Source of the DNA: Mytilus galloprovincialis
Lineage: Eukaryota > Mollusca > Bivalvia > Mytilida > Mytilidae
Length of the DNA stretch: 64,000 bases
NCBI RefSeq assembly: GCF_965363235.1
Contig: NC_134849.1
Span: forward strand, 13,728,863-13,792,862
Direction of reading: 5' to 3'
Shown here one piece after another: positions 1 to 64,000 of the stretch (the stretch's first letter is position 1; each line of letters opens with the position of its first letter). A program made the position numbers and the translations under genes. The notes beneath the pieces are model-generated. The model saw nothing but the letters and a program-made list of their open reading frames with translations, had not been told where the DNA came from and searched no databases.

Positions 1-354
1 CAATAAAGCTTCAAAGCAAAAGATGAAATAGCCTTTCAAGACATCATAATTATTTGGACTAGTATGTTAAATAATTTTTTTTTAAATTTTTATTCCCTGT
101 AGGTTAACATGTACATGTATATAGTCAGATATATATATACAATTTGTATACTAATAAATGCAGAACTTTATATTTACTCTAAAAGATATATTTCTAAAAC
201 ATTTGACTTTAAGATAAATAAAACTTAAAATTGTATTTTGTTTAAAAAAAAGTACAATAGTAGTTTATTTTTAGTTACTGTTACTGTCATGACTGTCACT
301 AAAAAAAATAATGATATAACTTATAAGGATTAGAAAACTTAAATTATACCTTAC
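1..354 (-). other. intron 1 of the SDR gene, cut by the window edge
   Basis: AT-rich sequence downstream of the donor site of the SDR exon at 355-707. The rest of the gene would lie to the left of the window. I see no second exon here. Confidence 0.5.
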
Positions 355-707
355 CCAACATCACATTTGTAAAGATGAAATTTGGCATCAAACTTTTTCA
401 TCAGATTTCCTGTTTCCTCGTTTGCTTTATCGTCAATATCCCATAGCACAAGGACAGCACCTAACTTTCCAAATTCCAATGCCAACTGTCTCCCAATACC
501 TGAACCGCTCCCCGTAATTAATACTATCTCGCCCGTCACCGATTTGTTCGGAGGAGACACAAAAAATCTCCAAATCGATGTCATGTAAGCAACTAAAAAT
601 GCCTTTAAAGCTTCAATGCAGTCAATAAAAATTGACATCTTCGTCTCTTTTTTCAACACACCTTCCTTTGACAACGCTCCGTTGTCTTCTGCATCAGGTA
701 ACACCAT
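355..707 (-). CDS. short-chain dehydrogenase/reductase, SDR16C-like, first coding exon (partial)
   Basis: Predicted NAD(P)-dependent membrane-anchored dehydrogenase of the epidermal retinol dehydrogenase 2 / 17-beta-HSD 11-13 group, which acts on retinoids or steroids at the ER or lipid-droplet membrane. Seen: a hydrophobic N-terminal anchor (about residues 28-50, from IEALKAF to WRFFV), then the Rossmann signature TGSGSGIG at residues 65-72 and an Asp at residue 90 after VLVLW, which binds the cofactor ribose. The exon ends after the CDVG motif at a donor GTAAGG (minus strand, 354-349), so the catalytic Tyr-Lys half lies outside the window. The longest start (707) adds 23 residues; the second Met, at residue 24 just before the anchor, fits the usual family length better. 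From memory of vertebrate SDR16C5, the stretch from GEIVLITG to LGAVLVLWD is very close. The substrate cannot be told from this part. Confidence 0.85.
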
Positions 708-991
708 CCTTCGTTTTCATATAGGCCTGCTGTCAATCATAACATTGTTGAACTGTGACCTTTTGACATATGAACTTAATATTGTTCCTTATATCAACGA
801 AGGAAAAACATTTTTTACATATTTGTACAATTACAAACAGGAATTAATTTATTTGAGAATATTTGTAGTTTTTTGTTGATAAAACTAATTTTAACACTAA
901 AAATGTCAAAATTTCGTCCCATTTGAATTGAACGATTATTTTCTTTTCAATCTCATAATTGTTTTAAGCGGCCTTTTCCAATTTGGCAGTC
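708..991. promoter_or_regulatory. shared upstream region of the divergent SDR and L7 genes, with a 5'TOP-like start
   Basis: Only about 284 bp separate the SDR start codon and the L7 start codon, which point away from each other. On the plus strand a pyrimidine run CCTTTTCC (972-979) lies 12 bp before the L7 ATG and resembles the 5' terminal oligopyrimidine tract of ribosomal-protein mRNAs. No TATA box is evident for either gene. That the two genes share a promoter is inferred from spacing. Confidence 0.5.
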
Positions 992-3900
992 ATGGCAGAC
1001 AAGTACGTAAAATTTTAGCGCAACCCAATCCATATCAATCTGGCGTTAAAGTGTTAATAATTTTGTCAATAAATGTATGCAATTGAAAATAGAAACCATA
1101 ATTATGCATTCCCGATTTTTATTTTTAATAATTAAACATAGAAATGTGAAATTGCACTTCTTTAATGCTGGTGGTTCACGTGTACACCTCTTGCACAACT
1201 ACATAATTTTGCAGTTGTTTAAGTCATTGGAAAACCAACATTATAATTATATTGACATGTACTATGATGCTACTACACAGACCTGTACTGATTAATGTTG
1301 AAGTCCACAAAATAGTCTGAGTACATGTTATTATTAAAGCTTGTGATAAAGGTACACGTTATTTAAGTTCGTGTTGTTTATTCTTTAGTTTTCTATGTTG
1401 TGTCGTGTGTGCTGTTGTTTGTTTGTCTTTTTCGTTTTTAGCCATGGCGTTGTCAGTTTGTTTTAGATTTACGAGTTTGACTGTCCCTTTGGTATCTTTC
1501 GTCCCTCTTATGATTATGACGTCTGACAAGGCTATTTTAATATTTTTCATCATCACGTCATAATTATTTGGACTACGTTATTTAGCTCAATAAAAAGTTT
1601 GTTGGTTGCTTAACGTCCAGTGGCAAATATCTCGTGCCTGTTCAGGACGAGAAAAAGTTGACAATAAATACATTGGGTAGGTCTCGCCTTCGGGGGGGGG
1701 TGTATTTTGACTGCCACTGCCAAGGGGGTCTCATTGGGGGTTCCGATCCCGGATCCCGCTTACTGTTGTGTGGGAATTTCCTGTGTCCGGATAGACCTCA
1801 TTTTCCGTTTTCACTACACAACGCTCCACTGCAGTCTACAGCAAGTGTTTAACTGCTGGTCGGGAGAAGTATAAGTGAGCATATTTCTGTTCCCCAGTCA
1901 CCCTTTTGGGAAGAGGGGGGGGGGAGCAAAAAGATTGTTCAAACACTAGTACGACCTGTAGTCATTTGTTCTAAACATTTACACTGGGTTCTCGCTAAGG
2001 ATTTTTGAAGGAGAGTCCAGGGACTCGTCATTTTTGGCCATGGTGAGTCTAACAGCAAGAAGAATATATTTCATGGCAATATAATGTAATATTTTATCCT
2101 CCATGGCCTAACAGAGCAATAAAATATATTTGTGTTTAACTGTGTTCAGTTTATACAAAATTTTACAATCTTGATGCATCTGTTGACTCACCAGTTATCC
2201 CCTAAATGAAATTAGAAACCATCCCTCATTTGAGAACTAATTTGGTAGTGCTGAAAAACAATATAACAGTCTTTTTTCTTGAGAATTAAAATGGCACATG
2301 GAAATGTATATGCATATTCATGAAAACTGCAGTAAATTTTCCATAAGAGGAGTATCCCTATCTTGATTAACTGAGAAGATACAAGCATACATGTACACGT
2401 ATGAAAACTTATAATTTGACTTATAAGGCTACAAACTTTTTTAAAAACACAATAAATTTTTTTTGGAAGAAGTGTTTTAAAATTTGGCTTATTGTCATTC
2501 TGCTGATATGCACATGTGATGCTCCATGGCCAAAAGATATAATTAATGATGTTTTTAAAGTTACTTGATAAGATTAATGTGAGGTTCTGCTCATTACCTT
2601 TGATGCATGTACAATGATGCTAACACACAGACCTGTACTGATTAATGTTGAAGTCAATAAAATAGTCTGAGTACATGTTATCAAGCTTATGATAAGATCC
2701 AAGAAAATCTTTAGTTGGCCCAACTAGGTCTTCAGAGTCTTTCTGAACTGGACAGTATTGCTGTAGATTCATCTGTTTATTTGTGGATAAAGGAAAATTT
2801 GCAAATTCTAGGATATGTAATTAAATGTTTTTGCCAAACCCTGTACCCTTGAATATTGGTATGGAACAAAAATTAGATTCTAAAAACCAAACTATAGATA
2901 CATTTAACAAAGGCATTTTCCAGTCTGCTGCACACTAATAATCTGTCTCAGTTAGGTCAAACTTAGCTGCGGAACCGTGGTCCGCAAATAGTAAAAAAAT
3001 AGCATAAGGACCTAAGAGCTACGGTTCCACAGCTACAATGTAGGTCAAACTCTTTCAGTTATCCTTGAATATTGGTATGGAACAAAAATTAATGATTCTA
3101 AAAACCAAACTATAAATACATTTAACAAAGGCATTTTCGAGTCTGCTGCCCACTGATAATCTGTCTCGGTTAGGTCAAACTCTTTCAGTTGTTTTAAGTT
3201 CCAACATTTATTGGCAATAAGTTCATTTTGTTATATAGTCCATCTATTAAAAGTATACTTGTATGTGTACAACTGTACTAACAATTGTTTTAAAGATCTC
3301 TTTATTTTTCAGAAAGACTCCCAAAGTGCCTGAAACTCTTCTTAAAAGAAGAAAAAGAAATGAAGAAGTCCGAGCTAAGAAGGCAAAATCTGCCGTAATG
3401 GCAAAAAAGGTAAAAAGGATGCTCAGCTCTTGTTGGACTTCATGTAAAGAAACAAGAGCTGCAATCCTAACTTAAAAATGGTGAAAGGAATTAAGGATGC
3501 TCAGCTCTTCTTGCATACATTAATGTGAGAAGTTGAAAAGCTGCAATCCTATTAGAAAATTGAAAGGTAGTTGGTACTACAATCATACAGGAATGGACCA
3601 ACCCATTGAGAGGATGCCCAGGTCAAAATATGCATCAAAGGGCTCCAAGTAAGACAGCTAAAGCTGCAATCCTAACCAATGCTCATTTTTGCATTAAGGA
3701 TGCTCAGCTATGCTTGCAGGATTTGATAGGCTTATGTTGTATCTCATGATATAAAAGATCCCTATAGCTAGGATGCTCAGCTGTTTTCTTATTAGAATTT
3801 AAGCTGCAATCCTAAGGGAAGCGAATTTTATATACTGGTCTTCAAATGACTGGAAAAGGAGTTCAAGTAAGATTTATTGTGTAGATTAGTCTTGTTAGTG

Positions 3901-6900
3901 TGAAAAAGGGGGGTGAATGGGTGAAGTATGAATTTTATCATTTTCTTCCCCAATAGTACATTTTGGTATTTTAGGTACTTTGTTTATTACGATTTAATTT
4001 AATAAGGAATTGAAGAAAAAGACAATAGTTTAATTTAAAAAAAAAGGGCAAATTAAGGTGTTCAGGATACAATATGGCCAAAACCATTTTAAGAGGTTTG
4101 GAACTTATTAAATGTATATAAAAGTGCTTACTTTTAATAGCCTTAATTTGTTTGTATAGAAACAAGCCGAAAAGAAAAAGGTCATCTTTACAAGGGCAGA
4201 AAAATATGTCAAGGAATACAGAGGAAAGGAACGTGACCAGATCCGTCTCCAGAGACAGGCCAAGAAAGGAAACAACTTCTATGTGCCTCCAGAATCAAGA
4301 CTGGCTTTTGTTACCAGAATCAGAGGGTAAGTTTCTGTTACAGATTACACCAAAATAATATAAACAAGGCCAACAAGAGATTAGAAATAGTCAGCTATGC
4401 GGGGATAAACAGTCTGCGCCAAAATCTTTTTCATCTACTAGTCCGGAAACTAAATATATAAACTTGTCCCTATATGACTAAAATTTTCACTAGTTCAAAT
4501 CAATATTAACTAGTCTTGGTCATCGGGACTAGTGGCAAACAGTGCAGACTGGATTAAAGTTAAAATTTTGGCATAGTAGCCTGCATCTTATATTTATTCA
4601 CAATATATATAGTTCTATACAAGAAAAGCACAAATTTTGGATGCCATTGGTGAGAGGGACCCTGGTATAATGTATCTGTTACTGGTCATTAAAAACTAGA
4701 TTTTCATTCTGTCACACTTGTTAAAAATTTAAATCATGTCAAACTTTGTTCCTCTTTCATTCAAAAAAGTATTTTTTGAACATCAGTACTTAATTAATAA
4801 TAGCAACATGTGTATTTGAAATAGGCATAAAATATAATTCTGCTTTAGTCGATGCAGTATTTGTTTGAATTCCCCATAGCTTTGTTAAATAAACAAAATA
4901 TATGGACTGCAAATGACAACCAATTTAAAACTAGGCCTTAATCATTGTTATTCTAGTTGTGCAAATATAGGCCAAACAAAGTTCAGAAATAACTTCTGGA
5001 GTACATAGCGAATCTATTAGCCAGTTTGACCAATCAACAAGTACTTGACTTCAAATTTTCGTTGTTTAAATTCATTTGTGTCTGTCCTACAAAATTTTAG
5101 AGAGGATCTGTTGGCAATGTAGTCTTGTGTTTCGATGCCTAAAGACCATGCGTGTACAAAGTTTTATTCAAAGGGATCTAAGTACATGTATCATAATATA
5201 TAGTAAGTGATAATAACAATATATAGAATATAACTTTTAAACATTTGAATTCCTTGTTTTTCAGTATCAATGGTGTTCATCCCAAACCAAGGAAGGTTAT
5301 GCAGCTTTTCCGACTACGACAGATCAACAACGGTACATTCATGAAACTTAATAAAGCTACCATCAACATGCTGAGAATTGCTGAGCCATACATTACATGG
5401 GGGTAAGACTAAATATACATGAACAACTGAAATTTATCTGAATACAAAGTAGTAAAAGAATGCATGGCAAACAATGTATATAACAGACGTTTACACTTTA
5501 AAAAAATCCGTATAAAATGGGATCTTCATGTATTAAAAAAAAAAGAATTATTATGAAAATACCTAGTAAATTCAAAACTAAATCCTGTATAATTAAAGTT
5601 TTAAATTGTGAACAAGTCTTGATTTTGGCTTCTAGTAATGAAGTCATTCAGAATTGACATTTGTCTGAAATTCATGGAATTAGACAATATACGTATAGTG
5701 TCTTGAAATATGAAATTTATTTGTATGAGGCTTAGAAACGGGGGGGGGGGGGGAATGCGAGGTTGTACCGAGCATTTTCCCGTTTCGTGCCGAATACAAA
5801 TAAATTTTATATTTCAAGACACTATATATGTATATTGTCTTTATACTGAAATCGATAAAAAATAAAAAAATATGTAACAAATTGTTGTTAAAAAAAGTGT
5901 TTGGAATTTCCCTCATGGGGTACCATTTTGGGGTATTTCCCTATGAGCGTAGTCCCGGCGGTAAGACATTGACATTTTAAGGAATTAGAAAGGGAAAATA
6001 AACTAAGTTAATAACATTTAATAAACATGGTATATAAATTACCAATTTGAAGACATAAGTTTAAATTCATAAAAGTTTGACCATTGTTACTACACGTTGT
6101 CATGGTTGTGACGTTGTTGATGAAATACAGTAGTTCTGGTAAGTAGGCGGGGCTTATAGGTTAGTTGAGGTCATTGACGTATAAAGCTAACGTTTATAAG
6201 TAAATAGCTTTATATGTATAGTAAAATAGCTGATTGCAGTATAAAGGGAGGTAAGCAAAACATGCAATATTATAAAAGATGTGGTTTGATTGCCATTGTC
6301 GGCTATGAAAGGCCCAAAAATGTATTTTTTCAAGTCTTACAGAACTTTCATTATTGAGAATGCAATTTTTATACAGCATGTCTTTCTAAACGGTGCACAC
6401 TTCATATAAAGTGGTTTATATTGTGTTTTTGTATTTCAGCTATCCCAACTTGAAGAGTGTACGAGAATTGATCTACAAAAGAGGGTATGCTAAAGTTAGA
6501 GGACAGAGAATACCACTGACAGACAACTCTATCATTGAGAAAACTTTAGGTAAATCATTGAACTTTTTATGTATATGTTCAGTAAGAAAAACACTTTGTT
6601 TACTCAAAATTCACCAAAAAAGGGTAGGACATTGTTGGATTTTTTTGCGTTATATATAATAGGTTTAAACTTACTCTTCTGATAAAGAAATTTGAGTATC
6701 ACAAATTGTGAGTCTTTTTTTGGCAGCATTTGAAAAAATGTTTGTAGGTATAAAATTATTACTTTTGTAATCTAGAGATCATCCTTTCATTGGGGAAACA
6801 TTACGTTTTGTTTTGGTTTGTTTTAAAATGGGGTCTTTAATAAAAAGTGATTGAAAGCCATATTTTAGTGGCTCGAGTCCTAATATTATAGCTCTTCAGT

Positions 6901-7249
6901 TTAAAATCAAAGAGATCCCATTGTTTTAAGCATCACAACTCTCAATTGTCCCTGGCAGACAATAATAATTGTTATATTTAAATAGACCAACCAACATTTA
7001 TTTTGTATAAAGATTATACAAATTCTTTTCATCTCTTCAGGTAAATATGGAATCATCTGTATGGAAGATTTGATCCACGAAATTGTCACTGTAGGACCAA
7101 GCTTCAAACAGGCTTCCAACTTCTTGTGGCCCTTCAAACTAAACACACCAAATGGTGGTTGGAGGAGGAAGTACAACCATTTCAACGATGGTGGAGACTT
7201 TGGATGCCGAGAGGACCAGATCAATCCTTTATTGAGGAAAATGGTCTAA
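992..7249 (+). CDS. RPL7: 60S ribosomal protein L7 (uL30), complete, six exons
   Basis: Structural protein of the large cytoplasmic ribosomal subunit. Coding exons: 992-1002, 3313-3409, 4160-4326, 5265-5402, 6440-6549 and 7041-7249. All introns are GT/AG and the frame joins without gaps to 243 residues (human L7 has 248). The first exon supplies only MAD plus two bases of the Lys codon, an 11-nt coding start that simple ORF searches miss; the split codon fits exon 2 exactly. Recognisable family blocks: KTPKVPETL at the N-terminus, [20 protein letters not shown], then [57 protein letters not shown], and the C-terminal REDQIN. The stop is at 7247-7249. Intron 1 is 2.3 kb and full of repeats; intron 2 holds the hairpin cluster described separately. 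Confidence 0.97.
1366..1510 (+). mobile_element. 3'-terminal fragment of the Penelope-like element
   Basis: About 145 bp match, with few changes, the 3' tail of the Penelope-like copy at 54218-54362, from TTCGTGTTGTTTATTC to TTTCGTCCCTCTT. Only the tail is present, as expected from 5'-truncated insertion. A third copy lies on the minus strand at 27260-27417. Confidence 0.8.
1590..1915. repeat. dispersed repeat fragment with G runs
   Basis: GC-richer than its surroundings, with phrases such as GCTTAACGTCCAGTGGCAAA that I remember as common in mussel DNA. No second copy is present in this window, so the call rests on composition and memory. Confidence 0.3.
2849..3200 (+). repeat. tandem duplication, first unit carrying a 78-bp inverted-repeat insertion
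   Basis: The block starting CCTTGAATATTGGTATGG occurs at 2849 and again at 3062. In the first unit a 78-bp segment (2963-3040) sits between two copies of TAGGTCAAAC (2953-2962 and 3041-3050); the second unit has the same place uninterrupted. The insert has 17-bp ends in inverted orientation (TAGCTGCGGAACCGTGG at 2964-2980 and its near complement at 3019-3035). It therefore looks like a very small MITE-like element with an empty-site control beside it. Confidence 0.7.
3416..3814 (+). ncRNA. cluster of hairpin repeats in L7 intron 2 (candidate small structured RNAs)
   Basis: Four units begin with AGGATGCTCAGCT or a close variant and end with AGCTGCAATCCTA: 3416-3469, 3494-3551, 3611-3674 and 3770-3814. 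A fifth left half lies at 3697-3709. The ends can pair (AGGAT with ATCCT, AGCT with AGCT), and in the first unit the stem extends (CTCTTGTT with AACAAGAG). The loops differ between units in sequence and length. Ribosomal-protein introns often host snoRNAs, but I find no C/D boxes or H/ACA hinge, so the RNA class is unknown. A simple minisatellite is the alternative. Confidence 0.4.
5683..5840. repeat. foldback (long inverted repeat) element in L7 intron 4
   Basis: The arm starting GACAATATACGTATAGTG (5683-5726) is mirrored by its near complement at 5793-5838. The centre holds a run of G and a GC-rich spacer. Arms of about 44 bp would fold into a long hairpin. It resembles a MITE; no second copy is in the window. 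Confidence 0.7.
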
Positions 7250-7267
7250 ATACAAAGACTTGAGCAA

Positions 7268-7273
7268 ATTAAA
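7268..7273 (+). terminator. probable polyadenylation signal of the L7 gene
   Basis: ATTAAA, the common variant hexamer, lies 19 bp after the L7 stop codon. No AATAAA occurs close by. It implies a very short 3' UTR, as is usual for ribosomal-protein mRNAs. Confidence 0.5.
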
Positions 7274-7289
7274 AAAAGAAAAACATGAA

Positions 7290-8387
7290 ATATTTTGTTT
7301 TATTTCATCTACATCTAAGATCATTTAAAATTGATCAGTAGAGTTTCTAAGTAAGGTCAAATGAAAAATAAGATTAGGGTTCATGTGTTGTCAAGATTCT
7401 TAATGCAGTGCAAGGTGGAAATATTATTTTAATATCTTTACATAAACATACAATGAGATGCATGAATTAGCATGTAATATGCATTGACTGTCTTGGCTTG
7501 AAAACCACATTTTATGGGTAAATTTACAAATTAGTACACTCTTCTGATTGTCCTATCTACATAGATTCTATTACCACCAATTTTGAGTTGATAAGCTTTT
7601 TCTAGATTTTATCTTGCTCAGTAATGGTCATAGCCAAATTTTGAAAGCTGTATAGATAAATGTCGTAGGAGGATATTTATTCAACCAAAAGGAATCTGTC
7701 TTCACGTCCTATTGATTTAACTTGGTCTCATCTTGTTTCATGGATTAGTGGCCAAGGTTACACTTGCAAGGTCAAGTCCATATCTCTAATACTCCCATGT
7801 CGTAGCAATAGGTCATTTATGTTGATTTTGGGTTCTCAGATTCTACACAAGATCACAGTAAAAAAAAATATATTTGGTGTATGGAATGAATTAAAGTTAC
7901 TTGTCCAGCTGGCATGGTTCGTATCCCATTGCTATAATAATGAGACCACTGTCCACATAAGACAGTAGTTTATTTAGTGTGTGTATGCTATATATACAAT
8001 TACTAACAAGCTCTAAAGAGCTTGTAAAACCAATAGATCAACAAAACATGCACACAATTAAACATAAAAAAGCAATATATAAATGTACAACACAAAAGTT
8101 CTTTAAAGCATCATAAAAGAGTAACACACTGACGCATGCAATTGTGAGGTAAAAACAACATGAAAGTGAAATGGTTTACACTAAAAAGATTAGAACTAGA
8201 AAATACCTGAACTTGAGCAGTTCTAGATTTCTGTATGATAGACCCTGACATGAAAAGTAGGAAACAATACAATTAAGAAAACTAGTGACCAACAACATGT
8301 TGTGTCGGAGGTTGATCTTGCTGCCTTTGATGTCTAACAATAGGCTGTTCGACATATTTTGACTTTACCATGTTTACGGACTACTTT
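7290..8387. other. intergenic stretch, no gene seen
   Basis: AT-rich, with no coding exon that I can support. A near-palindrome, ACAAGCTCTAAAGAGCTTGT, lies around 8008-8027. Confidence 0.4.
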
Positions 8388-9115
8388 TAATACGACACAA
8401 ACAAAATTTTGGGATCGTATAATGGTATGATGTCGTCCGAGGACACATTGGTTTAAGTGAATAGATCTTTATGAAATTTTTTCAGAAGGTTGGGGGCATG
8501 ATGGTCCCAACCGTTTAGGAAAAAAGGGGCCCAAAACACGCATTTTTCTAGTTTCAGGATAATAACTTGTGTAAAACCACAAGTAGACGGTTTGGATTAT
8601 GGGGCCAAAACAAGCATTTTTCTAGTTTCCAGACAACAAACTATGGATCTCTCTGAAATTGTACCACAATGTACCATATAACAAAGGGGAGGCGGGGGTT
8701 AATTGCCCAAAATGTGTAGGAATTAGGAGGCCAAAAAGAAGCATGTTTTTAGTTTCCAAACAATCATGACAATAACTTGTGTTTAAGTGTATGGATCTCT
8801 CTGAAATTGTATTACAAACTTCAATACTACTAAGGTTGAGTTTAAGATTAAAAAGTTGGGTGGGGAATTTTCTGTTTACCATTTTTTTAGGGATCTTTTT
8901 TTTCAAAAAGTTCCAAGAAGAAATCTTAATTGTGCAATAGATTTGTTAGATCTTTGACCACATTAATTTTGTGACATAAACCTATATTATGTCAAAAATT
9001 TGATCACAATCCAAGTTCAGATAGTATCAAGCTTGAATATTGTGACCAAATTTGCCCTAACTGTTCAGGGTTCGACCACTAGAGTCGTATAAAGCTGTGC
9101 CCTGCGGAGCACCTG
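8388..9115 (-). mobile_element. short diverged copy of the GTCGTATAAA subterminal-inverted-repeat element
   Basis: On the minus strand the copy begins with GGTGCTCCGCAGGGCACAGC near 9112, like the heads of the 2-kb copies at 34901 and 41565. It ends near 8388 with an AATACGACACAAA-type end complementary to the head. The interior is a run of decayed repeats of a roughly 150-bp unit (phrase TGGATCTCTCTGAAATTGTA). No coding capacity is seen, so it is probably non-autonomous. Confidence 0.6.
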
Positions 9116-9417
9116 ATTTTAGGGATGAAATGTAATTAATAGATTTCAATGAGACTGGGAAATGTACTTTTTAAGATAAATAATAATTTTACCAGTGGTA
9201 GTCGTGCGTAAATTGTATTTCGACATTTATCTCCCAATAATGACTTCTTTAATGGAATTAAATTTCTTATTTGTAAGTTTTCTCTTTTTTTTTTCTCTGC
9301 AATAGGCTGTTAAAAATAGTTTTGTCTGCTGTGTTCGGAAAACATAAGTGGCAATTCATACCTTTAGTTTCTGACTTTGATAAAACAGACTCGTCCAGTG
9401 ACCAGTTTGAATGTTAA

Positions 9418-9640
9418 AAAAGAAGATGTGGTATGACTGCCATGAGACAATTCTCCACAAGAGACCAAAATGACACAAATGAACAACTTCAGGTACCGTA
9501 CATCCTACAATGAGCAAAGCCCATGCCACAGAGTATGCTATAAAAGTCCCCGAAATGACGATGTAAATAAAATTAAACTAGAAAATTAATGGCCTTATGT
9601 ACAAAAAATGAAGGTCATGTAATTACACAATTCGCCCATT
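9418..9640 (+). repeat. dispersed repeat, AGATGTGGTATGA family
   Basis: Begins AGATGTGGTATGACTGCCAT followed by GAGACAATTCTCCACAAGAG. Related starts occur at 25058-25185, 31512-31550, 43438-43555 and, inverted, at 29870-29992. No reading frame. Probably a SINE or short non-autonomous element; its class is not clear to me. Confidence 0.6.
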
Positions 9641-9831
9641 TAACAAAAATAGTTTCACAAATAATACGTGAATACATAGTAAAATCATTTCTTAAAAAAA
9701 ACTGCAAAAATGTTCATTCTGATTGGAAAAGTGGTATTGTCACATAGTGCGTTGAAATAATCAGTGGCATAGCAAAGATCAAGTTCCCTCACAAAGTGCT
9801 GAAACACACTGGCGGCATAATGATATCTTAG

Positions 9832-10183
9832 TTTAAACATATTTATCAAGTTATAGTGGATTGGGAAACAAGTTTTGCAACTTATATTAATCTCTTTCCA
9901 CTTTGCGGGTGCGAGTGCTGCCTTGTAGCGGCATTAGCCTGCTCTTTTTCGAAATCTACAAGGGTGTCTTTAACGTGCAAGAGATATGGCTGTCTCTTAA
10001 CACGGGTCAGCTATTTATCGTCCCCTTCCGACGGACTATCATCGTTTCCTCAAGACCATAGTCGCAAATGGTGTCAAGGGAGAGCCGAAAATCCAGTCCC
10101 TGAAATTTTCATCCCAGACGGGAATCGAACCAGGAACCTGTGTGTTAGTAGTCCGATGCACTAACCACTACACCACGGCTCTC
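9832..10183 (-). mobile_element. tRNA-derived SINE, copy 1
   Basis: On the minus strand the 5' end reads AGAGCCGTGGTGTAGTGGTT, with a pol III A-box (TGGTGTAGTGG) and a perfect B-box (GGTTCGATTCC; seen inverted at 10121-10131). A shared body follows (phrases ACTATGGTCTTGAGGAAACG and CTTGCACGTTAAAGACACC), and the tail ends near CCAATCCAC. Two more copies, all on the same strand, lie at 17249-18316 and 28762-29090. It may belong to one of the described bivalve SINE families, but I cannot assign one. Confidence 0.85.
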
Positions 10184-10203
10184 TTATAACAACATATATG
10201 GTA

Positions 10204-10510
10204 GACTGGAATCAGCGACAACCACTGAAAATACAAGCTTCTGACTGGGGACAGGCACGTAATGTGTCGGGACTATATATATATTAATGAGACCTCTATC
10301 AAAGTTTGAACATTGATCAATAGGACATGTATGTCTGGATCGAGGATAGGACTTATGGTTGACTAGAATCTACGACAACCACTGAACTACAGGCTTCTGA
10401 CTGGGGACAGGCACGTAATTTGGCGGGACTATAAAATGCAACCTCTTTTTCACAGTTTGAATATTGATCAATAGGACATTTATGTCTGGATCGAGGATAG
10501 GACTTATGGT
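10204..10510 (+). repeat. two-unit tandem duplication, period about 157 bp
   Basis: GACTGGAATC and the following 150 bases recur at 10361 with a few differences. Shared phrases include CTTCTGACTGGGGACAGGCA and TCTGGATCGAGGATAGGACT. No coding potential. Confidence 0.8.
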
Positions 10511-11334
10511 ACTGTCTTACCAATGATTTGTAGTTGTTCGTTGCCTTTACCAATATAAACTGACTCCCTTGAAATAACAGAAATGCTGAAAGTGGTGTTA
10601 CAGCTAATTTCCTAATGCATGTAGAGCAAGACTGGTTAGCTTGTTTGCTTAGTTTGTATATTGTACAATCATATTGGAATAACGTCTAATTCAATTAAGT
10701 ATAATATTTTCAGGTTTAACTATGCCTATGTATACTGTTTGAAGATGTCAATCTTAATTACAAAGCTTGAATAAACATTTATACAAACAATGCAAGCAAT
10801 CCAACCAAAATTTTACTCTACAAGCATTAGGAAATTAGTTGTAATCTTCAATCGTGGTCTATCTGTGCATGATACTATCAGATATGAGGTCAACCTATAG
10901 TTAGTGAAGTTGAAATTTTTATGGATGTTCGCGTCGATCTAGCGGTGTTCATATTACCTAGACTTCATTACCTGGTTCATTGGTGAATGTTTATATTATG
11001 TTATTTTTGATATATAAAGCGAAAATACCAATATTTGTTGTGTGGTACGATTATAAGATGTACAAGTCCGCCTAGCAAATAGTTTATCAGACCTCATTTT
11101 CAAATAACATTGATAATGTAAATCATGTAGACAAACCTTCGAATAACTTATTTAACATAAATTCAATCAAGTAAAGCAGCCGATCGCAGTCGTTCAGTGT
11201 GAACACTGTTTGTTTTTTTTTTAGTTTTTTTGGGGGTTTTTTTTCGGGGGGGGGGGGGAAGGGGGTACTTATTCTCGATCGATTATTGTTTTATATTATG
11301 ATATAAAATATTGGTAGAAGTAAAAAGTTATGAG

Positions 11335-11337
<3 letters not shown>

Positions 11338-11382
<45 letters not shown>
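11338..11382. repeat. AT dinucleotide microsatellite
   Basis: About 22 AT units in a row, in non-coding sequence. A G-run with a CGGGGGGGGG core lies just upstream, near 11246-11270. Confidence 0.9.
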
Positions 11383-11385
<3 letters not shown>

Positions 11386-11945
11386 AGAAGTTATGGGAAG
11401 ATCTACAAATTGGTCTAGATGACTCGTAATCGATCTTATTGGCCAGCCACATGGTGCATGACAATTTTTTCCATTTTTGTCTATGTAGTTGAAAACGTTC
11501 ACAAATGGATAAAAAAATAGAGTATATATATATATAACAAAACTAACAAATAAAAACATTGTGAAACAAGTCCTTAATCGTTAGTCAACTTTTCATAGGA
11601 GTCAGTGTCATAAAATTAGTATTTTTACCACTTTATGTAGATCTAAAATTGGTCAACGCAAAGACAAAATCTACAAATAAACGAAATAGTTTGAATACTC
11701 CTTATTTGACTTATATAGGTAAAAATTAGCGAATCTAGAAACTAAAAACAGTAAAACTGATAAGGCATGGATCACGGATCAACAAACATATAATTTTCAA
11801 TTTATACTGCTCATCCCGAATGTATTTTGTGTTACAGATTTAGATCTAGAATAACTAGAGCGGATGCATAGTCACTAACAGTATTTTACAAGATCTACAC
11901 AGTCACTAAGATTTGTCGTGATCTATATATAAAAATTATGAACAT

Positions 11946-12075
11946 GGGCGGATCCATCCATTTCAAAAGGAGGGTCCAACTATATGTCTCCATTCAAATG
12001 CATTGATCGTCCAACCTTCGGATTACCCCCCCCCCCCCCCCCCCCCCTTTTCCCCCGGATCTTCGCCACGAATGG
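11946..12075. mobile_element. MITE-like element, GGCGGATCC end family
   Basis: Starts GGGCGGATCCATCC, contains the phrase CATTCAAATGCATTGATCGT shared with the element at 63669-63780, and ends after a long C run near CCCCGGATCTTCGCCACG. The ends are approximate inverted repeats. Confidence 0.5.
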
Positions 12076-12079
12076 AATT

Positions 12080-13078
12080 TAAATAACTGAAATCGTAAAA
12101 CAAATCGACGCTTTGTCTGACTTATAGGGAAGGAAGTTTTAATAAAGAATTTTAACAACGTTTTTGATATATATCATTTAAGTACATGTATATTGTTCTA
12201 CTTTTTTCGGGACTTTCAAATATGAAGTTTAAGCAAGTATATATCTCGCGATTTTGTTTCACTATTTCTTTTTAACCCATTACAAAGTTAACTGTATCAA
12301 GGTTGTATGCAAAACATTTCCAAGTTCTAGATCTGTGACATGGCCAATTTACATTGCCTTCACCTTTAAAATCGCAGTAGCATGACAAAAGAAGACTCGA
12401 GATTATCATAATGTGTTTCACAATATTGTCATAATAAGTTTTACAGCTTGATAAAAACTTATCTGATGCAAAACACATATAAGTCATAACCATGAAGTTC
12501 AGATTTATGCAATTTTTATATTTTATATACATTACAGTACATTTGTGTTATAGTAAATAATGCATGGTCCCAATATATCACAAAGAACTTTATAAATGCT
12601 CGAATATATTTTAAAAAGTAGTTATAAAAGATAAGAAAGGTTATGGGGTATCTATCCATGAGACAAAATCATTATACATGTGCATAGCGAAAACCACAAA
12701 CTGAGAAAAGGAACAGCGCTTGTATTGCTGTTTCACATGAAAGTCACAGTGAACCCTCAGTCAACACGGAGTAAAAGAACTTCAACCCCAAAAACATCTC
12801 ACATTTAAGATAGCCACTACTGTCATAATTTAACACGACAATCAATTCATACGATGTAGTTTAACAAAATCCGAGTTCTATATTGTAATTAGATTGGACG
12901 GATAATGACTCTTTAGCAAAAAAACACTACCATGTTTATTTCAGCCATTTATCATAAATATATTTTATTAAGTTCTAATTAACGCGTATTATTTTAATTA
13001 TTAGTTATAGGAATACTTTAAAGGCAAATGATAAGGCTGACTAAATTATTGATTAAATTAGTAATCCCCTTGATAAAA
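12080..13078. other. gene-free stretch
   Basis: AT-rich. No exon with supporting splice sites and no clear repeat pair is visible. Confidence 0.4.
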
Positions 13079-13441
13079 TTAAGAATTGAAATGAGGAACG
13101 TCTCAAAGAGACAACAACCCGACCAAAGAGTAAACTACAGCCGAAGGCCACCACAGTCAGAAACTCACGCACCCGGAGGTGTGCTTCTGCTGACTTCTAA
13201 ACAAAAATCTAAAAGTCAATCAAGTCTTTCTACTCAACGAAGCACTTTTTTCACAAAGCCGCAATTAAAGTAATTAAAGAATACTTAAACCTTCTGGCCA
13301 GAAGATACTTAAAGCTAGCTGAAGGACGCCTCCGGCTGCGTGAATTTCTCGCTACATTGAAGACCTGTTGGTGACCTGCTGATGTGTGTTCTATGGTCGG
13401 GTTGTTATCTCTTTGACACATTCCCCATTTCCATTCTTAAT
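13079..13441. mobile_element. non-autonomous element with about 49-bp inverted ends, ACCCGACC family
   Basis: The left arm (13079-13130, phrase AGACAACAACCCGACCAAAG) is complementary to the right arm (13391-13441, phrase GGTCGGGTTGTTATCTCTTT). The interior has no reading frame of note. Single arms or partial copies of the same family lie at 14990-15240, 22990-23325, 30275-30325, 63166-63200 and 63847-64000. Confidence 0.7.
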
Positions 13442-14989
13442 TTTATTTATTAAACCTTTTGATATTAAATTGTGCGTTTATTTTTATATCCTAATTATTC
13501 ATGTTATTGTTTCTATCTCATACCAAAAACAAATTATTAAGATATCACTGTGTATTATAAAAAAAAAGACCCATTCCTGTGGCACGTCTATGTATTCTTT
13601 ATAAAGAAGGAACCCTATACCACGATATGAGGCTGTCAGAATAAAGGTCTAGTGTTGAAGATTTACAGTTAAGCACTGATTATGTAAATATAGCGCAGGG
13701 GATGCAAATTGTCCCGTGCTAACGATTTTTAAAAGCAAGTTCTGTAGATAAAGTGTAGTGTTGATGTTATAAACACCAGCACTGCAAATGTAAAATATAG
13801 CGATGTAGATATCGAAAAGCTACCTATTGAGATGTCCAAGATAAGCGATGTAGGAATAAATTCTAGCTTTTGGAGATGTCAATTACACCATTATTGACTT
13901 TATAGCTTCTGTGCAAAACTGCATCTCAAACGCTAGATTATTAATCTCCAGCCGTAGAACTTTAATACTTTAAAAAAACACACAGTTGTTTACTATTTAG
14001 ACTCTATTACAACCAAAGGTCTCTTTAGAAGCTGCTGTCATGACTACAGACAAGATTTAAATGACAGTTGGAATGTTTTGACGGTTGTATATGTAATTGA
14101 TACTAAGCTATAGTTGAAAGTTTCATTCACCAGAAGATCTCAACATTGTTCCAGAATATCTCAACCGATACAAGAAAATCTCAACATGACATACTTTATA
14201 GCATATTTCGCTTAATGCAATTATATAAGTAAAGAAAAAGAACAAACTGTAATTTTATGTTTATAAGGTTTTAGAAAAATACTAATTCACTGATATATAC
14301 GTTAGTTTATCAATGATATCGCTGTCATTTTGTCAATAGCTGACTGCACTGGTCACATTTACCTGCTGGAGAAAAGTCATTCCGATGTTATTTTAAATCA
14401 TATTGGTCCATGTTATACACGAGAGAAACCCTAATTCAATTATCTATGGCATGACATTCTCCTATTTTACAAAAAGCGCATTGTTTTTCAGTAAATTCAC
14501 GAAAAGTCGACCTACCCTATGTTTATTTTGGATAATTTAAACCAGAAAATCTCAACAGGAAGTGCCAGAATACTTTTTTCCGTCTCAACCATTTGGTTGA
14601 GATTAGATGGTTTATATTACCAGGCGTGTTAGCATGTGGTTATTATATCCTCCGTCTTTTTATCACGATTTGTACTAGCTGACTTACGTCGTCTTTGACC
14701 TTTTTTTTCAAAAATATTTTATATAATTTTCAACATCACCATGAAAGACGTTTTGCAAAGACTTATTTAAAATTCAAATAAAATCTAATTCATCTTTCAC
14801 GTACAACTGAACAAACTTGTTTCGTGTATTAATCCCTGAATCTAATTAATAGTATAAACCCAAAGGTATCATGACGATGATTCCAAAATTAAAATTTAAT
14901 TTAAAATTAATTAAAAACATAATGACAGCTATAGTAGGTATACATACGGTTGTGTGTTTGATTTATCTCATTGGCTAGAGGTATAAGGG

Positions 14990-15240
14990 GAGTGTTTGGA
15001 GTGTCAATTCAAATGATCATGTTTAACCCCGCCGCACTTTTGCGCCTATCCAAAGTCAGGAGCCTCTTGCCTTTGTTGGTGTTGTATAGTAATTTTGATT
15101 TTAGTTTCTTTAATATGTTTCAGAGTTTAGTATGACTTCTCGCTGTATTGAAGACCTATTGGTTGCCTTTGGCTGTTTTCCGCTCTTTGGTCGGGTTGTT
15201 GTCTCTGCGACACATTCCCCGTTTCCATTCTCAATTTATT
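14990..15240 (+). repeat. partial copy of the ACCCGACC family
   Basis: The right-hand portion of the element described at 13079-13441: GTTTAACCCCGCCGCAC, then the phrase CTGTATTGAAGACC, then the arm CTTTGGTCGGGTTGTTGTCT ending TTCCATTCTCAA. Confidence 0.65.
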
Positions 15241-15546
15241 CATATACATAATATTTCCTTTTGTTACTATACATTGATGGGGAGATTACAAAAATGATTC
15301 TACTAGCACAAAAAGTGATTAAGCGAAAGTCGAAAAAAATTATTATCACATGAATCACATAAGGACGTAATCTGTTACAATTTAACATTCTTCTCTTAAA
15401 TTTGTCTGTATCCATACATTCACATAATTAAACTACTGAATTCAAAATGAAATATTGGGCAAGACTTTTTATCTTCGGAATTCAGTACAGGGATATTTCT
15501 ATTTTGTACGGCTGCTCAATTGCGATTAGAATCTATACTAACCAGG

Positions 15547-15685
15547 GGGGTGTTTGGATATACGCCTGAGGCGGCCTATGATTACCCGTAGGTACCTATG
15601 GTTTGATATTTCATACACAAAATATTAAACCATAGGTACCTATGGGTAACCATAGACCGCCTCAGGTGTATATGCAAACACACCC
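15547..15685. mobile_element. compact foldback element with about 63-bp arms
   Basis: The left arm from GGTGTTTGGATATACGCCTG (about 15549-15610) is mirrored by the right arm ending GTGTATATGCAAACACACCC (15621-15685). Key inner block: CCATAGGTACCTATGG-like sequence in both arms. The loop is only about 10 bases, so a transcript would form a near-perfect long hairpin. Confidence 0.8.
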
Positions 15686-15769
15686 AATATCATGGCAAAT
15701 TAAGGCGATATTAGTATACTGCTGTTTAATAGTCATAAATCGATTTAACTTAAACAAATCGACTTGGTC

Positions 15770-15915
15770 ACAAACCAAATCTAAGGGAAACAAATAAAAA
15801 ATAAGTCGAAAAATACCACAAACAATATAAAAACACTAAACTGCTACAGAAACAAATTCAAACATACATACACACGGAATATTTGATGTCAACTGCTATA
15901 TTCCTGACTTGGTAA
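15770..15915 (+). repeat. dispersed repeat, ATTCCTGACTTGGTA family
   Basis: Ends GATGTCAACTGCTATATTCC then TGACTTGGTA. Relatives with the same orientation and ending lie at 20490-20640, 27550-27790, 27960-28125 and 38445-38640. No coding potential. Probably pieces of one or two interspersed elements. Confidence 0.5.
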
Positions 15916-15919
15916 ATGA

Positions 15920-17248
15920 TATTTTAACAAAAAAAAAATTAAACCCGGTAGTATTGCTAGCAAAGTCGAATATTGACTCCCTCATGCAACCATGATCATA
16001 ACAGAAAGTAGATCTTTACATGTCTATGATTTTGATTTATCAATTTCCAGATTAGTAAGACATTATAATTATATATTCTTTCGGTCACGATTTGTACTTA
16101 TAATAAAGGACCTTTATTGAATTTTCATTTCAGTACATGTTTAATTTCAGATATTACTTTTTTTATTTTATTAAAGTGTCACCATCCATTACAATATCTA
16201 TATATATATATACACATAAAGTCATAAGAACCTAACATTTAAGTAAAAGGATGCCAGCCGAAAACGACTTATGAGACACTATCAAATTTGTTTTGAAATG
16301 AATTAACCAAAAGCAGAATCGTATACATTTCACAAACAAACAACACATCTTCTTTGAATAGGTTTTGATAAAGTCGTGTTATGTGTTTATCAAATAACTT
16401 TTAAACCTGTAACATGTGTTGGGACATATCAAGGATGATTCCAAAAGTAGAATTTAATCAAGATTTAATTAAAATATGATTAAAGTTCTATGCTTTGAGA
16501 ATAAGTATGTGCGTTCTTTTGTGACAATTAATGTATTGTAAGATAACGCAATTGACTATTTTTGCATGACTGGTTATTAAGTGAAAGTGTCACAGATACG
16601 TATCTTCATTTCTTTAATTACTGTTTTTAAGGACATGTAACCGTATATTAACATAACCACAACATAATTGTTGATTCTAATATTGTATAGAAATACTGCG
16701 GCAGATTTTTTTAAAACTTTTGAATGATTTGGATATTTGTATAAAAGTTCTCTATCATGTCTATGGCACATGCGAGAAACTTTGTCTTCATTTTGTAACT
16801 ATATACTAAGTTGAAATATTAAACATCTCGGTTCAAAGACTAGAAAACAGACCAAATGGGATTTCATTCCTACAGAGGAGAGTAATGAAAGTAAAGTTGT
16901 GTTAACTATCCTTATATAATTACTTTCGCCAAATTATGTCATAAGACAATAAAAATTCATAAAAATAACAGACTTATAATTTGGTACGCAAGAATCGTGT
17001 TTGTTCTTCATAAACTCATAAGTGGAGCTCGAATCGAATAATGCAAATTTTACACAGAAGTTAAAAGAACATTAAAATTAAAATAGTCGATAAATCCTAC
17101 CAAAATATCCGAAGAATTTGATACACGTACATTTTTAAAACTTTGTCAAGAGATAACAAATGCTGAATATCTATAATGGAAACAAAAACTAACTCTTCTT
17201 TTTCTTTCCAATTGAAAAATAGGTTATAGGAAGAGACTCTTGGTTATT
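15920..17248. other. gene-free stretch
   Basis: AT-rich with scattered simple repeats. I see no exon or clear element. Confidence 0.4.
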
Positions 17249-18316
17249 TAAACATATTTATTCATGGTGGATTGAGAAAAAAGTTTTGCAATTTATATTA
17301 ATCCCTTTCCACGTTTTTTTTTTTTTTAATAAGGGGTAGACGGATCGCAGCAGTCCATTCCATTATTCAAAAATAAGACAGTTCTTACTATTCACGCGTT
17401 TTTCGACATTTAAGTCCTTCGTTACTCCTGTAATATCCATTGCGGAACATTGACTATAAACATTTTGTTCCTCTCTTAGTAAGCTTTCGAATGAGGTGTA
17501 AGGTATATAGATAATTTTGGGCTAAAGGCTCCGAGCAGTCTATTCCATTATTCAAAATATCCATTTCATTATTCAAAATTGGGTATCATTTAATTTTCAC
17601 GCGTTTTTTCGCATTTAGGTTCTCCGTAGCCCCTCTAATGGTCATTGCGGCACATATCATTTATACTCAGTTTATTCCTATATCAATAAGCTTTAATTTG
17701 GTGTAAAATGTTCCTTAATTAGGAGCTGACGGGTTGCAGCAGGCCATTCCATTATTCAAAATGAGCTATTTCTCAATGTTCACGCGTATTTCGATATCAA
17801 AGGCCTTCGTTACTCCCCTTATATGCGTTCGGAAAATATTGACTGTATACCTTTTGTTCCTCTCTTGCTAAGCTTTCGAATGACAGCCAAGTTTTTTTTA
17901 TTTTTATTTCACTATTCCCCGCTTCAAGTTGAATAATGAAACATAAACTATTTCATTTTTCATTATTCATTTTTTAACATTGAATAGTGAATAGTGAACT
18001 ATTTCCTTATTCATTATTGAATTTTGAATAATGAACTATGAATAATGGACGTACATCAGCGCGGTCTTTTGCGGTTGCTCTTTTACGAAATCTACAAAGG
18101 TGTCTTTAACGTGCAAAAGATATGGCTCTCTCTTAATGAGTCAGCCATTTATCGCCTCCTTCCGACGTACTATCATCGTTTCCTCAAGACCATATTCGCA
18201 AATGATGTCAAGGGAGAGCCAAAAATTCAGTCACTGAAATTTTCATTCTGGAACGGGAATCGAACCAGGAACCTTTATGATAGTAGTCCGATGCATTAAC
18301 CACTTCACTTCTTTTC
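17249..18316 (-). mobile_element. tRNA-derived SINE, copy 2, split by a 740-bp insertion
   Basis: The tail half (17249-17310, phrase GTGGATTGAGAAAAAAGTTT) and the head half (about 18052-18316, with inverted B-box GGAATCGAACC at 18256-18266) together make one SINE of the type at 9832-10183. They are separated by about 740 bp of unrelated sequence. Confidence 0.8.
17325..18050 (+). repeat. insertion of three tandem units (about 195 bp) plus a palindromic AT block
   Basis: Three diverged units begin near 17340, 17535 and 17735. Each has the phrases CCATTCCATTATTCAAAA, TTCACGCGT and, less conserved, GTTCCTCTCTT with AAGCTTTCGAAT. From about 17890 to 18045 the sequence turns into short mirrored blocks of GAATAATGAA and TTCATTATTC. 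The array breaks a SINE, so it came later. This may be a satellite-bearing foldback element. Confidence 0.7.
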
Positions 18317-18319
18317 TCT

Positions 18320-19800
18320 ATATCATATAATCAAAGTTATGTCATGAAAATAATAATTTATAGAATTTTGTTAATATGATAAAAAAGAACTCATTAAACA
18401 CATTAAACATACTAGGCTTAAAGGTAAGTTTGACCAACATAAGACTCAGGAGCAGTATAAATTATTCGAGATAAACTGCTTTTTTTGCCAACTTGAGGAG
18501 CATTGAAAATTGAACACCACGATTAATCTGAACTATTAAACTCGTCATAAATATTTCAGGCTTGCAATTTTATACTCCAGACGCGAGTGTCGTCTAGAAA
18601 ATACTCATCAAAGATGCTCGAATAAAAACAAAATAAAATGGCCAAATGAATTTCTAATCCAAAAGCATTGAATTAGGCTTATTAGGGATAAGCCGAGAGG
18701 AAAACATCTTTTTGCGAAGATTTTGAAAAAAAAAATCCAAAAGATGATTCCCATATTAAAATCATAATTTTCAAATTTGATTTTTTTTTATTATGTTGCC
18801 ATGAACTTATTCATTTCAAAATTTTACTTTCGTCATAATTAAATTGACCAGTAAAACATTTATAATGAAGATAGACAATATAAGTCAAAAATTTTGTATA
18901 TTCCTATTAAAATGAAATTAAAAATAAATTGTTATCTCGCACCTACTATTAATATCCTTAAAGGTTGCATTTCTGTAAATATTGACAATGCAATTTCCCG
19001 TAGGAACTCCTTTTACGGCTAAAACTGTACCACTTTTACTATGAAGTTTTGAAAAAAATCTTATCCTAGAATTGAACGTTCATATGCACCACATTTTTTT
19101 TCAAAGGTCAAAATATAGGGCGGCATATTTTCAACGTTTATATGCCCTGAACTTCTCAGAGTTTAAACTTACACTTATTTTCTTAACTACCCCTACCTCG
19201 AATGAAAGGTTACCACAGATTTCAATGTAAACAATATGCACGTGTTTATTTACTGGTAACATTCCCAAGTTCTGTCTCTGCGATATGGAACACAGAGAGC
19301 ATAACTGGGAACCAGTATGTAAACAAAATCAATTTTCTATGAATATTCAATTACTCCCCAAAAGAGGCGTGTTTTGAGAAACAGCTGTATTTACAAAGTG
19401 CAACCTAAACATGTTAAATCCATGTGAAATTAAAATCTAAATTGGTCTGAACATAAAATACATTTGATATGTCTCAAAATAGCCTCAATGAACATTGTTT
19501 ACTACTTTTTTACAAGCTCAGATGTCTCTTTGCAATTGAAAATAATTATGAAATTAATATACACATACATAAATGGATCATATTCGTTTCAAAGTTTTTT
19601 TCTAATTATCAATCTGTGAAAGTTACCCATTTTCATTTAAAGAAACCAGACAGTATGAAATTAACATTTAACTTAAAATTCAATTCAAAATATTCATCTA
19701 TTTAACAAACTTAAGCTTTAATCTCCCACGTCTCAAATCTAACAAAATTAGTTTTTGAACAGCGATTTTCTATAGTGGTTTCCCTAGTTACAACAAATGA
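18320..19800. other. upstream region of the secreted-protein gene, no exon seen
   Basis: AT-rich. A decayed minus-strand copy of the hammerhead-like repeat is visible at 18560-18622 (CCAGACGCGAGTGTCGTCTA then ACTCATCAAAGATGCTCGAA). Nothing else is supported. Confidence 0.4.
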
Positions 19801-19805
19801 TACAG

Positions 19806-19816
19806 TATATATAAAA
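19806..19816 (+). promoter_or_regulatory. TATA box of the secreted-protein gene
   Basis: TATATATAAAA lies 53 bp before the start codon at 19869, leaving room for a start of transcription near 19836 and a short 5' leader of about 30 bases. Confidence 0.6.
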
Positions 19817-19868
19817 CTTGTACTACCATCAGGGAGACATTTTTGTCATTGAAGCACAAGCGACAAAG

Positions 19869-22800
19869 ATGAAATCTTTGTTTCTTATCGTTGTCGGAAT
19901 AGCAGTGGTAAAGTCTAGCATCTTTGAGAGAGAAACATCTTTAAAGGTAACTTTACTATTTTTGAATCGAGCGTCACTGATGAGTCTCTTGTAGACAAAA
20001 CGCGCGTCTGGCGCAAATACAAAATTTCAATCCTGTTTCTGATGAGTTTATTATGAATATCAATAATGTGGTCATTTTAATAAATTTCCTGTTACAAAAC
20101 TTTGAATTTTTCGAAAAACTAAGGATTTTCTTATACCAGGCATAGATTACCTTAGCCGTATTTGGCACAACTTTTTGGAATTTTGGATCCTCAATGCTCT
20201 TCAATTTTGTACTTGTTTAGCTTTATAAATATTTTGATATGAGTGTCACTGATGAGTCTTATGAAGACGAAACGCGCGTCTGGTGTACTAAACTATAATC
20301 CTGGTACATTTGATAACTATTTACATACCCTTTGTGCTTATGATTATTTATTTGCACAATTGGATTGAACCAATTGACAATTCCATGCAATGTTTTATTT
20401 CTAAATTTAGTGCTTCACATTTTATGTATACAGGTTAAGGCAACGTTGACCTGAAATGGATTTGATTATTATTCTACAATGTCTCTTTAAAAAGTAAAAT
20501 AACAAAAATACCGAACTCGGAGGAAAATTCGAAACGGTCAGTTCGTAAACAAATGGCAAAATCGGCAGCTCAAACACATCACATGAATAGATAACAACTG
20601 TCATATTACTGTCTTGGTACAGTCACTTACTTATAGCTCTTAACGGATATCGAAACTGATGTGTTTCCCCCTGAGGGTATCACCAAACCAGTATTGTGCA
20701 TTTCTGTGTGGACATGAATTATCATTGATATGATCATATTTATAGATTAACAGTTTACAAAACGTTACATTTTTAAAATATAAAGGCTTGTCTACCTCCA
20801 GAATAGATTACCTTAAATAGCTGTATTTGACAAAACTCCCCTGTGCTTTCAACTCCATACTTAATTTGGCCGTCTTAACTTTTTTTTTAATTCGAGCTTC
20901 ACTGATGAATCATTTGTAGACGAAACACGCGTCTGGCGCAATTACAAATTCCAATCCTAGTATCTCTGATGAGTTTATTTATAGGTTTTGCTTTCCCAAT
21001 TTTTGTTTACAAGCGTACTTGATGCACAACCGGAAATCTAACTTTGGTAGAATACGTTTCCGTGGAACTTATTGAAAAAAATCACATAAAGGTCAACTCT
21101 TATTAGCGTTTGATCATATAGTTGAATTTTTAGAAAAACTAAGGATTTTCTTACCCCAGGAGTAGATTACCTTAGCCGTATTTGGCACAACTTTTTGGAA
21201 TTTTGGGTCCTCAATGCTCTTCAACTTTGTATTTGTTTGGCTTTTTAACTATTTGGATCTGAGCGTCACTGCTGAGTCTTATGTAGACGAAACGCGCATC
21301 TGGCGTATAAAATTGTAATCCTGGTACTTTTGATAACTATCTTCAATTGCTTCGTTTTTTATCCCCATTTGCTTTCATATAGTCGTTTCCAGGTGAAGAC
21401 ATATGAAAGCGCTACGGTGGACGCATGCCATTTAAAAGTGTTGTTTTTTTACTGCTGCTGCTGAACTATCAGTTCCCGAGTATCCTCAGGCTGAGCTCAG
21501 CGGTCAACATTTCAGTACTGAAACGATTTATAGCAAACAATTTCAACATTCTTCGTCTATAAATGTAGAAACATTTTAGAAAACTAAAGTTTCCACTCCC
21601 TCAGGCAGAGTTGATATTAAATGGATTTAGCTAAAATTGTCCTACATATTTGGTCATATTGCTCGTTAACTGTTTGCTATTTCATATGTCATCGGCTATT
21701 TTATATGTCATCGGCTTTCAAATATTCGACTTTGAGCGCTCCCAATGGAGGTAAATAAGAAATGCCATTCGAACCCCTAAGATCCAAAAAGGTGTTGTTT
21801 TAAATTTTTATCCTAACTTTTCGAGAAAACTAATTAGTGCCGCATATTTCGTTATACTTAATATTTCAGTATTGTGTTTGATTATTCAGAAGCATGTCGT
21901 TTTTGCGATCACTTCTTTACAAAAGTATAACATGAATAAACCGTATTGTTGCATACATGTAAATACACTTATCATAGATACTAGGATTGAAATTTAATAT
22001 GTGTGCCAGACGCGCGTTTCGTCTACAAAAGACTCATCAGTGACGTTCGAATAAAACAATAACGTTAATAAGTAAAGATATGTTGTTAAAACTGTAGTGT
22101 GAATATATAAAATTATATTATACTGTGAATAGTAATTAAGATAGATATGATACAACTTGGTGACTGTGTACTGCTCAAATTTTAGTCTTTACTTTTGATG
22201 ATAGCAAAATGTTCTACCCCATACAAGATACCATAAAAACATAATTATGCGTAGAAGGTTAATCTATAGGACATATGGAATTGCTTATTAATTTTCTCAT
22301 TATTATTACCACAAAATGAACTTCTTATTACCTAATTATTATTCTGTCTTTTTTTATCAAAAGTTTTTGAAATCATTAATATGTTATCGAATAAAAGTTT
22401 ACAGCATTGTATATGTTATTTAAACAATATCTTTTCTGTGTTGTGTTTTTCATAATGAATTGTAACTTTATGTTTCTTGTTGTCACGAATGGCTTTTAGG
22501 AAGTTTAATGGTTAAAATTTTAACAATATAAAAAAAAACATGTAATACGATTATTTCCTTGTGAAAAGTAAAGCATTGGTGGTCACGTGATTTTCCAACA
22601 CGTTTCCTTTCAATTATAATTTTTTTTAATCTCCTTTTAAATTTGTTTTCCCAATCTTTTTTCACTTTTGTTTATTGATATTGTTTTTTCCCTCTCAGAC
22701 TAGACTGAACGTTGGTGAATGGGATGGTTTCCAGACGGCATCAGCCATACATGGACTTGCATCGGCTAATGAAAACGAAATGAAGGCAATTATAAACCAG

Positions 22801-25800
22801 ATATCTAAAGAAGATAAAGCGGCATATATACAGGAAATGAAGAAAGAATTGAACGCCATTGGAGGCCTTTTCTCTAAGTTACGACGTGGTATGTAATGTT
22901 TAACTTTCAGTAATGCACAGAGTGGGAATTGGGTTTAACATATATGTTGGCTTTGTTGAATAAAATGTTTTAGGAAGGAGGTGAAAATAAAAAAAGTGAA
23001 TTGAAACGGGGAAAGTGTCAAATGGACAACATTCCGACGAAATAGTAGAAAGCATATCAATGCAACCCATGGGCTATCAATGAAACGAGAAAATCTGGCA
23101 CCTAGAGACGTGCTTTAACTGGCACCAAACAATAATGCATACTAGTTCAGCGCAATGCATGCAACGCCAACCTCCACAACATACAAAAAATAATGTTATA
23201 AAAACTCACACAAGTATAACAAAGCCTAGGAATTCCTAACTCGGAAAAGGCGCAAAAAATGTGATGGGGTTAATGATTTAACACTCTCCTTTACCTCTAG
23301 CTAATAAGGAATTTACAAACACACAGATTTAGAACAACGCACATTTAACTGAAATGAAGTTTTGATTTCATGTAGTTATTTATTAACATGGTGATTAAAT
23401 TAGAATGTTTGTACAATGTACAAAATTGTATTCTATTCTAGTTGACTGGAGTAAAGAAAATGCAATGTGCGATAAAGTAATGGCAGATGAAAGAGAGCTC
23501 CTAAAAGAATTCTATAAACTGATGTCTATGTTACCTCACGACGGTAAGATAAAACGAAAGAAAATTTACATTTTATAGCAAACTGATTACTTTATGTATC
23601 AGGGTTATGTAAAAGACTGTCTCGTCTTCTTTTTTTTAAAGGTTATCGGAAGATATCAAAACCTTGTTGGTAAATATTCCGTATCAACTTCACAAAATAT
23701 CAGATGGTTTTGAAGTATAGATTCTAGGTACTGACTTTGTAATCATCCTAATGTCGTGTTATAGTCTCTGCGTTCTTTTTCTTTTTTACTTTGTATATTT
23801 TGCACCTTTAATGTTTTTTTTTCAATTTTTGGTTATATTCTCTAGGCGTCACTCGGTGTTTATACATCCCGCTACTGTGTAATAGTGCTATCATAATGGT
23901 AAATATTTGTATTCTTTTCTTTTATTTTTTCTGATGTACTTTATCTATAGAGTGCCTTTATGCCATTTTCTTTTTCTTTATTGAAATAGTTATTTGTTTT
24001 ATTGTGATTAAGATTATAACGCCATATGGACTACTGTACCCTAATTTCTGACAAGTTTATCGTTGTTTTTTTTTTGTATTTTTGCTGTTGCTGAAATATT
24101 GTTGTCAATGTAATTGAACCCTTTGCTACTGGCATAACAGTCAGAAATATGACAGTTGGTTTTCATTTGTATGACGAGTTTGAGATTTTAAGTTTGCCAT
24201 TTTAAATTTTCCTTGGAGTTCGATATTTTTTTCTATTTTACTTTCAACATTGTCATGATTGTTGATAAATAAAAAAAAACATCAATCCTGGTATCGATGG
24301 AGATCTTCTCTACAAAGGTGTCACAAGCAAATGCCTATGTAGTCAGTCCTTCCATGTAGACAGGAATTGTCACTGAAAGGGTCATTAATATACCCAAGGA
24401 ATAGTAAATATAATTTACCGTAGCTGTATATTAGAAAACCTTATAGGAATTTTAGGTCCTCAATGCTCTTTCATTTTTCACTTTATTTGGCCGTTGTTAC
24501 TTTTTTAATTTTAGCGGCTTTTGTAGCGAAACACGTTTATGACGTTCGAATTCTTAATCCTGATATTTATTACGAGATTATTTATTGTTGTATAACAATG
24601 AAAATTAATACATTTATATACACAAACATATTGACATATTCCTAATCGCATCAAAATGTTTTTTTTACAGAACAACTGGTGGCATCCGCTACATGTTTTA
24701 CTGGTAAGTAAGATCTAAACATATCAGATGAGTAATTTGAAGGGCACCGTGGGTATTTACCAATAATACATGTTGTATGCAAGAAAGGGCTATGTTAAAC
24801 AACTCAATAAGACAGCAACCCAACGACAGAAACAATGAAAAGCTATATGCGTATGCTCAACATACAGTCTTCATCAGTATACATATTGTCAATATACTAA
24901 AAGTTATATCCTAAATAGAGAATAATTGACAAAAAAATAACGCCGCCTCCCACCCCCAATACAGAAAACTACAAAACTGAAAACACGGGCCCTCCCAACC
25001 CTAAGATATTCACCATTGATGAAAAAAAACATTTTTTTTCAATTCAGTAGATCAATAGGTATTGGAAGATGTGGTGTGAGTGCCAATGAGACAACTCTCC
25101 ATCCAAATAACAATTTATAAAAGTAAACCATTATAGGTTAATGAACGGCCTTCAAAACGGAGTCTTGGCTCAAACTTATTTAATTTTTTTTTTGTATCGA
25201 GTATGCAATATAAAGTGGTAATTAATATTTATAAATTAGCAGTCAACTAAATTGAATAAAGAATAATTTTCAAGGTAAAAATTTAGATCTATATGCTCCA
25301 TGTAAAAGCGTCGAGTAATTTGAGTTAATTTCAATCAATATATACAATTGATGAATGAATTTTCATAGTTAATGATTGACTTAATTTCCATTCAGGTTTA
25401 AAGTCAATAAACTATGACAATCCAAATGAGCAGGAGGTTCAAAAAGAAGTGTTCGATAAAGTTGATGATTGTGAGGAAAATTTCTTCAACGCATTACGGA
25501 ATAGAATTGATGGCAGTTCTCTCAGTATGTACAGTTGTTATCTATTATATCATTTTTGTCGAGCCTTCGGCTTTTGCCGAAAAAGCGAGACATACCGATT
25601 CTACATTCCGTCGTCTGCGGCGTCGTCCACAAATATTCACCCTGTGGCTAATGTTTTGAAATTTTAATAACTTTCTTAAAGTATCCTTGATTTCTGCCAA
25701 ACTTTGACAGAATCTTAATTATGATCATGAGATAGTATCCAGAAAGAAGTGTTGTAAAAAGAAAATCATGTTTATCCGTATTTTACTTATAAATTGACTT

Positions 25801-28800
25801 AGTTTTTCTGGCAGTTTACATTACATTGACTCTGTGGTTAAATTTTTTGAAATTGTAATAACTTTCTTAAACTATCCTGGATTTCTACCGAACTTGGACA
25901 GTTTATGTTCAAAAGCAAGTATCAAAAAGGAATTTTGTAAAAATATATTTCCTGTTTTCTGTATATCACTTATATATGAGCGTCACTGATGAGTCTTATG
26001 TAGACGAAACGCGCGTCTGGCGTACTAAATTATAATCCTGGTACCTTTGATAACTAATTATATATGAACTTAGTTTTTTCCAGTTAATATAACATACAGT
26101 CTGCAGTTAAAGTTCTTTAAATATTTATTAGATTGATAAAGAAGGCGGGACACTGGGTTCCGCAAAATCCATACGAATTTTTCATATTACCGACTTTTGA
26201 CTCCGGATTCAATAATTATTTAACAGGTTACCGACTTTGTGGTAGCACATCCTGGTACTCCGTCAATAACGACCCACCAAAAGAAGTTAACTCAAATATA
26301 TGATTGGTGCAATTTGTGTCTGTGTGTGTGTGTGGGGGTGGGGGGGGGGGGGGGGGGTGGGGGGGGGTGGGTATTTATTGATTTCGTCCTGTATATAGAG
26401 AATTGAAACAGTTGACTTTCCCTGAAAATTGAAATTACTTATTTACGTTGCTCTTTAGCATGACCATGTTGACTTAGTACCAGGATGTCCTACCACAGTA
26501 AAGGTAGGTATTCTATCTCAAAAAATATAAATTCCGGTGTCAAAAATCGATTATATGAAAATGGACTACTAGTGTTTGAGAAATGTTTTACAATGTACCG
26601 GATTTCTTTTATTTAAAATAAGTCTTATTTAAATTTCTGCCATGGTATTTTCAGAATTCTTTCGATTTATGATTTTGAATACTAGTATTTCCCTTTGATA
26701 TCTGTCACATCTCCGTTTTCCAATGGTTATTTATTTTGGTGAGAACATATGAATATCAAGACAGACAATTTCACTACACATATTACCAATGACATAACTG
26801 ACAATTACATTTAGTATTCGTTTTTTTAACAGATCTTGATGATGCTGATCAAGTTTTAAACTTATTGAGAGAAATTGCCACGTCTTTGAGTGCCGTAGGT
26901 GAGACAGTTGCATTTTCCTGGAACGTTTTCTCGAAGACAGTAGGTCCACAGTATACTCCAGGTACGTATCGTTATATTGACAAAATACAATCTTTTATAC
27001 TTCGTACTTTAAAAAGTAAAAAGGCTTTTTAAAGAGCCTTTTTACTCTTTTTGATTCGATCGTGACGGATGAGTCTTTTGTAGACTAAATTCACGTCTGA
27101 CTAAAATACAAATTTTTCCATCCTGGCATCTATAATGAGTTTATTTATAGAATTCTATAAAGGCATCGGGATAAAGATGTGAGACAATTCACCACATGAT
27201 TTACGCTTATACGATTGACCAAAATTAATTAGATCATAGCAGGTATACGTTGTCAAAGAAAAGAGGGACGAAAGATACCAGAGGGACAGTCAAACTCATA
27301 TATCGAAACAAAAACTGTCAAGACCATGGCTAAAAATGAAAAAGACGAACAGACAAACAATAGTACACATGACACAACATAGACAACTAAAGAATAAGCA
27401 ACACGTACGAACCCCACCTTTCATACAGGTACATGTAGCAGTCTTGGCAAAGAGGTAGGCAAATATCAACAATGATCAATGAGTATCATGATTTTTATAT
27501 ATTTTAAGGAATCTAAGTTAATGTATAATTAGTAGAAAAACAAATTTACAGCAAAAAGTAAATCACAAAAATACTAAACTCCCAGGAAAATTCAAACGGA
27601 AAGTATCAATGACAAAATCAAATGTTAAAACACATCAAATGAATGGACAACAACTGTCATATTTCTGACTTGTTACAAGCATTCTCATTACACCTGGTTT
27701 TATAGAGCTAAACCTCTCACTTGTATGACAGTCGCATCAATTTCCATTATATTTACAACGATGCATGAACAAAACAGACATAATAGGTAAAACAGTCAAA
27801 ATATGGGTACAGCATATTGAATAATGCACATAAGTCAAATGATTTTTTTTTTAAATAAACAGAAAAGATATGATTAAATTCTCAGAAGTCTGAAAGGATA
27901 CATTAGCCAAGGTTTTTTACATGGAAATCTAAGCAAACCGTAATTTCATATTTGAACTGAACAGTAGTATAACTCGGTGTCCAAAAGTCATAAATCGATT
28001 GAGAGAAAACAAATCCGAGTTATAAACTAAACAGTTCCACTGAAATGAACAAAAACAAACGCCAACATACATTGAAACGTACTCTTTGATATCAACTGCC
28101 ATATTCCTGACTTGGTATAGGACATTTTTTTGAATTTGAAATAATTGTGTGTTTACGGGTTAGACAAACCTCCCGTCATAAACGCTTTGTATTATGATTC
28201 TTAGAAAATACAGAAAAAATGAATAAAAACTAAAAAAAAAAAAACAAGTGATGGAATCAAAGACATATTGTCACTAAATTAACACCCTCTACGGGTTAAT
28301 ATACTTCAAAAAGTAATAAAGAAGATGGTAAAAACAAAGATCTGTTTGTTAAAATGAAATATAAGAGGTTAGTTCTTATTTAACCTTCACATTCAGTTGT
28401 AGCCTAATATTCGTGGTACCAACTTTCGTGGATTGGGGAATGACAGTTTTTTCGTGGATATTTGATATCGTGGTTTTGCCAAAGTTTGCATACAAACATA
28501 TAGAAAATTTTCATTTCATTTAATTTTGAAATGCGTAGTTCAACTGTATCTACGAAACCCACAACAATTGGTATACAACGAATAGTAAGGAATACACAGT
28601 AATTTGTTGTTACTGTTTTGGTTTTAACTCTATGTTAAACTAAGTATACGAATATCATAGTATTACATACCCTTTATAAATACTGTAAGCCAACTTATTT
28701 TAATTAAATAAATAAAAAAAAAAAAAAAATTGGTAAATAAAAATCGTCGCAAAATTGTTAGTTTCAATATATTTATTTATATAGTGGATTGGAAAACAAG

Positions 28801-29631
28801 TTATTAGAACTTATATTAATCACTTTCCAATTTTCGGGTGCGAGTGCTGCTCTTTTTCGAAATCTACAAGGGTGTCTTTAACGTGCAAGAGATCTGGCTT
28901 TCTCTTAAGACGAGTCAGCCATGTATCGTCCCCTTCCGACGGACTATCGTTTCCTCAAGACTATACTCGAAAATGGTGTCAAGGGAGAGCGGAAAATTCA
29001 GTCCCTGAAATTTCCTCCCCGGAACGGGGATCTAACAAGGAACCTTTGAGTAAGTAGTCCGATGCACTTACCACTACATCGAGGCTCTCTTTGTTAAACA
29101 AAATTGTTAAACTTTGATCTTTCCTTATAATACTACATAAAGTGAATTTGAACATCGCTAAATTAAATCCCCGCGAAATGAGCATGAAAGGACTTAACGC
29201 GAAATAAAGGATCCGCGCCAAAAAAATCGGTTATAGTTAACAGCTACATTTATGCGAATTACTATCTTCCAGGACACCTAAGGGAAGCAGTTCAAAATGC
29301 AGCACGTGACGTCCCATGCCGACTTTTCTTCATAAGGGAAACAGATTGGGACAACGAGGATTTTGGTGGACAATGCGAAATGCAACCTGGTACACCTACC
29401 AATCCAAGTTCCAGTAGCTCTCCAGAAGGTCAAGGACCAGTTGATACTCAAAGTCAAATCTCTACTAGAAAACAGATAACCCAGAAAGCATTTCTTGCAT
29501 TTGATAGAAAAACATCAAATTCTCTTGCAACAAAGGGACCACACGACAAGACTAAAGGCGCAGGATTAAACCAAAGTTTGAGAAACATCCTTCGACGTCT
29601 CACAAATGAAGAATCTGGTTCCCCCCTGTAA
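19869..29631 (+). CDS. predicted secreted protein of unknown family, seven exons, 339 residues
   Basis: Not recognised. Exons: 19869-19946, 22699-22888, 23442-23543, 24671-24703, 25396-25524, 26833-26961 and 29273-29631. Every junction is GT/AG and in frame; the first intron is phase 0 and the other five are phase 1. Exon 1 encodes a signal peptide (MKSLFLIVVGIAVVKS) followed by a short linker. The mature part is charged and mostly helical in appearance, with five cysteines: one each in exons 3, 4 and 5 and two in exon 7 (VPCRLFF and GQCEMQ). The last 80 residues are Ser/Pro/Thr-rich and then basic, ending LRRLTNEESGSPL. Exon 3 (CDKVMADERELLKEFYKLM) and exon 5 (FDKVDDCEENFFNALRNRI) look like relatives. 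A TATA box sits upstream. All introns are loaded with repeats; a hammerhead-like repeat begins about 24 bp after exon 1. The exon joins are inferred without transcripts. Confidence 0.75.
19971..20320 (+). mobile_element. hammerhead-core repeat pair bounding a 270-bp body, block A (intron 1)
   Basis: Two copies of the hammerhead-like unit, at 19971 and 20243, enclose a body that contains CTAAGGATTTTCTTATACCA and CCGTATTTGGCACAACTTTT. The copies contain CACTGATGAG, a GTCT/AGAC helix and the AAAACGCGCGTCTGG or GAAACGCGCGTCTGG segment. The body recurs in block B at 21120-21262. Confidence 0.7.
20490..20640 (+). repeat. dispersed repeat, ATTCCTGACTTGGTA family
   Basis: Shares the phrase AACACATCACATGAATAGAT and what follows with 27600-27680 and 38500-38560 (AACACATCAAATGAATGGA). 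No coding potential. Confidence 0.55.
20786..21340 (+). mobile_element. hammerhead-core repeat pair, block B (intron 1)
   Basis: Unit copies start at 20896 (decayed: GCTTCACTGATGAATCATTT) and at 21263 (GCGTCACTGCTGAGTCTTAT), 367 bp apart. The body at 21120-21262 matches block A almost base for base. Upstream, 20800-20890 is a further, more decayed body copy, which suggests that the element once existed as tandem units. Confidence 0.7.
21971..22046 (-). mobile_element. single hammerhead-core unit, minus strand
   Basis: On the minus strand it reads CGTCACTGATGAGTCTTTTG, then TAGACGAAACGCGCGTCTGG, then a tail with CAATCCTAGTATCTATGATA. The helix GTCT/AGAC is intact. Confidence 0.75.
22990..23325 (-). 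repeat. decayed ACCCGACC-family element (intron 2)
   Basis: Left side GAATTGAAACGGGGAAAGTG resembles the arm at 13079. The right side GCGCAAAAAATGTGATGGGG is the complement of the 15020 region. No coding potential. Confidence 0.5.
24440..24590 (+). repeat. strongly decayed hammerhead-core element (intron 3)
   Basis: Body phrase GGTCCTCAATGCTCTTTCAT, then TTTTGTAGCGAAACACGTTT and ATCCTGATAT: the remains of a body plus unit as in blocks A and B, lying just before exon 4. Confidence 0.5.
25058..25185 (+). repeat. AGATGTGGTATGA-family repeat (intron 4)
   Basis: Begins AGATGTGGTGTGAGTGCCAA, then GAGACAACTCTCCATCCAAA and AACGGCCTTCAAAACGGAGT. Same family as 9418-9640. Confidence 0.6.
25553..26130 (+). 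repeat. element with a terminal hairpin and tandem 190-bp units (intron 5)
   Basis: Starts with a stem-loop (TGTCGAGCCTTCGGC pairing with GCCGAAAAAGCGAGACA) and continues with two related units near 25656 and 25846 (phrase TAATAACTTTCTTAAA). The second unit carries the inserted hammerhead-like repeat at 25980-26057. It begins about 30 bp after exon 5. Confidence 0.55.
25980..26057 (+). mobile_element. solo 78-bp hammerhead-core unit with 10-bp target duplication
   Basis: Flanked exactly by TTATATATGA on both sides (25970-25979 and 26058-26067). The neighbouring tandem unit near 25795 has the same surroundings without the insert (TTACTTATAAATTGACTTAG), which supplies an empty site. The unit starts GCGTCACTGATGAG and ends TACCTTTGATAACTAA. 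Confidence 0.85.
26318..26373 (+). repeat. TG then G-run simple repeat (intron 5)
   Basis: TGTGTG units run into several blocks of 4 to 19 G. Such sequence could form G-quadruplexes. It is also prone to assembly error. Confidence 0.8.
27009..27053. repeat. perfect short inverted repeat (intron 6)
   Basis: AGTAAAAAGGCT and AGCCTTTTTACT face each other around a TTTTTAAAG-type loop, just upstream of a decayed hammerhead-core unit (27060-27150, GACGGATGAGTCTTTTGTAG). Confidence 0.7.
27260..27417 (-). mobile_element. 3'-terminal fragment of the Penelope-like element, minus strand
   Basis: Reverse complement of the tail seen at 1366-1510 and 54218-54365: AAGAGGGACGAAAGATACCA at its left end and ACGTACGAACCCCACC at its right. 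Somewhat diverged. Confidence 0.75.
27550..28125 (+). repeat. two ATTCCTGACTTGGTA-family repeats (intron 6)
   Basis: 27550-27790 matches 38445-38640 closely (phrase CTAACCTCTCACTTGTATGACA, with small variation). 27960-28125 matches 15770-15915 and ends ATTCCTGACTTGGTATAGG. Confidence 0.6.
28762..29090 (-). mobile_element. tRNA-derived SINE, copy 3 (intron 6)
   Basis: Same order as the copy at 9832-10183: tail GTGGATTGGAAAACAAGTTA, body phrase TCTTTAACGTGCAAGAGATC, and tRNA-like head ending GAGGCTCTC. The B-box region is more diverged (GGGGATCTAACAAGG). It ends about 180 bp before the last exon of the secreted-protein gene. Confidence 0.8.
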
Positions 29632-29639
29632 CGCTAATC

Positions 29640-31080
29640 TTACGGATAAAAAAAACATTGCAAGATTTACGAATACAACGAACAAAACATTATCAACTTA
29701 TAATTTCTGATCGCTGATGTTTTTAATTTTGTCTAATCTTTACTTTTTCTCAACACGCAATTATCGTTCCTTTGATATAGAAATGTAGTAATAATAATTT
29801 CATTAGTAAACTGCTTACGCATTCAGTTCTTTTTATTAATTTTGTATACTTGGGGCCCTTTATAGCTTACTGTTCGGTGTGAGCCAAGGCTCCGTGTTAA
29901 AGACCGTACCTTGACTAATAATAAATTTACTTTTATAAATTATGACTTGGATGGAGAGTTGTCTCATGGGCACTTATACCACATCTTCCTATATCTATTG
30001 ATAAAACTCGATTATCCTAGATACCTTTGTTAAAATGGTGTATGCCAGAGGACTCATTTGTGCCACTCAAAGAACAAATAATCAAACATTCCAAACGATT
30101 TACCCAAATACATGGACCCTGTCTCAATTTGTTTTATCTTTGTTATGAAATCTGGAAGTCACCTTCTCTTTTACAATACATGTTTTAACCATTTTATATT
30201 TGCCAGGATATACATATTCTTGCATCTTTGTTCCAAATGAAATCTAATATTTCAAGACCCAATGGTGATCTTTTCTTTGGTCAGGTTGTTGTCTCTTTGA
30301 CACATTCCAAATTTCCATTCTCTATTTGAATATTGTATAAATGTGTAGTCAACACCGAAGTTCTTCATCTAAAGCAGCAGTTGCATTATAACTGATTTTC
30401 TTAAAATAGATATGACTTTTGATTATTGAGTGTTTATCAGATCAGTTGACATGATTTTGACAAAACATTTATTCGTGTTTCCAATGAGATTCAAAATTTT
30501 GTTTTGTGTTCGCAATACGCTTTTGAAATGTTATTGGGACAAAAGAACTGCTTGCTTCATAGACAGTCATCATATGTGTATGCATTGTATTAAGAAATTT
30601 TCAGAAAAATATCAAGTATATCCTATTTGAAATTTCAATGTTAAACACTGTACTGTAATTCCAACTTTTTGTGTTGCAGTTTGGCCGATACCAAATTTTA
30701 TAAATGACCAATTTAGCCACATCTATGTATTATGTACTCGTCATTAAGTAGAGTTTCAGTGCAAAACATTATTAGTATAATATCAAAAACTCTCACATAA
30801 ACATGGTCTGTGGAAGCATCTGTTTGATAATGAAGTCACTTACTTGCTGTGTACCATTTGATCATGTATTTCATCTTAAAGCCATATGTTCCCATTAGAT
30901 TTATAAAACAACAAGTATGTTCCATATTTTGGTCAAGTGTTGTTATTTATCAACAATGTGTTGTGAAGAGCAATATACTATAATGTGTTTATACCTTTAT
31001 GCTTAGAAGGTTAAATCAAAAATCATTTTGAACGTGTTTTGAAAAAGGTTTCAATTTTTAATCACAATATTAATAACATT
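29640..31080. other. downstream of the secreted-protein gene; dispersed repeat pieces only
   Basis: Contains an inverted AGATGTGGTATGA-family piece (29870-29992) and an ACCCGACC-family arm (30275-30325). AATAAA at 29920-29925 could serve as the polyadenylation signal but lies inside a repeat. No other exon is seen. Confidence 0.4.
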
Positions 31081-31082
31081 AA

Positions 31083-31500
31083 AGGTACTAATTTTCCTGC
31101 CACAGATGCGCATTTCGACATACATTTCTCTTCAGTGATGCTCGTGGCCAAAATATTTGAAATCCAAAGCTTATATAAAAGATGAAGAGCTACAATTCAA
31201 AAGGTCCAAAAGTAATGCCAAATCCGTGAAAGGACTCAGAGCTTTGCATGAGGGAGATACATTCCTTAATTTATAATAATTTCTCACTTTTTGTAACAGC
31301 AAATTTTAATAACACAAAAAAATCCGTATTTTCATGCCAGTACCGAAGTACTGGCTACTGAACTGGTGATACCCTTGGGGACTAACAGTCCACCAGCAGA
31401 GGCATCGACCCAGTGGTAGTAATAACATTAACGGTACCAATTTTCCTGCACCAGATGCGCATTTCGACAATACATGTCTCTTCAGTGATGCTCGTGACCA
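31083..31500 (-). mobile_element. hammerhead-core repeat pair, divergent subtype, block C
   Basis: Two minus-strand units (31083-31150 and 31433-31496), 346 bp apart, enclose a different body (phrase CCAGCAGAGGCATCGACCCA on the plus strand). The right unit reads GAGCATCACTGAAGAGACAT, then GTATTGTCGAAATGCGCATC. Relative to the standard unit, helix bases have changed in pairs. Confidence 0.65.
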
Positions 31501-31709
31501 AAATATTTAAAATATGAAGATGTGGTATGATCATAAATGAGACAACTATAATCCAAATTTCAAATGAAGTGGATGTATGCAATTATACACAACGATACAT
31601 TTATCAATTATAAGAAAAAATCATATAGTACTCAGTCATTGAAGGATCTAACAAGAAAATTAGGAAACAATTCATTTGAGAAAAGTAACGACTTAATTTA
31701 TGATTTACA

Positions 31710-31972
31710 AACAAGAATGTGTCCCTAGTACACGGATGCCCCATCTGCACTATCATTTTCTTTGTTCAGTGGACCGTGAAAATGGGGTATTTGGCATTAA
31801 AATTAGAAAGATCATATCATATGGAACATGTGTACTAAGTTTCAAGTTGATTAAACTTCATCAAAAACTACCTCGACCAAAAACGTTAACCTGAAGCAGG
31901 ACAGACGAACAAAGGAACAGACGGACAGACGAACAAACAGACCAGAATACATAATGCCAATAAATGGGGCAA
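31710..31972 (+). mobile_element. ATGCCCC-hairpin repeat, copy 1
   Basis: Begins ACAAGAATGTGTCCCTAGTA, then ACGGATGCCCCA. It contains a GACAGACGAACAAA-type short tandem stretch and ends with CATAATGCC ... TGGGGCA, the remains of a terminal hairpin. Three more copies are in the window, all on the same strand. Confidence 0.75.
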
Positions 31973-32525
31973 AAAAAAATTACATGACAGACATGAACCA
32001 AGAACAACCACTGAACAACAGGGTTGTGACTTGGGAAAGGCACATAAAGAAAGTGCTGTTGTAAAAAATGTAAAACAACTAACAATTTGAAAGATTCATG
32101 TCTCTTAGACTAAAATATGTTTTATGGCAGTTTGAAGTAAGATCTGCATCTCAAAATTCAAATTCAACAAATTTGAATAATGTTATCATTCTGAAGGCTG
32201 TAGCAATTCTTTTAAAGAGATCTTTTCTAAACATATTATTGGCCATATCTTTGACATTACATGTTTTGTCTAAATGAAATGCAAACGTCTGGTGAGGACT
32301 ACCTAAGGAATCCTTCCTTTTGTAAGTTGCTTTAGAAAATTGATCATGAAAGCATGGAATCTTTGGTGAATTGTTTGCTTAAAAAAATGAAGTATGAAAG
32401 AAGGTAGACACAATGGTGATTGATTTAGGTCTCAACAATCTGTAAAGGAAAGCGTATCAAAATAATTTTAACAAACATCACCTTACTAAAGTAAACTTTG
32501 AGCAATCTGGCTAATAAAAATAATA

Positions 32526-32899
32526 AACAAGAATGTGTTCATAGTACACGGATGCCCCACTCGCACTATCATTTTCTATGTTCAGTGGACCGTGAAATTG
32601 GGGTAAAAACTTTAATTTGGAATTAAAACTAGAAAGATCATATCATGAGGAACATGTGTACTAAGTTTCAAGTTGATTGGACCTCAACTTCATCAAAAAC
32701 TACCTTGACCAAAAACTTTAACCTGAAGCGAACGGACGCACGGACGGACAAAAGCACAGACAGACGAAAGGACGGAAGCACAGACCAGAAAACATAATGC
32801 CCCTCTACTATCGTATGTGGGGCATAATATGGCAGACAGAGGGACAGAAGCACAGACCAGAAAACATAATGCCCCTCTACTATCGTAGGTGGGGCATAA
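32526..32899 (+). mobile_element. ATGCCCC-hairpin repeat, copy 2, with duplicated end
   Basis: Full head, GGACGGACA-type tandem stretch, then the end hairpin (AATGCCCCTCTACTATCGTA, then GTGGGGCATAA) present twice in a row, about 70 bp apart. Confidence 0.8.
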
Positions 32900-34900
32900 A
32901 AAGTATTTATTATATCACATTTATTCATAAAAGATTATTGCACATTCATTTCAATTTTCATAAGTAAAACAATAAAAAGAAGCATCAACCTATTCCATAA
33001 GAAAAAAATATTTTATGTAATACTGGTTTGTAGAATTCTTTATCATATTTATAATTTCAAGTTAATACACATTTGATCCGAAAAAATTAGTTAGCTTAAT
33101 TTCCATACTCAGAAACATTTGGTGTGACAGAAAAAAAAACAGTTTCTTTCAAAGCTCATCAGGTAATTTGACGCATCACAATTGCTGTATTGAAATCATT
33201 ATCAATAAGCGATTCCTACTGATATATATCATACCAAATGCCCTTTTAAAAAAAATCAAGTACCTTTTTTTAATAAAATTGAACATGTTTTGGAGGTTAT
33301 CAAAACCAATCATTATAAACCAAGACAAATTTGCCATTGAATTTTTCAAACAAAGACAGATTTAAGCATACATTTGAGTATATAAGATAATATCTTGCAT
33401 ACTTAAGAGTTATTGCACTAATAGTGAGAACTATTTTTCAAGAAGCCCATTGAAAGATACATAAGGAATTGGAATGTCAATCTTTAAAATTTTGTTCATC
33501 AAAATCACATTAAAATTGACAAAAATTAGGTGAAATCACCAAAATTTTTTTATTTAAAATACAAAATTGATACACACCTACAGTATACCATACTTAGCCA
33601 GGCCAAGCTGTATTTAAACTGTAAATTTTACCACTTTACCAAGTTGATAATTTCAATATCATTATCAACTGTAAATAAAAATCAGAAATTATGGCTAAAA
33701 AATGAAAAGGTGTTAATCTTATTATTAAAATTATTAAAAGGGAAATGAATCTTACCAAATTAGACAAAGCGGACAAATCTATTTTGAGAATGTTTTGAAA
33801 TAACATGGTGAATATAACTATACATTGTAACAAATGACAGGATAATACAACAAATGGAAGTTTTTAACGACCTCGACTGGCTATACAGCCCTTGCTTGGT
33901 TGGTTACAGGATAATTACTATTTACCCAGCCTCATTCATAGTTACACATATTCACAAATAAAAATACAATACTGAAATTTTTCATATTATGGCTTATGGG
34001 TAAATTAACCATCATTAAGAACACTCCTAAATATTTGAAAACCAGGAATGTATACATACATAGCACCAATAGAGGTGATAAAATCATTTATCTTACCTCC
34101 TATACATTTCTAAGAATATGATTGGTTAAAAGCCTCCTCGTGGAAACCGTGCATATGGAATTTACTGACCCCATATATACCGTATTAGGTCACTAGCACA
34201 CTATGTAACTAATAATATTAGCATAGGTCTGTTACCTTCTTTATGGCAAAAAGTGGTTAAATATTGAGTGTGAATAGTATTATGAATGTAGCCTGAAAAT
34301 AAATAGTCCCTACTGCCTCTTATTTATAGTAACTTGGGTATAGCCTGTTAAATAAGTTCATCATACTGTGAAACAAAACAAGTTAAAGATAAACAATAAA
34401 GATGAACTAAATAAATCTCATATATAAACAAATTAAACAGTATTATGCATTAAAAGCACTTCTAAAAGTATAATACATGTATTCTAACCAAACATATCAC
34501 AAAGTAAACAAAAACAAGTATGCATTCCATGCAGTGAGTTCAGCATACTCCCACTCCTAAAACTAAAGCAAAGATAAAAAAAAAAGCACTTGTATTTAAC
34601 TTATCAGACTGCTGAATAATTAGGCAGCTACTTGGTTTAGTAGCACTAGATGAATGTGTGAAGATGAACACATTGAAAAATTCAAAGTATTTGCAAGCAA
34701 GAAGTAGGTGTTTGGTAGATCAGATTTTTGAATCATACCTAATACAGTATTGTTTATCAAAATTTAATCTCACAACCAAAATTAATGTTGGTTATACGGA
34801 AATGAACATGTCATACAAGAAAAAGTATTTTTGTTAATTTAATAACTTGGAAGAAAAAAAAATGCTGGTACTGAATAAAATTTGATAATATTTGTAAACC
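32900..34900. other. gene-free stretch
   Basis: Very AT-rich. I see no exon and no repeat pair that I can support. Confidence 0.4.
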
Positions 34901-36988
34901 AGGTGCTCCGCAGGGCGCAGCTTTATACGACCACAGAGGTCAAACCCTGAACAGTTGGGGCAAGTATGGACAAAACATTCAAGCGTGATACAGCTCTGAA
35001 TTTGGATTGTGATCAAATTTTTGACATTACATGGTTTTTTTTTACACAAAACAAATTTATGTCAAGATTTTACAATTCAATTAAAGATTTCTTCTTCAAA
35101 CTTTTTAAATCTAAAATTAAATAGTTGACACAGCATAGGTTTCTGACACAGAATGAATGTGGTCTAATGAACTTTTTTGAAGTTTTTTTTTGCCTTTGAG
35201 CAATTCACTATGCTGTTGAATATTAATCCTCTCAAAAAAATGTTTGAAGAAATTTTCTTTTTAATTATGAAATCTGAAATGAGAAAAATTTAACCCCCCC
35301 CCTTTTTTTTCACATCCCCGTTTCCCTTTTTCCAAAACTGATATCAATTCAAATTTCTAATGGAGTTTGCAACAATAACTACTCGTTTAAATACATCATA
35401 AAATATTAAAATGTAAAATAAAGTGCTTGTTATCACTGAATGGTAAAGATTGGTTGGTAGTAAAAGTGAATATACATTGTTTATTGTATAAAACAATAAA
35501 AAAAACTTCATCAGCAACATTTTATATTGGCAAATTTCCAATGAAGTTATTTACATAAAGTTATTGGCAAATAAAAATAGAAAATGACATCATAGTCATG
35601 TCTGGCAAATGTCCAACATACATTATCTAAAAACATTTTAGAAAAGATAAGGAAAAAAAGCTTCATCAGCAACATTTTATATTGGCAAATTTCCAATGAA
35701 GTTATTTACATAAAGTTATTGGCAAATAAAAATAGAAAATGACATCATAGTCATGTCTGGCAAATTTCCAACATATATTATCAACTACTATTCTATACAA
35801 AGAAAGATAACTCCAATTGAAAATTAATTGCTATTGCACAATATTGTGCAATTAGATATTTCTTGCTCTTGTGCAATACTGTGCAATTGAAAATTTCTTG
35901 CTATTGCACAATACTTGATATGGAATCCTGATTTGGACCAACTTGAAAACTGGGCCCCATAATCAAAAATCAAAGTACATATTTAGATAAAGCATATCAA
36001 ATAAGCCCATGAATTTAATTTTTGTTAAAATCAAACTTAGTTTAATTTTGGACCCTTTGGACCTTAATGTAGACCAATTTGAAAACTGGACCAAAAATTA
36101 AGAATCTACATACACAGTTAGATTTGGCATATTAAAGAACCCATTTATTCATTTTTTGATAAAATCAAACAAAGTTTAATTTTGGACCCCAATTTGGACC
36201 AACTTGAAAACTAGGCCAATAATTAAAAATCTAAGTACATTTTTAAATTCAGCATATCAAAGAACCCCAAGGATTCAATTTTTGTTAAAATCAAACTAAG
36301 GTTAATTTTGGACCCTTTGGACCTTAATGTAGACCAATTTGAAAACGGGACCAAAAATTAAGAATCTACATACATAGTTAGATTCGGCATATCAAAGAAC
36401 CCCAATTATTTAATTTTTGATGAAATCACACAAAGTTCAATTTTGGACCCTTTGGGCCCCTTATTCCTAAACTGTTAGGACCAAAACTCCCAAAACCAAA
36501 CCCAACCTTCCTTTTATGGTCATTAACCTTGTGTTTAAATTTCATAGATTTCTATTTACTTATACTAAAGTTATGGTGCAAAAACCAAGAATAATGCTTA
36601 TTTGGGCCCTTTTTTGGCCCTTAATTCCTAAACTGTTGGAACCAAAACTCCCAAAATTAATCCCAACCTTCCTTTTGTGGTCATAAACCTTGTGTCAAAA
36701 TTTCATAGATTTCTATTCACTTAAACTAAAGTTATAGTGCGAAAACTAAGAAAATGCTTATTTGGGCCCTTTTTGGCCCCTAATTCCTAAAATGTTGGAA
36801 CCAAAACTCCCAAAATCAATCCCAACCTTCCTTTTGTGGTCATAAACCTTGTGTTGAAATTTCATTGATTTCTATTCACTTTTACTAAAGTTAGAGTGCG
36901 AAAACTAAAAGTATTCGGACGACGACGACGACGCCAACGTGATAGCAATATATGACCAAAAAATTTAAATTTTTGCGGTCGTATAAAA
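34901..36988 (+). mobile_element. 2.1-kb non-autonomous element with subterminal inverted repeats, copy 1
   Basis: Head GGTGCTCCGCAGGGCGCAGC then TTTATACGACCACAG; end TTGCGGTCGTATAAAAAG. The inner parts of head and end are complementary. The interior has three kinds of tandem unit: a palindromic 40-bp unit (about 35829-35915), roughly 125-bp units (phrase TTAATTTTGGACCC), and roughly 160-bp units (phrase CCTTCCTTTTGTGGTCATAA). A GAC-repeat tract lies near the end. No protein is encoded that I can recognise. A 70-90% similar copy lies at 41565-43437. Confidence 0.75.
35506..35785 (+). repeat. near-identical tandem duplication inside copy 1
   Basis: About 125 bp starting CTTCATCAGCAACATTTTAT occur at 35506 and 35661 with almost no differences. 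The sister element at 41565 lacks this stretch, so it was inserted or expanded recently. Confidence 0.8.
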
Positions 36989-37958
36989 AGAGTATTGTTA
37001 TTGATATGTAACATAATAAAATGCCCTGTTTACACAAAATGATCCAGTTAAAAACTGTAAATATTAAAATATTGCCCTGTTCATGCAAAACACTAAATTG
37101 TTAAAACTGTAGTGTAAAATAATTTATACACTATCTCCATACAAAATATTTCCAAGCTTAATAATTAAAACTCTTAAAATAAAACAAATGCCCTGTAAAA
37201 CTTAGTAAAATACAAAAAAATGGATGCTCTGTTCATTCAAACCATTTAAAATCTTTAATTACAACATGGTTACATAAAATGATATTCTCGTTTACATGTT
37301 TTAACACAAAATAATTCAGACAGAGGTGTGTAAGCTAAGAATGAATTACAGAATATTCCTTTAAATAACAGAGTACTCTTTCTTGATGGTAAAGATGAAC
37401 TAAAATTAAAAATGCTAAATAAAATATTTCATCCAATTTCTGATTTACCTGCATATGAAAATATCAAAAAAATTATAGTTGTATATACTAATGTTATTTC
37501 AAAATGTGACTTGGTGAGTATTGCAACATCTGATATTCGATACATATATCTAAATGCTGATATTTCCAAAACTGCAAAAATTATAATTTAGGATTTTTGT
37601 TGTATATTCTTCAAAAATTGCAATAATAAATGGATGTAATTACTTCTCCATTAAAAGTGAGTAAAACGTCTATATCAATGTAAAATATTCATTAAGTAAC
37701 TTGCACAGGCCTACTAAATTGATGTAGAAATGTAACGTGTGTTCATGAAAAGTCTATTTTGCACAGTACTACAAAATGTACAAAGGTTATATGACTAAAT
37801 GAAAAGTCTTTTCAGCATATGAGGTGGAATGCTGTTTAAAGTTTCTTGACAATAACTACCGTACTTGGTCGTGTATAGTCTGCACTTTTCTTCGGTCCTC
37901 CTTTTTGAACAAAGTTGAAGACAGCAAACTGGTGACACAGCTTTAATTCACTATTAAT

Positions 37959-40900
37959 TTACTTAATTTCATCAAGGATCAGACGAGAGGCAAATGCAAT
38001 TGAGAATGCCAATACTACTCCAACTATAGCATTATAATTCAGGGCAAAATTAAACACCTGTAAATAAAATAAGGTACAAAATTAAAATACTATCAATCAA
38101 ATACATCATGTGACATGATGTGATGATGTATATTGCCAAAAGTAAAATCACAACAAGAATGTGTCCTCAGTACACGAATGCCCCACTCGCACTATTATTT
38201 TCCATGTTTAGTGGACCGTGAAATTGGGGTAAAAACTCTAATTTGGCATTAAAATTAGAAAGATCATATCATAGGGGACATGTGTACTAAGTTTGAAGTC
38301 GATTGGACTTAAACTTCATCAAAAATTACCTTGACCAAAAACTTTAACCTGAAGCGGGACAGACGGACGGACGAACGAACGGACGGACGGACGCACAGAC
38401 CAGAAAACATAATGCCCCTCTACTATCTTAGGTGGGGCATAAAAATACTGAATTCCAAGGAAAATTCAAAATGAAAAGTTCCTAATCAAATGACAAAATC
38501 AAAGGCTTAAACACATCAAATGAATGGATAACAACTCTTATATTGATGACTTGGTAAAGGCACTTTCGCAAGTAGAAAATGGAAGATTAAACCTGATTTT
38601 ATAGCTAGCTAACCCTCTCACTTGTATGACAATCATACAGTAAATTTATGTGAAAAACTTTTATTTGATAATCTCCCTTTGTATAGATTAAAAAAAAGGT
38701 GCTTGCAAAATTAACATTCACCACAATATACCCTTTTTGCTGTGAGGGAGTGTAAAATAAATATCAATCAATCAATCTATCACAACTAACAATTTAGTTT
38801 CAGTTTTTATCAATTCTTTTTATAATTATGAAATTTATATTTCTCATTGTTTTACTGTAATACTCATCAAGATTAATGCTAAAGATTTTTAAAAGTATCA
38901 CTAGGCAAATATGATGCCCAATTTAAAGTTATCACTAGGCAAATGTGATGCCCAATTTAAAGTCATCACTAGGCAAATGTGATGCCCAATTTAAAGTCAT
39001 CACTAGGCAAATGTGATGCCCAATTTAAAGTTATCACCTGGCAAATGTGATGCCCAATTTAAAGTAAATGAATAAAGTTTGATCTTGTTGATAGTATACA
39101 TGTTATATATCATATTTCATTTCAACACATCATAATCCATTTGTATATTCCTCACTTATAATACAAACAATCTATGACAATATAATTTGATTTAAGGGGG
39201 TACATAACACTACAGGGAGATAACTGTAAAAATCACCCAAACATTTAATCACATTCTATTGTTAAAGAAATATTAAGCTTTACAATGATCGAAAATTAAT
39301 GCTTCTAAAACTGCTATATATCCAATGAAATATATCGATAAAATGTGTGGTTCAAGTTTTTTGAAATTATTTTATTTTTGTCAAAGGATCAAAGTAAATC
39401 ATTGTTTCAAAATTTTATGAAAATTATATCAGCCAAATTAATTTAACTCTGGTTGTTTGGCACCACCTTTTAAAAAAAAGATTATTTAACTTGTGTCAAT
39501 TATCAGTCAGAAGAAGCAGAGACACAACAAAATGTTAACCAATTTATTACCATACCTGCATTTGAAGAGGTTGAACGGTAAGGAACTGTAGAAGTTTCAG
39601 TCTCTCCTCTGTAGGACAGATACACTGTAATAGAGATACTTGATTAGAATGAACCACTTTGGAACCAAAGATTCAGTCTTCAGTATATGTTATAAAGATA
39701 CTTGATTAGAATGCACAAATACAGAACTAAGGACCTAGTTTTGAGTTTTTAATAGAGATACTGTGGATTTTTGTCTATATTTGATTTGTGGTTTTTCAAA
39801 AGTCTACATATATGCTCAGTGAGGGGGAATAGGAGGGGTCCTGATCCGAAATCCCGGGGTTAAAAACACGAAATCCCGAGATCCCAATTTTAAATAACTT
39901 AAATCCCGACATCCCAAGATTCGAAAAAAAGAATTCCCGGAACCCTAATGGGTCAATCCCGAAATCCCGAGCTTAAAACACCCAATCCCGGCGTCCCGAT
40001 AAAGGTCCTATCCCCCTCCTCAGTATGTGTAATAGAGATACTGTGAATTTATTTATTTTCGTTGATTGAGGGAAACTTGCATTTTCCCCTATATTTGATT
40101 TTGTTGTTTTTCAAAAGTCTACATAGGGTATGCTTAGAGAAAATGTAAAATTGTATGCTCCTTTGAACATTTAAATTCAGATTTACTTTTACCACTAATT
40201 TTGTAAATAAAACTTGATCCACAACAAATGATTTACAGGCACAACTTCAGAACCAAAGGTTTAGTCTTCAGTTTGACATTTTAACCTTAATACATATTCT
40301 AAAGAATGCTCTTGTCAGTTTAATCAAATATTTCTGATAAAAGAGCTCTCTAATGTTCTCTTTACTTAGTTAAAGGTACATTCAAGGTAAATGTGCTTTG
40401 AGTACAGATACAAAGGTTGTCAGCTTTGGAAATTTAGAAAAAAAATATATATATGAATAACTCCACAGAAAATCAATTGTTTTCAAGGACTGTGATATTA
40501 TTGAGCATCCACTACTTTTTTTCTTGTGAAATAAACATTAAATGCAAAAGAGCTTGTATTCTAACATGTTTTAAATTAATATTTTATCGAACTGCAAACT
40601 TTAACACTGCATTTATAAAATACCTCAGCATCATACTATTCTTAGACCTTAACAAAACTAACTTACCCTAATCATTCTTTGACCTTCACCATTGACCTCT
40701 GCAAATGCTGAGGCCAGTAAAAGGAGCATAAAGAGTGGTAATATACATTCTAAAATGGAAAATATTCTGGCGGGATGAGACAACCATGTGATGACGTAAT
40801 CACTGATCCATAGCAATACAAAGAAGATCCAACTACCTAGCCATCTCTGTAAGTAGCGAGACGTCACTCTCATTCTTTTCTGAAAAAAAGAAGAAAAGTG

Positions 40901-43900
40901 TTATAATGGCTAGCTAGAGCTCATTATAAGTGGCATTTATCATATTAAACTGTATGCTGATATTTTTTAAACATTTAATGTAGGAACAGGAAATATCTTT
41001 ACCAATACTATACAATTATGGCCTTTGTATGAGGTAGATACAAGAATATATTGACCTGAAAAAAATACATTGACTGAGGAGGAAGTCCGAGGTTGATATA
41101 CTTCTTTGGGTCGATATATATCCTGTATTGACTTCATACATTGCTATAATTGTTATATTATTAATTTCCAACCATATCTGTATCAAAATCGTCATTTGCT
41201 TTTGTTGAAATTTTATAGATATCATATTGTCTCCGAGACAATAACATATTAGTTGTTATCTTATTTACATTTTTTTACTTTTTTTGTATTTGAAGATTTT
41301 TTCAATAATCGATCATAGATATTTTTTATAAAACTGTTAACAATATCATGAAATTCATTACATGACGTCACAAAATATATCGGTTTTTAGATATTCTAAA
41401 AATAACCATGCAATATGTGTTTTGCTATGCAATATGCTTTTTGCTATCCACTGTTTTCTATCCCCCTTCGAAAATATAGTTTAACATGTGACTATATATA
41501 TATCCATGAACGAATCAAATTAGTTAAAATATACAAATTTATAATATTATTACATAAAAAAAAAAGATGCTCCGCAGGGCGCAGCTTTATACGACTGCAG
41601 AGGTTGAACCCTGAACGGTTGGGGCAAGTATGGACACAACATTCAAGCTGGATACAGCTCTAAATTTGGATTGTGATTAAATAGTTGACACGGCATAGGT
41701 TTCTGACACAGAATGAATGTGGTCTAATGAACTTAAAATTTTTTTTTTGCCTTTGAGCAATTCACTATGCTGTTGAATATTAATCCTCTCAAAAAAATGC
41801 TTTTTATTCATGAAATCTGAAATGAGAAAAATTTAACCCCCCCCCCCCCCATTTTTTTTCACATCCCCCTTTCCCTTTTTCCAAAACTGATCTCAATTCA
41901 AATTTCTAACGGAGTTTGCAACAATAACTACTCATTTAAATACATCATAAAATATTAAAATGTAACAGAAGGTGCTTGTTATCACTGAATGGTAAAGATT
42001 GTTTTGATTTATCAGTTGGTAGTAAAAGTCAATGTACATTGTATATTGTATGAAACAAGGATTTAAGTTGACTCAACTACTATTCTGGACAAAGAAAGAT
42101 AACTCCAATCAATTGAAAACTTCTTGCTATTGCACAATATTGTGCAATTAGATATTTCTAGCTATTGCACAATACTGTGCAATTGAAAATATTTGCTATT
42201 GCACAATACTGTGCAATTGAAGATTTCTTGCTATTGCGCAATACTGAGCAATTGAAAATTCCTTGCTATTGCACAATACTGTGCAATTGAAGATTTCTTG
42301 CTATTGCTGAATACTGTGCAATTGAAAATTTCTTGCTATTGCACAATACTTAATATAATAATTTTGGATCCTGATTTGAACCAACTTGAAAACTGGGCCC
42401 ATAAACAAAAATCTAAGTACATGTTTAGATTCAGCATATCAAAAAAGCCCAAGAATTCATTTTTTGTTAAAATCAAATTTAGTTTAATTTTGGACCCTTT
42501 GGACTTTAATGTAGACCAATTTGAAAACGGGACCAAAAATTAAGAATCTACATACACAGTTAGATTTGGCATATCAAAGAACCCCAATTATTCAATTTTT
42601 GATGAAATCAAACAAAGTTTAATTTTGGACCCCGATTTGGACCAACTTGAAAACTGGGCCAATAACCAAAAATCTAAGTACATTTTTAGATTCAACATAT
42701 TAAAGAACCCCAAGCATTCAATTTTTGTTAAAATCAAACTAAGTTTAATTTTGGACCCTTTGGACCTTAATGTAGACCAATTTGAAAATGGGACCAAAAA
42801 TTAAGAATCTACATACACAGTTAGATTTAGCATATCAAAGAACCCCAATTATTCAATTTTTTATGAAATCAAACAAAGTTTAATTTTGGACCCTTTGGGC
42901 CCCTTATTCCTAAACTGTTGGGACCAAAACTCCAAAAATCAAACCCAACTTTCCTTTAATGGTCATAAACATTGTGTTTAAATTTCATAGATTTCTATTT
43001 ACTTATACTTAAGTTATGGTGAGAAAACCAAGAATAATGCTTATTTGGGCCCCTTTTTGGTCCCTAATTCCTAAACTGTTGGGACCTCAACTCCCAAAAT
43101 CAATCCCAACCTTCCTTTTGTGGTCATAAACCTTGTGTTTAAATTTCACTGATTTCTATTTACTTATACTAAAGTAATTGTGCAAAAACCAAGAATAATG
43201 CTTATTTGGGCCCTTGTTTGGCCCCTAATTCCTAAACTGTAGGAACCAAAACTCCCAAAATCAATCTCAACCTTCCTTTTGTGGTCATAAACCTTGTGTC
43301 AAAATTTCATCGATTTCTATTCACTTTTACTAAAGTTAGAGTGCAAAAACTAAAAGTATTCGGACGACGACGACGACGACGCCAACATGATAGCAATATA
43401 CAACGAAAAATTAAAATTTTTGCGGTCGTATAAAAAGATAAGATATGATTGCCAATGAGACAACTCTCCACAAGAGACTACATCACACAGAAATTAACAA
43501 CTATAGGTCACTGTACGGCCTTCAAACAATAAGGAAAGGCTATGCTGTATAATATTCAGCTTTTTAAGACACTAAAATGACAAATGTTAAACAATTCAAC
43601 CAGTATACATACAGAAATTTTCCAGTAGGCATTGAGTATTTCTTCATTGGTAAGAATGGTTGACTTGTTTTCTCTGCAGGCTTCATAGTCAACACTGTAT
43701 TCAGACTACAATAACAAAACAAGCTAATATCAAATATATAAATAAATGTCAATCAATTATTGAAGCTTTTATCCAACTGCTGTGCCAGAAGAAGTTATTT
43801 GGAGATTTTTTAATGCATTAATGTTTGACTATACATTTCAACAGCAGGTTCATCATGAAGTTTATAGAACAAAATTCTATGGGTAGTAGGGTCATTGAAA

Positions 43901-46900
43901 AGGCCATAGGGGCTATTCAAGCATAAATGTAAGCACTTGAACGATGAAGAGAAGCCAGCAAAATCATGGCAAAAACAACAAAATGATGAAAAGACAAACA
44001 GTTGTCTTCAAAACATCATCACGTCCTGGAGAAAAAAATCTACCTATATTTCCCTCTCTGACAATGATTTCACTATAATATGTCTAAGCATTTGTTTGTA
44101 CAATGTTTTGTAAAAATTGACAAGCTCACTGTCAAACAGTTATATTACCTGTATGGAGACCCTTGGTTTTGCACTGGTTTCCTGTGGTACATCTACTGAT
44201 GCTGCTGTTGGCTGCTCATCTAACAAATGATACTGTGATCCACTTTGACCAAAATCATCCCATATAAACCAGCCAGAATCTGAATTACAATTAAATATAA
44301 TGTTTTATACTCAAAATAAATATCCAGACCATTCTTAAAAATATAAGGTAGAGACAGTTGGTAGGTAAAAAGATTTGGGCAAATAGAAATTGAAGGTTAG
44401 ATGTTTTTAGTCTTCATGTCTATCTGAGTTAAGAAAATACAAACTTTTTCACATCATGACAATAAAAGGTTTTGGATAGGCAGCTATTTTCTGGGAAGGT
44501 AGGGTAAGGGCAAACAATCATTTTCTTTATTATGGCCCCCATTTATTTAAAATATACAGTAGGTCTGCATTTGATTAGACCATTACTATGGTTAATAAAT
44601 TAATTATCAATAAAAATACAAGTGAACCAACACCTGAAGCGGTGATCGTGCGGTAGGGTAAAAAACGAGTGGATACCACTAGGTATTCAAAGTCATCTTG
44701 AAAATAAAGAATGTGTCGACAATAAAGACAACAACACTTAAGTTTTTACCGCATAGTATCTATTTATTGGGTTTACATGTTTCGCCTAGTAGATAGGCAT
44801 CATCAGGACAATTATACAAAGAAATATGACAGTGAAGTACGAATCTTGCGGTTTGGCGGTTTAACCGGAAGTGTAAGTTACATAATAGTAGTTATGGTGA
44901 CGTTATATAAATAGAAAGTGAAAGTGAAAGTAAATTAAAAGTTAATCTCATGGGAGGTCCTTGGTGGTATTGTACGTTATTTATTCTAATAAATAATTAT
45001 CAATAAGTACAAATGTACTGTGAAATCTTAAAATAATTAATATTGTACAAAATGTTGTATAAAATCCCAAAATGATTTTTAATATCATTCAATTGAATGA
45101 TGAATTTATAAATCATTCCTTTGAAAAGGATATTTAAAAAATCACTGAAACAATTCAGAAGGCTTTTTTCACAAATATTTTGTACCATTCTTGGAATATT
45201 TGAATATAGAATTGTTTTTATGTTTTGTGGTATTTAAAACCAACGAATTTCATTATATATTTTAACACTCTGGAACCTATTTATTTGTACTTCATGTACT
45301 TGTTTTCCTACAGTTTTATTTATTCCATTTTTTGGGGAATCAGTAGTGAAAGTCTTGTTCAATCAGTCAAAAATGTCTATAAGCCATATAGTACAGCATA
45401 CCTGATTGGCCGGTGAGAGAGACAAAGTCCATGCTTTTAGCAGATGTCATCCTTAAGAATTTCTTAGCATTTTCTCTGCTGATTAGCTCTAAAACTTTGG
45501 CTTCTCTGTCCAATACACTGATAAATCTTCTGATCACTAAAAATAAAATAATCATTATGTTTGAGAATGAAGATAGGTTTACAATATGGTTTACAGAATA
45601 GAGAAGATGGCCCCAAAAAATATTGAATAGAGCAAAATAATAAAAAATAGATGAGCATTACATATCATGATAATGAATAATTAATGAAAAGGTAATATTA
45701 TACGGAAAAGACAGATGAATAAATGACTTTTAATTTAAAAAAAACATTTATTAATTTACAAAATTTGTAATTGAAAGAGAATTTTTCATCTCATAGAATA
45801 AGCAATATTTTTAAAGATTTAAACAGAAAAATCACTCAATCATTACATGAATACAGACATTTTAAAGAACCCCTAATCTAGACCCTCATGTATATTATGC
45901 ATGAATATTTTAACACACTTTTATGATTAATCATTCTATATTTTGACCTTAAAGTTTAACACTCTGATGTTGATCCAGTCCAAATTCTATATAATATATA
46001 TTTTAGTTTATATTACCTACCAACTGTATGTGTCCGACAGACAGAGAATAATGTACAGCCCACTAAAACATTCCACATCATTGAAATCAATGTAAACGCT
46101 AGATGTGAAGAGTACATCACATGACACACGTAGCGGGATAGTTTCAGCTTGTCACAATGGTTTGGTCCAAAATTCAGGAATGAGACATATGAATTAATTC
46201 CATAAATAACAACTGCTAAAAATATAAAAAGTCCTGCAACGCTTACTTTCAGAAAAGTTCTTGAGTGAATTCTAACACATTCGACAAAGTTACGATTACT
46301 GAACAATTTTGCAGCAAGTTTTTGAGAATACAGTCCCAAGCATATCCAGATAAAGCCTAAGAATATAGTGACCACCCCCATCAACAGTGTCGTATTTGTC
46401 AAATTACTCAATATGTCAAATATCTCATGTGTCATACCAGTAGCGGAAAATGTCAGACCTAATAATAAGGTAACGATCTGAATAATACGGGATAGAACTG
46501 ACTGTTTTTCTAGGTGAGAATATGTTACACCCAAAACATATATCACAATTTTCCAAGCCCATCCTGGAATTTTCTGTGAATGATTTAACTTTTCTGATGG
46601 TTCTACTTCTGTTAAATCTGAGTTTAAAAAGTTTGACAAGTAAGTTGGGTCTGCTTCGACAGAATCTAAGAAGTCTGGATGAACATTCTTTGTTGTATGA
46701 TCATGTTGTCCTTGCCTGGAATATGAAAAGATTTTAACAATGTCTGTATTTACACTCAACATGCTCAAGAAGAATAGTAACATTAAAAGAACACAATTCC
46801 TAAAATTTAATTATATTTACTGTGGATTCATTTATTTTCTTGGGATACCAATAGCTGTACATTAAGAAAAACTATATTTCACAGTAATTAAGTAAGGTAA

Positions 46901-49900
46901 CTTATCATGTATGCATAAACTCTTACAAAAAGTAGTAGTTCTTTTTTTAATACCTACAGTAGTAAGGGAATAATTCATTATTTTGCATGTGTTTATTAGC
47001 AATGGTTAAGTACCCCTTTTCTATTTAATTTGCTTAAAGTATTTTGTTCAAGCTATCCGCATGATCCGCTCCTGTCTTATCATTTACTGGTAAAGTCAAT
47101 GTAAGGAGCAAAAACTCTCATCTCATTGCAATTTCAAGACAGATCTCAGCACTGATATGAATGGAATCCTAAAGCTTATTAATGTTATAGTTGTTTCTTT
47201 AATTTGTAATACTGGCTATTAAACTTTACCTCAGCAATTACCACAGATCAGTAGAAACAACTATAAGTGATTTATAAGTAAATTAATTTACTATTGAATT
47301 AATTCTACTAATTACCCATTTCTGAAGTTTGTTGATCTGCTGCGGCCAGCCCTTGTTCTTTCATAATCCTAAAATGTAGAGAATATATATCTATGTTGCG
47401 TACAAGTTGTAATGTTGTGCAGATTTTTTTGTACAAGTTATCAGTGTTTTATGACATGAATGATGCAAGCACACAGTCTTTTGCTTCGCATATTTCTGTC
47501 ATATTTTCACAACTTTATGATACAGTCTAATACTGAGCATTGATACAAAATCATTATAAGACCACACAAAGATTTTTTATGGAGATGAATATGGCATAAG
47601 GAAAAAAATAAAATTAGAATTTAAACCATTCACGTATCCTCATTTCCAGTTTGAAGAAAAGGAGGAGAATAGCACTAAATTTTAGGTTGAAGTATAATAT
47701 TTTGAATTTAAAACATTCCACTGGTACATTTTATAAGATAAACCTGTATCACCTGTTGCAAGAAGGAAGGTGTCAAAAAACTTTTAACTTGTACAAAAAC
47801 CCTGTACAAATTATAATTTGTACAAACTTACATCTTGTACACAACATATATATTAAAACTCATGAATGATCAAAATTACATGCAACATCCTGAAAGACAA
47901 GATTCAACAAAAATAAGCCACATCTATGGTGGCCTGTTTAGCCATTTTGCAATTTCGCGCTTTCATCTTCTATAGGGCGAAAACCGATTTGACGTTTTTG
48001 ATTTTGCGTTTTTGCGTTTTCAACTTCGCCTTTTCACTTTTTCGACATTGCGATTTCGCACCTTTCGTTTTCGCCTTTTTGCATTTTACGATATGCATGT
48101 TATTAAACATAACATTTTAAATATAATTGGAGACAAGACTACAAAGTCATATAGATTTCATATCTGTGGTTTACTTTAACCATGTTAACTATTTTCAAAA
48201 ATTTGCCCTAATTTTGTAATTTTGTAATATTGGCTATTAAACTTTACCTCAGCAATCACTACAGATCAGTAGAAACAACTATAATTGATTTAAACCAAAA
48301 GTCAATTAAACCACATATTTACCGAAACAAAAGACAGTAAATGTTTTATTCCATATTCCGAGAGATATGAATGTAATGGAAAATATTTACCAAAACCAAT
48401 TGTACATCAAACATTTTTTTTCCAAAATTATACACGCTGAAGCACGCGACGTTTTGCACGGTGAATATCCTTTTTCCGCAGGTGAATATGCTTATTTATT
48501 CAAAATCCCATTTATATAGAAAAACCTACTAATATTTTATCAATAAGGAATAATTCAGGATATTGTTTTCAATGATAATACATGTAATACATGTATGTAA
48601 TATGTGAAATTATTTCCCATTATAATACTTTTTTTTTAACAATTTAGCTTTAATTCAAATACACTATTATTATTTCATAGTATTTGTAAAAATTATTTTT
48701 TTTAATAACTATTCAATAGTTTGGCTACCCAGATAGAATTTCACGGCAAAGGAAAAAATATCCCAGGGAAATATTTTCCTCAGGATAAAAAAATAGATGT
48801 AACAACAATTACTGTGACATTTTTTCCACCGGATCAAATTTCACCCAGATATTATTTTGCTTTACAAGTGTTCCTCAATCTTTAGCTTAACTTTTCTGTG
48901 TGGTGTGTAGATGACTATATATATTGCATTTTTGACTTTTTCCTTTTTTATAATCAATGATAATGCATGCTAGCTGATGTCCTTTCTTCATTTGTGGTGA
49001 TTAAATTCTATGTTGCCAAATCACACATCCTACACTCATTTTATTCATTCTGACACTCTGTCGACCTACTTTTGCTCTACCATGCTACACCATAATGCCT
49101 TATGCCTTAGCCAGGTAGCAGCAAATACCAATTTTCAAGTCTTTGTTGTCCTGAACATGCATGCAATATTTGTCACTGGACATATGAGGGGGAATAGGAC
49201 CTTTATCGGGACTCCCCGATCGGGTGTTTTTAAGCTCGGGATTTCGGGATTGACCGTTTCGGGATCCGGGAATTCTTTTTTTCTAATTTTGGGACTTCGG
49301 GATTTAGATTTTTTTAAATCAGGACCTCAGGATTTCGTGTTTTTAAGCCTGGTATTTTGGGATCACCACCCCTCCTACCCCCCACCACATATTAAGCAAA
49401 CAAGAATCAATAAATGAAGTCTTTGGTTTTACCATGTTTACCAGGTACCCTAGTCCAAAAAATAATGACATCTTGAAAGGCTATTTATTATTTTTGCGTT
49501 GACACCTTAATGTGCTCAGAGTAAAATAAAATAGTCTTTCAAGAATCATTATTATTTGCAATAGTTTGACCAAGCTTGGATCAACATGATCTTCTTTCTT
49601 CTTCTTCTGGTATTCTTTTTCCGACCACGTTTAGACAACCTCAATTGAGTACAATTTTCCTTCTTCACTATCTACAGACAACAGTAATCCGTCATCACAA
49701 TAATGTCAATAATATCCATCACCACAAGTCCTTTTCCTTACACACTTGTGGTATTTTTGCCCAACCCAATAACCACCCTTCACATTCTTCGTTATTTTAA
49801 ATTAGGTTTGTGTATTTTTATGTAATTGTACCTACCTGTTTATTAGTGACGACCTCAGTTTTCAGTCCCAAGCTGTCAATGGAGTTTATTGAAGCTGTTG

Positions 49901-49970
49901 AAGCAGCATCAAAATCAATGGTAATGTACGGATTAACAGGTTGACTTTTGCTTGTGTCAGTCTCGGTCAT
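37959..49970 (-). CDS. seven-transmembrane protein, gustatory-receptor-like (GRL) layout, nine exons, 540 residues
   Basis: Exons (minus strand, 5' to 3'): 49970-49836, 47368-47316, 46715-46021, 45536-45402, 44279-44149, 43705-43613, 40879-40667, 39624-39556 and 38057-37959. All introns are GT/AG and the frame closes at a TAA. Predicted membrane segments, by residue: 137-157, 172-192, 216-238, 263-287, 427-447, 454-474 and 513-533. A long hydrophilic N-terminus (about 130 residues, no signal peptide) and a 135-residue loop between segments 4 and 5 give the arrangement of the insect Gr/Or superfamily, whose relatives occur in molluscs. Conserved-looking blocks: ILNAYWKI, YLQRWLGSW, LLLLASAFAEVNGEG, and the last segment FNFALNYNAIVGVVLAFS. 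The ligand and role are unknown; chemoreception is only one option. Introns contain several large repeats. The assignment to GRL rests on topology and memory, not on a search. Confidence 0.75.
38152..38441 (+). mobile_element. ATGCCCC-hairpin repeat, copy 3 (downstream intron of the 7TM gene)
   Basis: Complete copy from ACAAGAATGTGTCCTCAGTA to the end hairpin (ATGCCCCTCTACTATCTTAG then GTGGGGCATAA), with a GACGGACGAACG-type tandem tract before the end. It sits about 95 bp from the last exon, antisense to the gene, and is followed at once by an ATTCCTGACTTGGTA-family repeat (38445-38640). Confidence 0.85.
38896..39065 (+). repeat. 34-bp minisatellite, five units
   Basis: Unit core CACTAGGCAAATGTGATGCC then CAATTTAAAGTYAT, repeated head to tail with a handful of differences, in intron 8 of the 7TM gene. 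Confidence 0.9.
39823..40022 (-). mobile_element. CCCGGGAT-rich MITE-like element, copy 1 (intron 7)
   Basis: Ends TGAGGGGGAATAGGAGGGGT and AGGTCCTATCCCCCTCCTCA are approximate inverted repeats. The interior is a run of AAATCCCG phrases. The flanks (39750-39820 and 40030-40130) are themselves duplicated. Inverted relatives lie at 49180-49390 and 54397-54530. Confidence 0.65.
41565..43437 (+). mobile_element. 1.9-kb element with subterminal inverted repeats, copy 2 (intron 6 of the 7TM gene)
   Basis: Same head (GATGCTCCGCAGGGCGCAGC), same unit order and same end (TTTTTGCGGTCGTATAAAAA) as 34901-36988. The palindromic minisatellite is longer here (about six units, 42121-42350). A five-unit GAC tract lies at 43362-43382. 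Immediately after the end comes an AGATGTGGTATGA-family piece (43438-43555). Confidence 0.75.
42121..42350 (+). repeat. palindromic minisatellite inside copy 2
   Basis: About six units of 35-45 bp, each with TTGCACAATACTGTGCAA, a 7-bp perfect inverted repeat around ATAC, separated by AAAATTTCTTGCTA-type spacers. Confidence 0.85.
44640..44990 (-). mobile_element. unknown repeat with a second hammerhead-like motif (intron 4 of the 7TM gene)
   Basis: On the minus strand, CTGATGA (44806-44800) is followed by a GCCTA/TAGGC helix with loop TCTAC and then GAAAC (44783-44779). GTC stands directly before CTGATGA. I remember this phrase as repeated in mussel DNA, but only one copy is in the window. 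Confidence 0.45.
47200..48300 (-). repeat. local duplication flanking exon 2 of the 7TM gene
   Basis: About 75 bp (TTTACCTCAGCAAT and CACAGATCAGTAGAAACAAC) occur at 47200-47275 in intron 2 and at 48225-48295 in intron 1. No coding use is seen. Confidence 0.6.
47937..48090. repeat. degenerate GCGAAAA/TTTTCGC-rich low-complexity tract
   Basis: Short blocks such as TTTCGC, TTTTGCG and TTCGCC follow each other for about 150 bp. The tract is far richer in CpG than its AT-rich surroundings. Confidence 0.6.
49180..49390 (+). mobile_element. CCCGGGAT-rich MITE-like element, copy 2 (intron 1)
   Basis: Starts TGAGGGGGAATAGGACCTTT and runs through CGGGATTTCGGGAT phrases to CACCCCTCCTACCCCCCACC. It is the mirror image of 39823-40022. 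Confidence 0.65.
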
Positions 49971-49989
49971 TGTTAAAATGAAAATTCTT

Positions 49990-50579
49990 CAGAGCATTAG
50001 CATTGTCATCGGTTAGTTTTATCTTTAATCATGCTAATTAATTTCATTTGGTATGATTCATTGACTATCCGAATACTCCCACATTTTTCTGTTACTAGTT
50101 ATCTCCCTTTGTTTAGGTTTCTCATTAAAGTGTTCATTTATAGGTGTCTTCTACGACGTCCGTGTTATTATTTTTTTTTCTAATACAATCATTTTTTTTC
50201 CGGTTCAATTTTGGGTAAATCAGGAAACTTTTTATTAATATAATAAAAGCACTAAAAAAAACACAACAATATGTTTATTTCAGCTTTATAAAACAAAGAA
50301 TCTAGATGAAAACAATTTTAATGAGAATTTGATTACCTATTTATATTTTCAGTAATAAAAAATGCATGGATTTCAAGTTCTCAGTATTAGGGGGCTGTTA
50401 TATATTAAAGACAGTAGAACAAAAAATAGGAGCCAGATGAATAAAAGCAAGTTTTGGATCCTACTTATTTCCTGTAATATAACTGTATAGTATGTTTTGC
50501 TATATTTGAATTAAAATTGATAGAAAAAAAGAATCATAATGTGTAATTTCTTTATTGATCTTTGAAATACTTTTATTTT
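49990..50579. other. upstream region of the 7TM gene
   Basis: AT-rich. It would hold the promoter of the minus-strand gene, but I see no clear TATA box at a fitting distance. Confidence 0.3.
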
Positions 50580-50591
50580 ATTTTGAAAGGT

Positions 50592-51602
50592 TTTTTTTAT
50601 TTTTTATTTATTTTTTCAATAGTCAGGATTTAACATCACCCTTACAGCACCACCTGACTAAGGTGTTACAGGGTTTCAAATATATAACAACAAAAGACTA
50701 TTGTTTTATCAAGATTTACACAAACTAAAAAATAAATATTTTGAAAATCTTTTTTTTTCTCTCTCTCTCTCTCCTTCTTTCTCACTCTCTCTTTCTCTCT
50801 TTTTTCACAATCTCTTCATATAGAAATATCTATAGATTATTTTACAAAAGAAGAAAAAAAAGAAGGTTTACATGTGCTATGCATATATTACATGTTGTTT
50901 GCTCTGTTCCATAAATAGGTCAAAAAGATATATATATTGATATAAATTTGGTTGTTAGATTACCATTCAGGATAAATAATTTGCATAGGGGCCAAAAGTT
51001 TTTCAAGTTCAAAAACTTTGTTGTATTTTCTTGCTGTATATAACTCTAAGTTATAAAAGTTTCTCAGTCTATTTTTTTAATTCAATTGCATTTGGAAGCT
51101 TTTCTTCTAGCTTGCATTTATATATGTATTTTTTGGCAAAAATTGCAAGAAAATTTAAAAATAAGCTTTCTTCTACAAAACCAAGAAAAAAGTTTTTTTT
51201 GTTAAAATCAATGTTAACATAGAAATTTTTCAGGCAAGCACAAAACAAATATAAAAAATTTGATGTCACTTGACAATCATAGAATAAATGTCCAATAGTT
51301 TCATCTTCACATCTACAAAAAGAACATAACTTTGTATCTTTGATTTTAATCTTATATAAAAATGTATTTGTAGGAATAGTCCTATGTAAAAACTTATATT
51401 GGAAATTATACAAATATGTATCTCTACAACATTTCTGAAGTATACAAAAGTATTTCTTCCAGTCTTCAATGTTAGAATGCAGCTCATCCTCCCATTTTGA
51501 AAATTTTACAACTGGAGGATGTGCACATTTTACAATAAGATTATTATATATGAATTTGATATTTTTACTGCTAGTAATTTTCTCCAAATTTTTTTTTTTT
51601 TA
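50592..51602 (-). mobile_element. 5'-truncated LINE with 12-bp target-site duplication
   Basis: Flanked by ATTTTGAAAGGT at 50580-50591 and 51603-51614. The minus-strand 3' end is an A-rich tail (T-rich at 50592-50626 on the plus strand), preceded by a GC-richer 3' segment (phrase CCTTAGTCAGGTGGTGCTGT). Only the last part of ORF2 remains. A run of 14 T at the other edge is unexplained. Confidence 0.85.
51069..51587 (-). CDS. C-terminal remnant of a LINE ORF2 (zinc-binding RT tail)
   Basis: 172 residues. The block CSFC, then nine residues on H, then C (from LCSFCRCEDETIGHLFYDC) matches the zinc-finger-like region found after the reverse transcriptase in many LINE ORF2 proteins. W and F residues of the preceding YLYNFQYKFLHRTIPTN block (positions about 57-75) also fit that domain. 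The upstream endonuclease and RT domains are absent because the insertion is truncated. The clade (Tx1/L1-like versus I/Jockey-like) is not decided. Confidence 0.75.
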   Translation of the reverse strand: MEKITSSKNIKFIYNNLIVKCAHPPVVKFSKWEDELHSNIEDWKKYFCILQKCCRDTYLYNFQYKFLHRTIPTNTFLYKIKIKDTKLCSFCRCEDETIGHLFYDCQVTSNFLYLFCACLKNFYVNIDFNKKNFFLGFVEESLFLNFLAIFAKKYIYKCKLEEKLPNAIELKK

Positions 51603-51614
51603 ATTTTGAAAGGT

Positions 51615-52430
51615 GGACATAATTGTATGTTATTTATATTAGTATATCATGATTATATTCACACATGCACGTATCTATCCTTTTTTACTTTGAAAGCATA
51701 TATGCAGAGACATAAATATACATGTATATGTATGCCTTTACATAAATGCATGTAGTTGCATGTATTACAATGTAGGTAATGATATCCTGATTATTTGTCA
51801 ATTTTCATGACCACAAGCCTTGCACATTTTAAAGTTTTTCATATCTTCTATATTTATTTTTATAGTTTAATAACCCTTAATGGTCAGTAATATAAAAAAA
51901 AAACAATCTCTTCCACCTGTACTATTAAACGAGAAGACCTCATTTTGTGTGTCGCTTCTCTTCCTTCCACAATAAATTAATCATCATGCCTCTGTGTTCT
52001 TTAAGTAACATGCATAGTCGCATTTGTCATCTTTTCTTAGAATTATTCAGATTGAGTTATTTTGGGAGAAAACGACAAAATATGTGTCCGCATATTGTTT
52101 CCGTTATCAGACTGACTTTTAGTCATAGATAAGATTTCCGGTTTTAAACATGCACAAGAACAACCAATCGTATGATAGATTACAAAAATGAAAAATAAAT
52201 AAGCCAATCAGAGCGTTCTCCATATCATGCTTTTTAGATAGCAAGAACCACAACTATTATACCTCGTTAGAGACAATTATTTTTCGCGTTTATCCACATG
52301 TAAACTACGATTATACTACTATAATATATAGAGACTCTGTATTCTGTCTACTTTTTTCTGAAATATTTACTATCTAAGGGGTCATACCAGTTGCATATAC
52401 AAATGTATATTGAAATAAGTAAAACATGTG
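51615..52430. other. gene-free stretch
   Basis: AT-rich. No exon or clear element. Confidence 0.4.
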
Positions 52431-52558
52431 GGAACAAGAATGTGTCCATAGTATACGGATGCCACATTGGCACTATCATTTACTATGTTTAGTGGACCGT
52501 GAAATGGGGTAAAATCTCTAATTTGGCATTAAAATTAGAAAGATCATATATAGGGAAC

Positions 52559-54371
52559 ACATTACGTAGACACTCTATCCGAATGGATAAAGGCAGTGAG
52601 GTCCTTAATACAAATCAGAATTAAGAAACTGAATGGGTCCATCAATGCCCATGCTACGTCAATTTTTAAAGACCCAAATGTTGCTAAACACCTATCCGAC
52701 CTCCATGATAAATATGTTGTTGTCCCCGCAGACAAAGCCCCAAATAACATCGTTTTTGTCTGTAAAAGTCATTACATTAATTGTTTGATAAACGAATTAG
52801 GTATAGACAATTCACTTGGAAACTCAACATATACCCTCACGACACTTACCAAAGAGGAAATCCTGGATAATCATAGGTCTGTTCTTTGTTCCTTTGGTAT
52901 TTCAACCAAAGATGAAGAACTGGATCTTCCATCACTGTATTGGATACCTAAACTACATAAGTGTCCTTACAAACAGCGGTATATTGCTGGGTCTTCCAAG
53001 TGCTCCACAAAACCTCTTTCTAAATTATTAACATCCATTTTATCAGCAATCAAAGACGGGCTTCAAAGTTATTGTGAAACTGCCTATTCTAGAGGTGGCG
53101 TGAATCAGATGTGGATACTTAAAAATTCCAAAGATCTTTTAGAGTACATACAATCTAACTCTCTTTCATCTTGTAACAGTATTAAAACATTTGACTTCTC
53201 TACTCTTTACACAAGTATTCCACATTCCAAACTTAAAGACAAATTAAAAGAGTTGGTATTACTTTGCTTCATAAAAAAGAATGGCCAACGTAGATACAAG
53301 TATCTTGTCTTAGGGAGGGATAAATCCTACTTTGTAAAGAATCACTCTGATTCAAACAAAAAATTCTCTGAAACCGATATTATCAAGATGCTTGATTTCT
53401 TGATTGACAACATATTTGTTACGTTCGGAGGACGTGTTTTTCAACAGACTGTCGGCATACCAATGGGAACAAACTGTGCCCCTCTACTTGCTGACTTGTT
53501 TCTTTATTATTATGAGGCTGACTTCATGCAGGAACTTCTTAGGAAGAAAGATAAGAAGTTAGCAATATCCTTTAACTCTACTTTCCGCTATATAGATGAC
53601 GTTCTTTCACTAAACAATTCAAAATTTGGTGACTATGTGGAACGCATCTATCCCATCGAATTGGAGATAAAGGATACTACAGATACAGTTAAGTCAGCTT
53701 CATATCTTGACTTACATCTAGAAATTGACAATGAGGGTCGGTTGAAGACAAAACTTTACGACAAAAGAGATGATTTCAACTTTCCAATTGTGAACTTTCC
53801 ATTTCTAAGTAGCAACATTCCAGCAGCACCTGCATACGGGGTATATATCTCTCAATTGATACGATATTCCCGTGCTTGCATTTCCTATCATGATTTTCTT
53901 GATAGAGGGTTACTGCTCACAAGGAAGCTATTAAATCAAGAGTTCCAAATGGTGAAGTTGAAATCATCCCTTCGTAAATTTTACGGACGCCATCACGAGT
54001 TGGTTGACCGTTATGGAATAACCATTTCACAAATGATATCGGATATGTTCCTCACGTCGTAACTACAATCCCCTTCCCTTTCATGAATTTGACCTACCGA
54101 ATTAGACTATTTACCGGATTTGTAATCACATAAGCAACACGACGGGTGCCGCATGTGGAGCAGGATCTGCTTACCCTTCCGGAGCACCTGAGATCACCCC
54201 TAGTTTTTGGTGGGGTTCGTGTTGTTTATTCTTTAGTTTTCTATGTTGTGTCGTGTGTACTATTGTTTTTCTGTTTGTCTTTTTCATTTTTAGCCATGGC
54301 GTTGTCAGTTTGTTTTAGATTTATGAGTTTGACTGTCCCTTTGGTATCTTTCGTCCCTCTTTTCTTCTTTT
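52559..54371 (+). mobile_element. Penelope-like retroelement, 5'-truncated copy
   Basis: Consists of the reverse-transcriptase reading frame (52596-54062) and a 3' tail of about 310 bp (54063-54371) whose last 150 bp recur alone at 1366-1510 and 27260-27417. No endonuclease domain (GIY-YIG) is seen here. In family members that have one it may lie on the missing side, or this lineage may lack it. Confidence 0.75.
52596..54062 (+). CDS. reverse transcriptase of a Penelope-like element
   Basis: 488 residues without interruption. Motifs in order: PADKAPNNIVFVCK (44-57), LYWIPKLHK (114-122), FDFSTLYTSIPH (199-210, RT motif A), GIPMGTNCAPLLAD (287-300, motif B), RYIDDVLS (331-338, the catalytic YxDD block, motif C) and SYLDLHL (369-375). 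The LYT(S/N)IPH form of motif A and the MGTNCAPLLADLF form of motif B are typical of Penelope-like and related endogenous RTs rather than LINE or LTR enzymes. The first Met may not be the true start, because the element is cut on its 5' side. I remember near-identical proteins as very abundant in bivalve gene sets. Confidence 0.85.
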   Translation: MRSLIQIRIKKLNGSINAHATSIFKDPNVAKHLSDLHDKYVVVPADKAPNNIVFVCKSHYINCLINELGIDNSLGNSTYTLTTLTKEEILDNHRSVLCSFGISTKDEELDLPSLYWIPKLHKCPYKQRYIAGSSKCSTKPLSKLLTSILSAIKDGLQSYCETAYSRGGVNQMWILKNSKDLLEYIQSNSLSSCNSIKTFDFSTLYTSIPHSKLKDKLKELVLLCFIKKNGQRRYKYLVLGRDKSYFVKNHSDSNKKFSETDIIKMLDFLIDNIFVTFGGRVFQQTVGIPMGTNCAPLLADLFLYYYEADFMQELLRKKDKKLAISFNSTFRYIDDVLSLNNSKFGDYVERIYPIELEIKDTTDTVKSASYLDLHLEIDNEGRLKTKLYDKRDDFNFPIVNFPFLSSNIPAAPAYGVYISQLIRYSRACISYHDFLDRGLLLTRKLLNQEFQMVKLKSSLRKFYGRHHELVDRYGITISQMISDMFLTS

Positions 54372-54396
54372 ACTAAGTTTCGAGTTGGTTGGACTA

Positions 54397-54530
54397 CAAC
54401 CCGGGATGCGGAAATATTTTTTTTTTAATTTCGGGATGTCGGGATATGCATTTCGTTAAAATATGCACCTCGGGATTTCATGTTTTTAAGCCCGGAATTT
54501 CGGGATCAGGGCCCCTCAGACCACCCCTCA
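54397..54530 (+). mobile_element. CCCGGGAT-rich MITE-like element, copy 3 (partial)
   Basis: Runs from CGGGATGCGGAAATATTTTT through CGGGATTTCATGTTTTTAAG to GGGCCCCTCAGACCACCCCT. Same family as 49180-49390. It lies directly after the resumed ATGCCCC repeat. Confidence 0.6.
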
Positions 54531-54793
54531 AATGAGCCTTAGTCATTTATACGAGATTCAAATCCTACCATTGGCATGTTAATATGGCTCTCAAAAGGAA
54601 AAGCACTGCATGATGGATTGTCCTAGAAGCACATTTTATTAGAACAATAATGGTCTATAAGCAGTTTTATTTATTTCATGTTTGAAGCGGTGCAAATTTT
54701 TAATTTAATTTGACTTTTACCAAGGATGTGTATAGTGAGACTTGCTTTTACGAAACAATGCATTGTAGCAAAGGGGAAAAATAATTGTGGTAT

Positions 54794-57700
54794 TGTAGTA
54801 GGTGGTTTTCTATGCGTTAATGAATAACACCAACAAGAGCTAAAGGTTCTGATGCTTTATTGTACCAGTATGTAAATAACAAGTCTGAAATAGCAATACA
54901 ACATATATAAATAACAAGCTATTTCATATAACATAAATATATCTAGTTTACGAATATCACAGGTTATATAATACAGAAATATAATAAATAATACCTTTAA
55001 CTGTTTTTAACTAAATAGCAAGTTAAATGTATTGCAAGTAGAAAATGTTCAATGTTTACATTCAATGAAATTGACATCGGGTGTCACGTGTACTTTTACA
55101 ATAGCTTGACCTTTGTCTATACACTAAATCGGAATGTGATATGTATTTACGTGTAACTGTATTTGTATTCAATACTGGTTTACCTTACAAACGGTATATA
55201 ATAAATGTTACAATTACATTTATTAATAATGCCTTCATTAAAATATATAATACGTATAATAATTAACTACATAATATCATACAACAATCATAAAGTTGCA
55301 AATATAATAATCATAAAGACTTATGATGTCAATATTATCGATTCGTTAAAAGCTCCAAATTAACGGGAGGTAATTCATGTTTACAATACAATATAAACAA
55401 AGTTAAACTATAAATAAATATACTCTTACCACTTGTGGAGTGAGTTGTACTGATACGATTAACGGCACATCATATAAACATCACACAATCATGTGCTTTA
55501 CATAATTACATTACATGGAGTCCTGAAACCAAAATACGAACATAAATACTCGGACTCTAATTATAAAAATATACAACGTAACAAATATTCTTTACGCATT
55601 CATATTTGTACTTGGTAAAAACTATTTACTACAAAACTATTACTTTATATAAATGGAAACACTTTTCCGTCTTTCACTTAATAAGCCGTCATTTATAAAA
55701 TATAGACTATTCATGACAATAATCAAATAGTAATGTACGCAAATTAACAATACAATTCTACCGTGGCAAATAAACCGTAGATTATAAAATCATATACTTC
55801 TAGCTTAATAAAATACTATCTTGTACATCTCGTGTACTTGTGTTACATGCATGCGCTATGAGGAGAACGTTACAAAACAAATAGAAACTTTACTAGAATA
55901 TCATTTACGTGAAAAATACAAATAATGTTAATAAAGAAGTAACTTACAGTATTCTATAATAAAGTTGTCCAAAATATATAAGGTTTACAGGTAAACTATG
56001 TGGTCAAGATAAACAGACATAAATTCAATGGACTGTCATGGCTATCGTCCCGTGGAAATGTACAGGTACAAAACAAAGGAAATTAAACTTGACCGCGAAA
56101 ATATAAACAGCCAATCAGATACAATGATTTAAGTAAATCCCTAATGAATATTCATAGAAAATAACGTGAATATTACTATACATAAAAATAGGGTTTGCAA
56201 GTAATAATTTAAACTGAATATACAATATTCAAATACGTAATTAAGCTTTATAATAAATATAGTAATTAAATAAATGATTTTTACAATATATAAAATGATC
56301 ATAAAAATCACTCTACTACATTCTCCCCGCTGTAGGAAAATGACTTCCACGTCATTCCGGTCTGTTTCCCCCTTCACTGAAGGTTGACGTCCTCGGCAAG
56401 CCATTAACCAGTTCGCATGATGTCGAGGATGGTTCTTGACAACTCCATCTCTAAACCTTTAAATCTTCCTTTTCTTGCTTCAGACTCCAACCAGTGAATC
56501 CTCATTAACCAATCCGGCTGTAGGATAGTAGTAGCCTGCTTGGATACAACATAGTCATCCAGGTATTTCGGTTGTTTCCTTTCCCTCTGAGGTCTAGTTG
56601 ATACTGGTGGGTCGCGTGGTGGTGTCGGTAGTATACGTCTCCTTCGAATTCGTGGTTGTTGTTCCGGAGCTATGGTGGGTTCATCTGCCTCTTCATGTGA
56701 TAAGTCTGTTGGCGCACTCTCATCTCGATCAATAGAAGTGTTTTCTTCAGTAGTCTGAGCAGTCGCTTCTTCAGGTTCCTCATCACTCACAGGGTTTGGT
56801 TCTGCAGCTGTATTAATGTCCACAGGAAGAGCGTCCCCTCCTAAACCAGTTCCCTGCTGATCACTACTCTCAGCTCCATCATGGCCGTCACCAGTGAAAC
56901 CAAGAGTTCCTTCTTCTTGTAGGTCCACAACTGGTACATCACTGTTAGTGTTGTCCTGTGTATCCTGATCAAGTATATAATATCCATACTCCTGCTCCGA
57001 CTCCTCATCTGATACTTCATCAGTGGTCCTGTTCTCACTGTTCCCTTCAGATTTCGTCGGTTCCTCGGGCTGCTTCTTTCTTCTTTGCCTGGGCGCAGGA
57101 CGTTTCTTTTCTTTCTCAATATTATCTTTGGGCAGATCTCCAATAGGCAAGAACAGATTTCTATGTAGAGTCCTCTTTCTTCCTTCTTTATTTTCTTTCT
57201 GAACCACGTATACTGGTATTCCACAATTAGGCTGACTAATTATACAGTACGGGTCATCTTCCCACCTATCTGCTAACTTGTGCTTTCCATTAAAAGCTAG
57301 AGTCTTGACTAAAACTCTATCTCCAGGCTTTAGCACAGCTCCTTTTACTTTCTGGTCGTAGTGTGTCTTCTGTCGTTTCTGGGCAGTAAAGATGTTCCTT
57401 GTTGCTGTATCATATGCTTTGCGTAGTCTTTCTTGCATTTCCTCTGCATACTTAGTTGTGGTAATAGGTTCAGCTTCATCTCCAATTCCAAAAGCGATGT
57501 CGATAGGTAGCTTTGGTTGTCTTCCGAACATCAGGAAGTATGGAGAGAATCCAGTTGATGTTTGACGAGTGCAATTGTAAGCATGAACAAGACCAGCAAC
57601 ATGCGACTTCCAATCTTTCTTCTGGACGTTCTCTAATGTTCCAAGCATACCAAGTAATGTCCTGTTGAAACGCTCGGTGATGCCATTACCCATTGGATGA

Positions 57701-60700
57701 TACGGTGTTGTTCTTGACTTAGTCATACCAGTGATGTTGCACAATTCCTTAATTATTTTGGATCCAAAGTTGGCACCTTGATCGGAGTGAATTCTTTCTG
57801 GCAAACCATAGTGGACGACAAAGTTGTTGAAGAATGCGTCTGCAGTTGTTTTTGCTGTCTGGTTTCTTGTTGGTATTGCCAATGCATATCGAGTGAAGTG
57901 GTCTGTTATAACTAGTATGTTCTCAAATCCACCTGTAGATCTTTCAAGTGAGAGATAGTCCATACATACTAACTCAAGAGGTTGTGTCGTCTCGATGCTA
58001 ATGAGAGGTGCTCTGTGATTTGCAGGTTGCTTTCGTCGAATACATCTGTCGCAATTCGATATCCAGTTGTCAACATCTCGATTCATTCCAAACCAAACAA
58101 AACGATCTCTAACCAATGATACTGTTTTGTCTCTGCCTTGATGTCCCATCTCATCATGTAATGCTGTTAATACTTTGGCAATACAGACTTCGGGTAATAC
58201 AAGTTGTTTATGTTGTTCCCCATTGTCGTGGATAATACGGTAGAGTACGCCATCAACCATTTTCAATTTGTCGTAGTTGTTAATAAACCAAGTGTTCCAT
58301 GGTGAACGTTCTAACTGTTCTTTTCGTGGCTTGCGATGTTCATCAACCCAATATATCCAATCTTTCAGGTAAGAATCTTGCTTCTGTTCCATCTTGATGT
58401 TGACTAGGTGTTGTGATGGTAAGTATGGATCATCAGTGGCTTTAGTTGTTGTCATCGATAACGTCTGAACATATGGTTGTGCATGTTGTAACTGACAAAT
58501 GGCTTTCACAGAATCTGTACTAATGTTAGAGGTGTTGGTACGACAAAGTAGTTCTGGAAGTCTGGAAAGTGCATCTGCATCAGCGTTGTTGGCACCAGGT
58601 CGATAAACGATGTTAAAGTTGTAAGATGACAAACTAGCTATCCAACGATGACCAGTGGCGTCTAGCTTTGCTGTTGTTAAGACGTAAGTAAGTGGGTTGT
58701 TGTCTGTAACCACGGTAAATGTGTTGCCATAAAGGTAATCATGAAATTTCTCTGTTACTGACCATTTCAGAGCAAGGAATTCTAACTTATGGACTGGATA
58801 GTTCCTCTCAGTCTTGCTAAGTCCTCTGCTGGCATAGGCTATGGCTCTTTTCTTTCCTTCTTGTGATTGGTACAGTATTGCTCCAAGACCAAGCATAGAT
58901 GCGTCTGTATGTAACTCAAAAGGTTCCTTGTAACGTGGATAACCAAGAACAGGTGGCATCGCTAGTTGATTTTTGAGCTTCTGGAAGGCATCTTCTTGTG
59001 GCTTGTCCCAAACCCATGATGTTACTGTTGGCTTCTTAAGTTTTCGTTTACTAGACTTCTTTGGAGCAGGCATCAAGTCTGTGAGCGGTCTTGCTATCTT
59101 GGAGAAATCTTTGACAAACTTGCGGTAATAACCGACAAAACCAAGGAAGCGACGTACTTTTTCTTGCGTTGTGGGTCGAGGCCAGTTGATGACTTTCTCT
59201 AGTTTATCTGGATCGGGTGAAATACCATCTTTAGAGACAATGTGACCGATGTACTTGACTTTGTCTTTGAAGAATGCACATTTCTTGGGCGAAAGTTTCA
59301 AGTTGTGTTCTCTTAGTCGTTGTAGTACCATCTGTAACCTTTCAAGATGTTCTTCGTACGTCTCCGAAAAGATGATCAAGTCGTCAAGGTATATAAAGCA
59401 TATATCTAGGTGAAGATCTCCAAGTATCTGTTCCATGAGACGTTGGTAAGTTGCTGGACTGTTTACGAGGCCAAACGGAAGTCTGTTAAATTCATAGAAA
59501 CCAAGAGGGCCGACTGTAAATGCTGTTCTAGCCTTGTGTGTCTCTTCTACCTCTACTTGGTGATAACCACTCTTCATGTCCATGACGGTATAGTAGTTGT
59601 TTCCTCCCAAGGCGTCAAGGATTTCTTCGCTTCTAGGAAGAGCATATGAGTCTTTAATCGTCAGCTGGTTCAGTTGTCTATAATCTACACACATTCTGAG
59701 CTTGTTGTCTTTCTTCCTAACCAATACAACATTCGATGACCAAGGCGAATGTGAACGACGAATGATCCCAGCAGTAAGAAGTTGTTGAAGGTGAGTTCTA
59801 ACTTCGTCGAATAAGGCAGGTGGAATACGCCGGTGTCGTTGTTTGAATGGTGTTTCATCTATCAGTTCTATCTTATGCTGTACGGCGGTAATGTGGCCTA
59901 TATCAGTATCTGAAGTGCTGAATACATCTCTGAATTGATGTAGTAGTTCTCTGGCTTTACGTAGTTGATCATCAGTAAGTGTATCTGGAAATGTAGATTC
60001 ATTCCATGCATCTTGTTCGTAGGTGTCTGGTACATCAATGTCGGTGACCGAAACAGGTTGAAGTTCGCAAAGGATGGCATTTGGCGAAACGGTCACTGTT
60101 CTGGTAGTTACATTGCTGATGTGTACTGGTATGATGCTGTTGTTTCTATACTGATATGATACTAGTGATGGAGCTATATCTAAGTCTGATGGTATTGCTG
60201 CTCTATCAGTTGACTGTAGGAGTCCACAAACTGGATGGTATGGTAGTTCATGGTCCATGTATCCCTGTAGAACGACATCTTTGTTAGGTGGTATACGGAT
60301 TGTCTTTCCTTCAGCACTCTTGATGATGGCAAGTCTGTTGCATCTCTTTTGCAGTTCTTTATCTCTTAAAAGCAAACATCTAAATGTGATATACCAAGGT
60401 GTATGTAGATCTGCTGTTTGTAGAAAGCGTGATCCATATCGTTGCTTTACATCAGTCATAGCTGCTGTCAAAACGTTGGTTCCCAGTAGAAGTGGTACTA
60501 GCTGGTTGTAAGAACTGTCTGGAACGACTAACAGTAAGCATTGTTGAGGATCTGCTGATGTAGATGTACCTGGTAATTGTAGATCTGCTGAGATGTAACC
60601 AAGGTATGGCATGTTCTGGCCATCTGCACATTCAATGTTGAGTATCTGGTTGAGTGTCTGGATAGGACTGTCAGCAAGGTACTGTCGATGGAATGACTGA

Positions 60701-62420
60701 CTAACTGTACTAACTGTAGAACCAGTATCTAGTAGTGCTGATGCTTGAAGTCCATTGATGACTACTGTGACTTCATTAGGGCTACCAAGTAATCCTTCTG
60801 TATCACCTGATAACTGTCGTTGTTGGTACATCTTAGCTTCAGTGTTCATCTGCTGAAAGTTACAAGCTTTTCTAGTGTGATCCAATCTAACACAGCAGGC
60901 AAAGGCATAGTGGCCTGGTTGTCCACATCTGTAGCATATAACAGGTTCTCTGGATGGTTGAGATACATAAGTCGGAGTAGGAGCAGGTTGGTATTCAGCT
61001 TCTATCTGGTCCCAGTATGGACGTTGTCTGTTGCGTCTTCGGTGGCGACGACGTTTTCTGCGTGGTGGATAGTACTGTGGATTATAAGTGTCGTAAGTAG
61101 TGTAGGGTTGGTCATACATGACGTTGTAACATGGCTCATTCGGTTGTTCATACATGGCTAACGGTGTAGACTAGTGTACCTATAAACATTTAATTCATTT
61201 ACCCTAATTCAAGTTCAATATTATCAATATTAATGCAAAAATCTAATAAGTGTCAACACCACCACACTAAATGATCAAATGAAAATTTTTAATCAATACT
61301 AAAAAATAATCAACAATGTCTATCTACAATCTCAAAATCTAGATACTATCTAACTCAGTGAATGTCTAATATGTAAATAATATATGACAATAAATTTTAA
61401 TTCATATCAACTTAAGTACCAATTCACTATACAAAGTACATTTATAAACGATATATATACTATGTATCTAATATAAACTAGCAATGCTACACATAGAACA
61501 TAATGTGTGTTATAATGGCTAAGTTCAACTGAGCATTGACCTATACCATGTGGGTTATAGTTCAATGTAAGTACAATACACTACAACTGTATACCGAAAA
61601 ATAAATTTAAAATATAAAAGTGTATGCTATATACTATGTAGCTATGCTACTGTAATCTACAAAGTATGTTTATCACTATCAGCAATACATGTGCACCACA
61701 AAGGAACGCCTATATAAACTAAGTGTACATGTCCTCTGACAGACTAAGTCCGTATCCAAGTAAGCCTCGGAAAAAAAAATTAAAAAATTTTTTTTTAAAT
61801 GTATAAATGTTAAAGTATGAAAAGGTCAAAATGTAGGACGTCAAAAAAAAATTTAAGTCCCAAAAAGTGGATGTAAAATTTCAAAAATAAATTTTAAGTG
61901 TGTAAATGTTTCAAGTGTATGCTAAGTTTCAATGTATCAAAGTGGTATACAGTATATAATGTAAATAAATATGTCCTACCTTAAACTAGAAAACTATTCC
62001 AATAATTACACTGTTCCACAAAAGTATAATTAAATCACAATATTTCACAATGTAGAATAATAAAAGTTCAGTTTTCCAAAAGTGAAAAACAAAAAGTCAA
62101 GTTACTAAAAGTAACATCCGGTACTATAATGTCATCCGGTAAACTGTAAACAAACGCACGTGGACGATGATCACATGGGTCGGAATGTTAGTAAACATAA
62201 GCACGTGGTAAAGTTCATCACATGGTACCATAACGGAAGTAAACAAACACACATGGTCACTGCATACATGGACTCGAGACATCTAATGGTGGTCACTGAC
62301 ATCACATCTGGATCTCCACAAAAACTGGTGTGTGCCATCAACCCAACGAAACGTGGGCGCCATTTGTAGTAGGTGGTTTTCTATGCGTTAATGAATAACA
62401 CCAACAAGAGCTAAAGGTTC
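54794..62420 (-). mobile_element. Ty3/Gypsy-class LTR retrotransposon
   Basis: Fossil element read on the minus strand. The left-hand LTR runs 54794-56320 (begins TGTAGTAG and ends CTACTACA on the minus strand), preceded by a purine-rich tract (about 56321-56332). The right-hand end repeat begins at 62365. Next to it is a TGGCGCC motif of the kind used as a tRNA primer site. The coding part (56404-61155) looks whole; the element as a whole looks broken, with about one break. The compared 56 bp of the two end repeats are identical, which suggests a young insertion. Leader and 3' stretches between these parts carry no other gene. Confidence 0.9.
56404..61155 (-). CDS. Gypsy-class polyprotein (zinc knuckle, protease, RT, RNase H, integrase)
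   Basis: 1583 residues in one frame. Order: Tyr/Arg-rich N-terminus; CCHC zinc knuckle (C74, C77, H82, C87); retropepsin-type protease (LLDTGSTVS, 141-149); reverse transcriptase with YLDD near residue 590; RNase H (block HTDASMLGLGAILYQ); integrase with HHCC zinc region and the DDE core (blocks MDYLSLE, HSDQGANFG, and PYHPMGNGITERFNRTL); and a long acidic C-terminal tail of about 200 residues. No capsid-type Gag domain is recognisable in the frame or in the leader to its right. The class follows from the RT-RNase H-integrase order. Family-level placement would need a tree. Confidence 0.92.
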   Translation of the reverse strand: MYEQPNEPCYNVMYDQPYTTYDTYNPQYYPPRRKRRRHRRRNRQRPYWDQIEAEYQPAPTPTYVSQPSREPVICYRCGQPGHYAFACCVRLDHTRKACNFQQMNTEAKMYQQRQLSGDTEGLLGSPNEVTVVINGLQASALLDTGSTVSTVSQSFHRQYLADSPIQTLNQILNIECADGQNMPYLGYISADLQLPGTSTSADPQQCLLLVVPDSSYNQLVPLLLGTNVLTAAMTDVKQRYGSRFLQTADLHTPWYITFRCLLLRDKELQKRCNRLAIIKSAEGKTIRIPPNKDVVLQGYMDHELPYHPVCGLLQSTDRAAIPSDLDIAPSLVSYQYRNNSIIPVHISNVTTRTVTVSPNAILCELQPVSVTDIDVPDTYEQDAWNESTFPDTLTDDQLRKARELLHQFRDVFSTSDTDIGHITAVQHKIELIDETPFKQRHRRIPPALFDEVRTHLQQLLTAGIIRRSHSPWSSNVVLVRKKDNKLRMCVDYRQLNQLTIKDSYALPRSEEILDALGGNNYYTVMDMKSGYHQVEVEETHKARTAFTVGPLGFYEFNRLPFGLVNSPATYQRLMEQILGDLHLDICFIYLDDLIIFSETYEEHLERLQMVLQRLREHNLKLSPKKCAFFKDKVKYIGHIVSKDGISPDPDKLEKVINWPRPTTQEKVRRFLGFVGYYRKFVKDFSKIARPLTDLMPAPKKSSKRKLKKPTVTSWVWDKPQEDAFQKLKNQLAMPPVLGYPRYKEPFELHTDASMLGLGAILYQSQEGKKRAIAYASRGLSKTERNYPVHKLEFLALKWSVTEKFHDYLYGNTFTVVTDNNPLTYVLTTAKLDATGHRWIASLSSYNFNIVYRPGANNADADALSRLPELLCRTNTSNISTDSVKAICQLQHAQPYVQTLSMTTTKATDDPYLPSQHLVNIKMEQKQDSYLKDWIYWVDEHRKPRKEQLERSPWNTWFINNYDKLKMVDGVLYRIIHDNGEQHKQLVLPEVCIAKVLTALHDEMGHQGRDKTVSLVRDRFVWFGMNRDVDNWISNCDRCIRRKQPANHRAPLISIETTQPLELVCMDYLSLERSTGGFENILVITDHFTRYALAIPTRNQTAKTTADAFFNNFVVHYGLPERIHSDQGANFGSKIIKELCNITGMTKSRTTPYHPMGNGITERFNRTLLGMLGTLENVQKKDWKSHVAGLVHAYNCTRQTSTGFSPYFLMFGRQPKLPIDIAFGIGDEAEPITTTKYAEEMQERLRKAYDTATRNIFTAQKRQKTHYDQKVKGAVLKPGDRVLVKTLAFNGKHKLADRWEDDPYCIISQPNCGIPVYVVQKENKEGRKRTLHRNLFLPIGDLPKDNIEKEKKRPAPRQRRKKQPEEPTKSEGNSENRTTDEVSDEESEQEYGYYILDQDTQDNTNSDVPVVDLQEEGTLGFTGDGHDGAESSDQQGTGLGGDALPVDINTAAEPNPVSDEEPEEATAQTTEENTSIDRDESAPTDLSHEEADEPTIAPEQQPRIRRRRILPTPPRDPPVSTRPQRERKQPKYLDDYVVSKQATTILQPDWLMRIHWLESEARKGRFKGLEMELSRTILDIMRTG

Positions 62421-62507
62421 CTTTTTGTTAAATTCAATTATTTTCGTATTTCTGGCCTTTACAAGCTGTATATGCCCGCAATTTCGCGGGTGTGTTCTAG
62501 TTATCTT

Positions 62508-62650
62508 CAGTGGCGGATCCAGAACTTTTCCTAAGGGGGAGGGGGGTCCTCTGACTGACCTAAGGGGGGGCCTCTCCAGTTATGCTTCAGTGATTCCCTA
62601 TATAATCAAATTTTTCCCACGAAAGGCCCCCCCCCTTGGATCCGCCTAAA
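62508..62650. mobile_element. MITE-like element, CAGTGGCGGATCC end family
   Basis: Begins CAGTGGCGGATCCAGAACTT and ends CCTTGGATCCGCCTAAA, inverted relative to each other. G- and C-runs fill the centre. A related start lies at 63082 (CAGTGGCGGATCTAGACATT). Confidence 0.65.
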
Positions 62651-63668
62651 AGCTCAATGAAATTTTTCAAATTGTCTTAGTATTTACTACTAAATAAAAT
62701 ACCATTACGATTCCTGCATGTCCATGTGGTTTTAACACAGCCTCGGATGGCTCTCAGTCTGAATCTAATTCATGAAGTAATCATACGAATATATGATAGT
62801 TCGTATATAAAGGAATTGGCAGCCGTACATTTTTACTTCAAAATGGCACCAAACACATGACTATCGTAAATGACTTTTAAATCGATATATGAAAATTAGA
62901 TCTGCCCAGAGCTCTATGATCACAAATACATGTAACAGAACTTTTTCCAGTGGGCATTGTGGTTTCTGCTAATTAAACATTTGAAATATAAGCCAATCCA
63001 AATGTATTACCGGTCCATGATAGAGCATGATATTTATAAATTGTGTAGAGGATTATCCAATGAACATAATTCCTATAGGCAGTGGCGGATCTAGACATTT
63101 TCCTAAGGGGGACCCACTGACTTATACAGTTCACATTCATATACTTTTAAAAGAAACATAACATTGAGAATGGAAATGGGGAATGCCACTCAAGAGCAGA
63201 AAACAGCGGAAGGTTTCACGCCGGGGAACAATACTCGGTTTGGGAAATGATGTTATCTGAGAAAAATATTAAACACATATCATAAACATCGTGAATAAAA
63301 ACACTGTGTCCAAGTTGTGTCCAATGCCACGGACGGGGATTCAGTGGAATTAACGTCACACAAGGACAGCACATTATTTTGTCACCAAGGTCGGTTTATA
63401 GACCGGTATCGTTAACTATCTGATTAGAGTAACTTATAGTAAACAAAACTTAATTATTTCAAGAACACGTACAGGTTAATAAAAGTGTTATTCCCAGGTC
63501 AATATATATATAGTTCACACAAATATAATCTCTGCAGAAACTATGATAGAAAAATATTGAAATTGGCATTAAAAAGGGTTATTCCCATGTTCCAAGCGGT
63601 CCAAGGTGGTCTGAATAAAGAACGTGTCCATTATTTATTGAAAAAAATTATTTGTGTGCATAAAATTG

Positions 63669-63780
63669 CAGTGTCGGATCCAGCCGTTTAAAAAAAGAGT
63701 TTGGTCCAACCATATGCTCCCATTCAAATGCATTGATCGTCCCAAAAAAGCGGGGTTCCAACCCCCTGGATCCACCACTG
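63669..63780. mobile_element. 112-bp MITE, CAGTGGCGGATCC end family
   Basis: Ends CAGTGTCGGATCCAGC and CCTGGATCCACCACTG are inverted repeats with few mismatches. The centre shares CATTCAAATGCATTGATCGT with the element at 11946-12075. Confidence 0.75.
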
Positions 63781-63846
63781 AATCGTCCGAAACGCTTTGA
63801 CATTGCTTCGTCGTACTTTTATTAAACCAGTACGAACAATATGGCA

Positions 63847-64000
63847 TCCTTTTCTCCAATAAAATTGAAATTTGAAATGGAGAACAATTTAGAGACAACT
63901 ACCCGACCAGAGAGAGAAGCACAAGGCCACATATGGGTCTTTAACATAGCGAGAAAATCCCGCACCCTGAGGCGGAATTCAGCTGGCCCTAAACAAAAAT
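63847..64000 (+). repeat. ACCCGACC-family element, cut by the window edge
   Basis: Arm GACAACTACCCGACCAGAGA, then AAGGCCACATATGGGTCTTT and CCCGCACCCTGAGGCGGAAT, matching the left half of the element at 13079-13441. An inverted piece also lies at 63166-63200. Confidence 0.65.

Follow-up and report, generated by a model that had tools for sequence, protein, structure and literature searches.

The closest described relatives of the repeat reported here are the non-LTR retrozymes of Mytilus galloprovincialis, which in the consulted parts of their description (Cervera and de la Pena 2020, PMC7229834) are ~350-390 bp repeats with a type I hammerhead ribozyme (HHR), present in thousands of copies (~5000) and forming two families of similar sequence. 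The same parts report self-cleavage at about 0.1 per min, RtcB ligation, and circles, which are the main retrozyme form in mussel. Plant LTR retrozymes (PMC4918200, in the part consulted) are likewise HHR-bearing non-autonomous retroelements spreading via circular RNA, but unlike the mussel repeat they have type III HHRs, LTRs and circles of 600-800 nt (as given in PMC7229834). Among Penelope-like elements with type I HHRs, PAc of Anolis has an internal reverse transcriptase (RT) start downstream of the HHR, shown in vitro, and AT-rich targets (PMC11167929, in the part consulted); unlike retrozymes these elements encode an RT and an endonuclease, and their helix III has one pair.

We analyzed a window of 64,000 nt of M. 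galloprovincialis DNA (NC_134849.1:13,728,863-13,792,862, forward strand; GCF_965363235.1). The repeat within it is a metazoan non-LTR retrozyme, non-coding and ~350-363 bp long, an object already known in kind from what was consulted of PMC7229834, and the tie that an earlier note on this DNA had drawn to mussel retrozymes and Penelope-like elements is borne out to that extent. The likeness is drawn from the description. The mussel repeat differs from it in having four families here, named A, A', B and C, and in occurring at more than ~5000 places; as compared by description, the two published mussel families may correspond to A and A'.

Hammerhead copies and families

The repeat carries a type I HHR core, and self-cleavage of the copies read here is predicted. 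Helix I is 6 bp and pairs GCGTCA upstream with TGGCGT downstream, helix II is GTCT/AGAC, and helix III is 2 bp, from GAAA-C-GCGC-G-UC. The ribozyme is completed by GAAACGCGCGTC|TGGCGT downstream of the first-described core, and the predicted cut follows the downstream GUC (GCGCGTC^TGGCGT), or AUC in family B. The copies in the window are as follows, with insertions given as circular monomer positions (start to end) and identities from blast against the family monomers.

18537..18671, minus: old A' insertion, beyond the span of the earlier note (monomer 272 to 45, 74%)
19959..20052, plus: 5'-truncated A' insertion (314 to 47, 89%)
19971..20014, plus: type I HHR of A', GAAA changed to AAAA (G to A); Rfam 27.9 bits
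20053..20325, plus: 5'-truncated family A insertion (127 to 45, 96%), starting right at the 3' end of the A' copy 19959..20052
20243..20286, plus: type I HHR of family A, helix I GTGTCA/TGGTGT; Rfam 29.1 bits
20658..20981, plus: older A' insertion with HHR at 20896-20939 (81 to 49, 77%); Rfam 21.1 bits
21122..21340, plus: family A insertion, HHR core with CTGCTGA (177 to 40, 93%)
21455..21675, plus: old copy of family C with conserved block and body (72% identical to the C copy in locus L052)
21958..22052, minus: A' insertion with HHR at 22003-22046 (320 to 51, 91%); Rfam 30.8 bits
24415..24584, plus: old A' insertion (229 to 49, 72%)
25974..26060, plus: 5'-truncated family A insertion of 87 bp (312 to 43, 99%), flanked on both sides by TTATATATGA, a likely target-site duplication
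25980..26023, plus: type I HHR of family A with intact core, GCGTCA/TGGCGT, GTCT/AGAC, helix III AC/GT, GCGC loop; Rfam 33.0 bits
27040..27147, plus: old A' insertion, HHR decayed (305 to 49, 83%)
31068..31557, minus: family B insertion of 490 bp (253 to 37, 91%) holding two HHR cores at a distance of 350 bp, one decayed; CTGAAGA at 31479 and 31129
31332..31414, minus: conserved structured block in the family B copy, 3' of its first HHR; 88% to the family C block in L052, with a consensus fold over four families
31448..31491, minus: type I HHR of family B, read from sequence, GCATCA/TGGTGC, GACA/TGTC, CTGAAGA, helix III AT/AT, GCGC loop

Standard HHR units thus lie at 19971-20014, 20243-20286, 20896-20939 and 25980-26023 on the plus strand and at 22003-22046 on the minus strand, and weaker cores at 21269-21303 and 27066-27100 (plus) and 18577-18611 (minus). 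The window copies have the CUGANGA, GAAA and NUH core with helix I open and helices II and III closed that defines the type I HHR (RF00163), and the best of them misses the strict cut-off by 1 bit. Five of them fit the Rfam Hammerhead_1 model (RF00163) over its full length (model 1-45/45 at the best copy), with E-values of 4.4e-05 to 0.38 in 11.9 kb scanned and a best score of 33.0 bits against a cut-off of 34. At the gathering threshold there is no match anywhere in the window; an A' copy outside it, in locus L070, scores 34.0 bits, at the cut-off. The family B HHR at 31448..31491 is absent from the Rfam matches in the window, and no B or C copy was matched at E<=1 in three such loci scanned. 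Sub-threshold Rfam matches to miRNA, snoRNA and type III models were treated as chance, and matches to CTGGTGA...GAAAC come from the conserved block read on its other strand and are no ribozymes.

Minimum-energy folding of the isolated HHR stretches (A, A', B and C) did not recover the hammerhead. The HHR fold versus the minimum-energy fold is -5.7 vs -9.2 kcal/mol for A, -7.1 vs -14.5 for A', -3.7 vs -7.8 for B and -2.0 vs -8.0 for C, and folding z-scores of HHR stretches are -0.35, 0.86 and 0.27. The bare CTGANGA motif is mildly enriched in the window (33 vs 21 expected; 33 was reached in 2 of 100 shuffles).

Genome-wide, the family A core (37 nt, <=3 mismatches) occurs at at least 34,858 places in 1.385 Gb, the family B core at at least 6,471 and the family C core at at least 2,696, with reversed-pattern controls giving 0 each time. 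The hammerhead core elements that the earlier note had read in order are all confirmed in the sequence, and both Rfam and the genome-wide core count place them beyond chance. Its divergent minus-strand unit at 31433-31496, with GACA/TGTC, CTGAAGA, and GCAT with ATGC, reads exactly so, and belongs to family B, distinct from A.

Metazoan non-LTR retrozymes are recognized by a type I HHR inside non-coding tandem units of ~170-400 bp, and the spacings of A, A', B and C agree with this. For A and A' together, 23 of 28 intervals are 351-367 bp (the others are 225, 272, 336, 497 and 588); all 17 family B intervals are 347-352 bp, and family C has 8 units of 350-354 bp. One run (C1:433590-448317) holds 43 block copies spaced 350 bp apart. 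A tRNA-like origin of the repeat was considered and rejected (ARAGORN, none in 6 loci).

Insertion ends and the conserved block

Most insertions share a 3' end that is tied to the conserved block, and this is the new element of the analysis. With windows chosen after the data were seen, the 3' end falls within 17 nt in 43/48 insertions of A, 15/22 of A' and 18/24 of B; family C ends lie at 36-42 in all 17 copies whose end is inside the sampled locus (20 loci sampled). The median 3' end is 5 nt upstream of the block in each of the four families, and its distance from the ribozyme cut varies across them from 34 to 49 nt. Across 13 chosen sequences the block is predicted to form 27 pairs, four of which have changed on both sides. 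The 5' ends are scattered (circular resultant 0.23, vs 0.85 for 3' ends): in the samples of copies, 5' truncation is variable in all four families and insertions extend from ~60 bp to several units. The expected end is missed by 16 of 77 insertions (loci L001-L070 and the window), seven of which hold a ribozyme core. Target-site duplications are weak, with a mean score of 4.96, against 4.64 +- 0.12 after shuffling, where the maximum over 200 rounds was 5.03. Neither the fixed 3' end nor the block is mentioned in the consulted parts of PMC7229834, and no title or abstract opening among the papers listed in literature searches, which covered the insertion mechanism only narrowly, reports a fixed 3' end for retrozymes.

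A fixed 3' end with variable 5' truncation resembles target-primed reverse transcription of a linear RNA, and the repeat could on that ground be an ordinary SINE-like element that keeps a fossil ribozyme and moves as a linear transcript whose 3' end is fixed near +41. We consider this improbable. Insertions run across the point where the ribozyme cuts, and several equally spaced units stand at many loci, which together call for circles or uncut multimers; the insertion flanks inspected have no poly-A tail, and the main form in mussel is the circle, according to the consulted parts of PMC7229834. It is more improbable still that the arrays arose mainly by unequal DNA crossing-over, with the dispersed copies as DNA fragments: the 43-copy run could easily have grown by DNA exchange, but the dispersed copies of four families mostly have one 3' end and differing 5' ends, unlike random fragments.

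Paired changes in the stems

Between families, the stems of the type I form are kept by paired changes, although few lineages are compared. From A to B this form explains all nine stem substitutions, with 12/12 pairs kept, four of them through changes in both strands (P 1.3e-4 by simulation). From A to C, 10/11 pairs are kept (P 5e-4), and the double changes alone are weak (P 0.033); from B to C, 10/11 are kept (P 3.4e-4). In family C the 10.1-11.1 pair is A.A and therefore broken. Within family A, changed helix I 5' strands, present in 27 of 56 distinct rows, mostly have no partner change, as expected of dead copies. The covariance check proposed in the earlier note, run in small form, thus gave an excess between families and decay within family A. 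The same note's three compensatory changes stand insofar as paired changes exceed chance between families, but GCGT/ACGC to GCAT/ATGC mixes two stems and splits into a helix III change (C-G to U-A) and a helix I change (G-C to A-U). An additional candidate family, in which the second helix II pair has G or C, was rejected; only one of its five places genome-wide is paired and four are unpaired, so it is neither a family nor a sign of compensation there.

It is scarcely credible that the upstream GCGTC provides the cleavage triplet and helix III (GCGT/ACGC), leaving a one-base helix I and a cis-inactive ribozyme, as first proposed: GCGTC does stand before CTGATGA, and across the A/B changes GCGT/ACGC and helix II stay paired (8/8 pairs, P about 2e-3), but that topology gives no account of how GCGCGTC and TGGCGT have changed, the full-length Rfam alignment follows the type I form instead, and family C, with GCGTTC upstream and AGCGC after GAAA, breaks GCGT/ACGC while both helix I (GCGTTC/GGACGC) and helix III (AA/TT) of the type I form are kept. 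With the 6-bp helix I of the type I form, a one-base helix I is no ground for doubting cleavage in cis.

A proposed route through circular RNA

The reading of the repeat as a retrozyme that spreads by self-cut tandem transcripts, circles and a borrowed RT with an internal start near the block is, taken as a whole, very probably correct. By analogy with described systems, transcripts of tandem copies would self-cleave at their type I HHR and the monomers would be ligated into circles, which the RT of another element would copy back into DNA. Reverse transcription would start internally beside the block and then pass back through the former cut site, which implies that the template is circular or uncut. 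The shared 3' end and variable 5' ends fit reverse transcription that begins inside a circular template; internal initiation has been shown in vitro for a Penelope-like element (PMC11167929, in the part consulted). The shared end is observed, and from it we infer the start site and the enzyme.

The helper RT is most likely that of a Penelope-like element, which is our candidate. The mussel genome has a Penelope-like family with RT and GIY-YIG domains (L102, and L117-L119 by HHR) whose HHR has the GCGC loop of the retrozymes; in L102, sequence is common to two copies as far as +59 past the cut. The retrozyme units themselves, at ~355 bp, are too short for an RT/GIY-YIG frame, which in mussel Penelope-like elements spans 699-911 aa, and so lack the coding region that characterizes Penelope-like elements. 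Neither block nor tail pattern was found in the Penelope-like loci L098-L122, of which L103-L122 cover only 801 bp behind the GIY-YIG match, with the frame start mostly unseen, and blast of L098-L102 and the window RT region against the monomers gave just short weak matches. A hammerhead-like motif in L098 failed the HHR descriptor and was set aside.

We regard it as evenly balanced whether the block is a second RNA device marking the internal entry site on the circle, to which a Penelope-type RT would bind, starting ~5 nt upstream and copying for one or many rounds. The block and not the ribozyme would then set the start, because the block distance is constant over the four families and the cut distance is not. 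The consulted parts of PMC7229834 leave unsettled which enzyme moves animal retrozymes and how priming works on a circle that lacks a 3' end. The link between insertion end and conserved RNA block makes this question directly testable, with one short RNA, one candidate enzyme type and one predicted start.

The hammerhead and its topology

A single kind of repeat is dispersed over both strands across positions 19971-31496, and its well-kept copies read GCGTCA-CTGATGA-GTCT-NNNNN-AGAC-GAAA-C-GCGC-G-TC^TGGCGT. As RNA these form a type I hammerhead with an open helix I of 6 bp (GCGUCA/UGGCGU), a helix II of 4 bp, a helix III of 2 bp with a GCGC loop, and a predicted cut after GUC. The hammerhead recognized in the earlier note was well spotted: Rfam Hammerhead_1 (RF00163) aligns end to end with five window copies, with scores from 33.0 down to 21.1 bits (gathering threshold, 34). 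No copy in the 64-kb window reaches that cut-off, and one A' copy outside it does.

Searching the genome (1,384,861,812 bases in 331 contigs) recovered four retrozyme families, of which B is the divergent unit at 31433-31496 (minus strand) and C was discovered because some loci carried the conserved block (see below) with different flanks. Reversed-pattern controls gave 0 matches for each family. The stretch G000:C1:433590-448317 holds 43 copies of the block at a spacing of exactly 350 bp.

Table. Retrozyme families (monomer position 1 is the first base past the cut; the A' count overlaps that of A)
Family; places genome-wide (pattern); spacing of neighbouring cores; block start; median distance from insertion end to cut
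A; at least 34,858 (37 nt, up to 3 mismatches); 23/28 intervals at 351-367 bp, A and A' together; 47; 42
A', near to A; at least 3,000 (39 nt, up to 1 mismatch); as for A; 54; 49
B; at least 6,471 (40 nt); 17/17 intervals at 347-352 bp; 39; 34
C; at least 2,696 (37 nt); 8 units at 350-354 bp; 45; 40

GCGTC is present twice per unit. The downstream occurrence leads directly into the second strand of helix I; the upstream one had been taken as the cleavage triplet. Comparing only families A and B is not enough to reject the stems of that reading, because 8/8 of its pairs are kept between them (P about 2e-3). The topology is decided by family C, which keeps the type I stems (GCGTTC upstream, paired to GGACGC, and AA/TT as helix III) with the GCGT/ACGC pairing broken. 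The repeat is an already known kind of object, and the topology first assigned to it is wrong. In the family C copies read (loci L123-L142 from elsewhere in the genome) the 10.1-11.1 pair is A.A, in a family that is abundant and has tandem units.

Paired changes between and within families

Under the type I structure all 9 stem substitutions between A and B fall in kept pairs (12/12), four of which are changed on both sides; the probability under random placement of substitutions is 1.3e-4, assuming, as for every P value on the hammerhead stems, double changes included, independent substitutions and a structure given beforehand. A and C keep 10/11 pairs (P 5e-4; the 4 double changes alone, P 0.033), as do B and C (P 3.4e-4; double changes, P 0.009). 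The proposal that the helices are maintained by paired changes stands between families A, B and C, where there is an excess. Within A, the 5' strand of helix I is changed in 27/56 distinct rows and the partner change is mostly absent; some rows are truncated by the 5' end of the insertion itself. These alignments indicate that the hammerhead structure is under selection between families, on few lineages, and the unpaired changes in A are as expected of dead insertions. A genome search for G or C in the second helix II pair turned up five places, one paired and four unpaired. Minimum-energy folding recovered the hammerhead in none of the families.

A common 3' end beside a conserved block

Copies were mapped onto the A, A' and B monomers in the window and in 97 loci minus 22 overlapping ones; the loci were taken from the top of the match lists, largely from contig 1 and with exact matches predominating, which biases the sample towards well-kept copies. 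We counted insertions of at least 60 bp with both ends within the locus (n=96). The 3' end lies at 40-46 (A), 45-53 (A') or 32-38 (B) in 76 of the 96, amounting to 74 distinct insertions (A 41/48, A' 15/22, B 18/26); 17-nt windows positioned relative to the block (36-52, 43-59 and 28-44) contain 43/48, 15/22 and 18/24 with duplicates removed, both sets of ranges having been chosen after the data were seen. In family C, mapped later, the 3' end falls inside 17 of 20 loci, and all 17 end at 36-42. Among 77 insertions from loci L001-L070 and the window, none selected for its tail, the 3' end of 61 falls within these 17-nt ranges; of the other 16, 9 are without a ribozyme core and 7 have one. Copies at L007, L057 and L067 bear the core and are well kept (94-98% identity), yet end off the usual point. 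The 5' ends are scattered, with a resultant of 0.23 (74 insertions) versus 0.85 for the 3' ends (all 96), and the 74 insertions are 61 to 1,294 bp long. At 20052/20053 a family A copy starts exactly where an A' copy stops, as though one retrozyme had used another's AT-rich tail as its target.

The block begins CACTGGGTCGAT, and the median insertion end lies 5 nt upstream of it in each of the four families. Pooled over 93 insertions, the standard deviation is 2.09 nt to the block versus 4.96 nt to the cut, although the medians are the safer measure because the A, A' and B windows track the block. Conservation between A and B peaks here: two 30-column bins reach 0.87-0.90 identity, and the remaining ten lie at 0.37-0.73. 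The predicted fold combines a rod and a hairpin, and a UUCG loop is present in families A, B and C. Four of its 27 predicted pairs are changed on both sides (13 chosen sequences), the covariation term supplies just -1.41 of -32.62 kcal/mol, and the hairpin keeps 8/8 pairs between A and B over 6 substitutions (P 2e-3). Within the block (e.g. L001:1576-1667), GGGTCGATGCC resembles the Pol III B box consensus and is a putative match; ARAGORN found no tRNA in six loci. An AC-rich stretch adjoins the retrozyme ends (ACACCAC in A, ACATCAC in C).

Template and candidate enzyme

Reverse transcription would start beside the block, proceed through the tail and across the rejoined cut site, continue back round the circle, and may stop at any point. 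A ribozyme-cut linear monomer would yield about 50 nt at most, and the template would therefore be circular or uncut. As reported in PMC7229834, M. galloprovincialis retrozymes self-cleave at about 0.1 per min, RtcB circularises their RNA in vitro, and the circles are abundant in gonads and mantle; the paper regards Penelope-like elements as a strong helper candidate and leaves priming unsettled. An Anolis Penelope-like element described in PMC11167929, whose main text does not mention retrozymes, prefers AT-rich targets and in vitro initiates at an internal site, which lies in an AC-rich stem loop downstream of the element's hammerhead, a likeness to the retrozyme ends beside their AC-rich stretch.

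A GIY-YIG search of the genome gave at least 147 matches (150 candidates scored of 1001), and reverse transcriptase (RT) and GIY-YIG matches share a frame at three loci, the RT of one (L101) scoring slightly under cut-off. The window itself contains:

52554-54062 (plus strand): 502-aa open frame, RVT_1 27.5 bits against a cut-off of 29.6; presumably Penelope-like, by its motifs
56404-61170 (minus strand): 1588-aa open frame with RT, RNase H and integrase, RVT_1 137 bits and rve 55.6 bits; presumably Gypsy-type, by domain order
51069-51599 (minus strand): zf-RVT match, 33.4 bits; probably a LINE fragment

The Penelope-like family at locus L102 carries a hammerhead whose GCGC loop matches that of the retrozymes. 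Two inverted copies within L102 have common sequence up to +59 past the cut, and homology in other copies of the family stops between +59 and +162 or further, with TA repeats blurring the ends. The conserved block is absent from every Penelope-like locus read, and the Penelope-like enzyme is therefore a candidate only. What merits following up is the common 3' end adjoining the conserved block.
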